From Cylindrospermum sp. NIES-4074 (lineage in GTDB: Bacteria; Cyanobacteriota; Cyanobacteriia; Cyanobacteriales; Nostocaceae): a stretch of 64,000 nt of DNA. The notes under the pieces are model-generated. The model did no database searches and was not told where the DNA came from. It saw only the letters and a program-made list of their open reading frames with translations. Of the stretch, positions 1-64,000 are shown piece after piece (the stretch's first letter is position 1; every line of letters begins with the position of its first letter). A program made the translations under genes and the position numbers. Location of the stretch: the NCBI GenBank assembly GCA_003994795.1, contig AP018269.1:5643254-5707253 (forward strand), read 5' to 3'.

Positions 1-415
1 TATCTGTAATTGCCTGCTGCGCCTCACTCCATGCACCAAGTTGTTGGTAAGCTAGGGAAAGATTACTCAATGTAGCAGCTAGTGCGAGAGTATCTCCCTG
101 CTGTTGGGATTTCTGGACTCCCTGTTGTAACACTTGCACTGCCTCAGCAAACCTCCCAGAATCGTATAAAAATTTACCCTCTTGTAGTGGAGAAGCCGCT
201 ACTGCCACAGGAGTTGGAGAACTAATATTGTTGATTGCCAGTTGGTACGAGGTATTAATTTCTGGCACTTTTGCCAGCACAGGCGAACCAAGAATGCAAA
301 GCATTGTCATTAAAAAATACAAAGGCAGACGTAAAAAGTAAAAATTTTTGTTTTTTGCCTTTTGCCTTTTAACTTTTACAGAATAAGGGACACAAAGCCT
401 AGTTGCTTTATTCAT
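1..415 (-). CDS. TPR-repeat secreted protein, probably CHAT family (N-terminal part only)
   Basis: The first 138 codons of a gene that runs off the left edge. The start is taken as the ATG at 415. Residues about 30-48 form a hydrophobic segment ending in a signal-peptidase-like site (SPVLA), so the protein is probably exported; an internal Met just before the hydrophobic core is an alternative start. After residue 80 comes a TPR-like helical pattern (LYDSGRFAEAVQVLQQG, then LSNLSLAYQQLGAWSEA). In filamentous cyanobacteria this arrangement of signal peptide, low-complexity linker and TPRs usually precedes a C-terminal CHAT caspase-like domain, but that part lies outside the window, so the CHAT assignment is inference. 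The sigma-like gene lies upstream on the same strand, separated by an intrinsic terminator. Confidence 0.65.
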   Translation of the reverse strand, partial: MNKATRLCVPYSVKVKRQKAKNKNFYFLRLPLYFLMTMLCILGSPVLAKVPEINTSYQLAINNISSPTPVAVAASPLQEGKFLYDSGRFAEAVQVLQQGVQKSQQQGDTLALAATLSNLSLAYQQLGAWSEAQQAITD

Positions 416-661
416 GAGGATCGCCAGAGTTAGATGACAACCAGGAGAAAGTAAGATTAACAGTATACGAGAGTTAGTTTAGCTGCATTGTGGTTACAGT
501 GTGGGACTGCACAACAAGCGTTGCCGTTACAGACTCAATTAAGTATAACTCCATAGTCAATATCACATGACTAGCACCCCAAGGACTTATGGGAAGGTCA
601 TCCTTCATCCGCAAGGAGCAAACTGCGATGTTTCTACTCTTTAGCGATCGCTCACCTGAAT

Positions 662-693
662 CAAAAAACCTAGCCTGACGGTCTTACAGGCTA
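662..693 (-). terminator. Rho-independent terminator of the sigma-like gene
   Basis: On the minus strand a 7-bp stem (TAGCCTG/CAGGCTA, arms 687-693 and 671-677) is followed by a run of six T, about 20 bases after the stop codon at 715. The rest of 416-661 shows no gene. Confidence 0.75.
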
Positions 694-714
694 AGTAACT
701 ATCAAAAACTATCT

Positions 715-1353
715 TTATAACAACCCTTCTGTTTCAGCATATTTACGTAGACGAGGTAGACACTGACGCTGATAAAAACTGCTTAAAGTCGGAATTGACA
801 GCCCTAATTCCTCAGACAATTCTCTCCAGCTTACTTCTGGAGGTAGGCGTTTGAGAATTAACAGCTGACAATTGACATCTGGACGCCCTTTAATACAAAT
901 GCGGCGTAGTTCTCCGTCTGAGTCTGTTTTAGCCCAGTTCTCTAAGTCTTCCAGAATTGGAGGAGATTGAGGGTTAGCTGGCAGATTATCTACAGGGTCA
1001 ATGATGTCCTTACCATCATTGATTGGTCTGGGAGACACTGTTATTGATTGTTCTCGGTTCTGTTTGAGATAAAAGTCTAGTAGCCTGTGTTTGAGGTAAG
1101 AATTTAGCCAAGTGACAACACTACCAGAAGTAGCATCGTAGGTTTGACCTGTTAGACCTTCACAAATATTGCGACAGAAATACAACCAAGTTTGTTGTAG
1201 TGCATCTTGATAGTAGGGGGTACTTTCCCTCCACAGTTTCCTAGAAGTCAAGCGAATGATTTGCGTGAGCAGCTTTTGACGCTGATGGCTTCCAGGTCGG
1301 TGTCCGCAGGCTTCGGCAACTAAGCAGCGTAGCTGTTCATCGAATTCAACCAT
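715..1353 (-). CDS. sigma-70-like RNA polymerase sigma factor (atypical, small)
   Basis: A 212-residue soluble protein. The N-terminal half resembles sigma region 2 (helical, YYQDALQQTWLYFCRN, then VVTWLNSYLKHRLLDFY). The C-terminal third has a region-4-like helix-turn-helix (WRELSEELGLSIPTLSSFYQR). A Pro-rich linker of about 50 residues joins them. Small sigma-like proteins of this type often sit beside CHAT/TPR genes in filamentous cyanobacteria, matching the next gene downstream. Core-polymerase-binding residues are hard to recognise, so it might not act as a true sigma factor. The start at 1353 is the first ATG; no strong ribosome binding site precedes it. A MITE-like repeat lies just upstream. 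Confidence 0.65.
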   Translation of the reverse strand: MVEFDEQLRCLVAEACGHRPGSHQRQKLLTQIIRLTSRKLWRESTPYYQDALQQTWLYFCRNICEGLTGQTYDATSGSVVTWLNSYLKHRLLDFYLKQNREQSITVSPRPINDGKDIIDPVDNLPANPQSPPILEDLENWAKTDSDGELRRICIKGRPDVNCQLLILKRLPPEVSWRELSEELGLSIPTLSSFYQRQCLPRLRKYAETEGLL

Positions 1354-1410
1354 AGCAATCTTGGCGAAAAAGGCAAGAATATCTTAGTCTTATGTATAAG
1401 AATGTTTGTT

Positions 1411-1649
1411 CCCAGGGCTATTTCATTCTTTCAAAGCCTACAATAATTTTTAAGTATTTACTCTAAGTAGGCGGAGTTCGTCTTTGTAGCTGGGCTTGTG
1501 TGTTGGGGAGACACTCCCTTGCCTCTCTTTACCACAATTATACCCTTCCGGGGAAGCAAGAGGAGAAGCAAGTAGCGTCTGGTTTCCCTCGTGGTCGCAA
1601 CTGCCCTGTGGCTTCTAGTCGTTTGGGATAAGAGAATGAAACAGCCCTG
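1411..1649. repeat. MITE-like element with 8-bp target duplication
   Basis: Terminal inverted repeats of about 19 bp (CAGGGCTATTTCATTCTTT at 1413; its near-complement ends at 1649) enclose about 240 bp without a gene. Directly repeated TGTTTGTT flanks it at 1403-1410 and 1650-1657, as expected for a target-site duplication. The element fills most of the 447-base gap between the sigma-like gene and the DUF2330 gene. Confidence 0.7.
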
Positions 1650-1800
1650 TGTTTGTTACTTAGTTGTTAAGAATTAGTCTTGGTCACTATCTCCTAATAT
1701 TATTTAGTCATATTCCCATCAAAAAATTTTTATACAAATCAGGGGAGAACACAACCAGGAAGTGGGAATTATTAAGGTATAAATATGTCCCCCCATCTAG

Positions 1801-3177
1801 CTATAATCCCAGCCAAGCCAATAAATTGTCCCACCAGGAATTTGTGACATTACCTAGAGTCAACTTCATTTTTTGGCGAATATCTTGAATTTTCCAGTTG
1901 GTTAGCTTGGCAAGAGTCTGCGCTTCTTGTTCAAAACGCCCTGGTAAAGACCGCTTGTATTCTCTGCCAGCTTGACACTTAAGTGAACCTGTGAAGGGAT
2001 GTTGCAAAATATAACGTCCTTGAAAGGATTCGCGGTTGGAAGTTTCTTGGAAAATCAGGTCTTCAGGGAATTTGTTGCGCGTGTAGCGGACGTGCAAACG
2101 GGTAATAAAAACGCTACCAGTTGGGGATGGAGGGCGAAATCTCCGAGGTGCTGGCAAACTTCTATCAAAATCATTATCCTGCCAAAATACGCCCGCTTGC
2201 TTTAGTTCCTCTGGAGTGAGAGGATCAGCGGAACAGGGATCGCAACTACCCATATCCCAGGCATATTCCACAAAAGCGACTCTCTTATCTTCCTTAACGT
2301 AGTTCGTTTGGAATAGGGATTTGTAAAATTCGCCAAATTCGTTTTTAACAAACACGGGAATGTTGACGTTGGAGGGGATTTTCACCGTCCGGTAGTTAGT
2401 GATTTCTGCTTGTCCCTTGGGTGAAAGCACATAAACGACCAAATCCTGTTCAGAGGTGGCATTGATCATCCCCAACCGAATTGGTAGCATGAATTTGGGT
2501 GACTGGTAGGAGATTTGCAGGGGGCGGAGAGATTGATAGCCAGAGGCCTCAAATTTATCTAGGTTGACTTTGGCAACAAAGAATTTCATTGAGGAACGGA
2601 TGTAAGGCTTAAGTAACTGGTTTGCACCTTTGGGGATTTTGTAGCCATTACGGTTCAGCCAAGTTTCCAGTCCGCCAGATTCTTTAGCACTCAAAATCAA
2701 AATATCGTATTCCCCAACATTGAAACGCGCCTCGACTGTCACACCCAAACTGCGATCGCGTCTGACACTCTCATTTTCTGCACGACTCGCTGCCATAGGT
2801 GCAGGCATACCAGTCATATATCTGTCCTCAACAGGGGCGCAGGGATCGGAGTCAAAATATTCTACCAATCGCGGAGCGCTAAAAGCATCTAGTCGTTCGA
2901 TGATTTTGGGATCAGCTACACGAACTTGCTGTTTTTGCAACACTGTTGGCACAGGTACGACGATCGCAAAATCTTTGACTTCTCCCTGAAAATCGTTAGC
3001 CATAGTTAACACAGTGCGATCGCCATCCCGCGCCAACACCACCTGAGAAGCTTTGTTATACAGCTTGGCGTCAGCTTTAGCAACGTAAAAGCCACAAAAT
3101 GCCCAAGCTGTGGGGGCAAAACACAGCACAGCTACAAATACCAATATTAATGGGGTTAAGAATCGAAAAGGTTTCAT
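1801..3177 (-). CDS. DUF2330 domain-containing exported protein
   Basis: A 458-residue protein with a clear signal peptide (residues 1-26, cleavage after AWA), so periplasmic or surface-located. The mature N-terminus starts FCGFYVAKADAKLYNKASQV, typical of the DUF2330 family, whose biochemical role is unknown. Several Cys residues in the mature part (around DSDPC and MGSCDPC) could form disulfides. The start codon lies 1 base after the stop of the RnfD-like gene, so the two are surely co-transcribed and probably translationally coupled. A membrane role linked to the RnfD-like partner is inference only. Confidence 0.8.
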   Translation of the reverse strand: MKPFRFLTPLILVFVAVLCFAPTAWAFCGFYVAKADAKLYNKASQVVLARDGDRTVLTMANDFQGEVKDFAIVVPVPTVLQKQQVRVADPKIIERLDAFSAPRLVEYFDSDPCAPVEDRYMTGMPAPMAASRAENESVRRDRSLGVTVEARFNVGEYDILILSAKESGGLETWLNRNGYKIPKGANQLLKPYIRSSMKFFVAKVNLDKFEASGYQSLRPLQISYQSPKFMLPIRLGMINATSEQDLVVYVLSPKGQAEITNYRTVKIPSNVNIPVFVKNEFGEFYKSLFQTNYVKEDKRVAFVEYAWDMGSCDPCSADPLTPEELKQAGVFWQDNDFDRSLPAPRRFRPPSPTGSVFITRLHVRYTRNKFPEDLIFQETSNRESFQGRYILQHPFTGSLKCQAGREYKRSLPGRFEQEAQTLAKLTNWKIQDIRQKMKLTLGNVTNSWWDNLLAWLGL

Positions 3178-3178
3178 T

Positions 3179-4024
3179 TTATTCCTCGATAATTTTAAGT
3201 GTTGCGTCAGGAGTTATCAGAATTTCCTGCTTTTCCTCATTTCCCCGCAACCAAGAAAAACCTGGACTTAGCCAGAGAGTATCGACGAGAATGGTTAATG
3301 GCGCCAGGGCGAACAGCGCCCAAAAAACTGCGGTGGAAAGAAAAAAATAATTCCGCAAAATAAAAGTTAATAAGGCAATGCACCCAGCCCAAACTATCCG
3401 CCCAATTCGGGCATTGGGAATTGACCGGGGATCTGTCACCATAAACAAGGCAAACAGTAGTAAAGAACCACTCATCAAGCGATGCCAGTATACATCCCAA
3501 GTCCAACCCAGCCAAAGATTACGCATTGCTTCCAGCAAAGAGTAAGCACCTAAAAAAGCCCCTGTGGTGTCCCAGCGACCAACCCGTTGCAAAATCATGC
3601 CTCCAGTTCCCGCAAATAACAGTCCATACCACCATTCCTCACCCCACTGTCCTGGGGAAACCCAAGCATCAGAGGTCAGTACTAAGGCAGAAATGATGCC
3701 AAAATTGGCAGGGTTGAAGAAATGCTTTTCACCAACTTGGAAAATGAATTTACTGGCGATCGCACATATTGCCGCTATTGCCATTGTCGTCCAATTATCA
3801 GCCCGTAATAACAAGCTGAGTCCGAGTGAGGTAATTAAGGCGCTGCGGAGATTCGCTGTTTGTCCTTTGAGGATTAAGGAAAATAGCCATTGGGTTAATA
3901 AACAAGTGGCGATCGCTACCCCAATCAACGCTGGCCGCAATGTCCAGTCTCTTGTACCGATTCCCAACACTAGGAACAAGCTGAGAAACAAAATTTGATA
4001 GTCTCGGATATCTTTAAGCAACAT
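3179..4024 (-). CDS. RnfD/NqrB-family membrane protein (orphan)
   Basis: A 281-residue polytopic membrane protein with about eight to nine hydrophobic segments. The family signature is seen in LRSALITSLGLSLLL, HFFNPANFGI and FMVTDPRSIPNARIGR, all typical of the NQR2/RnfD/RnfE family, membrane subunits of ion-pumping NADH:quinone or ferredoxin oxidoreductases. The SGAT-type Thr that carries covalent FMN in true RnfD/NqrB is not evident; the nearest match is DTTGAF. No other Rnf subunit is nearby and the only partner is the DUF2330 gene 1 base downstream, so this is not a normal Rnf complex. Its substrate is unknown. Confidence 0.8.
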   Translation of the reverse strand: MLLKDIRDYQILFLSLFLVLGIGTRDWTLRPALIGVAIATCLLTQWLFSLILKGQTANLRSALITSLGLSLLLRADNWTTMAIAAICAIASKFIFQVGEKHFFNPANFGIISALVLTSDAWVSPGQWGEEWWYGLLFAGTGGMILQRVGRWDTTGAFLGAYSLLEAMRNLWLGWTWDVYWHRLMSGSLLLFALFMVTDPRSIPNARIGRIVWAGCIALLTFILRNYFFLSTAVFWALFALAPLTILVDTLWLSPGFSWLRGNEEKQEILITPDATLKIIEE

Positions 4025-4130
4025 TACCCCTTAAGTCAGGGCTTCCCCCCAGATTTCTCATCAATTTAGACGAGTGGGAGCTTGAATGTTGTTGTCGTTA
4101 CAAATTTTGTTACAAATTCATCTGCCAAAA

Positions 4131-4167
4131 AAAGAGGAGTGCGATGACGTTATGCGATCGCACTCCT
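4131..4167 (-). terminator. Rho-independent terminator of the first RTX gene
   Basis: On the minus strand an 11-bp perfect stem (AGGAGTGCGAT/ATCGCACTCCT) with a short loop is followed by CTTTTTTT. A homologous terminator follows the second RTX gene. Confidence 0.8.
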
Positions 4168-4180
4168 AAGGTTTAACTTA

Positions 4181-4281
4181 AATAGGACTTACGCAAGATG
4201 TGGCAGCCAAAGCTTATTCTTGCGTAGTGGTAATTCATGAATTACCACTACTTTCATTTTGTTTTGCCTAAGTCCTGTTAA
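4181..4281. repeat. MITE-like element with internal 28-bp perfect palindrome
   Basis: The ends AATAGGACTTACGCAA and (complement) AACAGGACTTAGGCAA form imperfect terminal inverted repeats about 100 bp apart. Inside, 4224-4251 is a perfect 28-base palindrome centred on TTCATGAA. No coding potential. It lies between the RTX stop codon and its terminator. Confidence 0.55.
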
Positions 4282-4309
4282 ATTGATGAAAGTTGACTTC
4301 AACAAGCTA

Positions 4310-5572
4310 TTAAACCAGCACAACGTCCAATGAAACAGCAAAGCCCGCGGGATTGTTCGCTAGGGTAGCGAATTGAATACCCTGGAAGAATAGCGCACCA
4401 TTGTTATAACTGAACTGGTTAAAATTAGAAGCACCAAATCCAACTTTGGAAACCTGGATTTTGTCACCCTCTGCCCTTGTGAAATCTGTAATGAGATCAC
4501 CTCCTTCAGATAGGGAGTTGAAGACGAATCTATCTGCACCAGCACCGCCCGATAGTCTATCTTTACCAAAACCACCGACCAGAGTGTCATTACCAGCATT
4601 GCCAAATAATTGGTTATTTTGGCTGTCTCCAATAATGGTGTCACTTTGATCTGTACCCTTGACATCATCAAAGTTCACCACTGTAAACGGCCCGACACCG
4701 GTAACACCACTCACAATCAAGCTTTGAGTTTGCAGGTTGACATTGATTGTTGCACCAACTGCGGAGAAAGCATCAATTGTGTTATTTGCCACATTGGCAT
4801 TGGCAATAATGGTTTCTATGCCCACAAGTTTATCTGTACCCAGACCACCGCCTTTCTTCAGCTCTCCTTGAGTTAATAGGGTGATACTTGTATTTAGCTG
4901 ACTATAATCAACAGCGTCAGTGCCAACGCCACCATTGATGGTATCGTTACCGCTACTTCCCCCGAAGAGGTCATTCCCACCATTACCAAATAATTGGTTA
5001 TTTTGGCTGTCTCCAAAGATGGAGTCACTTTGATTTGTACCCTTGACATCATCAAAGTTCACCACTGTAAACGGCCCGACACCAGGAACACCATTTACAA
5101 TCAAGCTTTTAGTTTGCAGGTTGACGTTGATTGACCCACTGACTGCGGCAGAAGCATCAATTGTGTTATTTGCCACATTGGCATTGGCAATAATGGTTTC
5201 TATGCCCACAAGTTTATCTGTACCCAGACCACCGCCTTTCTTCAGCTCTCCTTGAGTTAATAGGGTGATACTTGTACTTAGGTTCCTGTAATCAGCGGTA
5301 TCAGTTCCTATGCCACCATTGAGGGTATCGTTACCGCTACTTCCCAGTAAGGTGTCGTTACCAGTATCACCATTGAGGATATCGTTGCCACTACCACCAT
5401 TGAGGGTGTCGTCGCCAGTACCACCATTGAGGATGTCGTTGCCACTACCACCATTGATTTTATCCTTGCCACCTAGTCCAAAGATGATATCGTTGCCACC
5501 TAGTCCATTGAGGGTATCCTTGCCATTTGTGCCGATGAGAATGTCGTTGCCATTTGTGCCGTTAATAGCCAT
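4310..5572 (-). CDS. RTX calcium-binding repeat protein (shorter copy)
   Basis: A 420-residue acidic, Gly/Asp/Asn-rich protein without an N-terminal signal peptide. It starts directly with RTX nonapeptides (GGxGxDxUx: GGSGNDILNG, GGTGDDTLNG) that bind calcium in a beta-roll, and ends with a C-terminal region (GGAGADRFVF, then DLITDFTRAEGDKIQV) typical of proteins exported by type I secretion. Two copies of a module of about 100 residues (DTADYRNLSTSITLL to VVNFDDVKGT) sit between the RTX blocks. No enzyme domain is present, so a structural or surface role is likely. It is a paralogue of the RTX gene ending at 6185. No type I transporter genes lie in the window. Confidence 0.85.
   Translation of the reverse strand: MAINGTNGNDILIGTNGKDTLNGLGGNDIIFGLGGKDKINGGSGNDILNGGTGDDTLNGGSGNDILNGDTGNDTLLGSSGNDTLNGGIGTDTADYRNLSTSITLLTQGELKKGGGLGTDKLVGIETIIANANVANNTIDASAAVSGSINVNLQTKSLIVNGVPGVGPFTVVNFDDVKGTNQSDSIFGDSQNNQLFGNGGNDLFGGSSGNDTINGGVGTDAVDYSQLNTSITLLTQGELKKGGGLGTDKLVGIETIIANANVANNTIDAFSAVGATINVNLQTQSLIVSGVTGVGPFTVVNFDDVKGTDQSDTIIGDSQNNQLFGNAGNDTLVGGFGKDRLSGGAGADRFVFNSLSEGGDLITDFTRAEGDKIQVSKVGFGASNFNQFSYNNGALFFQGIQFATLANNPAGFAVSLDVVLV
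4768..5276 (-). repeat. perfect 125-base internal direct repeat in the RTX gene
   Basis: Bases 4768-4892 and 5152-5276 are identical over 125 bases by direct reading. They encode equivalent parts of the two spacer modules (NTIDA region back to SITLL). Flanking parts of the modules differ, so the identity suggests recent duplication or gene conversion. Confidence 0.8.
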
Positions 5573-6017
5573 GTTATTTCCTAATTAGATGAGAGTGAAG
5601 TATGTAAAGAGGACAATTGGGATTTCCATTTATGTAAATTCCCAATTTAAGCCTTATATGTTTACTATATGACCCATTTAGCGAATTATTAAAAAAAAAT
5701 AAAATTATTCTTTTTAATCATCAAAATAGCAGATGGCTCATCCCATCTGTCCTTAGCAATGATGCTAAAATGCTTTATATAAAAGGCTTTTAAGAATTAC
5801 AGCCCTCTAGACATGATTATTTAGCCTGGTTTAATTACTCTCGCCAAGGTAAGATAGAAAAGCCTTTTGATTTTGCGTGTAAAGTTCCGTTAAAAGCTTT
5901 ATGATACTATGCGAGAGTTGATGCATTTGCCATATTTGACTCTCATTATTTGGTTGATATTTTTCTCTGTAGAGAGAAAAATTCATAGTTCAGTAAACCG
6001 TTGTGCAAATCTTGAAA
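5573..6017. other. AT-rich gap, partial duplicate of 8129-8660
   Basis: There is no gene. The part next to the RTX start (GATTTCCATTTATGTAAAT) and the part near 6001 (TTGTGCAAAT, then GAAAATGCAG) resemble the region upstream of the second RTX gene, so this is the duplicated divergent promoter region. Confidence 0.6.
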
Positions 6018-6122
6018 ATGCAGCTAGCACCTCTGTTTCCCATTGTTTACCGTATCCTTGAACCGAGTTTTCCCAATTGCCTTTGGGGTGGGGATGAGAA
6101 TAATAAAGCGATCGCAGTTTGA
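6018..6122 (+). pseudogene. 5' fragment of the polysaccharide deacetylase gene (duplication remnant)
   Basis: About 100 bases match the start of the intact deacetylase gene (8661 onward) nearly base for base. They read MQLAPLFPIVYRILEPSF and run to CLWGGDENNKAIAV, then stop. The match ends at a HIP1 octamer (6109-6116), just before the catalytic TFDDGP motif. Compared with the intact locus, a 56-base stretch between two ATGCAG copies (8605 and 8661) is absent upstream. The fragment cannot encode an enzyme and marks the junction of a tandem duplication. Confidence 0.85.
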
Positions 6123-6129
6123 TCGGCCA

Positions 6130-6165
6130 AAAAAAGGTGCGATCGCATTATGCGATCGCACCCCC
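6130..6165 (-). terminator. Rho-independent terminator of the second RTX gene
   Basis: On the minus strand a stem made of GGTGCGATCGCAT and its complement is followed by seven T. It is homologous to the terminator at 4131-4167, and its stem contains two HIP1 sites. Confidence 0.8.
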
Positions 6166-6184
6166 AAATATTTAACTTAAGTTA

Positions 6185-8128
6185 TTAAACCAGCACAAGA
6201 TCCAATGAAGTAGCAAAGCCAGGGGGGTTGTTGGCTATGATAGCGAACTGATTACCTTGGAAGAATAAATCGCCAGTAATGTTGTTATAACTGAACTGGC
6301 TGAGGTCAGAAGCACCAAACCCAGCTTGAGAAACCTGGATTGTGTCACCCTCTATAAACTCGAAATCTGTGATGATGTCAATACCTTCAAACAGAGAGTT
6401 GAAGACAAATATATCTGCACCAGCACCGCCCGACAGTATATCACTACCAAAACCACCTACCAGGATGTCATTACCGCCATTACCAAATAATTGGTTATTT
6501 TGGCTGTCTCCAAAAATGGAGTCACCTCGATTTGTACCAATGACATCATCAAAGTTCACCACTGTAAACGGCCCAACACCAAAAACGCCATTTACAATCA
6601 AGGTTTGAGTTTGCAGGTTGACATTGATTGATCCACCAACTGCCGTGGAAGCATCAATGGTGTTATTGACGACAGTAGCATCGGCAATAATTGTTTCTAC
6701 ACTCACGAGTTGATCTGTACCCAAAGTGGCTTTGTTTAGCACTCCTGTAGGTAGCAGGGTTATACTTGCACTCAATGAGCTGTAATCAACAGCATCACCA
6801 CCAAATCCCCCATTCAGGATATCGTTACCACCGCTTCCCCGAAAAAGGTCATTCCCACCATTACCAGATAATTGGTTATCTTGGCTGTCTCCAAAAATGG
6901 AGTCACTTTGATTTGTACCCTGGACATCATCAAAGTTCACCACTGTAAACGATCCAACACCAAAAACGCCATTTACAGCCAAAAATTGTTTTTCCAGGTT
7001 GACATTGATTGATGTACCAACTGCGGAAGAAGCATCAATGGTGTTATTGGCGAAGCTGGCATTGGCGATAATTGTCTCTATCCCGACAAGTTGATCTGTA
7101 CCCAAAGCACCTTTGTCTAGTACTCCTGTAGGTAACAGGGTGATACTTGCATTTAGTTGGCTGTAATCAGCAGTATCACTTCCATCTCCTCCATCCAGAG
7201 TATCGTTACCACTACTTCCAAAAAGGATGTCATTGTCTGCCTCACCAAGTAGGGTATCATTGCCATCGCCGCCATCAAGGATGTCATCGCCATCGTAACC
7301 TAACAGGAAATCATCGCCAGCTTCACCAAGGAGAAAGTCATTACCGTTCCAACCATCTAGGGTGTCATTGCCATCGAAACCCAACAAGAAATCATCCCCA
7401 TCACCACCAAAGAGAAAGTCGTTACCGTTCCAACCATCGAGGATGTCATTGCCATCTCCCCCGTCTACAAAATCATCACCATCATCGGCAAAGATAAAAT
7501 CATCACCGCCATTACCAAATAATTGGTTATTTTGGCTGTCTCCAGAAATGGAATCACTTTGATTTGTACCAATGACATCATCAAAGTTCACCACTGTAAA
7601 CGGCCCAACACCGGGAACGCCATTCACAAACAAGGTTTGAGTTTGCAGGTTGACATCGATTGATGCATCAACGGCAGTAGAAACATCAATTGTGTTATTG
7701 CCGACACTAGCGTCGGCGATAATTGTTTCTATACCCACGAGCAAATCTGTACCCAAAGCGCCTTTGTCCACCACTCCTATAGGTAACAGGGTGATACTTG
7801 CACTTAGTTGGCTGTAATCAGCAGTATCGCTATCAGATCCTCCATTTAGGGTATCGTTACCGCTACTTCCCTGGAGAATGTCATTACCATCACGACTTAT
7901 GAGAACGTCGTTGCCACTACCACCATCAAGAAAGTCATCACCATTACCACCATCGAGAACGTCGTTGCCACTACCACCATCAAGGAAGTCATTCCCATTA
8001 CCACCATCAAGGAAGTCATCACCATCACCACCATTAAGGGTGTCATTGCCGTCTAAGGCGAAAATATTGTCGTTGCTTTTAGTGCCGTTGAGAATGTCAT
8101 CGCCATTTGTACCGAAGAAATTAGCCAT
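6185..8128 (-). CDS. RTX calcium-binding repeat protein (longer copy)
   Basis: A 647-residue paralogue of the protein encoded at 4310-5572, with the same layout: N-terminal RTX nonapeptides (GGNGNDFLDGG, GGSGNDVLDGG), three instead of two spacer modules (DTADYSQ, DTADYSQ and DAVDYSS starts), a long central RTX block, and the same C-terminal secretion-type end (GGAGADIFVF to SLDLVLV). No signal peptide or enzyme domain. Very acidic, so probably calcium-dependent folding after type I export. It is divergent from the polysaccharide deacetylase gene and shares its upstream region, which fits a joint role at the cell envelope or sheath, though that is inference. Confidence 0.85.
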   Translation of the reverse strand: MANFFGTNGDDILNGTKSNDNIFALDGNDTLNGGDGDDFLDGGNGNDFLDGGSGNDVLDGGNGDDFLDGGSGNDVLISRDGNDILQGSSGNDTLNGGSDSDTADYSQLSASITLLPIGVVDKGALGTDLLVGIETIIADASVGNNTIDVSTAVDASIDVNLQTQTLFVNGVPGVGPFTVVNFDDVIGTNQSDSISGDSQNNQLFGNGGDDFIFADDGDDFVDGGDGNDILDGWNGNDFLFGGDGDDFLLGFDGNDTLDGWNGNDFLLGEAGDDFLLGYDGDDILDGGDGNDTLLGEADNDILFGSSGNDTLDGGDGSDTADYSQLNASITLLPTGVLDKGALGTDQLVGIETIIANASFANNTIDASSAVGTSINVNLEKQFLAVNGVFGVGSFTVVNFDDVQGTNQSDSIFGDSQDNQLSGNGGNDLFRGSGGNDILNGGFGGDAVDYSSLSASITLLPTGVLNKATLGTDQLVSVETIIADATVVNNTIDASTAVGGSINVNLQTQTLIVNGVFGVGPFTVVNFDDVIGTNRGDSIFGDSQNNQLFGNGGNDILVGGFGSDILSGGAGADIFVFNSLFEGIDIITDFEFIEGDTIQVSQAGFGASDLSQFSYNNITGDLFFQGNQFAIIANNPPGFATSLDLVLV

Positions 8129-8660
8129 GTGATTTCCTGATTACATGATATTGACGTATCTGAATAGGAAAATTGTGATTTACATAAATGTAAATCTCCA
8201 ATTTGAACCTAAGGATTTCGCTACATGGTGAGATCGGTAAACCACAACAAAAAGTAAACATCTTTTTATTGTGATTAGCAAAATAGCAAACAAATTATCC
8301 CACAAATATCTGGGGGGATGCTACGATGCGCTTTATTTAAAGAATTTTGGGATTTTTATTCGCTATATATGAGTATCTTAGCAAAGAAAAATATGATTAT
8401 TTGGGCATTATTAATTACTCTCACTAAAGTAAAATATAAAATCCTTGTCTAGACAGGATTTTGCTTATTTAGTTTTTATTTTAAATTTAATTTAAACGTA
8501 TATTTAAGTTTTTTTGTATATTCGATTTTCATTTTTTAGCCTGAATTATTCTCTCTTCAGAGTAATAATAAATAGTTTAAGCATCTGTTGTGCAAATCCT
8601 GAAAATGCAGATTAGCTTGGGTTTAAGAACAAAAAATTGAAAGCTAAGGTAAGGTTCAAG
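8129..8660. other. divergent upstream region between RTX and deacetylase genes
   Basis: AT-rich, with no further gene. It holds the promoters of both divergent genes, but no single promoter can be placed with confidence. AAGG at 8651-8654 is a plausible ribosome binding site for the ATG at 8661. Two copies of ATGCAG (8605, 8661) bracket the 56 bases missing from the duplicate copy upstream. Confidence 0.5.
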
Positions 8661-9356
8661 ATGCAGCTAGCACCTCTGTTTCCCATTGTTTACCGTATTC
8701 TGCAACCGAGTTTTCCCAATTGCCTTTGGGGTGGGGATGAGAATAATAAAGCGATCGCCTTAACATTTGATGATGGGCCCCATCCGCTATACACACCGCA
8801 GGTTTTGGCAGTTTTAGAACGTTACAACATTACAGCCAGCTTTTTTTGGTTGGGTGCTTGCGTCAACCATTCACCGGATGTTGCCAAAGCCGTTAGCGAC
8901 AAAGGACACTGGATTGGACTGCATGGTTACGATCATCGCTCTTTTCCCATGCTTTCCCCAACTGACCTCAAGCACAGTTTAGAAAAAACCCAAGCTGCCA
9001 TTTACAGTGCTTGCAATTTGCAACCCGAACAAGTGCGAGATGTGCGTCCCCCCAACGGTTTTTTCACACCCACCACTTTAAAATTATTCCTTCAGTGGAA
9101 TTACAGACCAGTTATGTGGAGCGTTGTCCCAGAAGATTGGGTGCGGCCAGGCGTTAGCACCGTAGTACAGCGAGTTCTACAGCAGGTTAAAAACGGCTCG
9201 CTGATTGTCTTACATGATGGTGTTTGCGGTGGACAAGATGTTGCAGAAACAATTCACATCTTGATTCCCCAACTACTACAACAAGGCTATCAATTTGTCA
9301 CGGTTGACACCCTGTGGCAACAAACTAAAACCCATCATCTGCCGTCTGAGATTTAA
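8661..9356 (+). CDS. polysaccharide deacetylase (NodB homology domain)
   Basis: A carbohydrate esterase family 4 type enzyme, which removes N- or O-acetyl groups from envelope polysaccharide or peptidoglycan using a divalent metal. The NodB motifs are visible: TFDDGP at residues 35-40, HGYDH at 88-92 (metal His), RPPNGFFTP from about 119, and VLHDG near the C-terminus. The protein is 231 residues, essentially the catalytic domain with no clear signal peptide. The ATG at 8661 is chosen over a TTG 24 bases upstream because it has an AAGG box and is the only start retained in the duplicated fragment at 6018. The 3' end overlaps the convergent XRE gene by 32 bases. Confidence 0.88.
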   Translation: MQLAPLFPIVYRILQPSFPNCLWGGDENNKAIALTFDDGPHPLYTPQVLAVLERYNITASFFWLGACVNHSPDVAKAVSDKGHWIGLHGYDHRSFPMLSPTDLKHSLEKTQAAIYSACNLQPEQVRDVRPPNGFFTPTTLKLFLQWNYRPVMWSVVPEDWVRPGVSTVVQRVLQQVKNGSLIVLHDGVCGGQDVAETIHILIPQLLQQGYQFVTVDTLWQQTKTHHLPSEI

Positions 9357-9693
9357 TTGTTCCTGCTTTTCCCTGTGGAGTAACCCCAGAATCAGTAGTA
9401 AGCGTTGGTGCTGGTTCATCAGTTCCCAACAATTGCTGGATCTCAACTAATGAACTTGGTATTGTGGCTGGTTCTGCTGAAGAATCAGTCACATACTCAA
9501 TCAGCTCATCCACTTGGCAATTTAGGGCCTTGCAAAACTTCACAATTCTCTCAATATGGTCTGTCCCAGTTCTGCCGCTTTCCCAGTTCTGGATAGTGCT
9601 TTCAGTCACGCCTACAATGCGTGACAGCTCAAGCTGGGTTAGCCCTGCTTTTTCGCGAAGCAAAGCGATCCTTGGTTTTGGCTTTTGTTTCAC
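9325..9693 (-). CDS. XRE-family helix-turn-helix regulator
   Basis: A 122-residue protein whose first 65 residues form a Cro/C1-type HTH (LREKAGLTQLELSRIVGV, then TESTIQNWESGRTG and RIVKFCKALNCQVDEL). The remaining 55 residues are Ser/Thr/Pro-rich and probably disordered. It should bind DNA as a dimer; its targets are unknown. It lies 129 bases downstream of the PIN-domain gene on the same strand, and its stop region overlaps the deacetylase gene. Pairing with the PIN gene as a toxin-antitoxin system is possible but the order and spacing are unusual. Confidence 0.85.
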   Translation of the reverse strand: MKQKPKPRIALLREKAGLTQLELSRIVGVTESTIQNWESGRTGTDHIERIVKFCKALNCQVDELIEYVTDSSAEPATIPSSLVEIQQLLGTDEPAPTLTTDSGVTPQGKAGTIKSQTADDGF

Positions 9694-9822
9694 AGCTACA
9701 GCACTTTATAACTTAATCTATAGTCGTAGATCCTAGCATCAAAAAAACAACTGCCCAGAAAATTAACCAAAAATTTTTACCCAAACTCTGAAGCTTCCTG
9801 AAAATATTCAGTTAAAGCTGAG

Positions 9823-10287
9823 TTACGGCACTTGACAGTTACTACCAATGCTTGCCTGTAGCTGACTTTCTAGATTTGCACGTACCCACAAATCCTCTGC
9901 CGACCAAACCCAACACTGATGGGGTGATTCTGCAAAATCTTCATATTTATGGGTAACGATCGCATCCATTTTTTGAGTGCTGACACAGATTAACTCGACA
10001 GCAGACTCAAAATCTTTTAGGGGTGAAAAGCGTGCTTGCTGTAGGATACTTTGGTCGATGGCACAAATGAGAATTTTTTCTTGTAAGCAACTTATCACTA
10101 TCTCAGCAATTTTATGATTTTGTAATCTGCTGATATAAGCACAAACTTTTTCCCAACCTACATCTGTTATATGTATCTGAATTGATGGATGTGTTCTATC
10201 TAATAATTCTCTCAACTCTTTTCCAACTTCGCAGCGATTCATTAAAGCTTCTATGATTAAATCAGCATCAACCAAAATCCTAATCAC
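9823..10287 (-). CDS. PIN-domain protein (putative ribonuclease)
   Basis: A 154-residue protein with the PIN-fold acidic pattern: Asp in ILVDADLIIEAL near the N-terminus, Asp/Glu in DFESAVELI, and Asp in MDAIVTHKYEDF. PIN proteins are Mg-dependent single-stranded RNases, frequently VapC-type toxins. No small antitoxin gene precedes it: the 302 bases upstream (10288-10589) hold no ORF with a convincing start. The XRE gene downstream is the only possible partner. It may therefore be a solitary PIN protein. Confidence 0.75.
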   Translation of the reverse strand: MIRILVDADLIIEALMNRCEVGKELRELLDRTHPSIQIHITDVGWEKVCAYISRLQNHKIAEIVISCLQEKILICAIDQSILQQARFSPLKDFESAVELICVSTQKMDAIVTHKYEDFAESPHQCWVWSAEDLWVRANLESQLQASIGSNCQVP

Positions 10288-10589
10288 TTTTCCCCTCTGA
10301 TTAATTAATAACTTGGGTGTCAGAAGAAATTAATATGCAATTAATTTTTATCTTTGACACTGAGGACTTCTAACAGAAGTGGGGACAGGGGAAAATTAGC
10401 AGGGGTAAAGGGCTTGAATTTTCCTTTAACCTTTCCCCATCTTGCAAAGGGTTCTTTTGCCCAAGGTCTAATCTATTGGGAATGACGATAAATATTTTTG
10501 CTAGTTCCCCAGACAAATACAGATTTGATTAGTAAAGGAGAAGATTGTTGCTCAACTTAATTTCAAATATTGCTACAACTGTAAGCGGT
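10288..10589. other. intergenic stretch with no recognised feature
   Basis: Contains the upstream region of the PIN gene and the region after mltA. No gene, clear terminator or repeat with recognisable ends was seen. Confidence 0.4.
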
Positions 10590-11855
10590 TTAATTATTGG
10601 GCTTAAGTAGCAAGTAAAATAATTGACCATTACTAACCGTAACGCCAGCGCGATCGCCTGCCAACTTACCAGTACCTAAAAAGTAATCTACCCTACCTGC
10701 GCCTTTAATTGCACCACCCGTATCTTGGTCAAGAACATAACGGCTAACGATGCGAAACTCCATTTTATTGGTAGTGCCGGTAAAGGGAATAGCAGCGCGA
10801 ATCAAGGCTAAAGCACCAGGAGGCATGAGAGATTTATCTGTAGCAATCGAACGCTCTGCTGTCAGTGGTACACTGATAGAACCTTGTGCTGGTGCGCCAT
10901 AAGTTTCTTGAAAAAACACAAAGCTGGGGTCGCGGGGGATATAAATATTTAGTTCTTGGGGATACTTGTGGAAATAGTCAAGGATAACTGGCATAGTTAC
11001 ACCTTCTAGAGGTAACTTACCATCATTCACCAGTTCTCGACCAATGCTTTTATAGTTATAAGCGGTATTACCTGCGTAACCGATTGTTGTCTGAGTCCCA
11101 TCGGTTAGCTGAATTCGCGCCGAACCTTCAATTTGTGCGAGATATGGTTCTAGGCGATCGCGAAACCAAAATAATTCTAACCCCTTAAGCTTACCTTTTG
11201 CGCCCTGTAAAGCATCTGGCCCTTCTAACTCTAAGCGTGTGGGGTGGGGTAAAGACCAAGAATTTAAATCAGGTGGCGATCGATAAATAGGATAGCGGTA
11301 CTCTGCTGTGGGAGTGCGACTTGCAGCATAGAGGGGTTCATAGTAAGCGGTAAATAAAACTGTACCTTTGTCATCTTTACCTACTGACTGGTAAAAGACA
11401 AACTCTTTTTCTATCGCTGCATGAAGTTCTGCTGGGGAATTAGTTTTCAGTAGCAGTTCGCGGAATCTTCTCAAACTTTTGAATACGTGATCGCGGGTAA
11501 TTCCCGCCACTTGATAGCTTTGATAAGCAGTCACAGCGCGTGTTGTTTGTAGGTATCCCAGACTACGATCAATAGCCGCCAATAGTGCCTTCTTGTCTGA
11601 GATTTGATCATTGTCGTCCTGATAAATTGCTTCATCCAGACAAGAAGGATCATTTTGACAACAACTAACTGCTAATCTGGGAATGATTACTGGCATTTTT
11701 TGCTGTTGCTTAATCAAGGACTTGGGTAAATCCCATTTTTTTACCTGACATTCTGGCGGACTAATTTCTCGTAGTCCCATTGATTGCATCCGCACTAGCA
11801 GAATCAATAAAACTACAGGTAGGCTGATGGTGACGGTGGCAAATATCTTTTTCAT
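10590..11855 (-). CDS. mltA: membrane-bound lytic murein transglycosylase A
   Basis: A 421-residue protein with an N-terminal membrane anchor (residues about 4-22) and no lipobox. The MltA domain occupies the middle (FTAYYEPLYAASRTPTAEYR to GYAGNTAYNYKSIGREL). The C-terminal 3D domain carries the three-Asp motif (DQDTGGAIKGAGRVDYFLGTG region), which includes the catalytic Asp of the family. It cleaves the MurNAc-GlcNAc bond of peptidoglycan forming 1,6-anhydroMurNAc, in wall turnover. A pair of Cys (SCCQNDPSC) near residues 64-70 is unusual. It lies 53 bases downstream of pcxA on the same strand, so possibly co-transcribed. Confidence 0.92.
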   Translation of the reverse strand: MKKIFATVTISLPVVLLILLVRMQSMGLREISPPECQVKKWDLPKSLIKQQQKMPVIIPRLAVSCCQNDPSCLDEAIYQDDNDQISDKKALLAAIDRSLGYLQTTRAVTAYQSYQVAGITRDHVFKSLRRFRELLLKTNSPAELHAAIEKEFVFYQSVGKDDKGTVLFTAYYEPLYAASRTPTAEYRYPIYRSPPDLNSWSLPHPTRLELEGPDALQGAKGKLKGLELFWFRDRLEPYLAQIEGSARIQLTDGTQTTIGYAGNTAYNYKSIGRELVNDGKLPLEGVTMPVILDYFHKYPQELNIYIPRDPSFVFFQETYGAPAQGSISVPLTAERSIATDKSLMPPGALALIRAAIPFTGTTNKMEFRIVSRYVLDQDTGGAIKGAGRVDYFLGTGKLAGDRAGVTVSNGQLFYLLLKPNN

Positions 11856-11908
11856 CCAGAAAGAATTAATTTCAATTTAAAATTCCTACTTTCCTCAACT
11901 CAGAGTTT

Positions 11909-13231
11909 TTACTCATTCATGTTATGGTAAGTGGCAACTGCTGAAGGTGAGATGCGGTTTAAGTAGCGGAAAATCCAGTATTTAAAAATCGTATCTAAAA
12001 TCACGGGAAATGTGGCAATAAATAAGAAGATAAAATCCCGGTTTGCTGGTAATCCCCAATGACGTGATATCCCTTCGAGAACTACTTCCCAACCGTGAGG
12101 AGAGTGAAATCCGACAAATATATCAGTAAACAAAATGATAATAAATGCCTTGGCACTGTCACTTAGACCATATATAACGTTATCAAAGAAATCTTTTAAC
12201 ACCATAATGGAAGGCTTGCTGATTAGCAAAAGCCAAATGAAAGCACCAACGGAGAAAATATCCGAAAACACATTTTTAATGGCGTTAGCGCTTTCAAAAC
12301 GAAATTCCTTAGCTACCTCCTGAGCTTTCTCTCTCAACTGGGTTTCAAATTCTTCACCAGACAAAGGTGGTGCATTAGTAATGAGGTTTTGAAATTTGAT
12401 TCTTTCTTCAAACCTTTGTAATTCTCTGAGTGCTTCTTCTTCCATCTCAGCATTGAGGAATACTTGCACTGTCTCAGCCTTCTGAAAATGATTAATTAAA
12501 GGGCCTACCACCAAAGCTTTTGTTAGCTGATGGGTCAAAAGTGGGACAATTATTAGTAATAATATAAACCTGACAGATATAATCGTTCTTTTTTGTGCCC
12601 GACGAAAATTATTAACAACGTCTTCCTCAGATTTGGGGTCTAATTCAACTTGCAGACGAGTGATAGTGCTTAAAATTGAACGGGGTAAAATACCTGTGGT
12701 ATCAGTTTTTGTTTTTGGTTTTTTCTCGAAGTTTTGAATGGGTAATTTTGGCTGTAATGGTTGAGATGCAATCGGCTCAATGGCTGAGTCTAGAGGGTTA
12801 GACACTAAAGCTGAAGAATTGGTTTGAATATCAGGAGCAGTATATTTTGATATAATTTGATCAATGATTTCTAGCTTTTCTAAAATTGAGGAAGCACTGG
12901 GATATTCTATACCTGCCTTATTAGCAGCTTTTTGATGAGATTCATTAGAAAACCAACGGCTGACTTTAAACTCTGTCAGCCGCATCCTAGCAGTTTTTAA
13001 CAGTTTGTTCAGGTCTGACTCAAAATAATCCATGACACTTTTGCTGTACATGGCTGAATCAGGGTCTATTTTATTACCATTGAAATGCTTATTTTCGATT
13101 TCCTTAATTTTTAACGCTGTCTGGTAAGCTTCATCCAGAGAACGTTCTGGTGTCCGTAAATACCAACGGTAACTAGCTAGTAAGAACGGGTAAATTTTTT
13201 GGCTAAAAACAGAGTTTTTCATCGTAGACAA
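11909..13231 (-). CDS. pcxA: proton extrusion protein PcxA (CemA family)
   Basis: A 440-residue homologue of the chloroplast CemA protein, required in cyanobacteria for light-driven proton extrusion linked to CO2 and nitrate uptake. The soluble N-terminal half (FLLASYRWYLRTPERSLDEA) is followed by a Pro/Lys/Thr linker (about 150-190). The C-terminal half has about four membrane segments (IISVRFILLLIIVPLL, DIFSVGAFIWLLLIS, and RDFIFLFIATFPVILDTIFK near the end). A Met at position 4 is an alternative start. It is divergent from the ATPase gene at 13310 with 78 bases between them. Confidence 0.92.
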   Translation of the reverse strand: MSTMKNSVFSQKIYPFLLASYRWYLRTPERSLDEAYQTALKIKEIENKHFNGNKIDPDSAMYSKSVMDYFESDLNKLLKTARMRLTEFKVSRWFSNESHQKAANKAGIEYPSASSILEKLEIIDQIISKYTAPDIQTNSSALVSNPLDSAIEPIASQPLQPKLPIQNFEKKPKTKTDTTGILPRSILSTITRLQVELDPKSEEDVVNNFRRAQKRTIISVRFILLLIIVPLLTHQLTKALVVGPLINHFQKAETVQVFLNAEMEEEALRELQRFEERIKFQNLITNAPPLSGEEFETQLREKAQEVAKEFRFESANAIKNVFSDIFSVGAFIWLLLISKPSIMVLKDFFDNVIYGLSDSAKAFIIILFTDIFVGFHSPHGWEVVLEGISRHWGLPANRDFIFLFIATFPVILDTIFKYWIFRYLNRISPSAVATYHNMNE

Positions 13232-13309
13232 TCATCCAGCATTTTTTGGTGATTCTTAAACTTAAGTTAACGCACGAGGTATACTAACAAATCTACAAGG
13301 AGACTTTTT

Positions 13310-15496
13310 GTGGTTTTACATTCTATCTGGATTGTTGGCAGTAGTCGCAGTGGTAAGACCTCTCGCTTAGTAGAAGAGTTTTATAGTTGGGTTCAAAATG
13401 CCAATCAAGATATAGCATCATTTTATACTAAAGTTAGAGAGCAAAAAAAAGCTGATAGCACAAGAAAACCTTTGGATCTCAGGCAAACAGAACCAGGAGT
13501 TTTAGTCTTAGCTGCTAATGATGATAATCGTCGAGAATTGGGTGATAAAATTGTTACAAAAACCTTAGGAAAATACCCAATTCGGGCTAAAACGACTTTG
13601 GGCTTTTTTCAGGATGAAATTATATTATTTTGGCCGTTGTTAATTGAGTCTTTACACCTCAAAGCTCAATTTCCGGTAAGATTACGCCCAGAAACCGAGC
13701 AGGAATTGGCGACAAAACTCTGGCGTTCTCAGTTAGACGAAGAAACTTTGCGTCGTGCGGGAGTGAATGAGTATCGCTTGGTGCGTCGGATTTTGGACTT
13801 ATGGCAATTAGCAGCTTACAGTGGTACACCTTGCGAAGATATTGGACTGATTTTGCAGAGGGGTTTACGGGACAATGCTATAAGTTTAGAGCCAGAATTT
13901 CTGGGGTCTTTATTGCTAGATTGGCGCAACTGGTGTTTAGAGAGGGGTTTGCTGACTTATGGAATGATTACCGAACTCTACAGCCAGCATTTATTAACTA
14001 ATAGCTATTATCAGCAGCGGCTAACTCAACGCTATCAGGCAGTACTGGCAGATGATGTTGATGATTATCCAGCGATCGCCTATCAGTTGTTTGAGTTATT
14101 GTTGGATCAAGGTGCTGTAGGCGCTTTTAGCTATAATCCTGATGGTGCAGTGCGGTTAGGATTGGGAGCAGACCCCAAGTATTTGTTCAGGTTAGCAAGG
14201 CGTTGTCAGCAAGAAACTTTAACTGGGCCGCCTCTAGATAGTTTGGCTTGTGAACTGGCTACACCGATGGTGGAATTGGTCACGGAACCAATGATGATGC
14301 TGAGTTTACCAGAGTCCGTGCAGTCAATTTCTACTATTTCCCGTTCTCAGCTGTTACGGCAAACAGCAGAGGTGATTGTCAATTCCATCAAATCAGGTGA
14401 AGTAGAACCGGAAGAAGTGGCAATTATTGCCCCTGGTTTAGATGCGATCGCTCGTTATACTTTAATAGAAATTCTTACCAAGCAAAATATCCAGGTAGAA
14501 GCACTCAATAATCAACGCCCTTTGATTAGTTCACCGATTATTCGGGCATTACTCACTCTACTGGCTTTAGTTTATCCTGGTTTGGGACGCCTCGTGGATC
14601 GAGATGCCGTAGCAGAGATGTTGGTGATATTGAGTCAAAGACAAGAAGCACCAGAAAACAACTCAGCACTCACCACAGACATTGATCCAGTACGCGCTGG
14701 ATTGATTGCAGATCACTGCTTTGTACCCCATCCTGATCACCCTAACTTACTGGCAGTAGAAACCTTTGAGCGCTGGGATAGAATTGGCTATGCAGCCACA
14801 TCTGCCTATGGAAAGATATTAGCGTGGCTAGAAAAACAGCGATCGCAACAAGTGCAGCGTCTTCTCCCCAGTCCCATTTCCCTGTTATATGTGGCAATTC
14901 AGGACTTTATGTGTAAAGATGCCAATCCCTCCTATGAGCAAATAGCCGCATTGCGGGAATTACTAGAAACCGCTCAACACTACTGGGAAATTGACACCAG
15001 ACTCAAACAGACTAATTCAAAATTATCTTCCTCATCTTTAAACTCAGAACTCAGCGATACGATTACCGAATTCATTCAACTATTACGGCGTGGTACTATT
15101 ACCGCTAATCCTTACCCCGTGCGTCCTATCGGTGGAGCCAGAAAGGCTGTCACCCTAGCCACAATCTTTCAATATCGTTCTAGTAGACGATTTCACCGTT
15201 GGCAATTTTGGCTTGATGCTGGTTCACCCCTATGGGCCAAAGGTGGTGCAGCTACTTTGTTCGGTGCGCCGTTTTTCCTGCGAGAAAGGTTAGGAGAACC
15301 TTGGACGGCAGAAGATGAAACCTTAGCAGATGAACAACGATTGCGAAGAATTTTAGCAGATTTACTTTCTCGTGTATCCCAGCGAGTTTATTTGTGTCAC
15401 AGCGAATTAGCTGTAAATGGACAAGAGCAACTGGGGCCATTGTTACCCTTAGTCAATGCCTGTATCTCTGTTGCAGCCGAGGTTGCGGTTCCGTAA
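13310..15496 (+). CDS. UvrD/AddB-like P-loop ATPase (cyanobacterial recombinase-like protein)
   Basis: A 728-residue protein starting with GTG, preceded by AAGGAG at seven bases spacing. A Walker A motif (GSSRSGKTSR) starts near residue 11, and a Walker B-like DDVDDYP near 250. A motif resembling superfamily 1 helicase motif V (VEALNNQRPLISSPIIRALL) lies in the second half. The layout resembles AddB or inactivated UvrD proteins that act in double-strand-break repair. No AddA/RecB partner or C-terminal Fe-S nuclease Cys cluster is visible, so the activity is uncertain. Substrate and complex are unknown; DNA repair or recombination is inference from family resemblance. Confidence 0.65.
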   Translation: MVLHSIWIVGSSRSGKTSRLVEEFYSWVQNANQDIASFYTKVREQKKADSTRKPLDLRQTEPGVLVLAANDDNRRELGDKIVTKTLGKYPIRAKTTLGFFQDEIILFWPLLIESLHLKAQFPVRLRPETEQELATKLWRSQLDEETLRRAGVNEYRLVRRILDLWQLAAYSGTPCEDIGLILQRGLRDNAISLEPEFLGSLLLDWRNWCLERGLLTYGMITELYSQHLLTNSYYQQRLTQRYQAVLADDVDDYPAIAYQLFELLLDQGAVGAFSYNPDGAVRLGLGADPKYLFRLARRCQQETLTGPPLDSLACELATPMVELVTEPMMMLSLPESVQSISTISRSQLLRQTAEVIVNSIKSGEVEPEEVAIIAPGLDAIARYTLIEILTKQNIQVEALNNQRPLISSPIIRALLTLLALVYPGLGRLVDRDAVAEMLVILSQRQEAPENNSALTTDIDPVRAGLIADHCFVPHPDHPNLLAVETFERWDRIGYAATSAYGKILAWLEKQRSQQVQRLLPSPISLLYVAIQDFMCKDANPSYEQIAALRELLETAQHYWEIDTRLKQTNSKLSSSSLNSELSDTITEFIQLLRRGTITANPYPVRPIGGARKAVTLATIFQYRSSRRFHRWQFWLDAGSPLWAKGGAATLFGAPFFLRERLGEPWTAEDETLADEQRLRRILADLLSRVSQRVYLCHSELAVNGQEQLGPLLPLVNACISVAAEVAVP

Positions 15497-15844
15497 TCAC
15501 GCAGCTTTACGGAAACTTTGTAGTTTTCGGCAGTTTCTTGATTGTTACTTTACATTGTATGAGTATTTTTATTATCAATGTTTATTACATTAATTACTGA
15601 GAGATAACACTTAATCCAAAATAAATTTATAGAAGCCCTGTAATTCTGATAGTGGCTAAGTAATATCCGAAAACTAACGCTTATTGAATAATCAATTGTG
15701 CCACAGCCCGTCACAGCTAGAAGATTTCCTAGTACAGGTTGGCAGAAATAAAACTACTATACCCCTACCAAAAGCAAGCTACAAAATAGACTAAAATCCT
15801 ACGTAATCAGCTTTTTAAATTTTAAATTTTTAATTTTTAATTTT
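15497..15844. other. AT-rich gap before the exosortase gene
   Basis: No gene. The last 35 bases are a run of TTTAAATTTTTAATTTT-type repeats reaching the ATG of the exosortase gene, a pattern common before genes in this genome type. No ribosome binding site is visible there. Confidence 0.4.
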
Positions 15845-16720
15845 ATGAATGACCTCACTTCACTTAAATTCCTCAAAAATGAGCCATTCTGGCTTTTGAG
15901 CATTGGTGCTGCACTAGAAGCTATTTGTATCACTTTAGTTTGGCGTGCTCATGATGTTGGTCATTTGGGGATGACTCTTTTGTTTTTGTTCGCTACAGGT
16001 AGCCTCCTGTGGGACAAACGCCGTAAATTGACCTTTGAGAGTGGGGTCTTTCCCAGTACTGTCGGTATGGTGCTAATTGGTTGGGTACTTTGGCAGAGTG
16101 CAACTCTGAATGTAGAACATACCTTGCGTCTACTATCCTTTACTTCTGCCGTTGGTGTCGGCTTGCTAGCTTCTGGCTTTAAAGGATTAAAGCAATATTG
16201 GGAGGAACTGGTAATCCTGTTTTTCCTGGGTGTACCGAGTGTAATTGCGGAACGACTATTTGACCTTTCACCCTTGACTGCCAAATTTTCAGGTTTGTTG
16301 TTGTGGTATGCGGGTTTTGATGTTGCGGTGAAGGGGACTAGTGTCTATCTACCAACAGGTAGCATCAAGGTTATTTATAGCTGCTCTGGTATAGATACCA
16401 TTCTGTATATCTTGGGTATATCTGTGATTGCGATGATCATGTTTCCTGTTGCCAAAAGCAAGCGCATCTTTGTACCAATTATTGCGGTGACACTAGGATT
16501 TGTGGTCAATGGCATCCGAATAGCCATGTTGGCAGTGTTTGCAGGCTCAAACCAAGCTGCCTTTGATGATTGGCATGGGGGAAAAGCTTCTTATACCTAT
16601 GCGATGATCGGTATTCTGATTTTTGGGGCTGTTTATATGTTTATGCTGTGGCAAGAAGAGCAGCAAGCCAAGAATAAGACAACTGCAAACCAAATCCCTA
16701 GCGATCGCCAAAGTCTTTAA
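15845..16720 (+). CDS. cyanoexosortase (transpeptidase-like membrane protease)
   Basis: A 291-residue integral membrane protein with about eight segments. The exosortase catalytic residues are visible: Cys180 in YSCSGIDTILYILG, Arg225 in VVNGIRIAML and His244 in FDDWHGG. Exosortases recognise a C-terminal PEP-CTERM-type tail on exported proteins, cleave it, and probably transfer the protein to envelope polysaccharide. The cyanobacterial type is called cyanoexosortase. A companion protein usually follows it, but here the next gene is msrA. No PEP-CTERM substrate lies in the window: the RTX proteins end in VLV without such a tail. Confidence 0.9.
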   Translation: MNDLTSLKFLKNEPFWLLSIGAALEAICITLVWRAHDVGHLGMTLLFLFATGSLLWDKRRKLTFESGVFPSTVGMVLIGWVLWQSATLNVEHTLRLLSFTSAVGVGLLASGFKGLKQYWEELVILFFLGVPSVIAERLFDLSPLTAKFSGLLLWYAGFDVAVKGTSVYLPTGSIKVIYSCSGIDTILYILGISVIAMIMFPVAKSKRIFVPIIAVTLGFVVNGIRIAMLAVFAGSNQAAFDDWHGGKASYTYAMIGILIFGAVYMFMLWQEEQQAKNKTTANQIPSDRQSL

Positions 16721-16770
16721 AATATATGAAGTAAGACAAAAATCACTATCACAAATCAGAGTTACAATCA

Positions 16771-17439
16771 ATGGGACTATTTGGATTTGGTAAAAAGCTG
16801 GCTATGCCCTCTCCTGAGCAAGCTTTGCCAGGAAGAGCAGAATCTATCAAAGTACCAGCTACTCACTATGTCAATGGTCATCCTCTTAAACCTCCTTATC
16901 CTGACGGATTGGAAACAGCAATGTTTGGCTTAGGCTGTTTTTGGGGTGCAGAACGTAAATTCTGGCAACTTAAGGGAGTTTACACCACCGCCGTGGGTTA
17001 TGCTGCTGGCTTCACCCCTAACCCCACCTATGAAGAGGTATGTACTGGCTTAACAGGTCATAATGAAGTGGTATTGGTGGTATTTGATCCTCAAGTGATT
17101 AGTTATTCCCAACTGCTGAAAGTTTTCTGGGAAAGCCACAACCCCACTCAAGGGATGCGTCAAGGTAATGACAGTGGTACTCAATACCGTTCGGGAATTT
17201 ACGCTTATTCTGCAAGTCAAAAGCAGCTAGCGGAAGCTTCCCGCGATGCTTATCAACCAGCCCTGAATAGTGCAGGTTACGGGAAAATTACCACAGAAAT
17301 TCTGGATGCCCCTGAATTCTACTATGCAGAAGCTTATCATCAGCAGTATTTGGCCAAAAACCCCAACGGGTATTGTGGCTTAGGGGGGACAAATGTTGCT
17401 TGTCCTGTGGGCATAGTTGAATCTCAAGTGAGTGGTTAG
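16771..17439 (+). CDS. msrA: peptide methionine-S-sulfoxide reductase
   Basis: A 222-residue cytoplasmic repair enzyme reducing Met-S-sulfoxide. The active-site motif GCFWG is present with Cys56, as is the [20 protein letters not shown] region that binds the substrate. C-terminal Cys residues (GYCGLGG, NVACPVG) supply resolving thiols. A 45-residue N-terminal extension ([18 protein letters not shown]) is typical of cyanobacterial and plant forms. It follows the exosortase gene by 50 bases and may be co-transcribed. Confidence 0.95.
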
Positions 17440-17519
17440 AACTCAGATATCTCAGATATAAGGGTTGTGGCGATGGCGTACCCGCCCGCCGGAGGCGATG
17501 GTGCGTATGTTGCCAATAG

Positions 17520-17615
17520 CGAAGCTATCTTCGACGTTAGGAGCGTCGGCTTGCTGTATCCAGCAAGCCTTCACCGTGCCAAATGCACGGTGCAACCATC
17601 CTTTTAGGATGGTTG
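17520..17615. repeat. chain of five adjacent hairpins
   Basis: Consecutive inverted repeats, read by eye: 17520-17533 (5-bp stem), 17532-17548 (5-bp stem), 17548-17569 (GGCTTGCTG/CAGCAAGCC), 17572-17592 (CACCGTGC/GCACGGTG) and 17593-17615 (CAACCATCCT/AGGATGGTTG). The last three are perfect 8-10 bp stems, with 0-2 bases between them. They could act as a processed RNA end or be a mosaic of palindromic repeats. Confidence 0.6.
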
Positions 17616-17824
17616 GGCAACAGCACCCGCGTAGCGATCGCGCAAGCGGAAATTTCTGAGAGTAAAGATTTTAGTATTGCGATCGCCTCGCCTCTTGGAT
17701 GAGCTTTGAATTTTTCATTGACACTCACAGCAATCTTCGTGACTGAGATTCTTGGTTCATCGAATTAACTTGCTCATCCAGAATTGCTCCCACAAGAGTA
17801 GTGGTTGATTCTCCTCAAGCGTTA

Positions 17825-17941
17825 TATCATGTCCGGTTGAATACTTATCATATCTGTTAGGGCTGGTAATTGGTAATTGGGAAAAAGGAAAACAGCAATT
17901 ACCAGTTACCACAGATATGATAAATATTCCACTGGACATGA
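17825..17941. repeat. MITE-like element, ATCATGTCCGG family, copy 1
   Basis: Terminal inverted repeats of about 30 bp: TCATGTCCGGTTGAATACTT onward, and its imperfect complement ending GGACATGA at 17941. The interior contains two GGTAATT heptamers and their complement, so the whole can fold. The same left end occurs at 40091, and related ends at 63622-63904. Confidence 0.7.
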
Positions 17942-18388
17942 AGAATAATTATTTATACTGGTCAAGTTCAGAAGAAGGATATCTATTTATTCATTGTCCT
18001 ATAACTAAATTTGATGGGTGTTACCTCTTTATCTATCTAAAGTTAGAGGTAAAAGTAACTATTGCATTGATAATTGAGATTAAGCATTAATAGAAACCTA
18101 AGCAGATAAATCCAAATCATCAAAACTCGTTAATTGGTAGCATAATTAAGCGATAAATCTGCTTAGACATTATTCTCCGAAAATGTCACTTCAAAAAATT
18201 AGGTTTTTCTATTTCTTATTTGAGAATATTTGCGTGTATTGTCAACTTTCCCTTTTAAAGAATAGGAACACAAGGCTGATTTTAAAGGTTTGTTCCTTGG
18301 AAAGTTTCTCTAATGAAGAAAGTTAAACCCAATCACTGACAGTAGGTTTTCCCGTAGGCTATCCCTTCAAACCCAGAGTAAAAGAAAT

Positions 18389-20407
18389 ATGAAGCGATTT
18401 ACTGTCTACACGACTCTCATGGGCACTGTCACAGATATTAATCAAGACAAAGGCTCATTCACGATAAAATGCCGTAGTGGCGACGAAATTTTGGTTTATG
18501 TCGGCAGAGAAACTCAATTTAACTTTCTCCAAAATTTGGATGGTGTAACCCGTGACCGAGTACCAAATCCTGAAAATTTTAATGCCTCAGAACCGTCGCA
18601 ATTAGTAACGAAATATATTCAGCTTAATCACCTGATAGTGCTACAAGGTGTATACCAAGAACATGATAGCCAAAAGCACTACGATGCGCGGATTGTTACC
18701 TTACTAAATTCACCAGAAGGAGATTATCTTTTTGAGCAGACGCATTGGTGGATTACACAAATTGCCCGTTTAGCTGATAGCTGGTTGGGTTATTTGTTTC
18801 CGAATAAACAAACTTATGAAATTGATGATTTTTCTCTCTACCGAACTAATTTAAACATTATTGGCCTACCAACAGATGACACTATTCAGGAATGTGCAAC
18901 TCTTTCTAGATTGATTTATGGTCTTTCATCAGCTTACTTGTTAACTGGAGGAGAACGTTATATTTCCGCCGCTCGTGCGGGAGTGCAGTATCAACGGGAA
19001 ACCTTTCGCAGTTTAACTGCTGATGGTAAACGCTGTTTTTGGGCTTTTGGTAAGCGCAAAACTGAATACAGTTATCAACTCTACATGAGATCATTAAACG
19101 ACGATGACAGAGATACAATCCCACTCTACGAGCAAATTTATGCCTTAGCTGGATTAGCTCAATACTATCGAATTACTTTAGATTGGGAAGTTCGTGATGA
19201 TATCCACCGGACTATTCGCACCTTCAATGACTTCTTTGTTGATCCTGAATCCGAGTATGGAAAACATGCTTATGGTGATTATTTTTCACACCTTGATTAT
19301 GTAGACTTTACCTGGGATAGTCCTGCTCTTGGTCACAATCAAGCGAGGAAAAATTGGAACTCGATTGGAGACCATATACCTGCTTATTTGATTAACCTGA
19401 TTCTGGCTTTAGAGCCATTACCAGTAACTGATCATGGACATGAGGAAATCCGGAAATTTGTTGAGATATGTAAAAAAATTCTCAAAACAACATCCACAAT
19501 CATTGTGGATAAATTTCCTGATCCAGATCCCAGCGTTCCGTTTGTAAATGAGCGATTTTTCCGCGACTGGAAACCGGATCATAATTGGCGATGGCAGCAA
19601 AACCGTGCTGTTATTGGGCATAATTTGAAGATTGCCTGGAACCTGACTCGCTGTGCTAATTATTTCTACTCTCTAGCTGCTCAGTCTGCTAATGATAATG
19701 AACAAGAAGCGGAGGAATCTAAACAGTTAGCCAATAAATTGATGAAGCTAGCCGAGAAGTTAGGGGCTAATATGGCTAAGGTTGGTGTAGATGTATTCCG
19801 AGGTGGAATTTTCGATACATTAGAGCGGAATCCTCATAATGAGATGCCTCTAGAATTCCCTTGGTTGAACACTAAAGACTTTTGGCAACAAGAACAAGCT
19901 GTTTTAGCTTACCTAATTCTTCATGGTTGTAGTAATGAGGAAGAAGACCAAAAGAAAGAGTATTTGCAGTTGGCGCGAGAGATGGCAACATTTTGGAATT
20001 TATTCTTTCTCGACCAAGACAATAAAGGGGTTTTCTTCCGAGTTAGTGAAAGTGGAGATGCGATTACTACAGGTAATTTTGGTCAAAAAGGTGGACATGC
20101 TATCTCTGGATACCATGCTTTTGAGCTAAATTATTTGGCTCACATTTATATCAGCACCTATGTACTCAAAGAACCTTTCTGCCTTTACTTCAAACCAAAT
20201 GCAAATTGTCGGCAGCGCTCTATTAATGTTTTACCTGATTTTGTTAAACCCAATACTTTGGAAGTTAGCAGAATCAATATTGATGGTACAGAGCAAGAGT
20301 CAATAGACCCTGACAACTTTCAACTTGAATTGGGAGAACGGGAATTTAAACTTGGTTCGGAGGCAGAAATTATTGTGGAATTGAAACCCAAGCTAGAGGT
20401 GAAATAA
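18389..20407 (+). CDS. AGE-family epimerase/isomerase-like protein with N-terminal beta domain
   Basis: A 672-residue cytoplasmic protein. Residues 1-110 look like a small beta-barrel (GTVTDINQDKGSFTIKCRSG) not usual in the family. Residues 115-610 are an alpha/alpha barrel of the N-acylglucosamine 2-epimerase superfamily: YEQIYALAGLAQYY near 247, KNWNSIGDHIPAYL near 321, RAVIGHNLKIAW with His411, FWQQEQAVLAYLIL near 515, and GGHAISGYHAFELNYLAH near 580. These positions match His and aromatic residues of the sugar-binding cavity. A beta-rich tail closes the protein. Family members epimerise or isomerise sugars or cellobiose; the substrate here is unknown. First gene of a one-strand cluster, 4 bases before a DJ-1 gene. 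Confidence 0.72.
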   Translation: MKRFTVYTTLMGTVTDINQDKGSFTIKCRSGDEILVYVGRETQFNFLQNLDGVTRDRVPNPENFNASEPSQLVTKYIQLNHLIVLQGVYQEHDSQKHYDARIVTLLNSPEGDYLFEQTHWWITQIARLADSWLGYLFPNKQTYEIDDFSLYRTNLNIIGLPTDDTIQECATLSRLIYGLSSAYLLTGGERYISAARAGVQYQRETFRSLTADGKRCFWAFGKRKTEYSYQLYMRSLNDDDRDTIPLYEQIYALAGLAQYYRITLDWEVRDDIHRTIRTFNDFFVDPESEYGKHAYGDYFSHLDYVDFTWDSPALGHNQARKNWNSIGDHIPAYLINLILALEPLPVTDHGHEEIRKFVEICKKILKTTSTIIVDKFPDPDPSVPFVNERFFRDWKPDHNWRWQQNRAVIGHNLKIAWNLTRCANYFYSLAAQSANDNEQEAEESKQLANKLMKLAEKLGANMAKVGVDVFRGGIFDTLERNPHNEMPLEFPWLNTKDFWQQEQAVLAYLILHGCSNEEEDQKKEYLQLAREMATFWNLFFLDQDNKGVFFRVSESGDAITTGNFGQKGGHAISGYHAFELNYLAHIYISTYVLKEPFCLYFKPNANCRQRSINVLPDFVKPNTLEVSRINIDGTEQESIDPDNFQLELGEREFKLGSEAEIIVELKPKLEVK

Positions 20408-20411
20408 TAAT

Positions 20412-21062
20412 ATGATAACCGGGGGATTGGCAGGCAAGAAAATTGCAGTTCTTGTAGAGACTGAATATATTCCTGAAGAAATTGCAGCTTATCAAACCCG
20501 TTTTCAGGAACTTGGGGCAACGGTACATTTAATGTCTCGCCTTTGGGGCTACGAAAGTCTTCGTTTCGTTAGTGATGTTGATACAGTTGATAAGCCTTTG
20601 CACTACCTAGACGTAAACATTGACTTTCAGAATGTGGATGTTAATGATTATGCTGCTGTGATTATGTCTGCTGGCTATACTAGTGTGCGCCTGCGTTTTT
20701 TTGAACCACCAAAAGGTTGCCCAATCAGTCCAGAACAAACTCGTACCGCTCCAGCAGTTCAATTCTTTGCCAAAGCGATCGCCAATCCCCAGATTATCAA
20801 AGGAAGTCTTTGCCACGGACTATGGCTGCTGACACCGATGCCAGAGTTACTCCAAGGGCGAAAAGTAATTTGTCATGAAGTCACCCTTGCAGATATTGTG
20901 AATGCGGGTGCTGTTTACGTTCCATCCGCTTCAGGCATTGTTGTAGATGGTGATCTAGTTACAGGACGGACAGCACATGAGGTAGATGCATTTATTGATG
21001 CGATCGCCAAATTAATCATCCATCAACAATCAATAAGAAGTGTTGTCTCTTCAAGATCATAA
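20412..21062 (+). CDS. DJ-1/PfpI-family protein (first copy)
   Basis: A 216-residue protein of the class I glutamine-amidotransferase-like fold. The nucleophile elbow is GSLCHGLWLL with Cys134, and the conserved acidic residue is in VETEYIPEE (16-22). The strand-forming NDYAAVIMSAGY is as in the family. Members include proteases, glyoxalase III, deglycases and hydratases, so the reaction cannot be told from sequence. It starts 4 bases after the epimerase-like gene, so the two are surely co-transcribed. A paralogue lies at the end of the cluster (25664). Confidence 0.85.
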   Translation: MITGGLAGKKIAVLVETEYIPEEIAAYQTRFQELGATVHLMSRLWGYESLRFVSDVDTVDKPLHYLDVNIDFQNVDVNDYAAVIMSAGYTSVRLRFFEPPKGCPISPEQTRTAPAVQFFAKAIANPQIIKGSLCHGLWLLTPMPELLQGRKVICHEVTLADIVNAGAVYVPSASGIVVDGDLVTGRTAHEVDAFIDAIAKLIIHQQSIRSVVSSRS

Positions 21063-21159
21063 GCTGTAAGGACTAAAAGCTATGTCAACACCCTTCAATG
21101 CTTACTCCTAGTAAAAAGGTAATACCCAGATAACAATTCTGAATCAGAGGAGAGCAGAA

Positions 21160-22980
21160 ATGAGAACAGCTAATTATGCACAGCGAGATCAAGCTGCACA
21201 AGTTGTTTTTTACGTCCCACTGTGGAAAAGAAAAGGCATTTCTTTAGAGTTATTCGATGATTATTGGCGAAACGTTCACGGCCCAGTCTGCGCCCGTTTA
21301 CCTGGGCAGTATCAATACTGGCAACTTCATGTAGCACATAATGAGGGGGGGATTTGGCCAGCTATTGAAGGTATCGATTACAGCACTCCCGAAGAAGATC
21401 AGTTTGATGGCATTGCTGAGTTAACTTTTAAAACCCCTGAAGACCGCCAGACATGGTTTCAGGCTTCTACCATCCTCATGGATGACGAGCATAACTTATT
21501 TCGCAAGGCGATCGGTTACAACACCAACCCAGGCAATTCCATTACTTATGTTGATGGTATTGAAAACGGTACTCCTAACGGTGTGGCGGGTGTGGAAAAA
21601 TTTCATGTCTTGGTCAAAAAAGCTGATGGTGTGAGCACAGATGATTTTCGCCATTATCTGACAGATAGCTTTGCACCAGCGGTAATCAAGAGTGAGTTAG
21701 TGCTGAAAATGCGATCGCATTTGTTTGAAGAGGTAGATAATTCCCGCCCCGACGCAGCAGGAGTATCTCATTTTGAACCACCTCAACAGCAATATCAAGC
21801 AGCATTTGAAATCGCCTTCTCCAACCGCCTAGAAATGGAACAATTTTTCGCCTCAGATGCCTATGCCGCCGCAGTCAAAGACCAAGCAAAGTATATCAAA
21901 CAAATCAGCCCCTTTCCCGAACGAACTGCTTACACCTTTGTGTATAGCGGTCAGATCACTCTTGCCGGTCAGCGGAGTTCTACAGTTGCCGAACTGATTA
22001 CCAGAATAGGAGCTGCCAATCAAATCAAAGAAGACATCATTTCTCTGATGAATGGTTCTGCAAAACCTACCCAAAAAGGCAAAATCTCCACACAGACAGC
22101 AAAAGCTTATATCCAAAACGGTATCCAGTCTACTAAGTCTGGTTTGGGTCATTTACTCCAAGGTGTGCAACATGTCGGTGTAACTGTTGAGGACATGGAA
22201 AAATCTCTGGAATTTTACACAGAGGTGTTAGGGGGAAAACTTGCTGTCGGCGAAAGTGAGCTAATAGGTGATTTAATCCAAAACACTCTTTTTCAAAAAG
22301 AAGAACTGGATGCAATCGCCGAGGGAATTAACTCGGAAATACTTGATATTCCCAACCTCAGAAGTGGCAGAAAAGATGCATTAGACGTTAAATTTATTTC
22401 TTTCGGCAACATCGTTGTTGAATTGATTTATTTCAGAGAAGTGGGGAATCCCAATGCACCTCATAGCTCAGTTAAAAGCCTTCCTTCCCACATTGGTCAT
22501 GTCAATGCCATGCATATTTCTTTTAATGTCAAAGAGGGAATTGACTTAAGTGAGTTTGCTAATATTTTTGAAGAAGAGTGTCACAAACGAGGGATGAATA
22601 ATGTAGTTTGTAACCGCATTATTCACGTCAATTCTGAAGCCGAAAGAAAAGCTGTTGCTCACCATTACAATTCTTTCAAGTTTTGGAATGAGCCGGGGTT
22701 ATTAGCAGCAGAAGCACCACCAATAGACTGGAGTAAAGACCCAATGGAAGGTTGGTCATTATTCTACTGCAAAGGGCCAAATGGGGAACAACTGGAATTT
22801 AATCAAGTCACCCGCAAGGTAAAAACTCGTTTCCAAGAAGCATTGCAGGAATATAACCAGGCCAATAACACCTCCTTCACCTTTCCAGATGCCAACGTTT
22901 CCCAGAATACCTTAGATAACGGACAAGGTTTTAAAACTTCTGATGTCCAAGTTCAAAGCCAAACCCAATATTCTACTTAA
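21160..22980 (+). CDS. EthD-EthD-VOC fusion protein
   Basis: A 606-residue fusion. Residues about 12-130 and 145-270 are two EthD-type dimeric alpha/beta-barrel domains (VFYVPLWKRKGISLELFDDY; FHVLVKKADGVSTDDFRHYL). After a helical linker (275-335), residues 335-565 form a vicinal-oxygen-chelate domain with plausible metal ligands: His in QHVGVTVEDM, Glu in NIVVELIYF, His in AMHISFNV and Glu in EQLEFNQV. VOC enzymes are glyoxalases, dioxygenases or isomerases; EthD domains occur in ring-modifying and small-molecule pathways. I know of no named enzyme with this order. The ribosome binding site GAGGAG lies 9 bases before the ATG. The tail is Gln/Asn-rich and probably disordered. Confidence 0.8.
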   Translation: MRTANYAQRDQAAQVVFYVPLWKRKGISLELFDDYWRNVHGPVCARLPGQYQYWQLHVAHNEGGIWPAIEGIDYSTPEEDQFDGIAELTFKTPEDRQTWFQASTILMDDEHNLFRKAIGYNTNPGNSITYVDGIENGTPNGVAGVEKFHVLVKKADGVSTDDFRHYLTDSFAPAVIKSELVLKMRSHLFEEVDNSRPDAAGVSHFEPPQQQYQAAFEIAFSNRLEMEQFFASDAYAAAVKDQAKYIKQISPFPERTAYTFVYSGQITLAGQRSSTVAELITRIGAANQIKEDIISLMNGSAKPTQKGKISTQTAKAYIQNGIQSTKSGLGHLLQGVQHVGVTVEDMEKSLEFYTEVLGGKLAVGESELIGDLIQNTLFQKEELDAIAEGINSEILDIPNLRSGRKDALDVKFISFGNIVVELIYFREVGNPNAPHSSVKSLPSHIGHVNAMHISFNVKEGIDLSEFANIFEEECHKRGMNNVVCNRIIHVNSEAERKAVAHHYNSFKFWNEPGLLAAEAPPIDWSKDPMEGWSLFYCKGPNGEQLEFNQVTRKVKTRFQEALQEYNQANNTSFTFPDANVSQNTLDNGQGFKTSDVQVQSQTQYST

Positions 22981-23061
22981 CAGCAAAGAAGCTATGGAAT
23001 AGTAAGAAATTCAAAATAAATTACCAACCCAAGAAAAGCGGCAACAAATCGGAGAATCCAA

Positions 23062-23988
23062 ATGGATAACAAATTTCCAGGAATTAATGCCGAGTTAGTC
23101 CAGCGTCTCTTTGCTAGAGGTGAAGCTTTTGATTCGGAAGGATTCATTAGCTTCTTTACTGACGCACCTGTATATCAATTTGCTAACTTCGATGTGTGTT
23201 TAGATAAAACATCGATCAAGAAATCGGCGGACGAATTCTTTAGTAAAATCTCGGCGGTTTACCACGAAATCAAGATGATTTGGGAAGTAAACAATTTTGT
23301 CTTCGTCGAAATGGATGTTCTCTACTGGCGCAAAGATAACTCAATGGTTACACTTCCTTGCACCGATGTTTTTCGGATCGAGGGAGAAAAAATCAGTGAA
23401 CTGCGGATATTTATGGATGTGAATCCCGTATTTGACCCATCAATTTCTGTCACTGAAAAAACTTCTGTATTTACTGAAAATGAAGGAAAGAAACTGATAC
23501 CTCCCAGTACAATGAAGAGGTTCTACACCGAACATCCAGAAGGAAGGGAAAGAGTCTCAACGGGATTCGCCCCTAAATGGTCGATAAATAGGCCAAAATG
23601 GCCGATAAGTGCAACATCTTCTGGCGACTTGCTCTCGAAAGCGGAAAAGATGGTAGAGGTGCTGACAGCAGAAGATTGGGAAGCCTTCTATCCCTATTTT
23701 ACTGAAGATTTATTTTACAAAGTGGGTGCAAACGACCCCTTGCATGGGCCTAAAGGGGCGGCGGGATTTTTATCTGACTTTTATAAGATCATCAAGCCGA
23801 CAAAGCACGACATCAGAGGTACTTGGCAAATAGGAAACACGGTAATTATAGAGATGGATGCCAACTACAAGCGTGTGAGTGACGGCAAGAAAATAACAGT
23901 TCCCTGCACCGATATTTACCGATTCCAAGGAGATTTGATCAAGGAATGGCGGGTCTACCCGGATATGTCTCCTGTGGAAGTCGCTTAA
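23062..23988 (+). CDS. double NTF2/SnoaL-like domain protein
   Basis: A 308-residue protein made of two NTF2-fold (SnoaL-like) domains. The first covers residues about 8-130 (FFTDAPVYQFANFDVCLDKT, TLPCTDVFRIEGEKISELRI), the second about 190-306 (YFTEDLFYKVGANDPLHGPK, TVPCTDIYRFQGDLIKEWRV). The shared pattern PCTD(V/I)(F/Y)R shows that they arose by duplication. A linker with Lys/Pro/Trp joins them. Such domains are cyclases, isomerases, hydratases or ligand-binding proteins in natural product pathways. The closest relative in the window is the broken gene just downstream (24098). Confidence 0.82.
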   Translation: MDNKFPGINAELVQRLFARGEAFDSEGFISFFTDAPVYQFANFDVCLDKTSIKKSADEFFSKISAVYHEIKMIWEVNNFVFVEMDVLYWRKDNSMVTLPCTDVFRIEGEKISELRIFMDVNPVFDPSISVTEKTSVFTENEGKKLIPPSTMKRFYTEHPEGRERVSTGFAPKWSINRPKWPISATSSGDLLSKAEKMVEVLTAEDWEAFYPYFTEDLFYKVGANDPLHGPKGAAGFLSDFYKIIKPTKHDIRGTWQIGNTVIIEMDANYKRVSDGKKITVPCTDIYRFQGDLIKEWRVYPDMSPVEVA

Positions 23989-24097
23989 TCTTTAGGTAAC
24001 TTAATCCCAATTTGAGGAAAATCCAGATATTTCTCTAGTAAGTGCAGATATAGACAAAAGTAAAAGAGAATCCACAGGCACAAAGGAGAAGAACTAG

Positions 24098-24575
24098 ATG
24101 TCAGCACAAGAGACAATCACTGACTTAGAGGTTGAATCAGCCCACATGAAAGTAGTCCGCAGCCAGCTAAAATCAGCTGAAGGTGAGCAGGCTGATTATG
24201 ATCTCTTCGTTTCTTATTTCACAGAGGATGGAACATACCAGTTTGATAATTTTGATGTCCGTAGGGGACGAAAGAATATCAAGCAAATGTTTAGTGACTT
24301 ATATCCACTAGTCAAAGGTTACTCACAAACAACTATCCGGTTACGGTCACGATATCAAGAGCTTGGAGCAACTAGGTAATAAAGTTTTCTGCGAAATGTA
24401 CACTCTCTATTTGATAGATGGAGAAGAAAGACTCAGGATTCCTTGCTTCGGTGTATACACATTTGAAGGCGACTTGATCAAGGGTTAAAAGTTGTTTATG
24501 GATACTTCTCCCTTGTTCTTTGATACTTCTAAGTTGATTCCTTTTGGTAAGCCATACAAGGGACTGGAATTCTAA
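24098..24575 (+). pseudogene. broken NTF2/SnoaL-like gene (22-base insertion and nonsense codon)
   Basis: The intact-looking 5' part reads FVSYFTEDGTYQFDNFDVRR, like the first domain of the upstream gene, but runs to a stop at 24379. Removing a 22-base segment (24317-24338), bounded by a direct repeat GGTTAC, restores the frame. The reading then runs VKGYGHDIKSLEQLGNKVF, and IPCFGVYTFEGDLIKG, in register with the paralogue. A second lesion, TAA at 24486-24488, sits where paralogues have Trp (IKEW). The frame then continues KLFMDTSPLFFDTSKL to the stop at 24575. It is a recently decayed third NTF2 gene in the cluster; sequencing error cannot explain both lesions easily. Confidence 0.82.
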
Positions 24576-24669
24576 ATCACTCAATAGGCTTGATGTTAAT
24601 AAAGCTAATGGCAAGGGTCAAGTCTCCCTGTAACTTCCTGAGTTTTGAAGTTCTGGATATGAGGATAAA

Positions 24670-25041
24670 ATGGTGTCTGAAAATTTCATCAAAACAAATG
24701 CAGTTCTTGGTGATAAAAAACTGCAAGCAGATTTGAGGGCTATTAACCCAAAGTTTGGTGATTTTGTGATTCGTACAGCAGGTGAGGTCTGGGGTCTGCC
24801 ATTAATTGACCAAAAAACCAAAGCTTTGATCACAATTGCTGTTGATGTTGTGAATCAGGATCATGTCGGCCCAGGTAATCCCTTTGGCGCTCATATTCAC
24901 ATGGCTCTTCAGCAAGGTGTCACCCGTGAGGAGATAGAGGAACTACTTTTGTTCATGTGTGTTTATGCCGGATTCAACAAGGCGGCTGGCTGTTTTGGCT
25001 CCTTGAATGAGGTTCTAGAATCTGCGAAATTCTCAGGGTAA
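24670..25041 (+). CDS. carboxymuconolactone decarboxylase/AhpD-like protein
   Basis: A 123-residue all-helical protein of the CMD family (FGDFVIRTAGEVWGLPLID, KTKALITIAVDVVNQ, FGAHIHMALQQGVTREEIEE, LLFMCVYAGFNKAAGCFGSL). The His in AHIHMAL is at the CMD active-site position. The CxxC of peroxidase-active AhpD is absent, so a decarboxylase- or lactonase-like role, or a non-redox role, is more likely. It lies 7 bases before the next gene. Confidence 0.87.
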   Translation: MVSENFIKTNAVLGDKKLQADLRAINPKFGDFVIRTAGEVWGLPLIDQKTKALITIAVDVVNQDHVGPGNPFGAHIHMALQQGVTREEIEELLLFMCVYAGFNKAAGCFGSLNEVLESAKFSG

Positions 25042-25048
25042 ATAATCT

Positions 25049-25621
25049 ATGAAACAGCGGATTAACTACTACAAAGAGTTGATAGCCGATTATTCAAAAC
25101 CGGGACTCGTTTCTCCAGAATTAGCAGATAAACTCATCTTTGAAGCTAAGAAATTAATCGCTTTAAAAGAGGAAATTTTACCCAGTATTAATCATGATTA
25201 TTCACTCGAACAAATTGAAAAGGAAAATCAAGAGTGGTGGCCGACTCATTGTGAAGCATTGAGGCAGGGAAGAGGTGATATTTTAACTGGAGAATATCGG
25301 CAAGATTTGGTTTATTTCTGCCAAGATGGACCCTATTATGGTCTAAATGAACAAAAAGAGCGAGAGCAACATTGGTGGGCATTAATCGCCCAACCAGGCG
25401 TGACTATGTGTTGGCCAATTGTCATGTTTCACGGTGAATTTGTTTGGTTTGAGTGGAATTGTCTTGACAATGAAACTAACGAAACTATTGCTAAAGGTAG
25501 TGTAGCTTGGGTGCGTCGAGGTCATCGGGGTGGCTGTTATATCAAAGGTGAACAATTGACTTTTTATCGTGATGTCTTTGCACCTGATGCACTTTTGAGT
25601 TTGATGAACACAGGTAAGTAA
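25049..25621 (+). CDS. NTF2/SnoaL-like protein
   Basis: A 190-residue single-domain protein. After a helical N-terminus (residues 1-60) there is an NTF2-like fold (EWWPTHCEALRQGRGDILTG, DLVYFCQDGPYYGL, EFVWFEWNCLDNETNETIAK, RGHRGGCYIKGEQLTFYRDV). The Trp- and His-rich core suggests a ligand or substrate pocket. Different from, but of the same fold as, the double-domain protein at 23062. It follows the CMD gene by 7 bases, so co-transcription and coupled function are likely. Reaction unknown. Confidence 0.75.
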   Translation: MKQRINYYKELIADYSKPGLVSPELADKLIFEAKKLIALKEEILPSINHDYSLEQIEKENQEWWPTHCEALRQGRGDILTGEYRQDLVYFCQDGPYYGLNEQKEREQHWWALIAQPGVTMCWPIVMFHGEFVWFEWNCLDNETNETIAKGSVAWVRRGHRGGCYIKGEQLTFYRDVFAPDALLSLMNTGK

Positions 25622-25663
25622 ATACAAAATATCAATCCAATAATCTCAAGGATGGAGGATAAT

Positions 25664-26293
25664 ATGGTTACTGAAAGCAAAGGTAAAATAGGTGTACTCA
25701 TTGAAGAACATTTTGACCCTTTTGAATTTCGTGCTTTTAATAAATACTTCCCTCAGCAAGGATATGAAGTTGAATATATTTCTTATCTCTGGGGGAATAA
25801 GGAAATAACATTCAATAGCAATTCTGAGGATGGTGTAATTAAAGAGCACGTAACAGTTACTACAGATGTTTCTGACCTGAATCCAGCAGATTATCGAGCT
25901 ATCATCTGTATTGGTGCTTATGCAATGGATCGTCTAAGATATCAGGAAAAGGTAAAAAAAGGTGCGCCTAATAATGCTCCTGCGGTGGTATTTATTCGCA
26001 AAGTCATGCAGGAACCTAATGTCAAAATAGGAGTCATTTGTCATGGCTTATGGCTGCTGTCTGCCGCTGACATACTCAAAGATAGAAAGGTCACTTGTGC
26101 TCACAACATCTTGTCTGATATAGAAGATGCAGGTGCGGAAATTATCTATGAAAATGATCTGGCTGCTGATTTAGTTATAGATGGCAATTTAATTACAGGA
26201 AGGCATCCAGACCTTGTAGATAAATTTATGGATGCTGTGGTCAAAGAGGTTGAGAAAAAGCAGCGAAGTCTTCATGCTGCTATGCTGCGTTAA
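25664..26293 (+). CDS. DJ-1/PfpI-family protein (second copy)
   Basis: A 209-residue paralogue of the protein at 20412. The nucleophile elbow is GVICHGLWLLSAADIL (Cys126), the acidic partner lies in VLIEEHFDPFEFR, and the acid/base region is KVTCAHNILSDIEDAGAEII. The ATG at 25664 is chosen because GGAGG (25654-25658) stands five bases before it; an ATG at 25652 would have no useful spacing. Two DJ-1 copies bracket the EthD/NTF2/CMD genes, which suggests two related steps or a heteromeric enzyme. Reaction unknown. Confidence 0.83.
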   Translation: MVTESKGKIGVLIEEHFDPFEFRAFNKYFPQQGYEVEYISYLWGNKEITFNSNSEDGVIKEHVTVTTDVSDLNPADYRAIICIGAYAMDRLRYQEKVKKGAPNNAPAVVFIRKVMQEPNVKIGVICHGLWLLSAADILKDRKVTCAHNILSDIEDAGAEIIYENDLAADLVIDGNLITGRHPDLVDKFMDAVVKEVEKKQRSLHAAMLR

Positions 26294-26368
26294 TCAATTG
26301 AGGAGCAATTAAGTAATTGAAAAAACGGGTAATTTCCTCAGATTCACATTTGACCCTACTTGACAATT

Positions 26369-26437
26369 AGACATCTCCATAAATTAGCTTTGGACTTAGG
26401 CAATCTCAAGATTGTTGGCTGATTTTTGGAGATGTCT
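26369..26437. repeat. small MITE-like hairpin element
   Basis: A 20-base imperfect terminal inverted repeat (AGACATCTCCATAAATTAGC at the left; the complement of the right end reads AGACATCTCCAAAAATCAGC) encloses 29 bases, which include a second small hairpin (CAATCTCAAGATTG). It lies in the 244-base gap between the DJ-1 gene and the GH13 gene and may influence read-through. Confidence 0.65.
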
Positions 26438-26537
26438 ATTGCTTAGTGATGGCGCGGTTAAGGTTTGTAACCATAATTTATTAGTAAGACAACCTTTGAA
26501 AAAGTTTTCTAAATGATGTGAGAAAAAGGATGTTTTT

Positions 26538-28991
26538 ATGCCAACAATTCCTGTTCAGTTTAACTATTACACTGGTTTAAAAAGAGAAATTTTTGCCAAT
26601 GCCCGCTTAACTGGCAGTTGGGATGAAAATGGTCGCTACTCCCAGCAATGGCAGTCTATACCGATGCAGCAAATAACTGGTGAAGATGGCTGTCCCTGTT
26701 TCCAAGCAACTGTGGAATTGGATGACTCTCAAGTTGGTTGGTTATTTCGCTGGGGTGTGACTGTAGATACTCAGGCTGGTAGTAATATTTGGGGGATTAC
26801 AACTGAGGTTAATGAAAGTAATTCAAGCGATCGCTACCGTTGTTTTCATCTGCAAGCTACCAACGGCTCTCAACCTCAACAACAGAGCTATTATCTCACT
26901 TTTGCTCGCCGTTTAGGAGCGCAAAAATACTTTCTTCCTAGTCAATCTGAGCCAGGGATTCAGTTTGCCGTTTGGGCACCAAATGCTGAAAAAGTGGAGG
27001 TTGTGTTTAGCAATCAAACCAGTGGTTACATTGCCGATGATGGTTCGGGAATAGATCCAGGCATAGGCCCGTTTCCTCTTTTTCGTCAGGCAGATGGTAT
27101 TTGGCAGACAGATATAGCTGTCTCTTCCCAACTTGAATATTTCTCTAAATTTGACCATATCCCCTATATGTTCAAGATTACTAAGGAAGGGGGACAGATA
27201 GCCTATCGGACAGATTTATATTCTCGCTGCCAGATTGGTAAAGGAAATATAGACCCTCAAGGACAACCCTATGCTCGTAGTTACAGGGAACTAGATGGGA
27301 CTAAAGGCTGTTCTGTAGTCATCAATCCAGAAACAGTGACTAGACAATTCGAGGAAAATGTGTATCCTGAAATTGACTTTATGCCAGCGGCAGAGTTTTG
27401 GCAAGATGAGTTTCGTGATGGTCGAACAGTCCCCCATCGGGTTGAGGATCTGGTGATCTACGAACTGCATCTAGGAGCCTTGGGGTACGGACAAAACAGA
27501 CCAGGAAACTTAAAGGATGCAATTGGCCTGCTGCCATATTTAGTTGATCTTGGCGTTAACGCTGTGGAAATACTACCGTTGGCTGAATTTAGAGATAGTA
27601 AAAATTGGGGGTATGAAACATCCCATTATTTTGCCTTGGAATACAGTGCAGGTGGTCGAGATCAATTGAAGCATTTTATCAGGGAGTGCCACCGTCACGG
27701 CATAGCGGTAATTTTAGATGTGGTTTATAACCATTACAATCCTGATGGAGAGAGGGCTGAGTGGTCTTACGACTCAAATATTCAAGAACACAACATCTAT
27801 TACTGGTATGAGGGAAAATCCACCGATTATCCCCAGCCGGAGGGAGGTTATGTTGATAACGGGTCTACAGGTTTCTCACCCCGCTTTTATGAAGAGATAG
27901 TGCGGAAGATGTTTATTAGCAGTGCGGCTGTCTTGATGGAAGAGTTCCACGTTGACGGCTTCCGGGTTGATCAGACGACTTCTATGCATCTGTACAATGT
28001 ACTTCATGCTGATGGTAGACCCCTAAGCAACGTTAACGTTTTTGGTGCTAAGTTCCTCAGGGAATGGACTCGGACTCAGAAACTAATTCGACCAACAGCG
28101 CTGCTAATTGCGGAGGATCATTCTGATTGGGAGGCAGTAACCGAGTCTCCTGATGTTGGCGGTTTAGGGTTTGATGCGGCTTGGTTTGCCAATTTCTACC
28201 ATCATTTAATCGGTGACACCAGGCAAGGAACAGAATATGCTAAATTGATTCCCACTGCTGGATACGGCACAGATGAGCCTCTGGCTATGGACTATTTTGC
28301 TGGCGCATTGGCATGGTCAGGTCATAAAAAAGTGGTGTATCATGAATCCCACGATGAAGCGGGTAACGCATCTTCTGAGGTGGGAGGACAGCGGGTTGAA
28401 TCTCGGCGCACTATTGTCTCTGCGGTGAATTCAGCGCCATTGATTGGTGAAACTCGCCGCTATGGTGAAGCTCGTTCTCGCTTTGCTTTTGGGATGTCGG
28501 CACTTTCTGCTGGTACGCCTATGTTCTTTATGGGTGAAGAGATTGGCGCTCAAAAGCCCTACAGATATCGGGATTTTCTGGAATATCGGGAAGATTTGTT
28601 AGGCGATCGCCAAACCACTGGTCAGCGATTATTTCAATTTTATCAAGACTTGATTCAGTTGCGACACCATCATCCAGGGTGGCGATCGCATTTCATTGAC
28701 GTTATCCACGTCCACAATGCTAATCGGGTGATTGCATTCCGGCGTTGGGATACAACAGATGAGTTGTTAGTTTTAGCGAGTTTAAATAATCACCCTTTTG
28801 GGAATGGTTATATCGTTAACAATTCACAAATAGCAGATGGTCAATGGCAAGAGATATTCAATAGTGATGCCTCACGCTATGGGGGAGATAACATTGGCAA
28901 CTTCGGCGCTAATATCCCTGCAAGTAATGGTCGGTTTAATGCTGTCATACCTGCAAATGGATTTGTAGTCTTCCAAAGAGTTGGATTTTGA
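26538..28991 (+). CDS. GH13 family glycoside hydrolase/branching-enzyme-like protein
   Basis: An 817-residue cytoplasmic enzyme (no signal peptide). N-terminal beta-rich domains (1-130 and a CBM48-like domain about 138-225: GIQFAVWAPNAEKVEVVF) precede the TIM barrel (about 300-700). Catalytic regions: DVVYNH (394-399), GFRVDQ with nucleophile Asp478, LLIAED with acid/base Glu526, and YHESHDEAG with His605/Asp606. The C-terminal beta domain ends at 817. The IV region (ESHDEA) is more like eukaryotic-type branching enzymes than GlgB. It probably acts on alpha-1,4-glucans, but product specificity is unclear. It ends the AGE/DJ-1/EthD cluster but is separated from it by 244 bases with a MITE, so membership is uncertain. 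Confidence 0.85.
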   Translation: MPTIPVQFNYYTGLKREIFANARLTGSWDENGRYSQQWQSIPMQQITGEDGCPCFQATVELDDSQVGWLFRWGVTVDTQAGSNIWGITTEVNESNSSDRYRCFHLQATNGSQPQQQSYYLTFARRLGAQKYFLPSQSEPGIQFAVWAPNAEKVEVVFSNQTSGYIADDGSGIDPGIGPFPLFRQADGIWQTDIAVSSQLEYFSKFDHIPYMFKITKEGGQIAYRTDLYSRCQIGKGNIDPQGQPYARSYRELDGTKGCSVVINPETVTRQFEENVYPEIDFMPAAEFWQDEFRDGRTVPHRVEDLVIYELHLGALGYGQNRPGNLKDAIGLLPYLVDLGVNAVEILPLAEFRDSKNWGYETSHYFALEYSAGGRDQLKHFIRECHRHGIAVILDVVYNHYNPDGERAEWSYDSNIQEHNIYYWYEGKSTDYPQPEGGYVDNGSTGFSPRFYEEIVRKMFISSAAVLMEEFHVDGFRVDQTTSMHLYNVLHADGRPLSNVNVFGAKFLREWTRTQKLIRPTALLIAEDHSDWEAVTESPDVGGLGFDAAWFANFYHHLIGDTRQGTEYAKLIPTAGYGTDEPLAMDYFAGALAWSGHKKVVYHESHDEAGNASSEVGGQRVESRRTIVSAVNSAPLIGETRRYGEARSRFAFGMSALSAGTPMFFMGEEIGAQKPYRYRDFLEYREDLLGDRQTTGQRLFQFYQDLIQLRHHHPGWRSHFIDVIHVHNANRVIAFRRWDTTDELLVLASLNNHPFGNGYIVNNSQIADGQWQEIFNSDASRYGGDNIGNFGANIPASNGRFNAVIPANGFVVFQRVGF

Positions 28992-29399
28992 AATTTTAGT
29001 TTTGGGGAGTGCTACCTCAAGGCAGCGGGAAAATTTATGATCCTAACTATGGGGGTGTTGATACACCCCTTTTAGCTGAAGGGCTATTTTGTTATGGACA
29101 TAACCCGCTGAAGTAGCCTACAGCAACCTACGCGAACAGGGCTAATAACTTCAGGATTTACGCAACTGGCATGGCTTTGTAGGGTGCGTCTTTGGGAGCA
29201 GAGCGACTGGCGCACCCTACAATCTTACATTGAGTGTGACACGCAGCTTTAGTCCATTTCAATCAAAGGACTTGCTTTTGCAGATTGTTTGTGAAATACT
29301 ACCGTATTAACTACGGTAAGTCAGTCAAATTTAAGTAGTATTGGTCAAAACACAGCCTAAAATGTCTCATTCTCAAAAAATTACGGGTTAATTGCGAAG
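28992..29399. other. gap after GH13 with terminator and inverted repeat
   Basis: No gene. Holds the terminator at 29051-29073 and an inverted repeat (TGTAGGGTGCGTC near 29179 with GGCGCACCCTACA near 29210), a common cyanobacterial intergenic repeat. The upstream region of the dienelactone hydrolase gene is AT-rich. Confidence 0.45.
29051..29073 (+). terminator. probable Rho-independent terminator after GH13
   Basis: The stem GGGGTGT/ACACCCC has a 4-base loop and is followed by TTTT, 60 bases after the GH13 stop codon. Confidence 0.65.
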
Positions 29400-30146
29400 A
29401 TGACAAATACAGAAATTCGCACCAGTTACGTTAAAGTCGGCAACGGTGATTTGCAAATAGATGCTTACTTGGCCGAACCAGCTAGTGAGGGGTCTTTCCC
29501 TGCTGTGATTGTGATTCAAGAAATCTTTGGGGTGAATATTCACATTCGGGAAACAACTGAGAAGCTGGCTAAAGAGGGGTATGTGGCGATCGCACCAACT
29601 TTATTTCAACGCACCGCTCCCGGTTTTGAAGGTGGGTACACCCCTGAAGATGTGCAACAGGGGAGAAAGTACAAGGAGCAAACCACAGCCGAAGAAATAT
29701 TAAGTGATATTAAAGCAGCGATCGCCTATTTGCGAAGCTTACCCAATGTCAACGGAGATGCGATCGGCTCTATTGGTTTCTGCTTCGGTGGTCATGTCGT
29801 TTACCTAGCCGCTACCCTACCAGATATCAAAGCCACTGCTTCCTTCTACGGTGGTGGGATTCCTACCTCCACACCAGGTGGTGGTGAACCTACCATCACT
29901 CGCACATCAGAAATTAAAGGCCCCATTTACGCCTTTTTCGGTACTGAAGATAAAGGAATCCCCTTAAAAGATACTGAACAAATTGAAGCGGAATTAAAGA
30001 AACATCTGATTCCCCATGCAATCTTCCGCTATGTCGGTGCAGAACATGGCTTTTTCTGCGACCATCGCGCTAGCTACAATCTTGAAGCCGCTACCGATGC
30101 TTGGCAAAAAGTTCTCGAACTATTCCAAAAAAACTTGCAATCATAA
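29400..30146 (+). CDS. dienelactone hydrolase family protein
   Basis: A 248-residue alpha/beta hydrolase with the Cys-type nucleophile of dienelactone hydrolases: Cys128 in GSIGFCFGGH, the Glu in VIQEIFGVN (E41) that holds the Cys in check, and His in AEHGFFCDHR. The family opens lactones such as dienelactone during aromatic degradation, but in cyanobacteria its substrates are unknown. Cytoplasmic, with no signal peptide. First gene of a group of hydrolase and oxidoreductase genes on this strand. Confidence 0.9.
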   Translation: MTNTEIRTSYVKVGNGDLQIDAYLAEPASEGSFPAVIVIQEIFGVNIHIRETTEKLAKEGYVAIAPTLFQRTAPGFEGGYTPEDVQQGRKYKEQTTAEEILSDIKAAIAYLRSLPNVNGDAIGSIGFCFGGHVVYLAATLPDIKATASFYGGGIPTSTPGGGEPTITRTSEIKGPIYAFFGTEDKGIPLKDTEQIEAELKKHLIPHAIFRYVGAEHGFFCDHRASYNLEAATDAWQKVLELFQKNLQS

Positions 30147-30253
30147 CACATTAGTAATTGGTAATACCTACTAAAAAACTACTAATTACTCATAAGTGTG
30201 CCCAGCTATCAATTCAGCAAATTTCTCTGAACAAAGAATAAAATACCAAGTCC

Positions 30254-31300
30254 ATGATGACCTCAATTAATCCACCAAAACTTAATATAGTTCAGCGATT
30301 TTCCCTACTCATATTACCTGGATTATTAACCCTGTCCACAAGCTTAATCAGTTGCTCATCTGATACCCCAAAAGCAGAAAATAACACTAGTGGTGTTAAA
30401 ACCAAAGTTGTTCACATGGGATATCAGAGCGCGGGTGATTTGGTAAGAATTAAAGGAGTGATCGAAAAACGCCTGCAACCCTTAGGTGTCACTGTCGAAT
30501 GGGCGCAATTTGCCGCTGGGCCGCAACTCATGGAAGCGATGAATGTGGGTAAAGTTGACGTTGGTTCTGTTGGAGAAACTCCCCCAATTTTTGCCCAAGC
30601 GGCTGGTACATCATTAGTTTATATTGCTGGTAATAAACCTTCTAGCGGCAAAGGCAGTGGCATCATAGTTCAAGATAATTCACCGATTCGCACTTTAGCT
30701 GACCTCAAAGGTAAAAAGATAGTTTTTCAAAAGGGTTCTGCTTCCCACTACTTGTTAATAAAAGCCCTAGAAGAAGGTGGTTTGAAATATAGTGATATTC
30801 AAGCTCTAAGTTTACCTCCCTCAGAAGCTCGTGATGCCTTTATTCAGGGAAAAATTGACGCCTGGGTAACTTGGGACCCATATTTAGCTGTGGCACAAAA
30901 AAAAGCTAAAGCTAGACTTTTAAGAGATGCCAGTGGCATTTCTACTCAGGGCGGATATTATATGGCTTCACGCAAATTTGCTACAGAAAATCCCAAATTA
31001 GTGCGATTAGTCTTAGAAGAAATTAATAGTCTTGGACAATGGGCTGAAAAAAATACATCTGAAGTTGTCAAACTTACCGCTCCTCATCTCAAAATTGATG
31101 AAGATATTTTAACAACAATGATTAACAGGCGGAGTTATGGCTTAAGACCAATTACGCCAGAAATCATGCAAAATCAACAGAAAATTGCAGATTTATTCGC
31201 CCAAGAAAAAATTATTCCTAAACCTATCAAAATTCAGGAAGCAATGTTAACTAATGAACAATATGCAGCCATTACACCGGAAACCATCAGTCAGAAATAA
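30254..31300 (+). CDS. SsuA-like aliphatic sulfonate-binding lipoprotein
   Basis: A 348-residue periplasmic binding protein with an N-terminal lipoprotein signal (LSTSLISCSS, Cys at about residue 34). The type II binding fold is of the SsuA/TauA family (GYQSAGDLVRIKGVIEKRL, GKVDVGSVGETPPIFAQAAG, DLKGKKIVFQKGSASHYLLI, GKIDAWVTWDPYL). It should capture sulfonates or related organosulfur for import. Permease and ATPase genes (ssuC, ssuB) are not adjacent, so it must share a transporter elsewhere. The flavin monooxygenase follows, as in sulfonate use. GGTAATG heptamers start right after the stop codon. Confidence 0.88.
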   Translation: MMTSINPPKLNIVQRFSLLILPGLLTLSTSLISCSSDTPKAENNTSGVKTKVVHMGYQSAGDLVRIKGVIEKRLQPLGVTVEWAQFAAGPQLMEAMNVGKVDVGSVGETPPIFAQAAGTSLVYIAGNKPSSGKGSGIIVQDNSPIRTLADLKGKKIVFQKGSASHYLLIKALEEGGLKYSDIQALSLPPSEARDAFIQGKIDAWVTWDPYLAVAQKKAKARLLRDASGISTQGGYYMASRKFATENPKLVRLVLEEINSLGQWAEKNTSEVVKLTAPHLKIDEDILTTMINRRSYGLRPITPEIMQNQQKIADLFAQEKIIPKPIKIQEAMLTNEQYAAITPETISQK

Positions 31301-31335
31301 GGTAATGGGTAATGGGTAATGGGTAATGGGTAATG
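31301..31335 (+). repeat. five tandem GGTAATG heptamers
   Basis: Five perfect copies of a 7-base unit directly after the ssuA-like stop codon. Short tandem heptamers of this kind are frequent in filamentous cyanobacteria and vary in copy number. Confidence 0.9.
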
Positions 31336-31460
31336 GGTTAGATGATTAACAGGATTTATTTGAGAATTATTAATATTAATCCTCCTCATCCTTAAATCCT
31401 GATCTAAATCAGATTTACTCAAACCACTACTTGTCTAAGTAATTCAAAATATAGAAAACC

Positions 31461-32822
31461 ATGAGTACCAAAAAAGCGCAACTGAGACTAGGAGCATTTT
31501 TGCCAGCTACCGGACATCATGTAGCAGCGTGGCGACATCCCAACGCCAGGGCTGATGGAGGTTTGAGCTTCCAACATTATCGAGAACTCGCCCAGACGGC
31601 TGAACGGGGTAAATTTGATATGGTCTTTCTGGCTGACGGACTGGCTGTTCGCGATCGCGGTAAAGGGAATGACGCTTTGAGCCGAACAGCAGTTGTCCAC
31701 TTTGAACCCCTAACCTTATTGTCTGCCTTGTCTACAGTCACACAGCGCATTGGCTTGACAGCGACCGTATCGACCACATACAACGAACCCTTTCACCTGG
31801 CCCGCAAATTTGCATCCCTAGATCATCTCAGTGGTGGTCGCGCTGGTTGGAATCTTGTCACTTCTGCCACCGAAGCGGAAGCGTTGAACTTCAGCCGGGA
31901 AAAGCATATGGAGCATACCCTGCGCTATGAGCGTGCTAAAGAATTTGTCGATGTCGTCAAAGCGCTGTGGGATAGTTGGGAAGATGATGCATTTTTATGG
32001 GACAAGGAATCAGGCGTTTATTTTCATCCTGACAAGTTGCACGTTCCCAACCACAAGGGCGAACATTTTTCAGTGCGTGGCCCCCTAAATGTTGCCCGTC
32101 CCCTGCAAGGATACCCAGTCATCATCCAAGCTGGGTCTTCTGAGGATGGTCAGCATCTCGCAGCGCAAACGGCAGAGGTGATTTTCACCGCCCAGCAGAC
32201 CCTTGAGGAAGCTCAGGCGTTTTATGCGGGTGTGAAGGGGAGACTGGCCCAATTCGGTCGTTCCCCTGAGCATTTGAAGATTATGCCGGGGGTGTTCCCT
32301 GTGATTGGTAAAACTGAACAGGAAGCTAGGGATAAATATGAGCAACTTCAGGAGTTAATTGATCCCCAGGTGGGATTAGGTCTGCTTTCTGGGCTGGTGG
32401 GAGGAGTGGATTTGTCTGGTTATCCATTGGATGGGCCACTGCCGAATTTACCAGAAACCAACCTGCACAAAAGCCGCTTGAAGCTATTAACGGATCTTGC
32501 CCGGAGAGAGAGTTTGACGATTCGGGATTTATATTTGGCGATCGCAGGCGCGCGTGGACACCGGACAATTTTAGGAACACCTGAACAGATAGCCGACCAG
32601 CTGGAAGACTGGTTTGTTAATGGTGGGGCTGATGGATTTAACATCATGCCGCCTTATTTGCCCGATGGGTTGAATGAATTTGTAGATTTGGTAGTTCCTG
32701 AACTGCAACGCCGGGGTCTGTTCCGCACTGAATACGAAGGCCACACATTGCGAGAAAATCTTGGACTACCTCGACCAGCAAACAAGTTCAGCACAATTGC
32801 CCCTGAACCTGTAGCCGTTTAG
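31461..32822 (+). CDS. flavin-dependent monooxygenase of the NtaA/SnaA/DszA family
   Basis: A 453-residue bacterial-luciferase-like protein (RLGAFLPATGHHVAAWRHPN, FDMVFLADGLAVRD, LTATVSTTYNEPFHLARKFA, SGGRAGWNLVTSATEAEALN, and HRTILGTPEQIADQLEDWF). Members use FMNH2 from a reductase to oxidise sulfonates, sulfones, chelators or amides. Its position after an SsuA-like binding protein suggests an organosulfur substrate. The reductase partner might be the NAD(P)H oxidoreductase at 34091. Length is normal for the family. Function beyond that is inference. Confidence 0.92.
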   Translation: MSTKKAQLRLGAFLPATGHHVAAWRHPNARADGGLSFQHYRELAQTAERGKFDMVFLADGLAVRDRGKGNDALSRTAVVHFEPLTLLSALSTVTQRIGLTATVSTTYNEPFHLARKFASLDHLSGGRAGWNLVTSATEAEALNFSREKHMEHTLRYERAKEFVDVVKALWDSWEDDAFLWDKESGVYFHPDKLHVPNHKGEHFSVRGPLNVARPLQGYPVIIQAGSSEDGQHLAAQTAEVIFTAQQTLEEAQAFYAGVKGRLAQFGRSPEHLKIMPGVFPVIGKTEQEARDKYEQLQELIDPQVGLGLLSGLVGGVDLSGYPLDGPLPNLPETNLHKSRLKLLTDLARRESLTIRDLYLAIAGARGHRTILGTPEQIADQLEDWFVNGGADGFNIMPPYLPDGLNEFVDLVVPELQRRGLFRTEYEGHTLRENLGLPRPANKFSTIAPEPVAV

Positions 32823-33218
32823 GTGAATTTTGAGTAGCGATGGTGCGTATGTTGCCAAGTCGCAGATAATTAGCGAATTAGTTTTCCAATTTACTCAATA
32901 TAGCGGTATGCACTTGGATGAAATACATCATAGCCCCCTCATCGCTTGCGGGGAGGGGGTTGGGGGTGGGGTTCTTGTATCTCACTCAACCGAGAACTGC
33001 TATATCTGCAAAAGAGTTCAACAGATTTTAGAGCAACTCTACCTAATCTTAGTGTTTGGCAAAAGTGTTGGAGAAAGACTAATGAATTTTCTCCAGCACT
33101 TTTTTCTTTTTTGCAAAAAAATCAATTTCACAGAATTTTTCGGTTAATTAGACCACATAGCTGTAAGCAAATTAAACTGGAACTCTCTAAGTTTGTTTAT
33201 CAAAGTTATTGAGTTACT
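32823..33218. repeat. repeat-rich gap with a likely MITE and terminator
   Basis: No convincing gene. It has 20 bases (32837-32856, GCGATGGTGCGTATGTTGCC) shared exactly with 17495-17514. A G-rich repeat at about 32900-33010, with ends like TATAGCGGT and (complement) TATAGCAGTT, is of a kind common in filamentous cyanobacteria. A terminator lies at 33063-33108. Confidence 0.5.
33063..33108 (+). terminator. Rho-independent terminator
   Basis: A 13-bp stem with one G-T pair (AGTGTTGGAGAAA/TTTCTCCAGCACT) is followed by TTTTTCTTTTTT. It ends transcription about 240 bases after the monooxygenase gene. Confidence 0.75.
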
Positions 33219-34022
33219 ATGCCAAAACTTCAGATTAACGATATTGAATTGTTCTATGACATTCAAGGAACAGGTGAACCTTTACTATTAATTGCTGGTT
33301 TCTCTTGCGATTATTCCTATTGGTCGCTGCTCATGCCATTACTCGCTTCTCAGTACCAGGTGATACGTTTCGACAATCGAGGTATAGGGCGCAGTTCTGT
33401 TCCTGATAGTCCTTATAGTATTAAGCAGATGGCCAGGGATACCGCAGCATTAGTTGAGAAAATAGGACTTGACAAAGTACATATAGTAGGTCATTCAATG
33501 GGTGGTCAGATTGCTCAAGAGTTAGTTTTGGCATACCCAGAAAAGGTAAAAAGTTTGATATTACTTTCTACTTGGGCCAAGGGTGATCCACTATTCAATA
33601 GTGTAATTGAGACTTGGGGCGACCTCCCTAGTAAAGTAGACTTAAAGCTTTATCAAAAACTGGTATTTCCCTGGATATTTACCACTACTTTCTACTCAAT
33701 TCCGGGGATGATAGAAAAGCTGATTGAATGGGCAGTTAATTACCCCTTGCCACCAAAAGCTCATGGACTATATCATCAGAGTCGAGCTATTCTTGCCAGT
33801 GACACAGCAGAACACCTCTCAGATATTCATTGTTCTACCCTCGTTGTGGTTGGTAGGCAAGATATTCTGACACCAGTGAGGTTTTCTGAGCAACTTGCTC
33901 AAGGCATTCCCAATGCTGAATTTGTGGTTATTGAATCTGGTGGACATGGTTTTTTGATTGAGTCGCCGGATGTTATGGCTACAGTCATGGTAAATTTTTT
34001 AGGGAAGCTGACTGAAAATTAG
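33219..34022 (+). CDS. alpha/beta hydrolase
   Basis: A 267-residue serine hydrolase. The oxyanion strand is LLLIAGFSCDYSYW, the nucleophile elbow GHSMGG (Ser near 93), Asp lies in VVGRQDILTP, and His in ESGGHGFLIE. Similar to 3-oxoadipate enol-lactonase-like and haloperoxidase-like esterases, so a lactone or ester substrate is likely. Cytoplasmic, no signal peptide. It follows a terminator, so it probably has its own promoter, and lies 68 bases before the quinone reductase-like gene. Confidence 0.88.
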   Translation: MPKLQINDIELFYDIQGTGEPLLLIAGFSCDYSYWSLLMPLLASQYQVIRFDNRGIGRSSVPDSPYSIKQMARDTAALVEKIGLDKVHIVGHSMGGQIAQELVLAYPEKVKSLILLSTWAKGDPLFNSVIETWGDLPSKVDLKLYQKLVFPWIFTTTFYSIPGMIEKLIEWAVNYPLPPKAHGLYHQSRAILASDTAEHLSDIHCSTLVVVGRQDILTPVRFSEQLAQGIPNAEFVVIESGGHGFLIESPDVMATVMVNFLGKLTEN

Positions 34023-34090
34023 GGTCTAGGATCTGGGGATGAAGACAAAAGTTTTTCCGAAGTTAGCAATATTCTTAATAGGGTAAAAAC

Positions 34091-34810
34091 ATGAATTTTT
34101 TCATTGTTCATGCTCACGCAGAACCGCAAAGCTTTAATGGTGCATTGACCTACCAAGCTAGAGAAGTATTAGAAGCGGTGGGACATGAGGTAATTGTTTC
34201 TGATCTTTATGCTATGCAATTTGATCCAGTGAGCGATCGCCGCAACTTTACTAGCCAAAAAGACCCTGATTATTTCAAGCAGCAAGTAGAAGAAAGCCAC
34301 GCCACTGAAGTTGATGGTTTTGCTTTAGATATTAAAGCTGAACTAGAAAAACTCGAATGGTGCGATGTATTAATTTTTCAGTTTCCTTTGTGGTGGTTTG
34401 GACTTCCTGCCATTCTTAAAGGTTGGGTGGATCGAGTATTCGTAATGGGGCGAATTTATGGCGGTGGTAAATGGTATGACAATGGAGTTTTTCAGGGTAA
34501 AAAAGCTATGCTGTCTTTAACCACGGGTGGGCCGAGAACCATGTACAGTGAAATTGGGTTGAATGGCGACATTCACAGCATCCTTTTTCCCATTAACCAC
34601 GGAATTTTGCGCTTTGTGGGCTTTGATGTGCTACCACCTTTTATAGTTTGGGGTGCAAGCCGCATTGGTGATGAGCGTCGTCAAGCTTATCTCAAAGAAT
34701 ACCAACAACGATTGCTAACGATTCCTCAAACCCCAGCGATCGCCTATCCTTCTTTAGCCGATTTTGATGAAAATTTTCAACTCAAACCATCAGCCTTGGA
34801 AAGTGACTAA
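34091..34810 (+). CDS. NAD(P)H-dependent oxidoreductase (NQO1/MdaB-like flavodoxin fold)
   Basis: A 239-residue flavoprotein: FIVHAHAEPQSFNGAL is the FMN/FAD phosphate-binding loop, and FQFPLWWFGLPAILKGWVDR is the signature of NQO1-type NAD(P)H:quinone reductases. TTGGPRTMYSEIG follows. It reduces quinones by two electrons, guarding against oxidative stress, or supplies reduced flavin. The stop codon is one base from the convergent histidine-kinase gene end (34812). Confidence 0.9.
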   Translation: MNFFIVHAHAEPQSFNGALTYQAREVLEAVGHEVIVSDLYAMQFDPVSDRRNFTSQKDPDYFKQQVEESHATEVDGFALDIKAELEKLEWCDVLIFQFPLWWFGLPAILKGWVDRVFVMGRIYGGGKWYDNGVFQGKKAMLSLTTGGPRTMYSEIGLNGDIHSILFPINHGILRFVGFDVLPPFIVWGASRIGDERRQAYLKEYQQRLLTIPQTPAIAYPSLADFDENFQLKPSALESD

Positions 34811-34811
34811 C

Positions 34812-36749
34812 TCAGACAATTTGCAGCGTTGTCTGGTTTATAGGAATGGCAATCACAAATTCTGTACCTTGACCAGGATTAGAAACACATCCTAATTTCC
34901 CTCGATGTTTTTCTGTGATAATTTGATAGCTAATAGATAAACCTAGCCCAGTAGCTTTACCTACAGTTTTGGTGGTGAAAAAGGGGTCAAATACTTGTTT
35001 TTGAATAGATTCTGGAATCCCAATACCATTATCAGCAATACCAATAATTACTTGTTCGTCAGACATTAATTGAGTACGAATGCTAATTTGGGGATTTTCA
35101 GTTGTTTTACCACTGAGAAATAACTCTTCTAAAGCATCAATTGCATTTGTTAGCACGTGCATAAAGACCTGATTCAGTTGTCCGGCATAGCATTCCACCG
35201 GCGGTAGGTCATCGTATTCTTTAATAATAGTAATAGGTGGATGATTAGTTGTATCTTTGAGGCGACTTTCTAAAATCATTAGCGTACTATCAATACCCTC
35301 ATGGATATTTACCGCTTTCATATCTGCTTCATCTAAGCGCGAGAAGTTTCGCAGAGATAAGACAATTTGTTTAATTCTCTCGGCACCAACTTGCATTGAA
35401 GTCAGCAACTTTGGCAAATCATCTGCCAAAAAATCAACTTCAATTGCTTCTGCCTCAGCTTTAATTTCCGGTGCTGGATCAGGATAATTTTGTTGATAAA
35501 GTTGCAGTAATCTGAGTAAATCTTGAGTATATTGGTGGGCAGGAACAATATTACTGTAAATAAAGCTGATGGGGTTGTTGATTTCGTGAGCTAACCCTGC
35601 TACTAACTGACCCAAACTAGACATTTTTTCTGTCTGAATTAACTGAGCTTGAGTTTGTTGCAACTCCCGTAAAGTTTGCTCTAGTGCTTGTGCTTGCTCT
35701 TGCAGGGTCTTTTGCTGTTCACTCAGCATCACAACTTGCTTTTTCGCTTGTTCAGATAACTGTATTTGTCGTGAAGCTACAATTGCACGAAGGAGGAGCA
35801 AGCCACCCAAGATGGAAGCAAGTATGTTGAGCGCTCCTAGTTGAGATTCAATGTTTTCACGGGGTATAACTAGAGCTATTGACCAATTCGCTTGTTTGAG
35901 AGGGACATGGGCAATATACTTTTCTGTGCCATCAATCGGGATGAGTTCAATTCCCCCCTGCTTTTTATTTACCATGTGACGTGCGATCGCCACTAGACTA
36001 GGATCAGTTGACTCTAGAAAACTGGGAGCAGGTTTTTCTGCCGTTGACAGCAAGGCTGGATTAGGATGAATAATAGCTTGTCCTTGAGAATTGAGTGCAA
36101 AGGCATAACTACCTTTGCCATAACTGAGTTTATTCACTACTCCAGTCAGGCGATTTACCTTGAGGTTGCCAAATAATACTCCAATCGGCGCACCAGCAGC
36201 ATCATAATTTTGGCGAATTGGTGAGGCAATCCCAATTGAGGCAATTCTAGTAACACGACCAATGAAGGGATCAGAAATGTTGAGTTTTCCAGCCTTTGCT
36301 TTTTGGATATGCTCCCGGTCATTATTTCTTGTGTTAGTATTACTTCTTCCACTAGTATAAAAATAACCCTTGGGCGACAACATACCAAATAGGAAAAATT
36401 CATCTGTCTGCTTAACTTCTGCCTGCAAATATTTTGATATTACTGGCCAATTCAGAGAACGTACAGTAGTTGTATTGGACATAGTTTGGATGGCACTAGC
36501 GCGAATTGCTAACCATTGATCAATTTCGTCAGTTCCTTGACGAACTTGCAGTAGCGCTTTTTCTTGAAGTTGTTGTAGAATCAAACCCCGGACGACTTTG
36601 TAGCTAGTAATGCCAATTATGCCTATTGCTAAGGTAGTGCTAATCAAAATCAATGGTGTTGTCCAATTATGCTTTTGCATCTGCTGCCGAGGTATATTTT
36701 GCCAAATCTTGAAAAAACCTCGTAATTTTCCTGGTCTAATCCGGATCAT
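34812..36749 (-). CDS. sensor histidine kinase with Cache-type extracytoplasmic domain
   Basis: A 645-residue membrane kinase. A membrane segment (about 32-51) is followed by an extracytoplasmic Cache-like sensor (about 60-300, with FFLFGMLSPKGYFYTSGRSN), a second membrane segment (about 306-322) and a coiled coil (330-375). The kinase core has the phosphoacceptor His388 in LVAGLAHEINNP, the N box (NQVFMHVLTNAIDALEE), G1 (IADNGIGIP) and G2 (GKATGLGLSIS). This HisKA-like type (HEINNP) is common in cyanobacteria. No response regulator gene lies in the window. The kinase part is a paralogue of those in the next two genes. Confidence 0.9.
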   Translation of the reverse strand: MIRIRPGKLRGFFKIWQNIPRQQMQKHNWTTPLILISTTLAIGIIGITSYKVVRGLILQQLQEKALLQVRQGTDEIDQWLAIRASAIQTMSNTTTVRSLNWPVISKYLQAEVKQTDEFFLFGMLSPKGYFYTSGRSNTNTRNNDREHIQKAKAGKLNISDPFIGRVTRIASIGIASPIRQNYDAAGAPIGVLFGNLKVNRLTGVVNKLSYGKGSYAFALNSQGQAIIHPNPALLSTAEKPAPSFLESTDPSLVAIARHMVNKKQGGIELIPIDGTEKYIAHVPLKQANWSIALVIPRENIESQLGALNILASILGGLLLLRAIVASRQIQLSEQAKKQVVMLSEQQKTLQEQAQALEQTLRELQQTQAQLIQTEKMSSLGQLVAGLAHEINNPISFIYSNIVPAHQYTQDLLRLLQLYQQNYPDPAPEIKAEAEAIEVDFLADDLPKLLTSMQVGAERIKQIVLSLRNFSRLDEADMKAVNIHEGIDSTLMILESRLKDTTNHPPITIIKEYDDLPPVECYAGQLNQVFMHVLTNAIDALEELFLSGKTTENPQISIRTQLMSDEQVIIGIADNGIGIPESIQKQVFDPFFTTKTVGKATGLGLSISYQIITEKHRGKLGCVSNPGQGTEFVIAIPINQTTLQIV

Positions 36750-36796
36750 TTTGATCTCCCAATAATTGCTTTTACCATTAGCTGAACAGTTATCAC

Positions 36797-36945
36797 CTAT
36801 GGATACAGGGGAATGGCAATCGTAACTTCCATACCGTTACCACAGTGGAAACACAGTTTATTATTCCCAATGTTTATCAATGATCATCGGATAACTAATT
36901 TTATTTATGCCTCATTCAGGGGGTAAAGTTTCGCAGAGATAGGAG
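36797..36945 (-). pseudogene. degenerate C-terminal fragment of a fourth histidine kinase
   Basis: On the minus strand the stretch reads LSLRNF (identical bases to the live kinases near 36930). After a deletion it reads ISYPMIIDKHWE, like the live ISYQIITEKH. Then after a frameshift it reads NGMEVTIAIPLYP and stop, like GTEFAIAIPLN. The order matches the kinase C-terminus, so a decayed paralogue lies between two live kinases. Found by comparing with the neighbours by eye; not an expressed gene. Confidence 0.65.
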
Positions 36946-37104
36946 GTGTCTGATAGTTACGGCAATTTTCATATCAGATGCCTAACTAATTATCAATTAG
37001 GTCAGTAAGTTGGCGCCATAAAAGCCAAATATATTGAGTTTTGTAAAGTAGTTGAGTCTCAACCACTTTAGATACTGTTACATAGTTTGATTTGTTCAGC
37101 CAAC
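36946..37104. other. upstream region of the first Cache kinase and end of the next kinase
   Basis: Together with the fragment at 36797-36945 this makes up the 355-base gap. Two small inverted repeats (near 36947-36982 and 36981-37002) are visible; no gene. Confidence 0.35.
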
Positions 37105-39927
37105 CTACTTAGGTTGACATTTTTGCTGATTGAGGGGAATGGCGATCGCAAATTCTGTACCTTTCCCAGGAACAGAAATACATTTCAATTTTCCCCCATG
37201 TTTCTTTGTAATAATTTGGTAACTAATAGACAAACCTAGCCCTGTGCCTTGACCCACTTCTTTAGTGGTAAAAAATGGTTCAAACAAGTGTTCTTGTATA
37301 GAATTGGGGACGCCGGAACCATTATCAGCAATACGTATAATTACTTCTTGGCTTTCAGTTAATTCTGTATAAATATGAATTTGTGGTTGAGCAATTACCA
37401 ATTGCTGGTGATCAGCGGTTTTCTTCTCGATAACTGACTCTTCCAAAGCATCAATGGCATTTGCCAGAATATTCATAAATACCTGATTGAGTTGTCCAGC
37501 ATAACACTCTACTAGTGGTAAGTCAGTGTAAGCTTTAATCACTTCTATTTCAGGACGGTTAGGTGCAGCTTTGAGACGATTGGCTAAAATCATCAGTGTG
37601 CTATCAATACCCTCATGAATATTGACTGCTTTTTTCTCTGCCTCATCCAAGCGAGAAAAGTTTCGCAGAGATAAGACAATATCTTTAATTCTTTGGGCAC
37701 CAACTTTCATCGAAGTCAACAAGTTTGGCAAGTCTGCCATGAGGAAATTGAGGTCGATATCTTCAGATGTGGCGGTAATTTCTGCGGCTGGGTGAGGATA
37801 GTGCTGTTGGTAAAGTTGCAGCAGTCTAATTAAATCTTGGATATACTGATTGGCAGGGGTAAGGTTGCAATAGATAAAGCTGACTGGATTATTAATTTCA
37901 TGGGCTACACCTGCCACCAATTGCCCTAGACTTGACATTTTTTCGCTTTGCACCAGTTGCGTAGCTAGTTGCTGGGCTTCTTGCCGCAATTGGGCTTCAG
38001 ACTGTCGCAATATCTCTTCTGCTTGTTTGCGCTGGGTGATGTCGTGAATAATGACAACGTATTCCTGAAAGTCTTGATGCTGCCGGTCAGAGACGGAAAC
38101 TTCTAGATTTCTGATTTTAGTATTGTAGAGTAGGGTGTGTTCGCTGCGCTTGAGCCATTGTGCTGGATAGTTGGCTAATTCGGGGAGCCATTGGGTGAGG
38201 TGATATCCCAATAAATCCGATGGGTTGACACTAAAAAAAGATTCAGTTGCGGGGTTTGCTTGACGGATAACGCCCTGCCCATCTACTACTAAAATACCAT
38301 CTTGGGCAATGGTAAACAGGTGTTCAGCCGCTGCTCTTGCTTCTTCCAGTGCCACCACTTGGGGTAAACTTGTCCAACAGGCGATCGCCACTCCCACAAA
38401 TGCTACTATCATCAGCAGCACAACGACGAGATTTCCCCTATTGGTGACGGGAGCTGTATTCAACCGCCAACCAAATAAGCAGCCAACCAAAACCGCACCG
38501 CACAACAGAAAAATCAGGATGCTTACCTGTAGCGCCAGGGAATCTTTGACTGGTTTTTGCCGCTGTGATTGATACAGCCTTATCCACCAACTGGAACGGA
38601 AAACAGCCAGAGGAAGATAGCGCACTAAGGCATCAATTACTATTACACTCAAGGGTGCTAACAAGCCGATGAGAAAATCTTGCCAACCCCAAGCATAAGC
38701 ACTCACAAATAGAACCACAACTTCCAGCATAAAGATTCCTCCGGACAGCCGTGGGAGAAACACTCCTGGTTTGGCTCTTTGTAGCCACAACCCTAAATGC
38801 AAAATCATGAACGACACAAACCAGGCAACATTCCCTAGCACAACGAGGTGAGAGACATCTCCCCAAATTAAAAACATGAGGCAGAACAAAAGGCACAGAG
38901 TCAGCTGTGAACCAAATACTCCGCGAGGCGACACTAAGGAAAATACTGGTGACAGGTGTTTATCTACAGCCAACTGATATACTATTCGCGGACTATTGGA
39001 AACTGACGTTGTTGAACCTAGCAAACAAGAACTAACTAGCAAAAAAGTAGTAATCACAGGGGCAAATTTTCCCCAGAATGGTGTAGACGCTACCACAAAA
39101 TTGAGAAACGCATTATCACTTACACTCGCATCTGTTACTAAACGGATTGTTACCCAAGAACCACCAACAAAAATGGGTAGCATCAACCAGGCAGCAACAT
39201 CTAGAACCTTCAAAGTTTTATGAGGATGACGACTATCAGCCACAAAAGATGAGGCAGTTTCTGAACTGTATGCTAAATAGCTGATGAAAAAGAACCACTT
39301 TGCCCAATCTATAAAACTTAAAGATGTCCAAGAACTAGAAAATAAGCCGGGACTATCAGGAGAAAAAGCTAAAAATCCTAATCCTTGCACACAAAAAGCC
39401 AAGAGCAAGGTGAAGGCTGGAAGTACAAAAAATAAATGTAATATACTTAAGGCACGAGTGCCACTGAAGCCAACAATAAAGGGTAGTAAGGTAAAACTAA
39501 TTTTCAGAATTAATTCCGGACAAGTGATGCCCAATCCCTCCAAATTTACCTGAATAATCTCTGTGAGAACAACAGCATTGAGGGGCACAAATGAAAGCCA
39601 GGATAGGAGATATCCTATTGCCGCATAGCGAGCAATAACTGGATGATTTTGCCACAGTCGAGTGATGTAGTTAGGAGTTCCTCCAGCGACATAAACTAAA
39701 TTTTTACCTAAATGCTTCACCTGATAATTCACCAGCATTCCGACAACTACAGCTGGAACCCAGACAAAAATAGCTTGAGTGCCCAAAGCTGCATGTACAG
39801 TCGGAACCATTGATGTCCAACCGAGATGGTTGACAATACCAAAAGCCCAGGTTTCTGAAGCACTCATGCTTCTTGGTAAACGACGGTAGGGAAACTGATG
39901 CAGGGCTACACTATCAGGCTGAGACAT
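37105..39927 (-). CDS. amino-acid-permease-like/PAS/histidine kinase fusion (first copy)
   Basis: A 940-residue protein. Residues about 15-530 resemble the APC superfamily of amino acid permeases, with about 12-14 membrane segments (ETWAFGIVNHLGWTSMVP, FSGTRALSILHLFFVLPAF, SSETASSFVADSRHPHKTL). A PAS domain (about 540-640: LFTIAQDGILVVDGQGVIRQ) and a coiled coil follow. The kinase core has the phosphoacceptor His in LVAGVAHEINNPVSF, the N box NQVFMNILANAIDALEE and the G box GTGLGLSIS. Transporter-kinase fusions such as CbrA sense substrate flux; this one should couple amino acid or amine recognition to signalling. No response regulator is nearby. Confidence 0.88.
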   Translation of the reverse strand: MSQPDSVALHQFPYRRLPRSMSASETWAFGIVNHLGWTSMVPTVHAALGTQAIFVWVPAVVVGMLVNYQVKHLGKNLVYVAGGTPNYITRLWQNHPVIARYAAIGYLLSWLSFVPLNAVVLTEIIQVNLEGLGITCPELILKISFTLLPFIVGFSGTRALSILHLFFVLPAFTLLLAFCVQGLGFLAFSPDSPGLFSSSWTSLSFIDWAKWFFFISYLAYSSETASSFVADSRHPHKTLKVLDVAAWLMLPIFVGGSWVTIRLVTDASVSDNAFLNFVVASTPFWGKFAPVITTFLLVSSCLLGSTTSVSNSPRIVYQLAVDKHLSPVFSLVSPRGVFGSQLTLCLLFCLMFLIWGDVSHLVVLGNVAWFVSFMILHLGLWLQRAKPGVFLPRLSGGIFMLEVVVLFVSAYAWGWQDFLIGLLAPLSVIVIDALVRYLPLAVFRSSWWIRLYQSQRQKPVKDSLALQVSILIFLLCGAVLVGCLFGWRLNTAPVTNRGNLVVVLLMIVAFVGVAIACWTSLPQVVALEEARAAAEHLFTIAQDGILVVDGQGVIRQANPATESFFSVNPSDLLGYHLTQWLPELANYPAQWLKRSEHTLLYNTKIRNLEVSVSDRQHQDFQEYVVIIHDITQRKQAEEILRQSEAQLRQEAQQLATQLVQSEKMSSLGQLVAGVAHEINNPVSFIYCNLTPANQYIQDLIRLLQLYQQHYPHPAAEITATSEDIDLNFLMADLPNLLTSMKVGAQRIKDIVLSLRNFSRLDEAEKKAVNIHEGIDSTLMILANRLKAAPNRPEIEVIKAYTDLPLVECYAGQLNQVFMNILANAIDALEESVIEKKTADHQQLVIAQPQIHIYTELTESQEVIIRIADNGSGVPNSIQEHLFEPFFTTKEVGQGTGLGLSISYQIITKKHGGKLKCISVPGKGTEFAIAIPLNQQKCQPK

Positions 39928-40573
39928 AAATGTTTATCATCAGATAATTTTATTACTTAGATTTCTGACTCTGTAGGTTTGATCAAAATACCTGGTAGCC
40001 GAGGGAAACACATCAGTAAAAATAATTCTAGGAATCCGGTTGGATTCTTGAAGTTATTCGCGAAGGTAGGGAATAGGGAACAGGGAAAGTTATATCATGT
40101 CCGGTTGAGTACTTATCATATTTGTGAGGGCTGGTAATTGGTAATTGGTAATTGGTAATTGGTAATTGGTAATTGGTAATTGGTAATTGGTAATTGGGAA
40201 AAGGTAAACAGCAATTACCAACAAGACCAAACTTATTACAAGAAATTAACCAGACTTGATATTATAGGTCATTTTTTAAAAAATTAAATAGAGTCCTATA
40301 GCAAAAAAATGTTAGTTATGAGTGGCAAATTAATTGTTTTTTAAGGGGTGGAATATTTTAGCAAAACTCTCAGATACAGTTTTATTGTCATACCAATTAA
40401 CTTTAACTTTAAAACATATTAAATTCCCCCAAGCCTCCTCAAAAAGGCTGGCTCGGATAAATCATATGTATCAAGCTTCAAGAGAAACGGCAACCGTACT
40501 TGCATAGTCTAAGTATCAAGGAACTGATCAAAGATAATTGATGGCTTTTCTTCGATAAATTACCTATCGCCTA
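39928..40573. other. 646-base gap between the two permease-kinases
   Basis: No gene. Holds the truncated ATCATGTCCGG element with nine heptamers (40091-40225). The remainder is AT-rich. No second kinase remnant or promoter was recognised here. Confidence 0.45.
40091..40225. repeat. ATCATGTCCGG-family repeat, copy 2, with nine GGTAATT heptamers
   Basis: The left end TATATCATGTCCGGTTGA continues as in the copy at 17825. The interior then carries nine perfect GGTAATT units (40133-40195) instead of two, followed by the shared GGGAAAAGG and CAGCAATTACCA. The right terminal repeat found in copy 1 is missing, so this copy is truncated. Confidence 0.75.
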
Positions 40574-43390
40574 TTATTCAGTTTGCTGGTTGAGGGGAAT
40601 GGCAATTACAAATTCTGTACCCTTGCTAGGAGCCGAATTACATTTTAATATTCCCCTATGTTGTTCAGTGATGATATTATGGCTAATAGATAAGCCTAAC
40701 CCCGTACCTTTACCCACTGGTTTTGTTGTAAAAAAGGGGTCAAATAATCGCTGTTGCACAGCTTCTGGAATCCCTACACCATTATCAGCAATGCGAATAA
40801 TAACTTGGCTACTGCCAGTAACTTCCGTATTAATACGAATCTGTGGTTTATCAGTTGTCAGTTGCCGATTGCTCACTTGTTGACTAACAAATGACTCTTC
40901 CAAAGCATCAATGGCATTTGCCAGAATATTCATAAATACCTGATTGAGTTGTCCAGCATAACACTCTACTAGTGGTAAGTCAGTGTATCCTTTAATCACT
41001 TCTATTTCAGGACGGTTAGATGTAGGTTTGAGACGATTGGCTAAAATCATCAGTGTACTATCAATACCCTCATGGATATTGACTGCTTTTTTCTCTGCCT
41101 CATCCAAGCGAGAAAAGTTTCGCAGAGATAAGACAATATCTTTAATTCTTTGAGCACCAACTTTCATCGAAGTCAGTAACTTTGGCAAGTCTGCCATGAG
41201 GAAATTGAGGTCGATATCCTCAGATGTGGCGGTAATTTCTGGGGCTGGGTGAGGATAGTGCTGCTGGTAAACTTGCAACAGTCTAATTAAATCTTGGATG
41301 TATTCATTGGCAGGGGCGAGGTTACTATAGATAAAGCTGACTGGATTATTGATTTCATGGGCTACACCTGCCACCAATTGCCCTAGACTTGACATTTTTT
41401 CGCTTTGCACCAGTTGGGTAGCTAGTTGCTGGGCTTCTTGCCGTAATTGGGCTTCGGATTGTTGCAAGTTCTCTTCTACTTGTTTGCGTTGGCTGATGTC
41501 GTGAATAATGACAACGTATTCCTGAAAGTCCTGATGCTGTCGGTCGGAGACGGAAACTTCTAGAGTTCTAGTTTGCTTGTTGTGGAGTAAAGTGTGTTCG
41601 CTGCGCTTGAGCCATTGTGCTGGATAATTGGCTAATTCGGGAAGCCATTGTGTGAGGTGATATCCCAATAACTCCGATGGGTTGACACTAAAAAAAGATT
41701 CTGTTGCGGGGTTGGCTTGACGAATAACGCCCTGCTCATCGACAACTAAAATACCATCTTGGGCAATGGTAAACAGATGTTCAGCAGCAACTCTTGCTTC
41801 TTCTAGCGCTACCACTTGGGGTAAACTTGTCCAACAGGCGATCGCCACTCCCACAAATGCTACTATCATCAGCAAGACAACGATTAAGCTATCACCTGTA
41901 TTCACTGCCACGTGAAATTTGACACCAAATAACCAGCCCACCACGACTGCACTACATAGCAGGAAAATCAAGGTACTCACCTGGGAAATAACAGAGTCCT
42001 TAACCATTACCGAAGGGCGCAAGCGATACCGCCGTATCCACCAACTGGGATGGAAGGGAGAGAAGTTAAAGCGGTGAATTGTGCTATCAATCCCCATAAT
42101 CCCTAAAGGAATTAGCAACCCAATCAGAAAATTTAGCCAACCCCAACTTAATCCACCCACCAACAGCACCATCACCTCTAGTAGCAAGATGCCCAAAGAT
42201 AGTCTGGGGAACAATACTTTTGGTTCACTCCGCCGCAACCAGAGTCCCAGATGCACTCCCATAATTGAGATAAACCAACCCACGTTACCAACTACGACGA
42301 TCTGGGCTACATTTCCCCAAAATAGGCAAATTAGGCTAAGTACAAGCGTCAACGTTAGTGCTGGGCCAAATACACCCCGATGAGACACCACACCAAATAC
42401 AGGCGATAAGTGGTTATCCAAGGCCAATTGATAGAGAATACGGGGACAATTGGAAACAACTGTGGCGCAAGCTAGCAAGCAGGAAGCAGCTAGTAAGAAA
42501 GTGATAACTACAGTAGCGGACTTTCCCCAAAAGGGTTGAGAAGCCGCTAATAAGTTTAAAAAAGCGCTGTCCTTCAGATCGGTGTCTGTGGCTAAACGCA
42601 TCACAACCCAGGAAGCCCCCAGATAAATCGGTAACATCAACCAAGCAGCAACGCCTAAAAAGGTTAGAGTCTTAGTAGGATGGCGACTATCAGCAACAAA
42701 GGAAGAAGCTGTTTCACAGGCGTAAGTTGCATAAGTGACGTATAAAAACCACTTGGCCCAATCTCCAAAGCCAAGGGGTAACAAATGATTTGGGAAAAAG
42801 CCAGGACTATGAGGAGAAAAGGCTAACCAACTCAGCCCTTGTCCAGAGAAGATCAGCAGCAGTCCCAATGCGGGAATCACGAAAAATAGGTGCAAGATAC
42901 TCAAGGCGCGAGTACCGCTAAATGCCAAGATGAAAGGCAGCAGAGTTAAGCCAATTTCTAGGGTGAGTTTTGGACAATATATCCCTAATGTCTCCAAGTT
43001 AATCTTGATTAAGTCCGTGAGTACGATCGCATTTACCGGCAGCACTGAAACCCAACTGAAAAAATATCCCAAGGCGATATAGCGTGCTAATCCAGGGTAG
43101 CGCTTCAGCAAATGGCTAGCATAATTGGGAGTTCCTCCAGCCACATCTGGGAAGTAGGTTCCCAAATGTTGCACCTGATAGTTAAGTAGCATCCCCAAAA
43201 AAACGGCAGGTATCCAAACGAAAATAGCTTGGGAACCCAGTGCATTATGTATTGCAGGAATCACTGCTATCCAGAGGATATGTCCTGTCAAACCGAAACC
43301 CCAAGTTTCGATCGCACTTAAGCTTTTAGACAAACGCAGTGAAGAAGACTGCCTCAGAAAAGCATAATCAAGATTGAACATGATGGGCAA
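40574..43390 (-). CDS. amino-acid-permease-like/PAS/histidine kinase fusion (second copy)
   Basis: A 938-residue paralogue of the protein at 37105, with the same order: permease-like segment (IETWGFGLTGHILWIAVIP, FSGTRALSILHLFFVIPALG, ACETASSFVADSRHPTKTL), PAS (LFTIAQDGILVVDEQGVIRQ), coiled coil and kinase (LVAGVAHEINNPVSF, NQVFMNILANAIDALEE, GKGTGLGLSIS). The permease halves differ clearly whereas the PAS-kinase halves are nearly identical, including a stretch of about 95 identical bases (40893-40987 against 37434-37530). The sensed ligands may therefore differ while the output is shared. A Met at position 4 is an alternative start. Confidence 0.88.
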   Translation of the reverse strand: MPIMFNLDYAFLRQSSSLRLSKSLSAIETWGFGLTGHILWIAVIPAIHNALGSQAIFVWIPAVFLGMLLNYQVQHLGTYFPDVAGGTPNYASHLLKRYPGLARYIALGYFFSWVSVLPVNAIVLTDLIKINLETLGIYCPKLTLEIGLTLLPFILAFSGTRALSILHLFFVIPALGLLLIFSGQGLSWLAFSPHSPGFFPNHLLPLGFGDWAKWFLYVTYATYACETASSFVADSRHPTKTLTFLGVAAWLMLPIYLGASWVVMRLATDTDLKDSAFLNLLAASQPFWGKSATVVITFLLAASCLLACATVVSNCPRILYQLALDNHLSPVFGVVSHRGVFGPALTLTLVLSLICLFWGNVAQIVVVGNVGWFISIMGVHLGLWLRRSEPKVLFPRLSLGILLLEVMVLLVGGLSWGWLNFLIGLLIPLGIMGIDSTIHRFNFSPFHPSWWIRRYRLRPSVMVKDSVISQVSTLIFLLCSAVVVGWLFGVKFHVAVNTGDSLIVVLLMIVAFVGVAIACWTSLPQVVALEEARVAAEHLFTIAQDGILVVDEQGVIRQANPATESFFSVNPSELLGYHLTQWLPELANYPAQWLKRSEHTLLHNKQTRTLEVSVSDRQHQDFQEYVVIIHDISQRKQVEENLQQSEAQLRQEAQQLATQLVQSEKMSSLGQLVAGVAHEINNPVSFIYSNLAPANEYIQDLIRLLQVYQQHYPHPAPEITATSEDIDLNFLMADLPKLLTSMKVGAQRIKDIVLSLRNFSRLDEAEKKAVNIHEGIDSTLMILANRLKPTSNRPEIEVIKGYTDLPLVECYAGQLNQVFMNILANAIDALEESFVSQQVSNRQLTTDKPQIRINTEVTGSSQVIIRIADNGVGIPEAVQQRLFDPFFTTKPVGKGTGLGLSISHNIITEQHRGILKCNSAPSKGTEFVIAIPLNQQTE

Positions 43391-43771
43391 TAGAGGATAC
43401 TGTATTCAGTTTTTATTTAGCTCAGGTTCCCAGTCTATCCTGATTATTGGCAACAAGTTAAGTTAGACTAAGTTTTGTCAATATGTCTAAAGATATAAAT
43501 AAATTTATACAAGAATGATGCTCGTGACCAGTTAATTGTTGCCCTTCTGAAAAACAGCGAGGTGCTGAGTGGGGGGTGTGGGGAGTGCTGAGTGTACAGT
43601 ATAAACCCGGTTGTTTCAAGGCGTTGAGCAATCAACAATTTCCTAACCGCTGAGAAGGTTGCTATGAAGATGTGCATAAGTCTTGGAACCTAAACTTGAT
43701 CAAAGAGTGTTTGTTAGCTGGTAGCGTATTAAACGTCAACGAAAAAATTTCTGGTGACGAACTTAAAAAAC
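43391..43771. other. divergent gap between permease-kinase and tmk
   Basis: No gene supported. A G-rich part near 43570 has direct repeats of GTGCTGAGTG. Upstream signals for both genes must lie here but were not resolved. Confidence 0.35.
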
Positions 43772-44413
43772 ATGAATGGCAAATTGATTGTATTTGAAGG
43801 GGTAGAAGGCTGCGGTAAAACTACCCAAATGCAGCTTTGTTGTCAATGGTTGCAAAGTGCAGGTGTCTCTGTAGTTATGACTCGTGAACCTGGGGGTACA
43901 GAGTTAGGTTTGCACCTCCGGCGCTTGTTGCTGGAAAAATCCGACAACAAACCAATTGCAGAGTTGACAGAACTGTTATTATATGCTGCGGATAGAGCGC
44001 AACACGTTGCCCAAGAACTCAAGCCTAATCTAGCCAGGGGAAAATTTATTTTATGCGATCGCTATACTGACTCTACTATTGCTTACCAAGGTTATGGCAG
44101 AGGCTTGAGTATGGATATAATTAACCAGTTAAATGATATTGCCACTGGTGGGTTAGAAAGCGATCTGACTATCTGGCTAGATGTAGATGCAGAGGTGGGA
44201 CTATCCCGCAAGCGTGGTGAAGAGGTGGGATTAGATAGAATTGAGCAAGAAGCGATCGCCTTTCATCGTCGTGTGCAGCAAGGCTATGCAGAGTTAGCAG
44301 CATCCCAGCCAGCAAGGATTTTTCGGGTAGATGGCAGCTTGGATAAAGAGACTGTGCAGCTAACAATTCAGGAAATTTTGCGCGATCGCCTTTCATCCTG
44401 GAACAAGATATAA
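43772..44413 (+). CDS. tmk: thymidylate kinase
   Basis: A 213-residue dTMP kinase making dTDP for DNA synthesis. The P-loop FEGVEGCGKTTQ lies near the N-terminus, the DR(Y/F) motif in CDRYTDSTIAYQGYGRGL, and the lid region contains RKRGEEVGLDRIEQE. The ATG at 43772 is preferred over a GTG 18 bases upstream because family members start with this pattern, just before the P-loop strand. Nearby holB fits replication functions. Confidence 0.94.
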   Translation: MNGKLIVFEGVEGCGKTTQMQLCCQWLQSAGVSVVMTREPGGTELGLHLRRLLLEKSDNKPIAELTELLLYAADRAQHVAQELKPNLARGKFILCDRYTDSTIAYQGYGRGLSMDIINQLNDIATGGLESDLTIWLDVDAEVGLSRKRGEEVGLDRIEQEAIAFHRRVQQGYAELAASQPARIFRVDGSLDKETVQLTIQEILRDRLSSWNKI

Positions 44414-44518
44414 AATGATACTTGCCTTTTAGATGAACTCATGGCAAAGTACTTTTTATAAAGTCTGATTAATCTATCGGTTTACAGTAGATTAAATTAG
44501 CCATACCAGGTCAAAATC

Positions 44519-45100
44519 ATGAGTCAAATTTTAGAAGAAGTTTTAGCAGCTAACGGCACTTATTCAGAAAACTTTGGTAGCAAAGGCGATCTTACAATCC
44601 CTCCTGCTCGTCGGTTCACCATTCTTACTTGTATGGATGCTCGACTTGATCCAGCAAAATTTGCCGGACTCGCTGAAGGGGATGCTCATGTGATTCGGAA
44701 TGCAGGTGGACGTGCCAGCGATGATGCAATTCGCTCCTTAGTCATCTCCTACAAGCTACTCGGTACTCGTGAATGGTTTGTGATCCATCATACCAATTGT
44801 GGGATGGAAACCTTTACAGACCAAATCATGCGGAATTTATTAGCTAATAGTTTGCAAACTGCCAAGATAGATGAGACTGGTTGGCATGATGTTGGTTCTG
44901 GAGGGGGAGCAACTGAAGCTGAGTTTATTGACTGGTTGACTATCGGTGAGCAAGCGCAAAGTATCTATGCAGATGTCAAGCGAATTCGCTTTCACCCATT
45001 GGTATCGCGAGAAATTCCGATTTATGGCTACCTCTACGATGTCAAAACCGGGAAATTGATTGAAATACCGGAAGCGACAGAAATTGGTCGAGCTAGCTAA
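44519..45100 (+). CDS. beta-class carbonic anhydrase
   Basis: A 193-residue zinc enzyme interconverting CO2 and bicarbonate. The Zn ligands are in TCMDARLDP (Cys, with Asp-Arg dyad) and in IHHTNCGM (His and Cys). The short beta-CA type is cytoplasmic. It is not the carboxysomal CcaA, which is longer. It lies between tmk and holB but has its own upstream region of 105 bases. Confidence 0.9.
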
Positions 45101-45158
45101 TTGATAAATAATTAGTTAATCATCAGGTAGACCTACTGGGTTAACCTATAATTGATGA

Positions 45159-46118
45159 ATGACTGTTGACACCTTTGCACCAATTGTTGGACAAAAGCAA
45201 GCCGTAGAGTTACTCACTCAGGCTGTCAGACAAAACCGGGTTGCACCAGCCTATATGTTTGTCGGCCCTGATGGTGTAGGCAGAAGTTTAGCCGCAAAGT
45301 GTTTTATAGAGTTACTGTTTTTTGACCAGCAGCGCGATTTTCACATTCTCCAAAACCGTGTGCGTCAAGGTAATCACCCTTCTTTATTATGGGTGGAACC
45401 AACATATCAATACCAAGGACAACGACTAACAGCAGCAGAAGCAGCAGAGAAAGGGGTGAAGCGCAAAGCACCTCCGATAATTCGCTTAGAACAAATTCGG
45501 GGAATTACTGAGTTTCTCGGCCGTCCACCTTTGGAAGCACCAAGAAATGTGGTAGTGCTAGAACAAGCGGAAACAATGGCGGAAGCAGCAGCGAATGCGT
45601 TACTCAAGACTTTAGAAGAACCGGGACAGGCGACTTTGATTTTAATTGCCCCTTCTCCTGAGTCTGTTTTACCCACATTGGTTTCTCGCTGTCAACGCAT
45701 TCCTTTTTATCGTTTAGATGTTGGTTCTGTGGCGCAAGTGTTGACGCAGACGGGAAATGAAGAGATTTTGCAACATCCAGCGGTGTTGAGTTTAGCAGCT
45801 GGGAGTCCGGGGAGTGCGATCGCATCTTACCAACAATTGCAAACCATTTCCCCTGAGTTGCTCCAACAAGTTACCAAAGCTCCCACATCCTACCGCAACG
45901 CCTTGGAGTTAGCTAAGAAGATTGATAAAGATTTAGATACAGAAGCGCAACTGTGGTTAGTTGATTATCTCCAGCAATCTTACTGGCAGCAGTCATATGA
46001 ACCCAATGTTATCAAAGAATTAGAAAAAACTCGGAAAAACCTACTTTGTTATGCTCAACCGCGCCTAGTTTGGGAGTGTACATTAATGGCGCTGTTTGAG
46101 ATATGCCGTCGTTATTGA
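45159..46118 (+). CDS. holB: DNA polymerase III subunit delta'
   Basis: A 319-residue clamp-loader subunit. An AAA+ fold is seen: FVGPDGVGRSLAAK at the Walker A position (degenerate, as in delta'), LEQAETMAEAAANALLKTLE (Walker B region) and the SRC motif VSRCQRIPF. The Zn-binding Cys cluster of other clamp loaders is missing. It helps load the beta clamp on DNA. Follows tmk, a frequent linkage in bacteria. Confidence 0.9.
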   Translation: MTVDTFAPIVGQKQAVELLTQAVRQNRVAPAYMFVGPDGVGRSLAAKCFIELLFFDQQRDFHILQNRVRQGNHPSLLWVEPTYQYQGQRLTAAEAAEKGVKRKAPPIIRLEQIRGITEFLGRPPLEAPRNVVVLEQAETMAEAAANALLKTLEEPGQATLILIAPSPESVLPTLVSRCQRIPFYRLDVGSVAQVLTQTGNEEILQHPAVLSLAAGSPGSAIASYQQLQTISPELLQQVTKAPTSYRNALELAKKIDKDLDTEAQLWLVDYLQQSYWQQSYEPNVIKELEKTRKNLLCYAQPRLVWECTLMALFEICRRY

Positions 46119-46142
46119 CTTATTGTAGCTTTCAATTTGCAC

Positions 46143-46177
46143 AAAAAGGCGTAGCCCGTCGTCAACATCGCCTTTTA
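46143..46177. terminator. bidirectional terminator between holB and the HEAT gene
   Basis: An 8-bp stem AAAAGGCG/CGCCTTTT with a 17-base loop lies between the convergent genes. It has A and T runs on both sides so may serve both strands. Confidence 0.5.
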
Positions 46178-46218
46178 TAGATGGGAGAAAAAGCGATCGC
46201 CTGGTTAATTCTCTCAGT

Positions 46219-46773
46219 TCATTGACTCTCTATCCAAGCCCTCAACCGTGCTACATTTACTCGCCTAGTTTCTGGATCTGCATTGTAAGAATACCCTATT
46301 TCTTTCCACCATTCCCTCCACTGTGCTTCTGTTTCCATCCTGTCTTTCCCGTTTGCCAGCAGCCTAATAGTAATCCCCTCTACTGCCCGCTCTGCCCGCA
46401 ACCGAGTAATTTCATCATTATCCAGTAGGCGGTCTAACAGAGGAGCAAGGGCTGGTTTGCCGATCTCCGTGAGACAGAACACGGCTGGTGTATAGTCCAA
46501 GTGGAGTTCATCTTCTCCATCATTCAACGTGTGTAAGCAAGCCTCCAAAGCGCGTGGATGACCCATTCGCTGTAATGCCACAGCAGCCTGGGAGCGCACG
46601 TATTGATCGGGGCTGTCCAGGTCTGCAAGGTAACGGGCTGCGTCTTGTTTTTTGTCCATCATCGAAACATCCTTCATTAGCAAAACCTTTTCTGGATTGG
46701 CTACCTGGCTGGGTAGTTGACAGTTACCAATCGTTAGAAGAGTGAGACATAAACCAAGAACGAAGGTTGTCAT
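46219..46773 (-). CDS. HEAT-repeat exported protein
   Basis: A 184-residue protein with a hydrophobic N-terminus (residues 1-18); Cys18 in TIGNCQ resembles a weak lipobox. It has about two HEAT-like repeats (SPDQYVRSQAAVALQRMG, KPALAPLLDRLLDNDE) that should bind another protein. The start overlaps the stop of the DUF4157 gene by 4 bases, so the two are translationally coupled. That suggests a partner role such as inhibitor or chaperone, which is inference. The Trp/Tyr-rich C-terminus (WREWWKEIGYSYNADPETRR) is not recognised. Confidence 0.7.
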   Translation of the reverse strand: MTTFVLGLCLTLLTIGNCQLPSQVANPEKVLLMKDVSMMDKKQDAARYLADLDSPDQYVRSQAAVALQRMGHPRALEACLHTLNDGEDELHLDYTPAVFCLTEIGKPALAPLLDRLLDNDEITRLRAERAVEGITIRLLANGKDRMETEAQWREWWKEIGYSYNADPETRRVNVARLRAWIESQ

Positions 46774-48617
46774 GCGCTGAAATCAGGAATACGGAGTTTC
46801 AACCCTGGCTGGATGCGAGCGGGGTCTTTTATGATATCTTTATTTGCCTTGTAGATATCCTCTGATCTTTTCGGCGTGCCGTAATACTTTTTGGAAATCT
46901 CCAACAGTGTTTCATCCTTCATAACAGTGTGTGGGTTTTTGTAGAACTTGTTAAACTCCTGCAACCCAGCTTGGAATGTTTCTGAGGTTCCTTTCTGGAC
47001 GTGGAAAGACTCATTTTTTAGTTTACTGTTCTGGAGTGTAAAGTTCCAATGGATAGTGCCATAGTCTAGGCCAACGTCCTCGGAGCGTGCTACTGTTTCA
47101 AAGTTGAACCCAACATGGAAACTTGATCCACCACCAGGGAAGTCCCAGAGGCTTGCCCCTTGGACATTCTTGCCCTGCTTGGAACCATCTTGGCTGTTAT
47201 TAAAATTTGGCCAGTAGTTTCGATAGTTGGGTGGTACTTCCTTATCTTTAGAGTTAGTGCGGGGTACAGCATCTGGACTAGCAGCCGAGTGATCCACAAA
47301 ATATCCCCCTTGAACCTTGGGAATTGAGAGTATAGTCCCTTCAGGTATTGCTGCGGTGGGATTTGAACTTGTCAAAATCCCCTTGTTTGCTTGGTATATC
47401 TCATCAGGAGTGATGTGACCTTTGGATTTGCTTTCTGAAATTGATTTTAGAGTGTCACCTTTTTTTGACTTGTAGGTTTCAGAACTCGCGGCAGTCATCA
47501 TGTTGTTGCGATCAGATTCCCCTCCTGTCCAGTTGTAATCGCTTGCTGGTGTTGCGCCTAAATTGAGAGTTTTGACAATCTGGATTAAGCGGATGGACTT
47601 GCTGTTAGGAGCTTTGGCGTTTGGTTTGAACTCAACCGTTCCCTGCTCGCCCGACATTCCCTTTGGGTTCTCTACCTTAGTCATATCGATCTTGAAGTCT
47701 CCCAACGGGACTTGACCAGTACCCTTAATGTCACGTTGTACTATCTGAGGTGACGTCTGGGGTGTGATTGAAGGTAGAGTTTTGTATATATTGCTTGGCT
47801 GATTTACTTTTCTAGAAATCTGCGAACTGCCAGTCTGCTGTACAACGTGAGTTAATTCATGCGCTGTCAACTCATTATTTCCAGGAGACTTTCCTGCACC
47901 AAAATAAATATTACTACCATGAGCAAACGCCTGTGCGCCTAACTCCCGATTCATCTGAATGGCTTCCTCACCCGTATGCACCCGCACATTGTCGAATTTA
48001 GTGCCAAAGCGGGGTTCCATAAAGCCGCGCACATCATCTGCTAACGGACTTCCACCCCTCTTACTACTATTCAACCGACTTTCAATATTACCTCCAGCTT
48101 GTAAACTACTATCTATTGCTGGCAATGGTGCCCGTTGCACAATTGGAGTAACAGCATTTGCTAGAGGCTTGGTTTGTAATTGCGGCTCTGTCTGTTCCTC
48201 TGGTGCCATTTGCCGTTGCAAAGCAGTGTTAGACATAGACATGACTTGGCTGGCCATCCTATCTGCTTCCTGCTCGTACCTGTCCCCAGGTGCGCCAACT
48301 GTTAACTTTCGCTGAATCGGCAATGTATCAACCACAGCAGGGGCCTGTATTATGCGTTTTCCCAACTCCAACCCCTCAACATCTGGTTGTGGCGATGTTT
48401 GTGCCGCTGCACCCAGCATTTTTGCCATTATGTGATCTGCTGCTGCTTGGTGATCTGCTGCTGCTTGGCTATATTTTGGCGGATCTTGCTGCTTTGCTGA
48501 TCCTTCAATTCCCTTTTTCGGCATCACAAAACCGCCCTGCGCTTGTTGGCTGCTAGTCTTTTTCGGGGCGGTGGTTGGTATTCTAGATTTGCTTTGATGT
48601 TGCAGTGGCTTATACAT
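46770..48617 (-). CDS. DUF4157-LysM protein, putative contractile-injection-system-type effector
   Basis: A 615-residue protein without a signal peptide. The disordered N-terminus has a duplicated QAAADH. The DUF4157 domain (about 178-262: LADDVRGFMEPRFGTKFDNV, AFAHGSNIYFGAGK, HELTHVVQQTG) has a zincin-like HELTH motif (His253, Glu254, His257). Two LysM-like domains lie at about 382-434 and 563-612, around a region that is unlike any family I know. DUF4157 proteins are known as cargo or associates of extracellular contractile injection systems, but no eCIS structural gene lies in the window. LysM would bind peptidoglycan or glycans. Overlaps the HEAT gene by 4 bases. Confidence 0.78.
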   Translation of the reverse strand: MYKPLQHQSKSRIPTTAPKKTSSQQAQGGFVMPKKGIEGSAKQQDPPKYSQAAADHQAAADHIMAKMLGAAAQTSPQPDVEGLELGKRIIQAPAVVDTLPIQRKLTVGAPGDRYEQEADRMASQVMSMSNTALQRQMAPEEQTEPQLQTKPLANAVTPIVQRAPLPAIDSSLQAGGNIESRLNSSKRGGSPLADDVRGFMEPRFGTKFDNVRVHTGEEAIQMNRELGAQAFAHGSNIYFGAGKSPGNNELTAHELTHVVQQTGSSQISRKVNQPSNIYKTLPSITPQTSPQIVQRDIKGTGQVPLGDFKIDMTKVENPKGMSGEQGTVEFKPNAKAPNSKSIRLIQIVKTLNLGATPASDYNWTGGESDRNNMMTAASSETYKSKKGDTLKSISESKSKGHITPDEIYQANKGILTSSNPTAAIPEGTILSIPKVQGGYFVDHSAASPDAVPRTNSKDKEVPPNYRNYWPNFNNSQDGSKQGKNVQGASLWDFPGGGSSFHVGFNFETVARSEDVGLDYGTIHWNFTLQNSKLKNESFHVQKGTSETFQAGLQEFNKFYKNPHTVMKDETLLEISKKYYGTPKRSEDIYKANKDIIKDPARIQPGLKLRIPDFSA

Positions 48618-48930
48618 TGCTTTCTCTATCGCTCTGACTGTAACAATCTGAAAACATTTTGTATTTACTTTACACCACTGTTAACCCTGAATTATCCTTT
48701 TGAAAGATCACTTAGTCATAATTATTCGGGCGTTTATTTTTATTCCTTCAAAGAATAATAATCCTGATCCCAAACGCCAACAGTTGTACACTGACCTAGA
48801 TCAAGTTCGTAAATATTCCAAGTAGTAGTTAGTTCTAAGTATGATTTAGTATTTATTGGAATTTTTTCACAAATGATTTAAATTGCTATATTTAATCATA
48901 AAATGGTGGGCAATGCCCACCATAAAATAA
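48618..48930. other. gap before the DUF4157 gene, with oxidase-operon terminator
   Basis: No gene. It holds the upstream region of the DUF4157 gene (minus strand) and the stem-loop after the oxidase operon. Confidence 0.4.
48901..48925 (-). terminator. stem-loop after the oxidase operon
   Basis: A 10-bp perfect stem ATGGTGGGCA/TGCCCACCAT lies just after the subunit III stop codon, followed on the minus strand by TTTTA. Confidence 0.55.
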
Positions 48931-49533
48931 TTACTGCCAAATGTAGATGAGGATAAACAAAACAATCCAGATGATATCGACAAAGTGCCAAAACAACGAA
49001 GTTGCATTAACGCCGTAATGACTTTTGTCGTAATTACCAGGAATGAAGGAACGCACCAAAATCATTAACTGCAATAACACACCGGTGAGAACGTGCAAAC
49101 CGTGGAAACCTGTTAGCAGGTAGAACATTCCGCCGAATGTCCCAGAGGTGAAACCAAATTCTAGATGACTCCATTCAATCATTTGCCCAGCTAAAAAGTA
49201 GCTGCCCATCGCCATTGTTGCTAACAGATATAGGCGAAATCCTTTTAAGTTGTGGCGTTGGAGTTCCCGTTCTGCTAAGTAAATAACAAAGCTACTGGCG
49301 ACAAGAATAACTGTGTTGATTGCTGGTTCTTTAATTTCCAATCCCGAAACACCAGCAGGTAGCCAGTTAGGGGTGGTGGTTTTGTAGATGATATAGCCAG
49401 CGAAGAAGCTTAAGAAAATGACGCTTTCAGATAGTAAGAAGACGATGAAGCCGAACATTTTATTGCCTTCTTCATCATGTTCATGTTCACTACTTGCGTG
49501 ATGTAACTCATCGGGAATTAGAGAACTGTCCAT
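48931..49533 (-). CDS. ctaE: heme-copper oxidase subunit III
   Basis: A 200-residue membrane protein with five hydrophobic segments and family residues (FLLSESVIFLSFFAGYIIYK, HGLHVLTGVLLQLMIL, SLFWHFVDIIWIVLFILIYI). It is part of the terminal oxidase with the two upstream genes. A His-rich N-terminus (HHASSEHEHDEEGNK) is seen. Spacing to subunit I is 206 bases and includes AAGGACGCG repeats. Confidence 0.92.
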   Translation of the reverse strand: MDSSLIPDELHHASSEHEHDEEGNKMFGFIVFLLSESVIFLSFFAGYIIYKTTTPNWLPAGVSGLEIKEPAINTVILVASSFVIYLAERELQRHNLKGFRLYLLATMAMGSYFLAGQMIEWSHLEFGFTSGTFGGMFYLLTGFHGLHVLTGVLLQLMILVRSFIPGNYDKSHYGVNATSLFWHFVDIIWIVLFILIYIWQ

Positions 49534-49739
49534 TGGGGGAATTTTCCTTTACCTTGGGGTGAAGTTGGAGACGCAAAGGGTACGCAGAGAAAATTCCTTT
49601 ATGAGTCAATGTCAATACGGTTTAGTTAGGGCTTAACTCTTTGTCAAGGTCAATTTTTTTAACGAACCGCAAAGGACGCGAAGGACGCGAAGGAAGAAAG
49701 GGAAGAGAAGGAAGAAATCCTTAACTGAACTGTATTCCT

Positions 49740-51401
49740 TTATGAGTGGCTTTCAAGGTTGGCTGTCAAGGTTTCAGATTTGCCGTAGCCGTAGGGTTCG
49801 CTGATGATAATGGGTATTTCTTCAAAGTTCTCTACTGGTGGGGGTGAAGAAACTAACCATTCCAAACCAATGGCCCGCCAAGGGTTATCTGGTGCTTTTT
49901 CGCCTTGCATCCAAGAAATTACCATGTTGAAAATGAAGGGCAAGGTAGACATTCCTAAAAGGAAGCCGCCGAGACTGGCGATAATATTCCAGAAGGCGTA
50001 CTCTGGGGCGTAGGAAGAAACTCGGCGTAACATCCCTTGTAAACCTAAAGGATGCATGGGCAAAAAGTTGAGGTTGGTGCCGATGAATGCTAACCAGAAA
50101 TGCAATTTACCCCAGCCTTCTAAATACATCCTGCCAGTCATTTTGGGGAACCAGTGGTAGATGGCTGCATATAAGCCCATCGTCACGGTACCGTAAAGGA
50201 CGTAGTGGAAGTGACCAACCACAAAATAGGTATTGTTAACGTGAACATCTACCGGCACAGATGAAAGCATAATCCCTGTGATACCGGCGAAGACAAACAT
50301 CACTAAGCCACCCAAGGCAAATAGCATGGGGGTATTGAGTCGCAGTTTTCCGCCCCAAATGGTTGCTACCCAAGCAAATACTTTAATCCCTGTGGGAACT
50401 GACACAAACATTGTTGTCAGCATGAAAATTAACCGCATCCAGCCGGGGGTACCACTAACATACATATGGTGTACCCAGACAATGCCGCTGACTACGGCAA
50501 TTAACATGGAGGAAATTGCAACTACTTTGTAACCGAATAAGGGTTTGCGGGAATAAACTGGGAAAATTTCTGAGAAAATCCCGAAGATGGGCAGAATAAT
50601 TACATAAACTGCGGGGTGGGAGTAAAACCAGAAGTAGTGCTGAAACATGACTGGATTTCCTCCCTTAGCGGGGTCAAAAAAGCCAGTACCTGCGGTTAAG
50701 TCAAGGAGTAGCATGACTGCGCCGGCTGTCAGCGCAGGGAGTCCGAAAAGTTGGATGATTTGGGCGCTAAATACTGCCCATACAAACAACGGCATTCGGA
50801 AGAAGCCCATGCCAGGGGCGCGCATTTTGACGATTGTAGTGACAAAGTTGACTGCCCCCATAATTGAGGACACGCCGGAAATAGCCACTGCTAGTAACCA
50901 GAGAACTTGACCGTTAATCAAGTTACCTGTGGGGTTTTGTAAACTCACTGGAGGGTATGCCCACCAGCCTGCTTGGGCGGGGCCACCTGGGATTAAAAAG
51001 CTGCCCATCAAGAGAATTCCCACTACTGGCACCATCCAAAAGGCAACGGCATTTAAGCGGGGGAATGCCATATCTCGCGCCCCAATCATTAAGGGTACGA
51101 GATAGTTAGCTAAACCGACTAGTGAGGGAAATGTCCATAAGAACAGCATGATGGTGCCGTGCATGGTGAACATTCCGTTATAAACGGTACGATCTATTAA
51201 GTCAGATTCGGGTGTGATTAGTTCTCCGCGAATCACCATCGCGAAGATGCCGCCAATGAGAAAGAAGAGGAATGAGGTAACAAGGTATTGAATACCTATC
51301 ACCTTATGGTCAATGCTAAAGCCGAAGTATTCTTTCCAGTGAGTTGGTTTGTGGTGATTTTCACTAGGAATACTAATGTTATCAATGGGAATATTAGTCA
51401 T
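49740..51401 (-). CDS. ctaD: heme-copper oxidase subunit I, A2 type
   Basis: A 553-residue catalytic subunit with about 12 membrane segments. Heme and CuB ligands lie in FTMHGTIMLFLW, FWFYSHPAVYVIILP, WVHHMYVSGTP and VGHFHYVLYGT. The motif YSHPAV replaces the GHPEV of A1 oxidases, so the D-channel Glu is absent; this is the A2 pattern. It reduces O2 to water and pumps protons. With the CuA-less subunit II, it probably takes electrons from quinol. In Anabaena a related operon is induced in heterocysts, where it helps remove O2; that link here is inference. Confidence 0.93.
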   Translation of the reverse strand: MTNIPIDNISIPSENHHKPTHWKEYFGFSIDHKVIGIQYLVTSFLFFLIGGIFAMVIRGELITPESDLIDRTVYNGMFTMHGTIMLFLWTFPSLVGLANYLVPLMIGARDMAFPRLNAVAFWMVPVVGILLMGSFLIPGGPAQAGWWAYPPVSLQNPTGNLINGQVLWLLAVAISGVSSIMGAVNFVTTIVKMRAPGMGFFRMPLFVWAVFSAQIIQLFGLPALTAGAVMLLLDLTAGTGFFDPAKGGNPVMFQHYFWFYSHPAVYVIILPIFGIFSEIFPVYSRKPLFGYKVVAISSMLIAVVSGIVWVHHMYVSGTPGWMRLIFMLTTMFVSVPTGIKVFAWVATIWGGKLRLNTPMLFALGGLVMFVFAGITGIMLSSVPVDVHVNNTYFVVGHFHYVLYGTVTMGLYAAIYHWFPKMTGRMYLEGWGKLHFWLAFIGTNLNFLPMHPLGLQGMLRRVSSYAPEYAFWNIIASLGGFLLGMSTLPFIFNMVISWMQGEKAPDNPWRAIGLEWLVSSPPPVENFEEIPIIISEPYGYGKSETLTANLESHS

Positions 51402-51532
51402 TGAATTGGGGATTGAGGATTGGGGATTTTAGATTTTCCAAGAAAGGGGAATCAATTTTAGATTTTGAATTTTGGTCTGGGGATTTGTTGCGGACAAAAT
51501 CTAAAATCGGCTGTTCTGGAATCTAAATTTGG

Positions 51533-52459
51533 TTAACCAGGGGAATTGACGAGTGGAGGTGCTGCGGGAACAACGGTAGCCCATCCAGTTTTTACTTTTT
51601 GGCTGGCGGCTTGGGCATATTCAGCAGCTGCTTGATTGTTTGCGGGTGTTGGTTCTTTGGTTGCGGCTTGTGATAACCACTGGTAGTATTCATCAGCTGA
51701 TTGCACAACTACATTCGCTTGCATGGTTGCAAAGTAAGTGCCGCTATATTGGGAGTCGGTGAGGTGATATTCTCCGGGGCGAATGGGTGTGAATTCAAAG
51801 TCGATAGTTTGGTTAGGAACGATATCTTGTTTGAGACGAAATGCGGGAATATAGAAGCCGTGGAGTACGTCTGCTGATTGCAGGGCTAAACGTACGCGGC
51901 GATCGCTTGGTAAATGCAATTCTGTGCTGGTAACGTTGTTTTTGGGGTAGTGGAAAACCCAGGCCCATTGTTTCGCTAGTACGTCGATTTTTTCGATAGG
52001 TTCCGCTGCTGGTGCGGCTTTGGGGGCTGCATAAGCTGTTTCCACGGCGATCGGATTATGCAGGTGGACATGTTCACCAGGGCCTTGAATGCCCATTTGT
52101 TCATAAACTTGGTAGCTGTAACCGGCAATCCACAGCACTAGCAAAATGGGAATACCTGTCCAAACAACTTCTAGGGTGATATTCCCTTCAATTGGGGGGC
52201 CGTCGCTGAGGTCATTTTTCGCCGCGCGATGGAAAATGATGGAATATGCCAGAGTGGATGTCACTCCCAAAAAGATGAAAGCACCTAAAGTTACGAGGAA
52301 GCTAATTAAGTCATCAATGAGTTGTGATTCGGCTGCTGCTTGGGGGGGAAGCCAGGAATAAGCCTGTTTACCAATCCAGTAACTAAGACCAGAAATGGCG
52401 ATCGCACCCACAATCAATGTCACAATATTTAAAGTCTTTCGGAGTGTCATAGTAGTCAT
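51533..52459 (-). CDS. ctaC: heme-copper oxidase subunit II without CuA ligands (quinol-oxidase type)
   Basis: About 308 residues, with two N-terminal membrane segments and a cupredoxin domain (KQWAWVFHYPKNNVTSTELH, SADVLHGFYIPAFRLKQDIV). The CuA site of cytochrome c oxidases (C-x-E-x-C-x3-H-x2-M) is replaced by DSQYSGTYFATM, so both Cys, the Glu and the second His are lost and only Met remains. This fits a quinol oxidase, like cyanobacterial alternate terminal oxidases. An upstream ATG at 52507 is possible, but residues before 52459 derive from heptamer-like repeats, so the later start is preferred. Directly follows two DUF2231 genes. Confidence 0.88.
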   Translation of the reverse strand: MTTMTLRKTLNIVTLIVGAIAISGLSYWIGKQAYSWLPPQAAAESQLIDDLISFLVTLGAFIFLGVTSTLAYSIIFHRAAKNDLSDGPPIEGNITLEVVWTGIPILLVLWIAGYSYQVYEQMGIQGPGEHVHLHNPIAVETAYAAPKAAPAAEPIEKIDVLAKQWAWVFHYPKNNVTSTELHLPSDRRVRLALQSADVLHGFYIPAFRLKQDIVPNQTIDFEFTPIRPGEYHLTDSQYSGTYFATMQANVVVQSADEYYQWLSQAATKEPTPANNQAAAEYAQAASQKVKTGWATVVPAAPPLVNSPG

Positions 52460-52524
52460 TGGTAATTGCTGAAGAGGCGATTGGTAATTAGTGCTTGGTA
52501 ACATCACCCATTACCCGTTACCTA

Positions 52525-53142
52525 TTACCTGAGATTTGTATTCAGGTCTTTGCCCAATCGCAGTAAACTGTCTGCCGTATTATGAACGCCAAACTCAGCT
52601 GCTAATTGCGCTCCTAATGTGCCGTGGACGTACATCAGCAACATGACTGTCACCCCTGCCAACAGATAACTCCACTGCACTTGTCTATCTACTTGGCTGT
52701 CTAACTTCCGACTCCACACAAAGCGCTGCCATCCTCTCCAGATAGTCATGCCCACAATTGCAGCTAGCAAAATAACGCCCCCTACACCATGCCAAATCAT
52801 AGTTTCCATCGCTTGGAAACCCCAAGCGCTTTTGACATCAGCTGGTGGTGTGGCTAAGAGCATTTCGTAAAAACCAGCCGCAACTGTGAAAAAACTGATG
52901 ATGGCTGAAGCGAGAATGTTGTACCAACCAACTTCAAAAAAGTAGGCACGTTCAACCGAAATTGCCAAAAATTTAAAGACCCATTTTTCTAGGGGAAACA
53001 AGACACCAACGATATCAAACAAAATCGCAATGATGAACAAACCTAGACTTAAATGCACTAAGTTGGGATGAATGGGAATAGTGTAAGGTAGTCCGTTTGC
53101 GCCTACTTGGCTACTTATTTGATTAATTAGATCCGAATTCAT
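52525..53142 (-). CDS. DUF2231 membrane protein (205 residues)
   Basis: Has four to five hydrophobic segments (NLVHLSLGLFIIAILFDIVG, YFFEVGWYNILASAIISFFT, AWGFQAMETMIWHGVGGVIL, LLAGVTVMLLMYVHGTLGAQ). His residues at membrane edges (IHPNLVHL, MIWHG, YVHG) could bind heme or quinone, which is inference. The family occurs with cyanobacterial terminal oxidases. The start overlaps the end of the upstream DUF2231 gene by 4 bases, so they are co-translated, and ctaC follows. Confidence 0.85.
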   Translation of the reverse strand: MNSDLINQISSQVGANGLPYTIPIHPNLVHLSLGLFIIAILFDIVGVLFPLEKWVFKFLAISVERAYFFEVGWYNILASAIISFFTVAAGFYEMLLATPPADVKSAWGFQAMETMIWHGVGGVILLAAIVGMTIWRGWQRFVWSRKLDSQVDRQVQWSYLLAGVTVMLLMYVHGTLGAQLAAEFGVHNTADSLLRLGKDLNTNLR

Positions 53143-53639
53143 GGCAAAAGACCATCCTTAATTGCTTCCACAACTGGCACGGTATGCAGTCCATACACCC
53201 ACACAAGTTGATCACCGAAATATACTTGTACGCCGACGATGAGAGTTAAAACTAGACCCGCTGCCATATAATGAACTGGTAATTGGTGAGGGTTGCGGGT
53301 ACGAAGTACATAACGCCACGCTGTAATGGCTGCCAGGATTCCGGAAAGCGACCAACCAATCAAGGTGTGTACATTTAGCACTGATTTTGCTAGGTCGTAA
53401 GGTTCCGCTAAACCTGCTTCAAATTGACCGAAAATAACGGCAACAAAGACCGCGATTGTAGCCACACACAGATTCCACCAACTCACTTCAAATAGATGAG
53501 TTCTGCCTGTGAAATAACCTATTAAATCGCAAGCGAAGGCAAACAATACCATCGCAATTACGAAGTGAACAACGATGGGGTGCAGCGTATCTGGGTAAGG
53601 TAAATTATGGTCGTTTAAGGACGTAAAAAGATTCTGCAT
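53139..53639 (-). CDS. DUF2231 membrane protein (166 residues)
   Basis: A shorter paralogue of the next gene, with four segments (LHPIVVHFVIAMVLFAFACD, VSWWNLCVATIAVFVAVIFG, VLNVHTLIGWSLSGILAAIT, VHYMAAGLVLTLIVGVQVYF). The conserved His positions match those of the 205-residue protein. First gene of the oxidase operon; its start is preceded by AGGAGAAGACC, with AGGAG about nine bases upstream of the ATG. Probably forms a complex with its neighbour and the oxidase. Confidence 0.85.
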   Translation of the reverse strand: MQNLFTSLNDHNLPYPDTLHPIVVHFVIAMVLFAFACDLIGYFTGRTHLFEVSWWNLCVATIAVFVAVIFGQFEAGLAEPYDLAKSVLNVHTLIGWSLSGILAAITAWRYVLRTRNPHQLPVHYMAAGLVLTLIVGVQVYFGDQLVWVYGLHTVPVVEAIKDGLLP

Positions 53640-53730
53640 GGTCTTCTCCTAGACATTTCTACTACTCCTAGATGGAACGCGCTCTCAGCCCGCTAACAAT
53701 ACGCTTCGGTTAGCGTTTTGATTTCTCGAA

Positions 53731-53856
53731 GATCCCCCCAACCCACGCCACTTGCTTTAAGCCGGGAAACCCTAGTCGAGCAGTGGCTCCCCTTAAAAAG
53801 GGGGCTATTTTCCTCCTTTACCCCCTTTTTAAGGGGGTCGCCGCAGGCGGGGGGAT
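53731..53856. repeat. hairpin-forming intergenic repeat
   Basis: The ends GATCCCCCCA and GGCGGGGGGATC are complementary. The interior has two near-palindromes of CCCCTTTTTAAGGGG type. This is a common cyanobacterial intergenic repeat. Confidence 0.7.
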
Positions 53857-54248
53857 CTAATCCGAACCGTATTGAACCCGCTAATATCACTACTAGCATT
53901 CACATCTGACCGGATTCTGTTCAATATCTGCGCGTTGTGGTTCGATTCAGCAAGTGTCAGCTTTTGGTGACTCAATGGAGAGAACTTGCGTCAACATTCA
54001 GCAATCGTAAAGAATTTATGAGCATTCTGACAGAGAGATTAGTAATCGCTTTTGGTGTAAATCTCCCTAACTCAAAATCCTTAAACTCAGTCTAAAAATC
54101 GGTTTTAGCTGACTGCTGACCGCTGAAGTGCTGAATGCTGACAATATAGTGAATGATTTTGCTTCAATTCATTTCCTCATGCCAATAGTCTGCAACAGTA
54201 ATTTTTGATGTAGCTAAACAAAATCACTGTTGTTTGGTTGATTTACTA

Positions 54249-54305
54249 GCCCTATCTTTTAGCTTAAGTAAACTTTTGTGAATTGTCAAAAAAATAAAAG
54301 TTAAG
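54249..54305. repeat. dispersed repeat, copy A
   Basis: About 50 bases (ATCTTTTAGCTTAAGTAAAC and onward to GTCAAAAAAATAAAA) are shared, with few changes, with 61458-61508. Confidence 0.7.
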
Positions 54306-54434
54306 CCTTTTAGAATTAGTTAGTTAGCAAAAAAAGTCATTCGGAAATGTAACTATCTTTGCTTTCTTTAATTATTATTAAATAAAAACATATAATTTAA
54401 TGCCAAGTATTTAACATTAGCAAATTAACTGTTT

Positions 54435-54448
54435 GTAATTTAAATTAC
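54435..54448. promoter_or_regulatory. GTA-N8-TAC palindrome (possible NtcA site)
   Basis: GTAATTTAAATTAC matches the NtcA consensus GTAN8TAC perfectly and is fully palindromic. No well-spaced -10 box (about 22 bases away) is evident in either direction, and AT-rich DNA gives such matches by chance. Confidence 0.25.
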
Positions 54449-54637
54449 AGAAGTTTACACCTTTTAATATTATGCGAATAGGATGAGTAGGAGAATAATT
54501 TGTCAGGACAACACATGAATTGTCCCCTCTACATTTTTACACTCAACTTGGCAGTCAATCTTTTACCCCTCAATACTGTTCTGCTACTTGTGCATTTTGT
54601 TTAGCATTAAAGTCATTAGGTTTAGTTATGCTTTCGA

Positions 54638-54674
54638 GCCTCTACCTTGCGACTTCTGTCCGTAGGGTAGAGGC
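54638..54674. other. isolated stem-loop
   Basis: A 9-bp perfect stem GCCTCTACC/GGTAGAGGC with a 19-base loop. Only a weak T run follows, so it may belong to a small RNA rather than a terminator. Confidence 0.4.
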
Positions 54675-55104
54675 TTCTGTTATAGCTGCAAGGGTATAAC
54701 GGGAGAGGTTCACGAATATTGGTCGCTTTTAAGTCAGATCAGCATCCCTTGTCTATTTCTAGAATATAGGCTAATGACCCATCGATACACCATTGTATTG
54801 TCTCCCGTCAGTCTCTGTTCTGGCATTATTTCTCCCAGGTTCTTGTAACTCAGTGGATATTGCAGATACTACTGCACATACAAACAACATGATGACTTAG
54901 GTCGGGAAAGGACGCCATTTAAACGGTTCTGTGAAGTTCTTTCCCCTTAAGTTTTGCGACTATTACCTTAAATTTGTTGGGGGAAAAATGCCAATATTCT
55001 TAAATTAAGATTAAAAAGTTCAAAATATTACCAATCTGCGGTAATTAAAAAGACATAGACAAAAAATCTTACGCTCACTCTGGGTACAAAATTCAATTAA
55101 TGTC

Positions 55105-56463
55105 ATGAATGTAGTTCCAACGATAAATAAACTTAAATCCGAGCAAGTCCTGAGACTCGATGATTGCAGTTCACAAAGCCTGCTCAACTACTTTGAAAAT
55201 TCATGGGAACTTGAAGAAGTGCTCATGAAAAGTTTGGTCGGGGAAGAAACTTTCTATCTCAACCCTGATCCTTTAAGAAACCGTCTAATTTTTTATCTTG
55301 GTCACACAGCTGTTTTTTACATCAACAAGTTAATTCGCGTTGGTTTAATAAAAGAGCCGATTAATTCACAATACGAAATTCTATTTGAAATCGGAGTTGA
55401 TCCAGAAACACCGACAGAACTTGATGCAGCTATGCAAGGGGTGAACTGGCCTGATGTGGAAAAAGTTTGGCAATATCGGGATCTGGCAAGGCAGGTAATC
55501 ACAGAGGTGATTCAAAAGACTCCTCTAAATCTCCCCATTGATCAACAGCATCCTTTCTGGGCTTTGCTGATGGGAATAGAACACAGTCGCATTCACTTTG
55601 AAACCTCTTCCATGCTGCTGCGTCAATTACCTGTCGATCGCCTAAAACGCCCCCAAGGATGGAACTACGCTCCTAGTAGTGGTAACATTCCCAACAACCA
55701 ACTCTGGGCAATTCCCGGTGGTGTGGTGAGACTGGGAAAACCCCAAGATGATCTGACTTTTGGTTGGGATAGCGAATATGGCGATCGCATAGTTGAAGTT
55801 AAACCCTTTTTAGCTAGTCAGTATTTAATCACTAACGGAGAATTTCTGGAGTTTGTGCAGCAAGACGGCTACAACAATCCAGACTATTGGAATGCTGAAT
55901 CTTGGGCATGGAAACAACTCTACAACGTCCACCATCCCAAATTCTGGATACCCTCGCAGGATGGCTACCGCTATCGAGCTACATTTGACGAAATCGACTT
56001 TCCCCTTGACTGGCCTGTGGAAGTCAACTATTACGAAGCGATCGCATTTTGCACTTGGAAAGGCAGAGAAATACGCTTGATGACCGAAGCCGAATGGAAT
56101 CAAGCCTTACTCATATCCGAGGGAAGCCGCTTATCAACTAACCATAATCTCAACTTACAATTCATTTCCCCCAGTCCCGTAGGAATGTTCAAACAAGCCT
56201 TCAGCGCATCTGGTCTTTATGACCTACGCGGAAATGTCTGGGAATGGCTAGCAGACACCTTCAACCCCCTATCAGGATTTCAACCCCATCCACTCTACGA
56301 AGACCAAGCCGCACCCTTTTTTGATAGCAGACATCAGATGATGCTCGGTGGTTCTTGGGCTACTAACGGTTCAATGGCATTACCGTCCTATCGTAACTGG
56401 TTTCGTCCCTACTTTTATCAACACGTCGGTTTTAGAACTGCTCAGGATTTGAATGCTATGTAA
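55105..56463 (+). CDS. OvoA-type iron-dependent sulfoxide synthase, probably for ergothioneine
   Basis: A 452-residue enzyme. The N-terminal DinB-like domain has the iron ligands His67 (YLGHTA) and His160/His164 (IEHSRIHFE, HX3HXE). The C-terminal formylglycine-generating-type domain has GGVVRLGKPQDD, LMTEAEWNQAL, DLRGNVWEWLADTF and GGSWATNG. NPDPLRNRLIFYLGHTAVFY resembles OvoA rather than EgtB, but the C-terminal methyltransferase of OvoA is missing. With EgtD next door it should join cysteine to trimethylhistidine with O2. Some cyanobacteria are known to have recruited an OvoA-like enzyme for ergothioneine. A C-S lyase is not in the window. Confidence 0.88.
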   Translation: MNVVPTINKLKSEQVLRLDDCSSQSLLNYFENSWELEEVLMKSLVGEETFYLNPDPLRNRLIFYLGHTAVFYINKLIRVGLIKEPINSQYEILFEIGVDPETPTELDAAMQGVNWPDVEKVWQYRDLARQVITEVIQKTPLNLPIDQQHPFWALLMGIEHSRIHFETSSMLLRQLPVDRLKRPQGWNYAPSSGNIPNNQLWAIPGGVVRLGKPQDDLTFGWDSEYGDRIVEVKPFLASQYLITNGEFLEFVQQDGYNNPDYWNAESWAWKQLYNVHHPKFWIPSQDGYRYRATFDEIDFPLDWPVEVNYYEAIAFCTWKGREIRLMTEAEWNQALLISEGSRLSTNHNLNLQFISPSPVGMFKQAFSASGLYDLRGNVWEWLADTFNPLSGFQPHPLYEDQAAPFFDSRHQMMLGGSWATNGSMALPSYRNWFRPYFYQHVGFRTAQDLNAM

Positions 56464-56531
56464 TCAAATTTAGAGGCATTTACCCTGCTCATTAACGAAA
56501 TCATCAAACAGAAAACTAAGGGAATCAGAAA

Positions 56532-57506
56532 ATGATAATAAAATCTTTGACAATTCTTGATGAGCACTATCAAGACTTAAACAACGATGGTGAAGACGTT
56601 ATCCAAGGATTAACCCAAACACCAAAGAGTTTACCCCCCAAATATTTTTATGATGATCATGGTTCTGAACTATTTGAACAAATCTGTGAGTTACCCGAAT
56701 ATTACCCAACACGCACAGAAACCTGGATTTTGAGCCAATATGCCGATGAAATTGCTCAAATAACGGGTTGTTGTGAACTAGTAGAATTAGGTAGTGGCAG
56801 TTCTACCAAAACTCGTCTTTTGTTAGATGCTTATCGAAAAATTGCCGATTCTTGTAGATATCTACCCATTGATGTTAGTGGTGGCATTCTCAAAACTAGC
56901 GTTTTCCAGCTACAAGAAAAATATCCTGATTTCTCAATTCATGGATTACTAGGAACTTATGAACAAGCCTTATCTCACCTAGAATCCAACTATTTACAAT
57001 CACGGATGCTGTTTTTTTTGGGAAGTTCTATGGGGAATTTTACTCCCCAAGAGTGTGATAAATTTTTAAACCAAATTGCTCACACTTTAAACGCAGGAGA
57101 TTACTTCCTACTTGGCATTGATTTACAAAAACCAACAGAAATTTTAGAAGCAGCCTATAACGACAGTCAAGAAGTAACGGCTGCTTTTAATTTGAATATG
57201 CTCTCTCATTTAAATTGGCGTTTTCAAGGCAATTTCGACCTCAGTTTGTTTACCCATCAAGCCATTTATAATCAAGCTGATGCTCAAATTGAAATGTATC
57301 TCCATTGCCAAAAGAGTCATTTGGTATCCCTCGATGTTCTCAATTTAAAAGTTTCGTTCCAAGCTGGAGAAAGTATTCTCACAGAAATTTCTCGCAAGTT
57401 CGATTTAGTAAACTTGCAAAAACAACTTGCAGCCCAAAGACTGAAACCATTGAAAGTTTGGACAGATCCTCAAAAGTGGTTTGGCTTAATTCTTTGTCAA
57501 GCTTAA
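56532..57506 (+). CDS. egtD: L-histidine N-alpha-methyltransferase
   Basis: A 324-residue SAM-dependent methyltransferase making N-alpha-trimethylhistidine, the first step of ergothioneine synthesis. Family motifs: SLPPKYFYDDHGSELFEQIC, LPEYYPTRTE, the SAM loop VELGSGSSTKTRLLLDA and FLGSSMGNFTP. It lies 68 bases downstream of the sulfoxide synthase gene, probably in one operon. Confidence 0.93.
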   Translation: MIIKSLTILDEHYQDLNNDGEDVIQGLTQTPKSLPPKYFYDDHGSELFEQICELPEYYPTRTETWILSQYADEIAQITGCCELVELGSGSSTKTRLLLDAYRKIADSCRYLPIDVSGGILKTSVFQLQEKYPDFSIHGLLGTYEQALSHLESNYLQSRMLFFLGSSMGNFTPQECDKFLNQIAHTLNAGDYFLLGIDLQKPTEILEAAYNDSQEVTAAFNLNMLSHLNWRFQGNFDLSLFTHQAIYNQADAQIEMYLHCQKSHLVSLDVLNLKVSFQAGESILTEISRKFDLVNLQKQLAAQRLKPLKVWTDPQKWFGLILCQA

Positions 57507-57547
57507 AGCTTTTTCTCTCACTAAAAGACTTCACTCTCTGGGTTACT

Positions 57548-57745
57548 ATGGCAGAAATTTGGAACGCGCTAAAAAATATCAATTACTCAGGCATACCAAT
57601 TGCCAAAATCCTTGTTATCATTGTCATCCTGACGCTAACACAGGCTTTAAGGCGCTATTCTTATGCAAGTTTTCAACACTCAGAAAAAGCTAAACCAGTG
57701 CTAGAATTTTTTCAGAAGCATAAGGCAAATCTCAGAATATTATGA
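57548..57745 (+). CDS. small membrane protein, possible remnant of an MscS-type channel gene
   Basis: 65 residues from the ATG at 57548 to TGA at 57743-57745. One membrane segment (IPIAKILVIIVILTLTQALR) resembles the start of some MscS-family channels, after which the resemblance is lost. The upstream extension of this reading frame overlaps egtD and is not likely coding. No strong ribosome binding site. It may be a truncated gene or a small membrane protein. Confidence 0.4.
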   Translation: MAEIWNALKNINYSGIPIAKILVIIVILTLTQALRRYSYASFQHSEKAKPVLEFFQKHKANLRIL

Positions 57746-57873
57746 ATTACGCAACTTTCACACTCAACCTCTGTTTTAGGGTACGTCAGATAGGAAAAAT
57801 ATGTTGATAATGACCACTTTATTAACTCTGATGCACTCTCTTAATGCTAATTGAGACTAAACATTTTATAGCT

Positions 57874-58368
57874 ATGCAACCAAATCCTATCCCCCCACAA
57901 CCAGGTCAAGAATCAGTTTGGGATTATCCCCGTCCGGCTCGTTTAGAAGATACTAATAAACAGCTAAAGATAATTTGTAATGGTATTGTTTTGGCAGAAA
58001 CCAACAAAGCTAAAAGAGTTTTAGAAACTAGTCATCCTCCTGGCTATTATATTCCTGCCGAAGATATTAAATTAGAGTATTTGATAGCCACACCTAAGAA
58101 AACTTGGTGTGAATGGAAAGGGGTATGTCAATATTATGATATGTCGGTGGGTGATAAATATGTAAATCATGCTGCTTGGCGATATATTCAACCAACTGCT
58201 GATTTTGTTTCAATTCAAGAATACTATAGTTTTTATGCAAGTTTAATGGACGCTTGCTATGTAAATGATGAGTTAGTTATAGCTCAAACTGGTGATTTCT
58301 ATGGGGGATGGATTACTTCTGATATCGTCGGGCCATTTAAGGGTGAACCAGGGACAAAATGGTGGTAA
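57874..58368 (+). CDS. DUF427 family protein
   Basis: A 164-residue cytoplasmic protein of the DUF427 family. The signature is QPGQESVWDYPRPARLE, VLETSHPPGYYIPAEDIKLE, KTWCEWKGVCQYYDM and AAWRYIQPT, with conserved Trp, Cys and His. The function is unknown. The ATG at 57874 is preferred over one 30 bases earlier because family members usually begin just before PIPPQPGQ. A stem-loop follows at 58396. Confidence 0.85.
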   Translation: MQPNPIPPQPGQESVWDYPRPARLEDTNKQLKIICNGIVLAETNKAKRVLETSHPPGYYIPAEDIKLEYLIATPKKTWCEWKGVCQYYDMSVGDKYVNHAAWRYIQPTADFVSIQEYYSFYASLMDACYVNDELVIAQTGDFYGGWITSDIVGPFKGEPGTKWW

Positions 58369-58395
58369 TTAAATGTGCCTATGTTTAAAAAACTA

Positions 58396-58426
58396 GATTC
58401 CTGACTTATTAAAGAAGTCGGGAATC
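58396..58426 (+). terminator. stem-loop after the DUF427 gene
   Basis: The arms GATTCCTGACTT and AAGTCGGGAATC have a 7-base loop, 28 bases after the stop codon. A weak T run follows on the plus strand. A similar hairpin lies at 59013. Confidence 0.5.
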
Positions 58427-58614
58427 GTTATTATTGTAGGGTGGTTACGGCTTCCGTAACGCACCAAAAACCGAAAATCGTGCCGTACTTTCTGGGCTAA
58501 CATATCATACATCTGAGTTGTTATTTTTTCAAAATCTCAGCGTTAATTTTCTCGTAAGTAATCAAGTGGTCATGATATTCTAAGAATGTTTTAGATATTA
58601 CAAATAAAACTAAA

Positions 58615-58974
58615 ATGTCTAGTATTAACCCCAAACATCATACTGTCACAGCAGATGGAGTCATCATTTTACATTCTAACCATTTGGGTGATGTTGTAGA
58701 AGTTCACATAAACAAAGAAAAGCGTCGTTTTTACGGTATTCGAGAAGATGGAACTCTAATAGAAGATGACAAAGATTTTGGAAATGATTTTGCTCAACGA
58801 GTAATGCTTTATAAAATTTGCTATTTCTTTGAATATGAACCAAAAAATTCTTGGGCAGTAGGCTATCGGATTAAAGGTAAAAGCGAAGATACGTGGATGG
58901 GTGGTTTTAAAACAGCCAGAGAAGCTTGGCTCTATCGAGAAGCATTAATTGCTGGTGATGTAGCTGAAAGATAA
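58615..58974 (+). CDS. hypothetical protein
   Basis: A 119-residue soluble protein that I do not recognise. It has mixed beta/alpha composition with many Lys/Glu and aromatic residues (GDVVEVHINKEKRRFYGIRE, YFFEYEPKNSWAVGYRIKGK, FKTAREAWLYREALIAG). There is no signal peptide or membrane segment. It lies alone between similar terminators, so it is a single-gene transcript. The AUG start is preceded by an AT-rich sequence without a strong ribosome binding site. Confidence 0.6.
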   Translation: MSSINPKHHTVTADGVIILHSNHLGDVVEVHINKEKRRFYGIREDGTLIEDDKDFGNDFAQRVMLYKICYFFEYEPKNSWAVGYRIKGKSEDTWMGGFKTAREAWLYREALIAGDVAER

Positions 58975-59012
58975 CTATTTAGTTCAATACTAAGAATTTA
59001 ATACTCTCCCAG

Positions 59013-59045
59013 ATTCCTGATTTCTTTAATAAGTCGGGAATTTTT
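59013..59045 (+). terminator. Rho-independent terminator after the hypothetical gene
   Basis: The stem ATTCCTGATTT/AAGTCGGGAAT includes G-T pairs and is followed by TTTT. It touches the end of the minus-strand transporter gene at 59045. Confidence 0.6.
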
Positions 59046-60577
59046 CATAGTTGAGATTTAGACTTAAGCCACTCACGCACCACATCTTCAAGCGGACGAG
59101 ATTGATTATCAACTTGATAATTCATTTTTTGGATTTCTTCAGTGGAAATTAAACCAGCTAATTGATTAATTGCTTCCCCTAACTCTGGATATTTTTTCAG
59201 AGTTTCTTGATTGAAGATGGGGACAGCTTCATAAGGTGGGAAATATTTTTTGTCATCTGCTAAAATGACTAAATTTAAAACAGGAATTAAGCCATCTGTA
59301 GAGTTGGCTGCTATCAAATCTACTTTCTTTTCCTTTAAGGCTTGATACATCAATCCTAACTCCATTTGTCGGGGAGATTTGGCAAATTTTAAGCCATAAG
59401 TCTTTGCTAACCCTGGATAACCATCTGCTCGTTCTAGAAATTCATAACCAAATCCTGCTTGCATTTGAGGAGTATATTTAGCTGCTTCGGAAAGGGTTTT
59501 GATCTGCAAACGTTTAGCATCTTCACCCCGGATAATCATCGCAAAGGTGTTGTTAAATCCCAAAGGTGGCATGACTGCTAATTTAAATTGCTGCTCATAG
59601 TCTTGCTTGACTTTCTGATACACTATTTGAGAATTACTGATAGGTTTCTGCTTTAATACAGCTGTAAACGCCGTTCCTGTGTATTCCACATAGCCAGCAA
59701 TTTGTCCTGCTTTTACAGCGTCATGACAGATAAAAGTTCCCCCTAAATTGAAGCGGCGATCAACTTTTAATTTAGTGTGGGATTCAATTTGTTGAGCTAG
59801 TAATTCTCCTAATATATATTGTTCTGTGAAATTTTTTGAGCCGATCGCAATTGTTGGCGCTGTTTGCCGAAAGGTAAAGGCAATTAATCCCACAAGCAAT
59901 AAGGTTAATATGCCCAAAGCAACGCCGATTTGGCGATTAACTTTGCTCTTTTTGTCTCTTTGCTGTGTCAGTCTTTTTTCTACCCATCCTAAGCCCAAAT
60001 CTGCACCTAAAGCGATGATAGCGGCGGGTATGGCTCCGGCTAAAATTAATTGATTGTTAACCGTAGAAATCCCCCGGAAAATAAACACCCCCAAACCACC
60101 GCCACCGATCGCAGCTGCAATGGTGGCAATTCCCACGGAGATCACCGTTGCAACCCTGACTCCCGCCAAAATCACGCCTGTTGCTAGGGGAATTTCTACC
60201 TGAACCAGCAATTGCCAGTCTGTCATCCCCATTCCCCGTCCAGCTTCTCGAATCGCTGGATTGACGCTATTAATGCCGACATAGGTATTGCGAATCAGGG
60301 GAAGCAAAGCATAGAGAGTTAAGGCGACAATGGCAGGAGTTTTGCCAATTCCCCCTAGAAATGGGACAGAAATGAGGAAGCCAAAGATGGCTAAACTGGG
60401 AATGGTTTGTAGGGCGTTAGCTAAACCGAGAATGGGTTGAGCGAATTTCGGTTGACGAGTGATGAAAATGCCTAAAGGAATGCCGATGGAGATGGCCACT
60501 AGCATGGCGATCGCCACTAATAGTAAATGTTCCCCGGTGTGGAGAAGGATTTCTGGGGCGTATTGGATTAAAAACAA
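59045..60577 (-). CDS. osmoprotectant ABC transporter permease-binding protein fusion
   Basis: A 510-residue fusion. Residues 1-205 are a permease domain with about five segments and the MetI-type EAA loop (NPAIREAGRGMGMTDWQLL). After a further segment (about 215-235) comes a substrate-binding domain of OpuBC/OsmX type (IAIGSKNFTEQYILGELLAQ, GYVEYTGTAFTAVLKQKP). It should import glycine betaine, choline or a related osmolyte. Fusion of these parts is known for this transporter group. The ATPase gene ends 15 bases upstream. Confidence 0.9.
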   Translation of the reverse strand: MFLIQYAPEILLHTGEHLLLVAIAMLVAISIGIPLGIFITRQPKFAQPILGLANALQTIPSLAIFGFLISVPFLGGIGKTPAIVALTLYALLPLIRNTYVGINSVNPAIREAGRGMGMTDWQLLVQVEIPLATGVILAGVRVATVISVGIATIAAAIGGGGLGVFIFRGISTVNNQLILAGAIPAAIIALGADLGLGWVEKRLTQQRDKKSKVNRQIGVALGILTLLLVGLIAFTFRQTAPTIAIGSKNFTEQYILGELLAQQIESHTKLKVDRRFNLGGTFICHDAVKAGQIAGYVEYTGTAFTAVLKQKPISNSQIVYQKVKQDYEQQFKLAVMPPLGFNNTFAMIIRGEDAKRLQIKTLSEAAKYTPQMQAGFGYEFLERADGYPGLAKTYGLKFAKSPRQMELGLMYQALKEKKVDLIAANSTDGLIPVLNLVILADDKKYFPPYEAVPIFNQETLKKYPELGEAINQLAGLISTEEIQKMNYQVDNQSRPLEDVVREWLKSKSQL

Positions 60578-60592
60578 GGTTAAATCCTTAAA

Positions 60593-61351
60593 TTAAGCGC
60601 TGTTTTCCCAAGCATTCAAACAAGCAATAAAAGCCTTAGCCTCTGGATGTTGAGATTGGAGGAATTCTGCCTTCGTTCCTAGAAAAACTAAATTTCCTTC
60701 ATACATCAACCCGATTCGAGTCGCCAGAAAGAAAGCTTCTTGAATGTCGTGGGTGACAAAGATAACTGTTTTTCCCAGTTGCCTTTGCAAGTAGTGAAAC
60801 TGTTGTTGTAATTCTAGGCGAGTGATGGGATCGAGTGCCCCAAAAGGCTCATCCATCAATAATATAGGCGGGTCGGCAGCTAATGCCCTGGCCACACCAA
60901 CTCGCTGACGCTGACCGCCAGATAGCTGATTTGGATAACGGTGGGCAAATGTTTCCGGATCTAAGTCAACTAAGTGTAACATTTCATAGACTCGCGCCTC
61001 AATCCGCTGTTGTGTCCATTTTTCTAGAGAGGGGACAAGTCCGACATTTTCGCCGACGCTAATGTGGGGAAATAAGCCTATGTCCTGAATGACGTAGCCG
61101 ATGCGCCGCCGCAGTTGAATGGCATCCCAGTCAGTTGTAGGGCGATTGTTGACTAAAACTTGTCCTTGAGTGGGTATGAGGAGGTGATTGATTAATTTTA
61201 AGGTGGTGGTTTTACCGCTACCACTGCGTCCTAGTAAGACGAGGGCTTCCCCTTGGTAGATGGTGAGATTTAAGTGAGATAACAGGGTACGGCGATTAAT
61301 TTGGAAGCTGACATCCCGAAACTCAACGGCAATTTCTGGTGCTGGGGACAT
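60593..61351 (-). CDS. osmoprotectant ABC transporter ATP-binding protein
   Basis: A 252-residue ATPase: Walker A LGRSGSGKTTTLKL, Q loop YVIQDIGLFPH, signature LSGGQRQRVGVARAL, Walker B ILLMDEPFGALD and H loop VTHDIQEAF. The CBS domains of ProV-type ATPases are missing. First gene of the operon; its start is 73 bases from the tRNA fragment that bounds the element to the right. Confidence 0.93.
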   Translation of the reverse strand: MSPAPEIAVEFRDVSFQINRRTLLSHLNLTIYQGEALVLLGRSGSGKTTTLKLINHLLIPTQGQVLVNNRPTTDWDAIQLRRRIGYVIQDIGLFPHISVGENVGLVPSLEKWTQQRIEARVYEMLHLVDLDPETFAHRYPNQLSGGQRQRVGVARALAADPPILLMDEPFGALDPITRLELQQQFHYLQRQLGKTVIFVTHDIQEAFFLATRIGLMYEGNLVFLGTKAEFLQSQHPEAKAFIACLNAWENSA

Positions 61352-61425
61352 GAGAGTTTGGTTAAATAAATAAAGAGTGACTTGTCGTCAAGCGATCGCC
61401 AATTTCACATTCATACATTTCTCAA

Positions 61426-61449
61426 AGCGGGCGATGGGACTCGAACCCA
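61426..61449 (-). pseudogene. 3' fragment of tRNA-Gly (attachment-site-like repeat)
   Basis: 24 bases identical to the T arm and acceptor 3' end of the tRNA-Gly at 63931. With two adjoining bases, 61424-61449 and 63929-63954 match over 26 bases in direct orientation. It has no 5' half, so it is not a working tRNA. This is the layout left by integration at a tRNA 3' end. Confidence 0.8.
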
Positions 61450-61457
61450 ATTGACTC

Positions 61458-61508
61458 GCCCCATCTTTTAGCTTAAGTAAACTTTTGCAACCTGTCAAAA
61501 AAATAAAA
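61458..61508. repeat. dispersed repeat, copy B
   Basis: Matches 54249-54305 with few changes (ATCTTTTAGCTTAAGTAAAC shared exactly). It lies 8 bases inside the tRNA fragment. Confidence 0.7.
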
Positions 61509-62009
61509 AATAAAGGTTAATTATTATTCAGTCGTAAAGTGAATCAAATTTTTGCTGTAAGAGAAGTTATTGGCTAAAAGAGTGGTGATAGGTGTAAGCC
61601 AGTAAATCTCTTCTGTAAGTGTTGTAATTGTTTTGTAACCGTAAACTTTTCTAAATTTAAGGGGTTTTGGTGCAGTTTTTGTACGTAATGTCTGATCATT
61701 AGTTATTAAGTACGATATAATCATTTTTATAAGTAAAATCTCCTTCAAAACCATCTAGATATAGATTTCCGTTATTGTATTTGCAGGAAAAGCCCCTAAT
61801 TCACACAATTCCTGATATTCGTTTTTATCCATCATAAACGCTGGAAGCTTGACAAGATACAGCAGGAGGCAAAAGGTAAAGCCGTTTCCTGTTCAAATTT
61901 TCAGATTCAGTTTGTACCTCATGCACTTTCAATCTGCTGTATTTTCCTATTTCCTAAATCATTAAAAAGTTCGCCATGATGTTATAACAAATGACATCAA
62001 TCAATACAT

Positions 62010-62144
62010 TTACTCCAGATCAGCTTCCTTCCATTGAGTTTTAGGAACAAAATTTTTAACTTTCTTTTTCAAGGAATTTCTTCCTACTTGATATCCAAAT
62101 ACAAAGCCACCAAAAGCAATGCAAAAGATTATGAACAATTCCAT
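62010..62144 (-). CDS. small membrane protein (44 residues)
   Basis: ATG at 62144 to TAA at 62010. Residues 3-19 are a membrane segment (LFIIFCIAFGGFVFGY), then a basic stretch (RNSLKKKVKNFV) and an acidic end. A GAGG lies 10 bases before the ATG. This topology, hydrophobic then basic, is protein-like and not a shadow of another gene, but no homologue is known to me. Confidence 0.5.
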   Translation of the reverse strand: MELFIIFCIAFGGFVFGYQVGRNSLKKKVKNFVPKTQWKEADLE

Positions 62145-62835
62145 CTCCGTAAATCCTCACTTTTTTTTACTTGAATAGAAAATAATTAAGATAGTTGGCT
62201 CTTCGGTACTTTTTATGGAAAACCAGGTTCAAAATGGTTGAAAGCCTTATTTTGTAGAAATTTCATTCAAAATCATGGCATAATTCTTTATAACCCCTGC
62301 CCCATAAGGGTTTTGTTAGAATCAATCCTCAATCACCATAAAAACAACGCAAGAGCCAGATAGTTGAAATCGATATTTACCATACCACAAAATATTGTTC
62401 ATTTTTAATATGCTGATTTCTCGGATACCTGGTAAGTCGATGACACTTTTTATCAAGACACTATTTCACCACTTTGTCAATGCGTAATTTTTAAATATTA
62501 ACCCTTTCAAGGTGGTGTGATTAGGAACGAAGATTGGTTATTTCGACCTTCAAAAAACCCCAAATCTGAGCGGAGAACTCAGGATGATAGCACTGAAACA
62601 ACGGATCTTCGTTGATCACCTTGAAAGGGCTAGTTATCTGGATATACTCACATACCACAAACTACTAAGCTTTGTAACGAACCGCATAAGACCTAAAGGT
62701 AATCCCTCTTTTGTTACTACGGGGAAAATATAATCAGGTAGAAACCGATAAACAGTGAGTAACTCTGATGGTTACACCGCGCAGACAGGCAGTAAACACA
62801 GTTGCTTTCATAGATAACTATTGCCAACACTATTA
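62145..62835. other. gap holding the first 130-bp MITE
   Basis: No gene. Besides the MITE at 62501-62630 there is a small stem (AACCC/GGGTT near 62305). The rest is AT-rich. Confidence 0.4.
62501..62630 (+). repeat. 130-bp MITE, copy 1, with TA target duplication
   Basis: The ends CCCTTTCAAGGTG and CACCTTGAAAGGG are terminal inverted repeats, and TA flanks both sides. It is nearly identical to the inverted copy at 63446-63575. A TA duplication suggests mobilisation by an IS630/Tc1-type transposase, not found here. Confidence 0.85.
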
Positions 62836-63366
62836 TTAATTATTAGGGATCACTTGGTGAGATTCACTATTACCATCACCATTCTTATCAATTAATAATT
62901 CTGAGTTATTGATCTTATATATAGTTTTTCCATATCGAGCAATATAAGTAACTTCATTTGGATCATAAGTAGCAGTTAATGGTGGACTAGTACTTCCTGT
63001 CTTCTTAAAAACACCTATGTAGTAAAACTGTTGTTCGTTATTCTTATCCTTGCAAATATAAACATTATAACTATCAGTATTAAAATAGATTTCTTTCAGA
63101 TATCCATTTGTATCGCAAGGATCTGAAGACTGCTCTTGCTCTTGTGAATCTGGCTTTTGTGATTGTGAAGACTGCTCTTGCTCTTGTGAATCTGGCTTTT
63201 GTGATTGTGAAGACTGCTCTTGCTCTTGTGATTGTGAAGATAAATTTGTAACAGATTGCTGTGAATTTGTGTCTAAAGGGATGAAAAAATACATCACACA
63301 AACAACACATAATCCATATAAAGAAGCAAAAATGGAAGCTTGTGTCCAGTTTCCCACAATTAACAC
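62836..63366 (-). CDS. membrane-anchored hypothetical protein with Ser/Gln/Glu repeats
   Basis: A 176-residue protein with an N-terminal membrane segment (about 8-30) and a linker containing a 14-residue repeat (SSQSQKPDSQEQEQ, about 2.5 copies; 42 bases in DNA). The C-terminal domain (about 88-176) is beta-rich with Tyr (YLKEIYFNTDSYNVYICKDK, YYIGVFKKTGSTSPPL, YIARYGKTIYKINNSELLID), of a kind seen at the end of cyanobacterial surface proteins with unknown function. It lies between two inverted MITE copies, alone. Confidence 0.65.
   Translation of the reverse strand: MLIVGNWTQASIFASLYGLCVVCVMYFFIPLDTNSQQSVTNLSSQSQEQEQSSQSQKPDSQEQEQSSQSQKPDSQEQEQSSDPCDTNGYLKEIYFNTDSYNVYICKDKNNEQQFYYIGVFKKTGSTSPPLTATYDPNEVTYIARYGKTIYKINNSELLIDKNGDGNSESHQVIPNN
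63102..63240 (-). repeat. 42-base tandem repeat inside the hypothetical gene
   Basis: About 2.5 units beginning GAAGACTGCTCTTGCTCTTG on the plus strand encode the Ser/Gln/Glu linker. The unit length is a multiple of three, so copy-number change would keep the frame. Confidence 0.8.
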
Positions 63367-63445
63367 CGTAAAAACGTCAACACAAATTATGATGCATATT
63401 GGGATATATAAAATGAATTTTAGACAAAATTAATATTTAAAACTA

Positions 63446-63575
63446 GCCCTTTCAAGGTGATCAACGAAGATCCGTTGTTTCAGTGTTATCATCCTGAGTT
63501 CTCCGCTCAGATTTGGGGTTTTTTGAAGGTCGAAATAACCAATCTTCGTTCCAAATTACACCACCTTGAAAGGGC
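63446..63575 (-). repeat. 130-bp MITE, copy 2 (inverted), with TA target duplication
   Basis: The reverse complement of 62501-62630 with only a handful of differences and the same length, flanked by TA on both sides. Confidence 0.85.
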
Positions 63576-63621
63576 TAATCCAGATAACTTAGCATCCCAG
63601 CTATCTGAAATTTGGATGTCA

Positions 63622-63904
63622 TATTATGTCCGGTTAAATAGTTATAATTAAATGTAGGTTGGGGAGCCAGTGCGTTGGGGAGACAGCGCCGTGGTGAGGC
63701 AGCGCGGTCTTGGGGGTTTCCCCCATGAGCGACTGCCGAAAGGGTTTCCCGACTTGAGGCGACTGTCGTCGGCTCTGCCGACTTAAAGCAACTGGCGTTT
63801 GAGGGACGAAGCCCAACACAACCTGTATGAATGTTGGGTTCTCACACGGTAAGCCCAACCTACTAATAAAAGTTTTATGCTAACTAATTATCCGGACATG
63901 ATAT
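63622..63904. repeat. ATCATGTCCGG-family element, copy 3
   Basis: The ends TTATGTCCGGTTAAATAGTT and (complement) ATCATGTCCGGATAATTAG are related to those at 17825 and 40091. The interior differs: it has a nested inverted repeat GTAGGTTGGG/CCCAACCTAC (63654, 63857) and GC-rich short hairpins. Reading frames inside are taken as repeat content, not genes. Confidence 0.65.
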
Positions 63905-63930
63905 CATATGCTAAATAAATTTTTTGAAAA

Positions 63931-64000
63931 AGCGGGCGATGGGACTCGAACCCACGACATTCTGCATGGGAAGCAGACATTCTACCAACTGAATTACACC
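63931..64000 (-). tRNA. tRNA-Gly (anticodon CCC), 5' end cut by the window edge
   Basis: On the minus strand the sequence starts GGTGTAATTCAGTTGG and folds as a tRNA missing about three 5' bases. It has D arm ATTC/GAAT, anticodon stem TCTGC/GCAGA with loop TTCCCAT (anticodon CCC), T arm GTGGG-TTCGAGT-CCCAT and acceptor CGCCCGC with discriminator T. CCA is not encoded. Its 3' end is repeated at 61426-61449. Confidence 0.93.

Follow-up and report, generated by a model that had tools for sequence, protein, structure and literature searches.

The gene cluster at 18,389-28,991 of the window (the whole 64,000-nucleotide stretch of Cylindrospermum sp. NIES-4074 DNA that was analysed) is very probably akin to the icfG operon of Synechocystis PCC 6803 (slr1852-slr1862), and there is an even chance that it represents a divergent, enzyme-only branch of the icfG-type cluster whose genes act in one metabolic route. 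Across cyanobacteria, AGE, DJ-1 and GH13 genes are kept as a constant module, mostly accompanied by STAS and frequently also by RsbW/PP2C genes. Attached to this AGE module is a less constant group (EthD-EthD, CMD, 190-aa, VOC and SnoaL) whose members are fused with one another.

Layout of the locus and comparison with the icfG operon

The ORF list of the window places nine same-strand (+) ORFs, including one broken gene, at 18389-28991, so that the nine genes on one strand of the original prediction are real, one of the nine being a pseudogene. The intergenic gaps are, in gene order, 4, 97, 81, 109, 290, 7, 30 and 244 bases. The genes are:

18389..20407, + strand, AGE-fold protein, 672 aa (alpha barrel; PF07221 under cut-off)
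20412..21062, + strand, DJ-1/PfpI protein a, 216 aa (Pfam; Cys-His-Gly motif kept)
21160..22980, + strand, EthD-EthD-VOC fusion, 606 aa (Pfam EthD and Glyoxalase)
23062..23988, + strand, double NTF2/SnoaL-like protein, 308 aa (Pfam)
24098..24379, + strand, NTF2-like gene remnant (pseudogene), 93-aa ORF
24670..25041, + strand, CMD-fold protein, 123 aa (Pfam)
25049..25621, + strand, 190-aa NTF2/SnoaL-like family, slr1852-type by position
25652..26293, + strand, DJ-1/PfpI protein b, 213 aa (Pfam)
26538..28991, + strand, GH13 alpha-glucan enzyme, 817 aa (Pfam)

In the case of the 93-aa NTF2-like ORF, the remainder of the domain lies just downstream in another frame with a further stop, and judged from these reading frames the gene at 24098-24379 is a frameshifted pseudogene. 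Scans of the cluster gave 26 promoter-like sites (mean of 28.4 in shuffles) and 7 terminators (mean of 10.8 in shuffles), no excess in either case. The source genome (7.7 Mb) has 4 DJ-1 matches: 2 lie in the cluster, and another neighbours a second 190-aa gene. This second copy is located in L145 (G000:C1:4925001-4945000) at 10628-13718, where it adjoins the DJ-1 gene and a gene for a 536-aa protein that weakly resembles AGE. Several other genomes of the family contain more distant 190-aa copies that score about 300 bits. Upstream of the cluster, at 15845-17439, an exosortase gene is followed by MsrA. Genes on the same strand at 29400-34810 encode a dienelactone hydrolase, an NMT1-type binding protein, a luciferase-like monooxygenase, an alpha/beta hydrolase and a flavodoxin-like reductase, possibly a second uptake/oxidation set. 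Two adjoining histidine kinases of about 940 aa are encoded at 37105-43390, one of them with an amino-acid-permease-like N-terminal half as in a transporter-type sensor, and the gene at 46770-48617 specifies a 615-aa protein that combines an eCIS_core with a LysM domain.

Two relatives of the cluster (L163 and L164) show the order 190aa-CMD-DJ1-AGE-STAS-GH13-STAS-SpoIIE-RsbW, in which SpoIIE and RsbW, and one STAS of L163, were assigned by Pfam. This order fits the annotations of slr1853, slr1855, slr1856, slr1857, slr1859, slr1860 and slr1861, and from position we take slr1854 to be the DJ-1 protein and slr1852 to belong to the 190-aa family. In the literature, slr1853 is annotated as CMD (PMC3564720), slr1855 as N-acetylglucosamine 2-epimerase within a single salt-repressed operon slr1852-1862 (PMC8670252), and slr1856 as anti-sigma antagonist, slr1857 as isoamylase, slr1859 as antagonist, slr1860 as the IcfG phosphatase and slr1861 as kinase (PMC12329169). 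The same sources link the icfG operon to inorganic-carbon and glucose control (PMC8670252, PMC12329169) and describe mutants with defects at low carbon and in the presence of glucose (PMC12329169). The slr1857 primer, as printed in PMC4911114, encodes MERIDI and the GH13 proteins of L163 and L164 start with MERIDV; from this primer and from the gene order, both genomes are taken for Synechocystis.

Like the icfG operon, the window has AGE, DJ-1-type, CMD, 190-aa NTF2-like and GH13 genes clustered, and the original prediction that no named pathway has this set is not supported, as most of the enzymes correspond to the enzymatic half of slr1852-slr1862. The icfG operon also has STAS, RsbW and PP2C genes, whereas Pfam assignment of the neighbours at this locus revealed none of the three within 7 kb of the window AGE. 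In turn, the window has EthD-EthD-VOC and double NTF2 genes and a second DJ-1 gene, and EthD and VOC are absent from the icfG annotations in the accessible parts of the sources. The window AGE is 37-41% identical to the usual form, and the GH13 of the icfG operon (slr1857) is isoamylase-type whereas that of the window is nearer to GlgB/TreZ. Because partner-switch genes are missing from these 7 kb and the AGE and GH13 proteins are far from their icfG counterparts, regulation, and even substrate, of the window branch could differ from those of icfG. Among the papers listed by searches of an open-licence library, none describes the EthD-bearing cluster in its title or abstract start.

A constant module and a variable payload

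In a survey of 386 cyanobacterial genomes drawn evenly from the phylum, the AGE profile matched 38, and 38 AGE loci from 36 of these genomes were examined, two each in G003 and G323; this set excludes G311 and G449, whose matches were all weak and partial, as well as the weak second matches of G000 and G221. In the 7 kb around AGE, GH13 was found at 34 of the 38 loci, STAS at 33 (as its own gene in 24 cases, as a fusion with AGE in 9), DJ-1 at 32, RsbW at 20, the 190-aa gene at 19, CMD and SpoIIE at 18 each and EthD at 11, and one locus beyond these 11 had only VOC nearby. Thus DJ-1 was missing from six loci and GH13 from four. Nine of the 38 stretches extend less than 7 kb from AGE, owing to a contig end in five cases and to the stretch limit in four, and these counts are possibly low; in G098, a 190-aa gene lies just outside the AGE stretch.

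Among 217 genomes of the same family, with partial matches counted, 45 matched the EthD-VOC protein, 72 the 190-aa family and 84 AGE. The 190-aa and AGE proteins occurred together in 68 of the 217 genomes, alone in 4 and 16, respectively, and neither was present in 129 (Fisher p 1.8e-35). The EthD part was matched in 38 of the 45 genomes, the other 7 being VOC-only, short or weak, and these 38 genomes had the 190-aa family in all cases (p 1.1e-22) and AGE in 37 (p 3.4e-17); the p values ignore relatedness, and loci recruited by EthD were the source of both the 190-aa and the AGE profile. The claim that these genes belong together is borne out, as EthD, 190-aa and AGE genes co-occur far beyond chance in the 217 genomes and, in many genomes, the small-molecule domains occur as fusions with one another. 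A chance neighbourhood was rejected on the basis of genome co-occurrence, AGE-locus neighbours and fusions.

The nearest relatives of the window cluster occur in Nostoc sp. B(2019) (L093) and Dendronalium phyllosphericum CENA369 (L095), where genes for AGE (671 aa), DJ-1 a, EthD (301 aa), CMD, the 190-aa protein, DJ-1 b and GH13 (841 aa) follow each other on the same strand, in L095 with other genes interspersed. Their 190-aa proteins are 83 and 85% identical to that of the window, and their AGE proteins, of the same window type (about 670 aa), 80%, compared with 37-41% for the usual form. Unlike in the window, EthD is not fused to VOC in either relative. The two relatives also differ in NTF2 content: the row of L093 is without a VOC or a double NTF2 gene, and L095 has VOC and NTF2 as separate genes. 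Window-type AGE is followed by DJ-1 a, and the EthD payload stands behind them in the window, in L048/L093, in L050/L095 and, in a reduced form, in L049, where AGE has 485 aa and the stretch lacks a 190-aa gene. A different set stands behind window-type AGE in L146-L149, that of L149 consisting of a ThiJ-like DJ-1, a TPP enzyme, a tautomerase-SnoaL fusion and a GMC oxidoreductase. L150-L152 and L171 combine AGE with DJ-1, some of them also with GH13. As EthD is found at 11 of the 38 AGE loci and other window-type loci carry different enzymes, the link between AGE and payload is loose.

Within the genus, G040 (L070, G040:C2:1802001-1822000) has a deletion that starts at EthD residue 82 and ends inside a DJ-1 gene (probably b); its AGE is an 87-aa remnant and GH13 is kept. 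The other genome of the genus, G039, gave no match to the EthD-VOC, 190-aa or AGE protein. The broken NTF2-like gene of the window and the deletion of the EthD-to-DJ-1 segment in G040 suggest that the route may be decaying in the source lineage.

The original prediction also stated that no transporter is present, which is right for 18.4-29.0 kb itself but not for its relatives: in 40 relative stretches, OprB porins were found in 13 and MFS proteins in 6, besides SDR in 14 and DUF4432 in 7, each family being named from one representative. In the row on a plasmid of Nostoc NIES-3756, RefSeq calls the SDR a glucose 1-dehydrogenase and the DUF4432 protein an aldose 1-epimerase. OprB, SDR and DUF4432 in the relatives hint at a sugar, but such neighbours are few at the 38 AGE loci (2, 5 and 2, respectively). 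These neighbourhoods bear on the alternative that the cluster makes a specialised metabolite from a non-sugar, aromatic or polyketide-like substrate, with AGE and GH13 supplying or trimming, for example, a glycosyl group. EthD, SnoaL, CMD and ABM folds are frequent in polyketide and aromatic pathways, and multicopper oxidase, SDR and porin genes adjoin some of the relatives. However, there is no scaffold-building enzyme among the nine genes, the plasmid row of Nostoc NIES-3756 has two genes named for aldose and glucose, and the most constant companions of AGE are GH13, STAS and DJ-1, and we consider this alternative improbable.

Folds, conserved residues and fusions

With Pfam PF07221, the window AGE scores 20.8 bits and does not reach the curated cut-off of 23.4; a whole-genome search with PF07221 gave no match in the source genome, and with named controls no Synechocystis sequence was among the results. 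In the VIA-align structure list, which barely tests residues outside 111-597, the protein shows the AGE alpha barrel, the same as in the AGE superfamily enzymes cellobiose 2-epimerase, mannose isomerase and GlcNAc 2-epimerase. Those enzymes are 372-423 residues long (rows 1-24 of the list) compared with 672 for the window AGE, share 11-18% identity with it and have two conserved histidines in motifs resembling its own. The window protein has an additional N-terminal beta part of about 105 aa, and beta parts at both ends. His411 and His576 are invariant in 24/24 aligned sequences (window included) and may be the two catalytic histidines; for the GH motif, an alignment was obtained with 8bry and a weak one with 3wkf.

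The 190-aa protein, left without a label in the original prediction, has no match in Pfam or NCBIfam. Its family has a mean column identity of 79% over 27 sequences from four phyla. The structural model (pLDDT 87.9) gave 44 PDB matches at E <= 0.001, with SnoaL/ketosteroid-isomerase-like and designed NTF2 proteins in the top rows and all coverage confined to the NTF2 part (TM by query 0.36-0.48); by this model it is a further NTF2/SnoaL-type fold. In a tree of 68 rows, the window sequence groups with those of L093 and L095 (support 100/98), inside a clade of 16 rows (98/94) that contains five non-cyanobacterial rows, suggesting, though not proving, transfer of the family between phyla.

The 606-aa fusion scores over the cut-off with Pfam EthD (68.6 bits, in two stretches) and with Pfam Glyoxalase (31.3 bits vs a cut-off of 20.6). 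Its residues H338, E421, H452 and E546, invariant in 18/18 aligned sequences, are presumed by us to be the VOC metal ligands after the familiar glyoxalase pattern. In the CMD protein, E39 and H75 are invariant in 18 aligned sequences, and as no CxxC column was found in the 18 aligned proteins, an AhpD-type peroxidase was rejected. In DJ-1, E18, C130 and H131 are invariant in 14/14 aligned sequences, both window copies included, and we assume C130 to be the nucleophile-elbow Cys and E18 its partner Glu. Among the 25 models listed, the window GH13 scores highest with GlgB and TreZ, in both cases under the cut-off; it has a CBM48-like stretch at 21.4 bits vs a cut-off of 22.4 and matches the GH13 proteins of L162-L164 at 68-71 bits only.

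Fusions were surveyed in 73 EthD-pattern loci of named genomes, derived from the best 80 of 228 matches. Among the 73 loci from these best matches, EthD and the 190-aa domain were joined in one ORF (EthD-EthD/190-aa) in 25, EthD and VOC in 26, CMD-EthD-EthD-VOC-NTF2 single proteins were present in 20 and AGE was fused to STAS in 8. The non-proteobacterial EthD loci among the best 80 of 228 matches belong to cyanobacteria and to bins of Acidobacteriota, Nitrospirota and Ignavibacteriota; the non-cyanobacterial loci L096, L099, L133, L115, L120 and L122 come from metagenome bins that are possibly mis-binned, although L099 lies on a contig of 399 kb. Proteobacterial EthD relatives (L137-L144, 34-38% identity) were rejected as cluster carriers, as 0/8 had another window or accessory query protein nearby. 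A family (F8; L043, L058, L119, L161 and others) in which a response-regulator domain is fused to a pyridine nucleotide-disulphide oxidoreductase, assigned by Pfam from L043 only, is recurrent near AGE-STAS genes.

The tree and the fusions also allow us to weigh the idea that functionally unlinked genes travel together on a mobile island. Such an island would fit the patchy distribution (45 of the 217 genomes with EthD-VOC matches), the non-cyanobacterial sequences among cyanobacterial ones in the 190-aa tree, and the cluster copies on two cyanobacterial plasmids. A plasmid DNA search with 24098-25041 found two plasmids, each matched by the CMD part only. Domain fusions, recurrent order across genera, the high conservation of the 190-aa family (mean column identity 79%) and the conservation of presumed active sites speak against such an island, and we regard it as very improbable.

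A proposed route and its meaning

That the cluster genes share a single route is well supported and, in our judgement, highly likely, whereas the sugar-ketone chemistry proposed for it here is tentative, as is the sugar-derived reactive carbonyl or lactone suggested in the original prediction. The GH13 enzyme would free oligosaccharides or sugars from alpha-glucan, and the AGE-fold enzyme would epimerise or isomerise a reducing sugar via an enediol. The keto sugar formed in this way may then undergo enolisation, dehydration or decarboxylation by the EthD, VOC, NTF2/SnoaL and CMD proteins, independently of redox cofactors, with DJ-1 hydrating or scavenging reactive dicarbonyls along the route. 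In icfG-type relatives, the route would be tied to carbon status by anti-sigma partner switching; the window branch would have lost, or never had, adjoining partner-switch genes.

A different account of the same folds is that DJ-1, VOC, EthD, NTF2 and CMD proteins form a clean-up of reactive carbonyls and glycation, detoxifying dicarbonyls and damaged sugars from fast breakdown of glycogen or imported sugar, with no dedicated product. DJ-1 and VOC folds include known glyoxalases and deglycases, the cluster holds two DJ-1 genes and MsrA lies 949 bases upstream of it; in PMC3564720, slr1853 and slr1854 are among the ethanol-induced genes. Yet the CMD-EthD-EthD-VOC-NTF2 fusions look like a dedicated conversion rather than general defence, as does the payload of L149 with its TPP enzyme, tautomerase-SnoaL and GMC oxidoreductase, and expression studies report repression of the related Synechocystis operon under salt (PMC8670252) and of slr1857 under high copper (PMC4182526). 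A clean-up system is, to us, on the unlikely side.

Returning to the sugar-ketone route, its most specific version is a rather unlikely one. In this version, the enzymatic part of the icfG operon, released from partner-switch control in the window branch, would be an undescribed route that first makes a keto sugar out of sugar from glycogen. Fused EthD-VOC-NTF2-CMD proteins would next enolise, dehydrate and decarboxylate this intermediate without cofactors, and the small lactone, furanone or pyranone so formed would serve as a signal or buffer of carbon status.

The passages of the icfG literature at hand deal mainly with kinase, phosphatase and STAS proteins and give no reason for the epimerase, CMD, DJ-1 and NTF2-like genes. 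EthD, VOC and SnoaL domains fused to icfG-type genes across cyanobacterial genera make these proteins candidate enzymes of one route, and the window branch, being without regulators, offers a small enzyme set for testing the chemistry. The cluster matters chiefly as a pointer to the icfG operon's enzymatic half, still unexplained.
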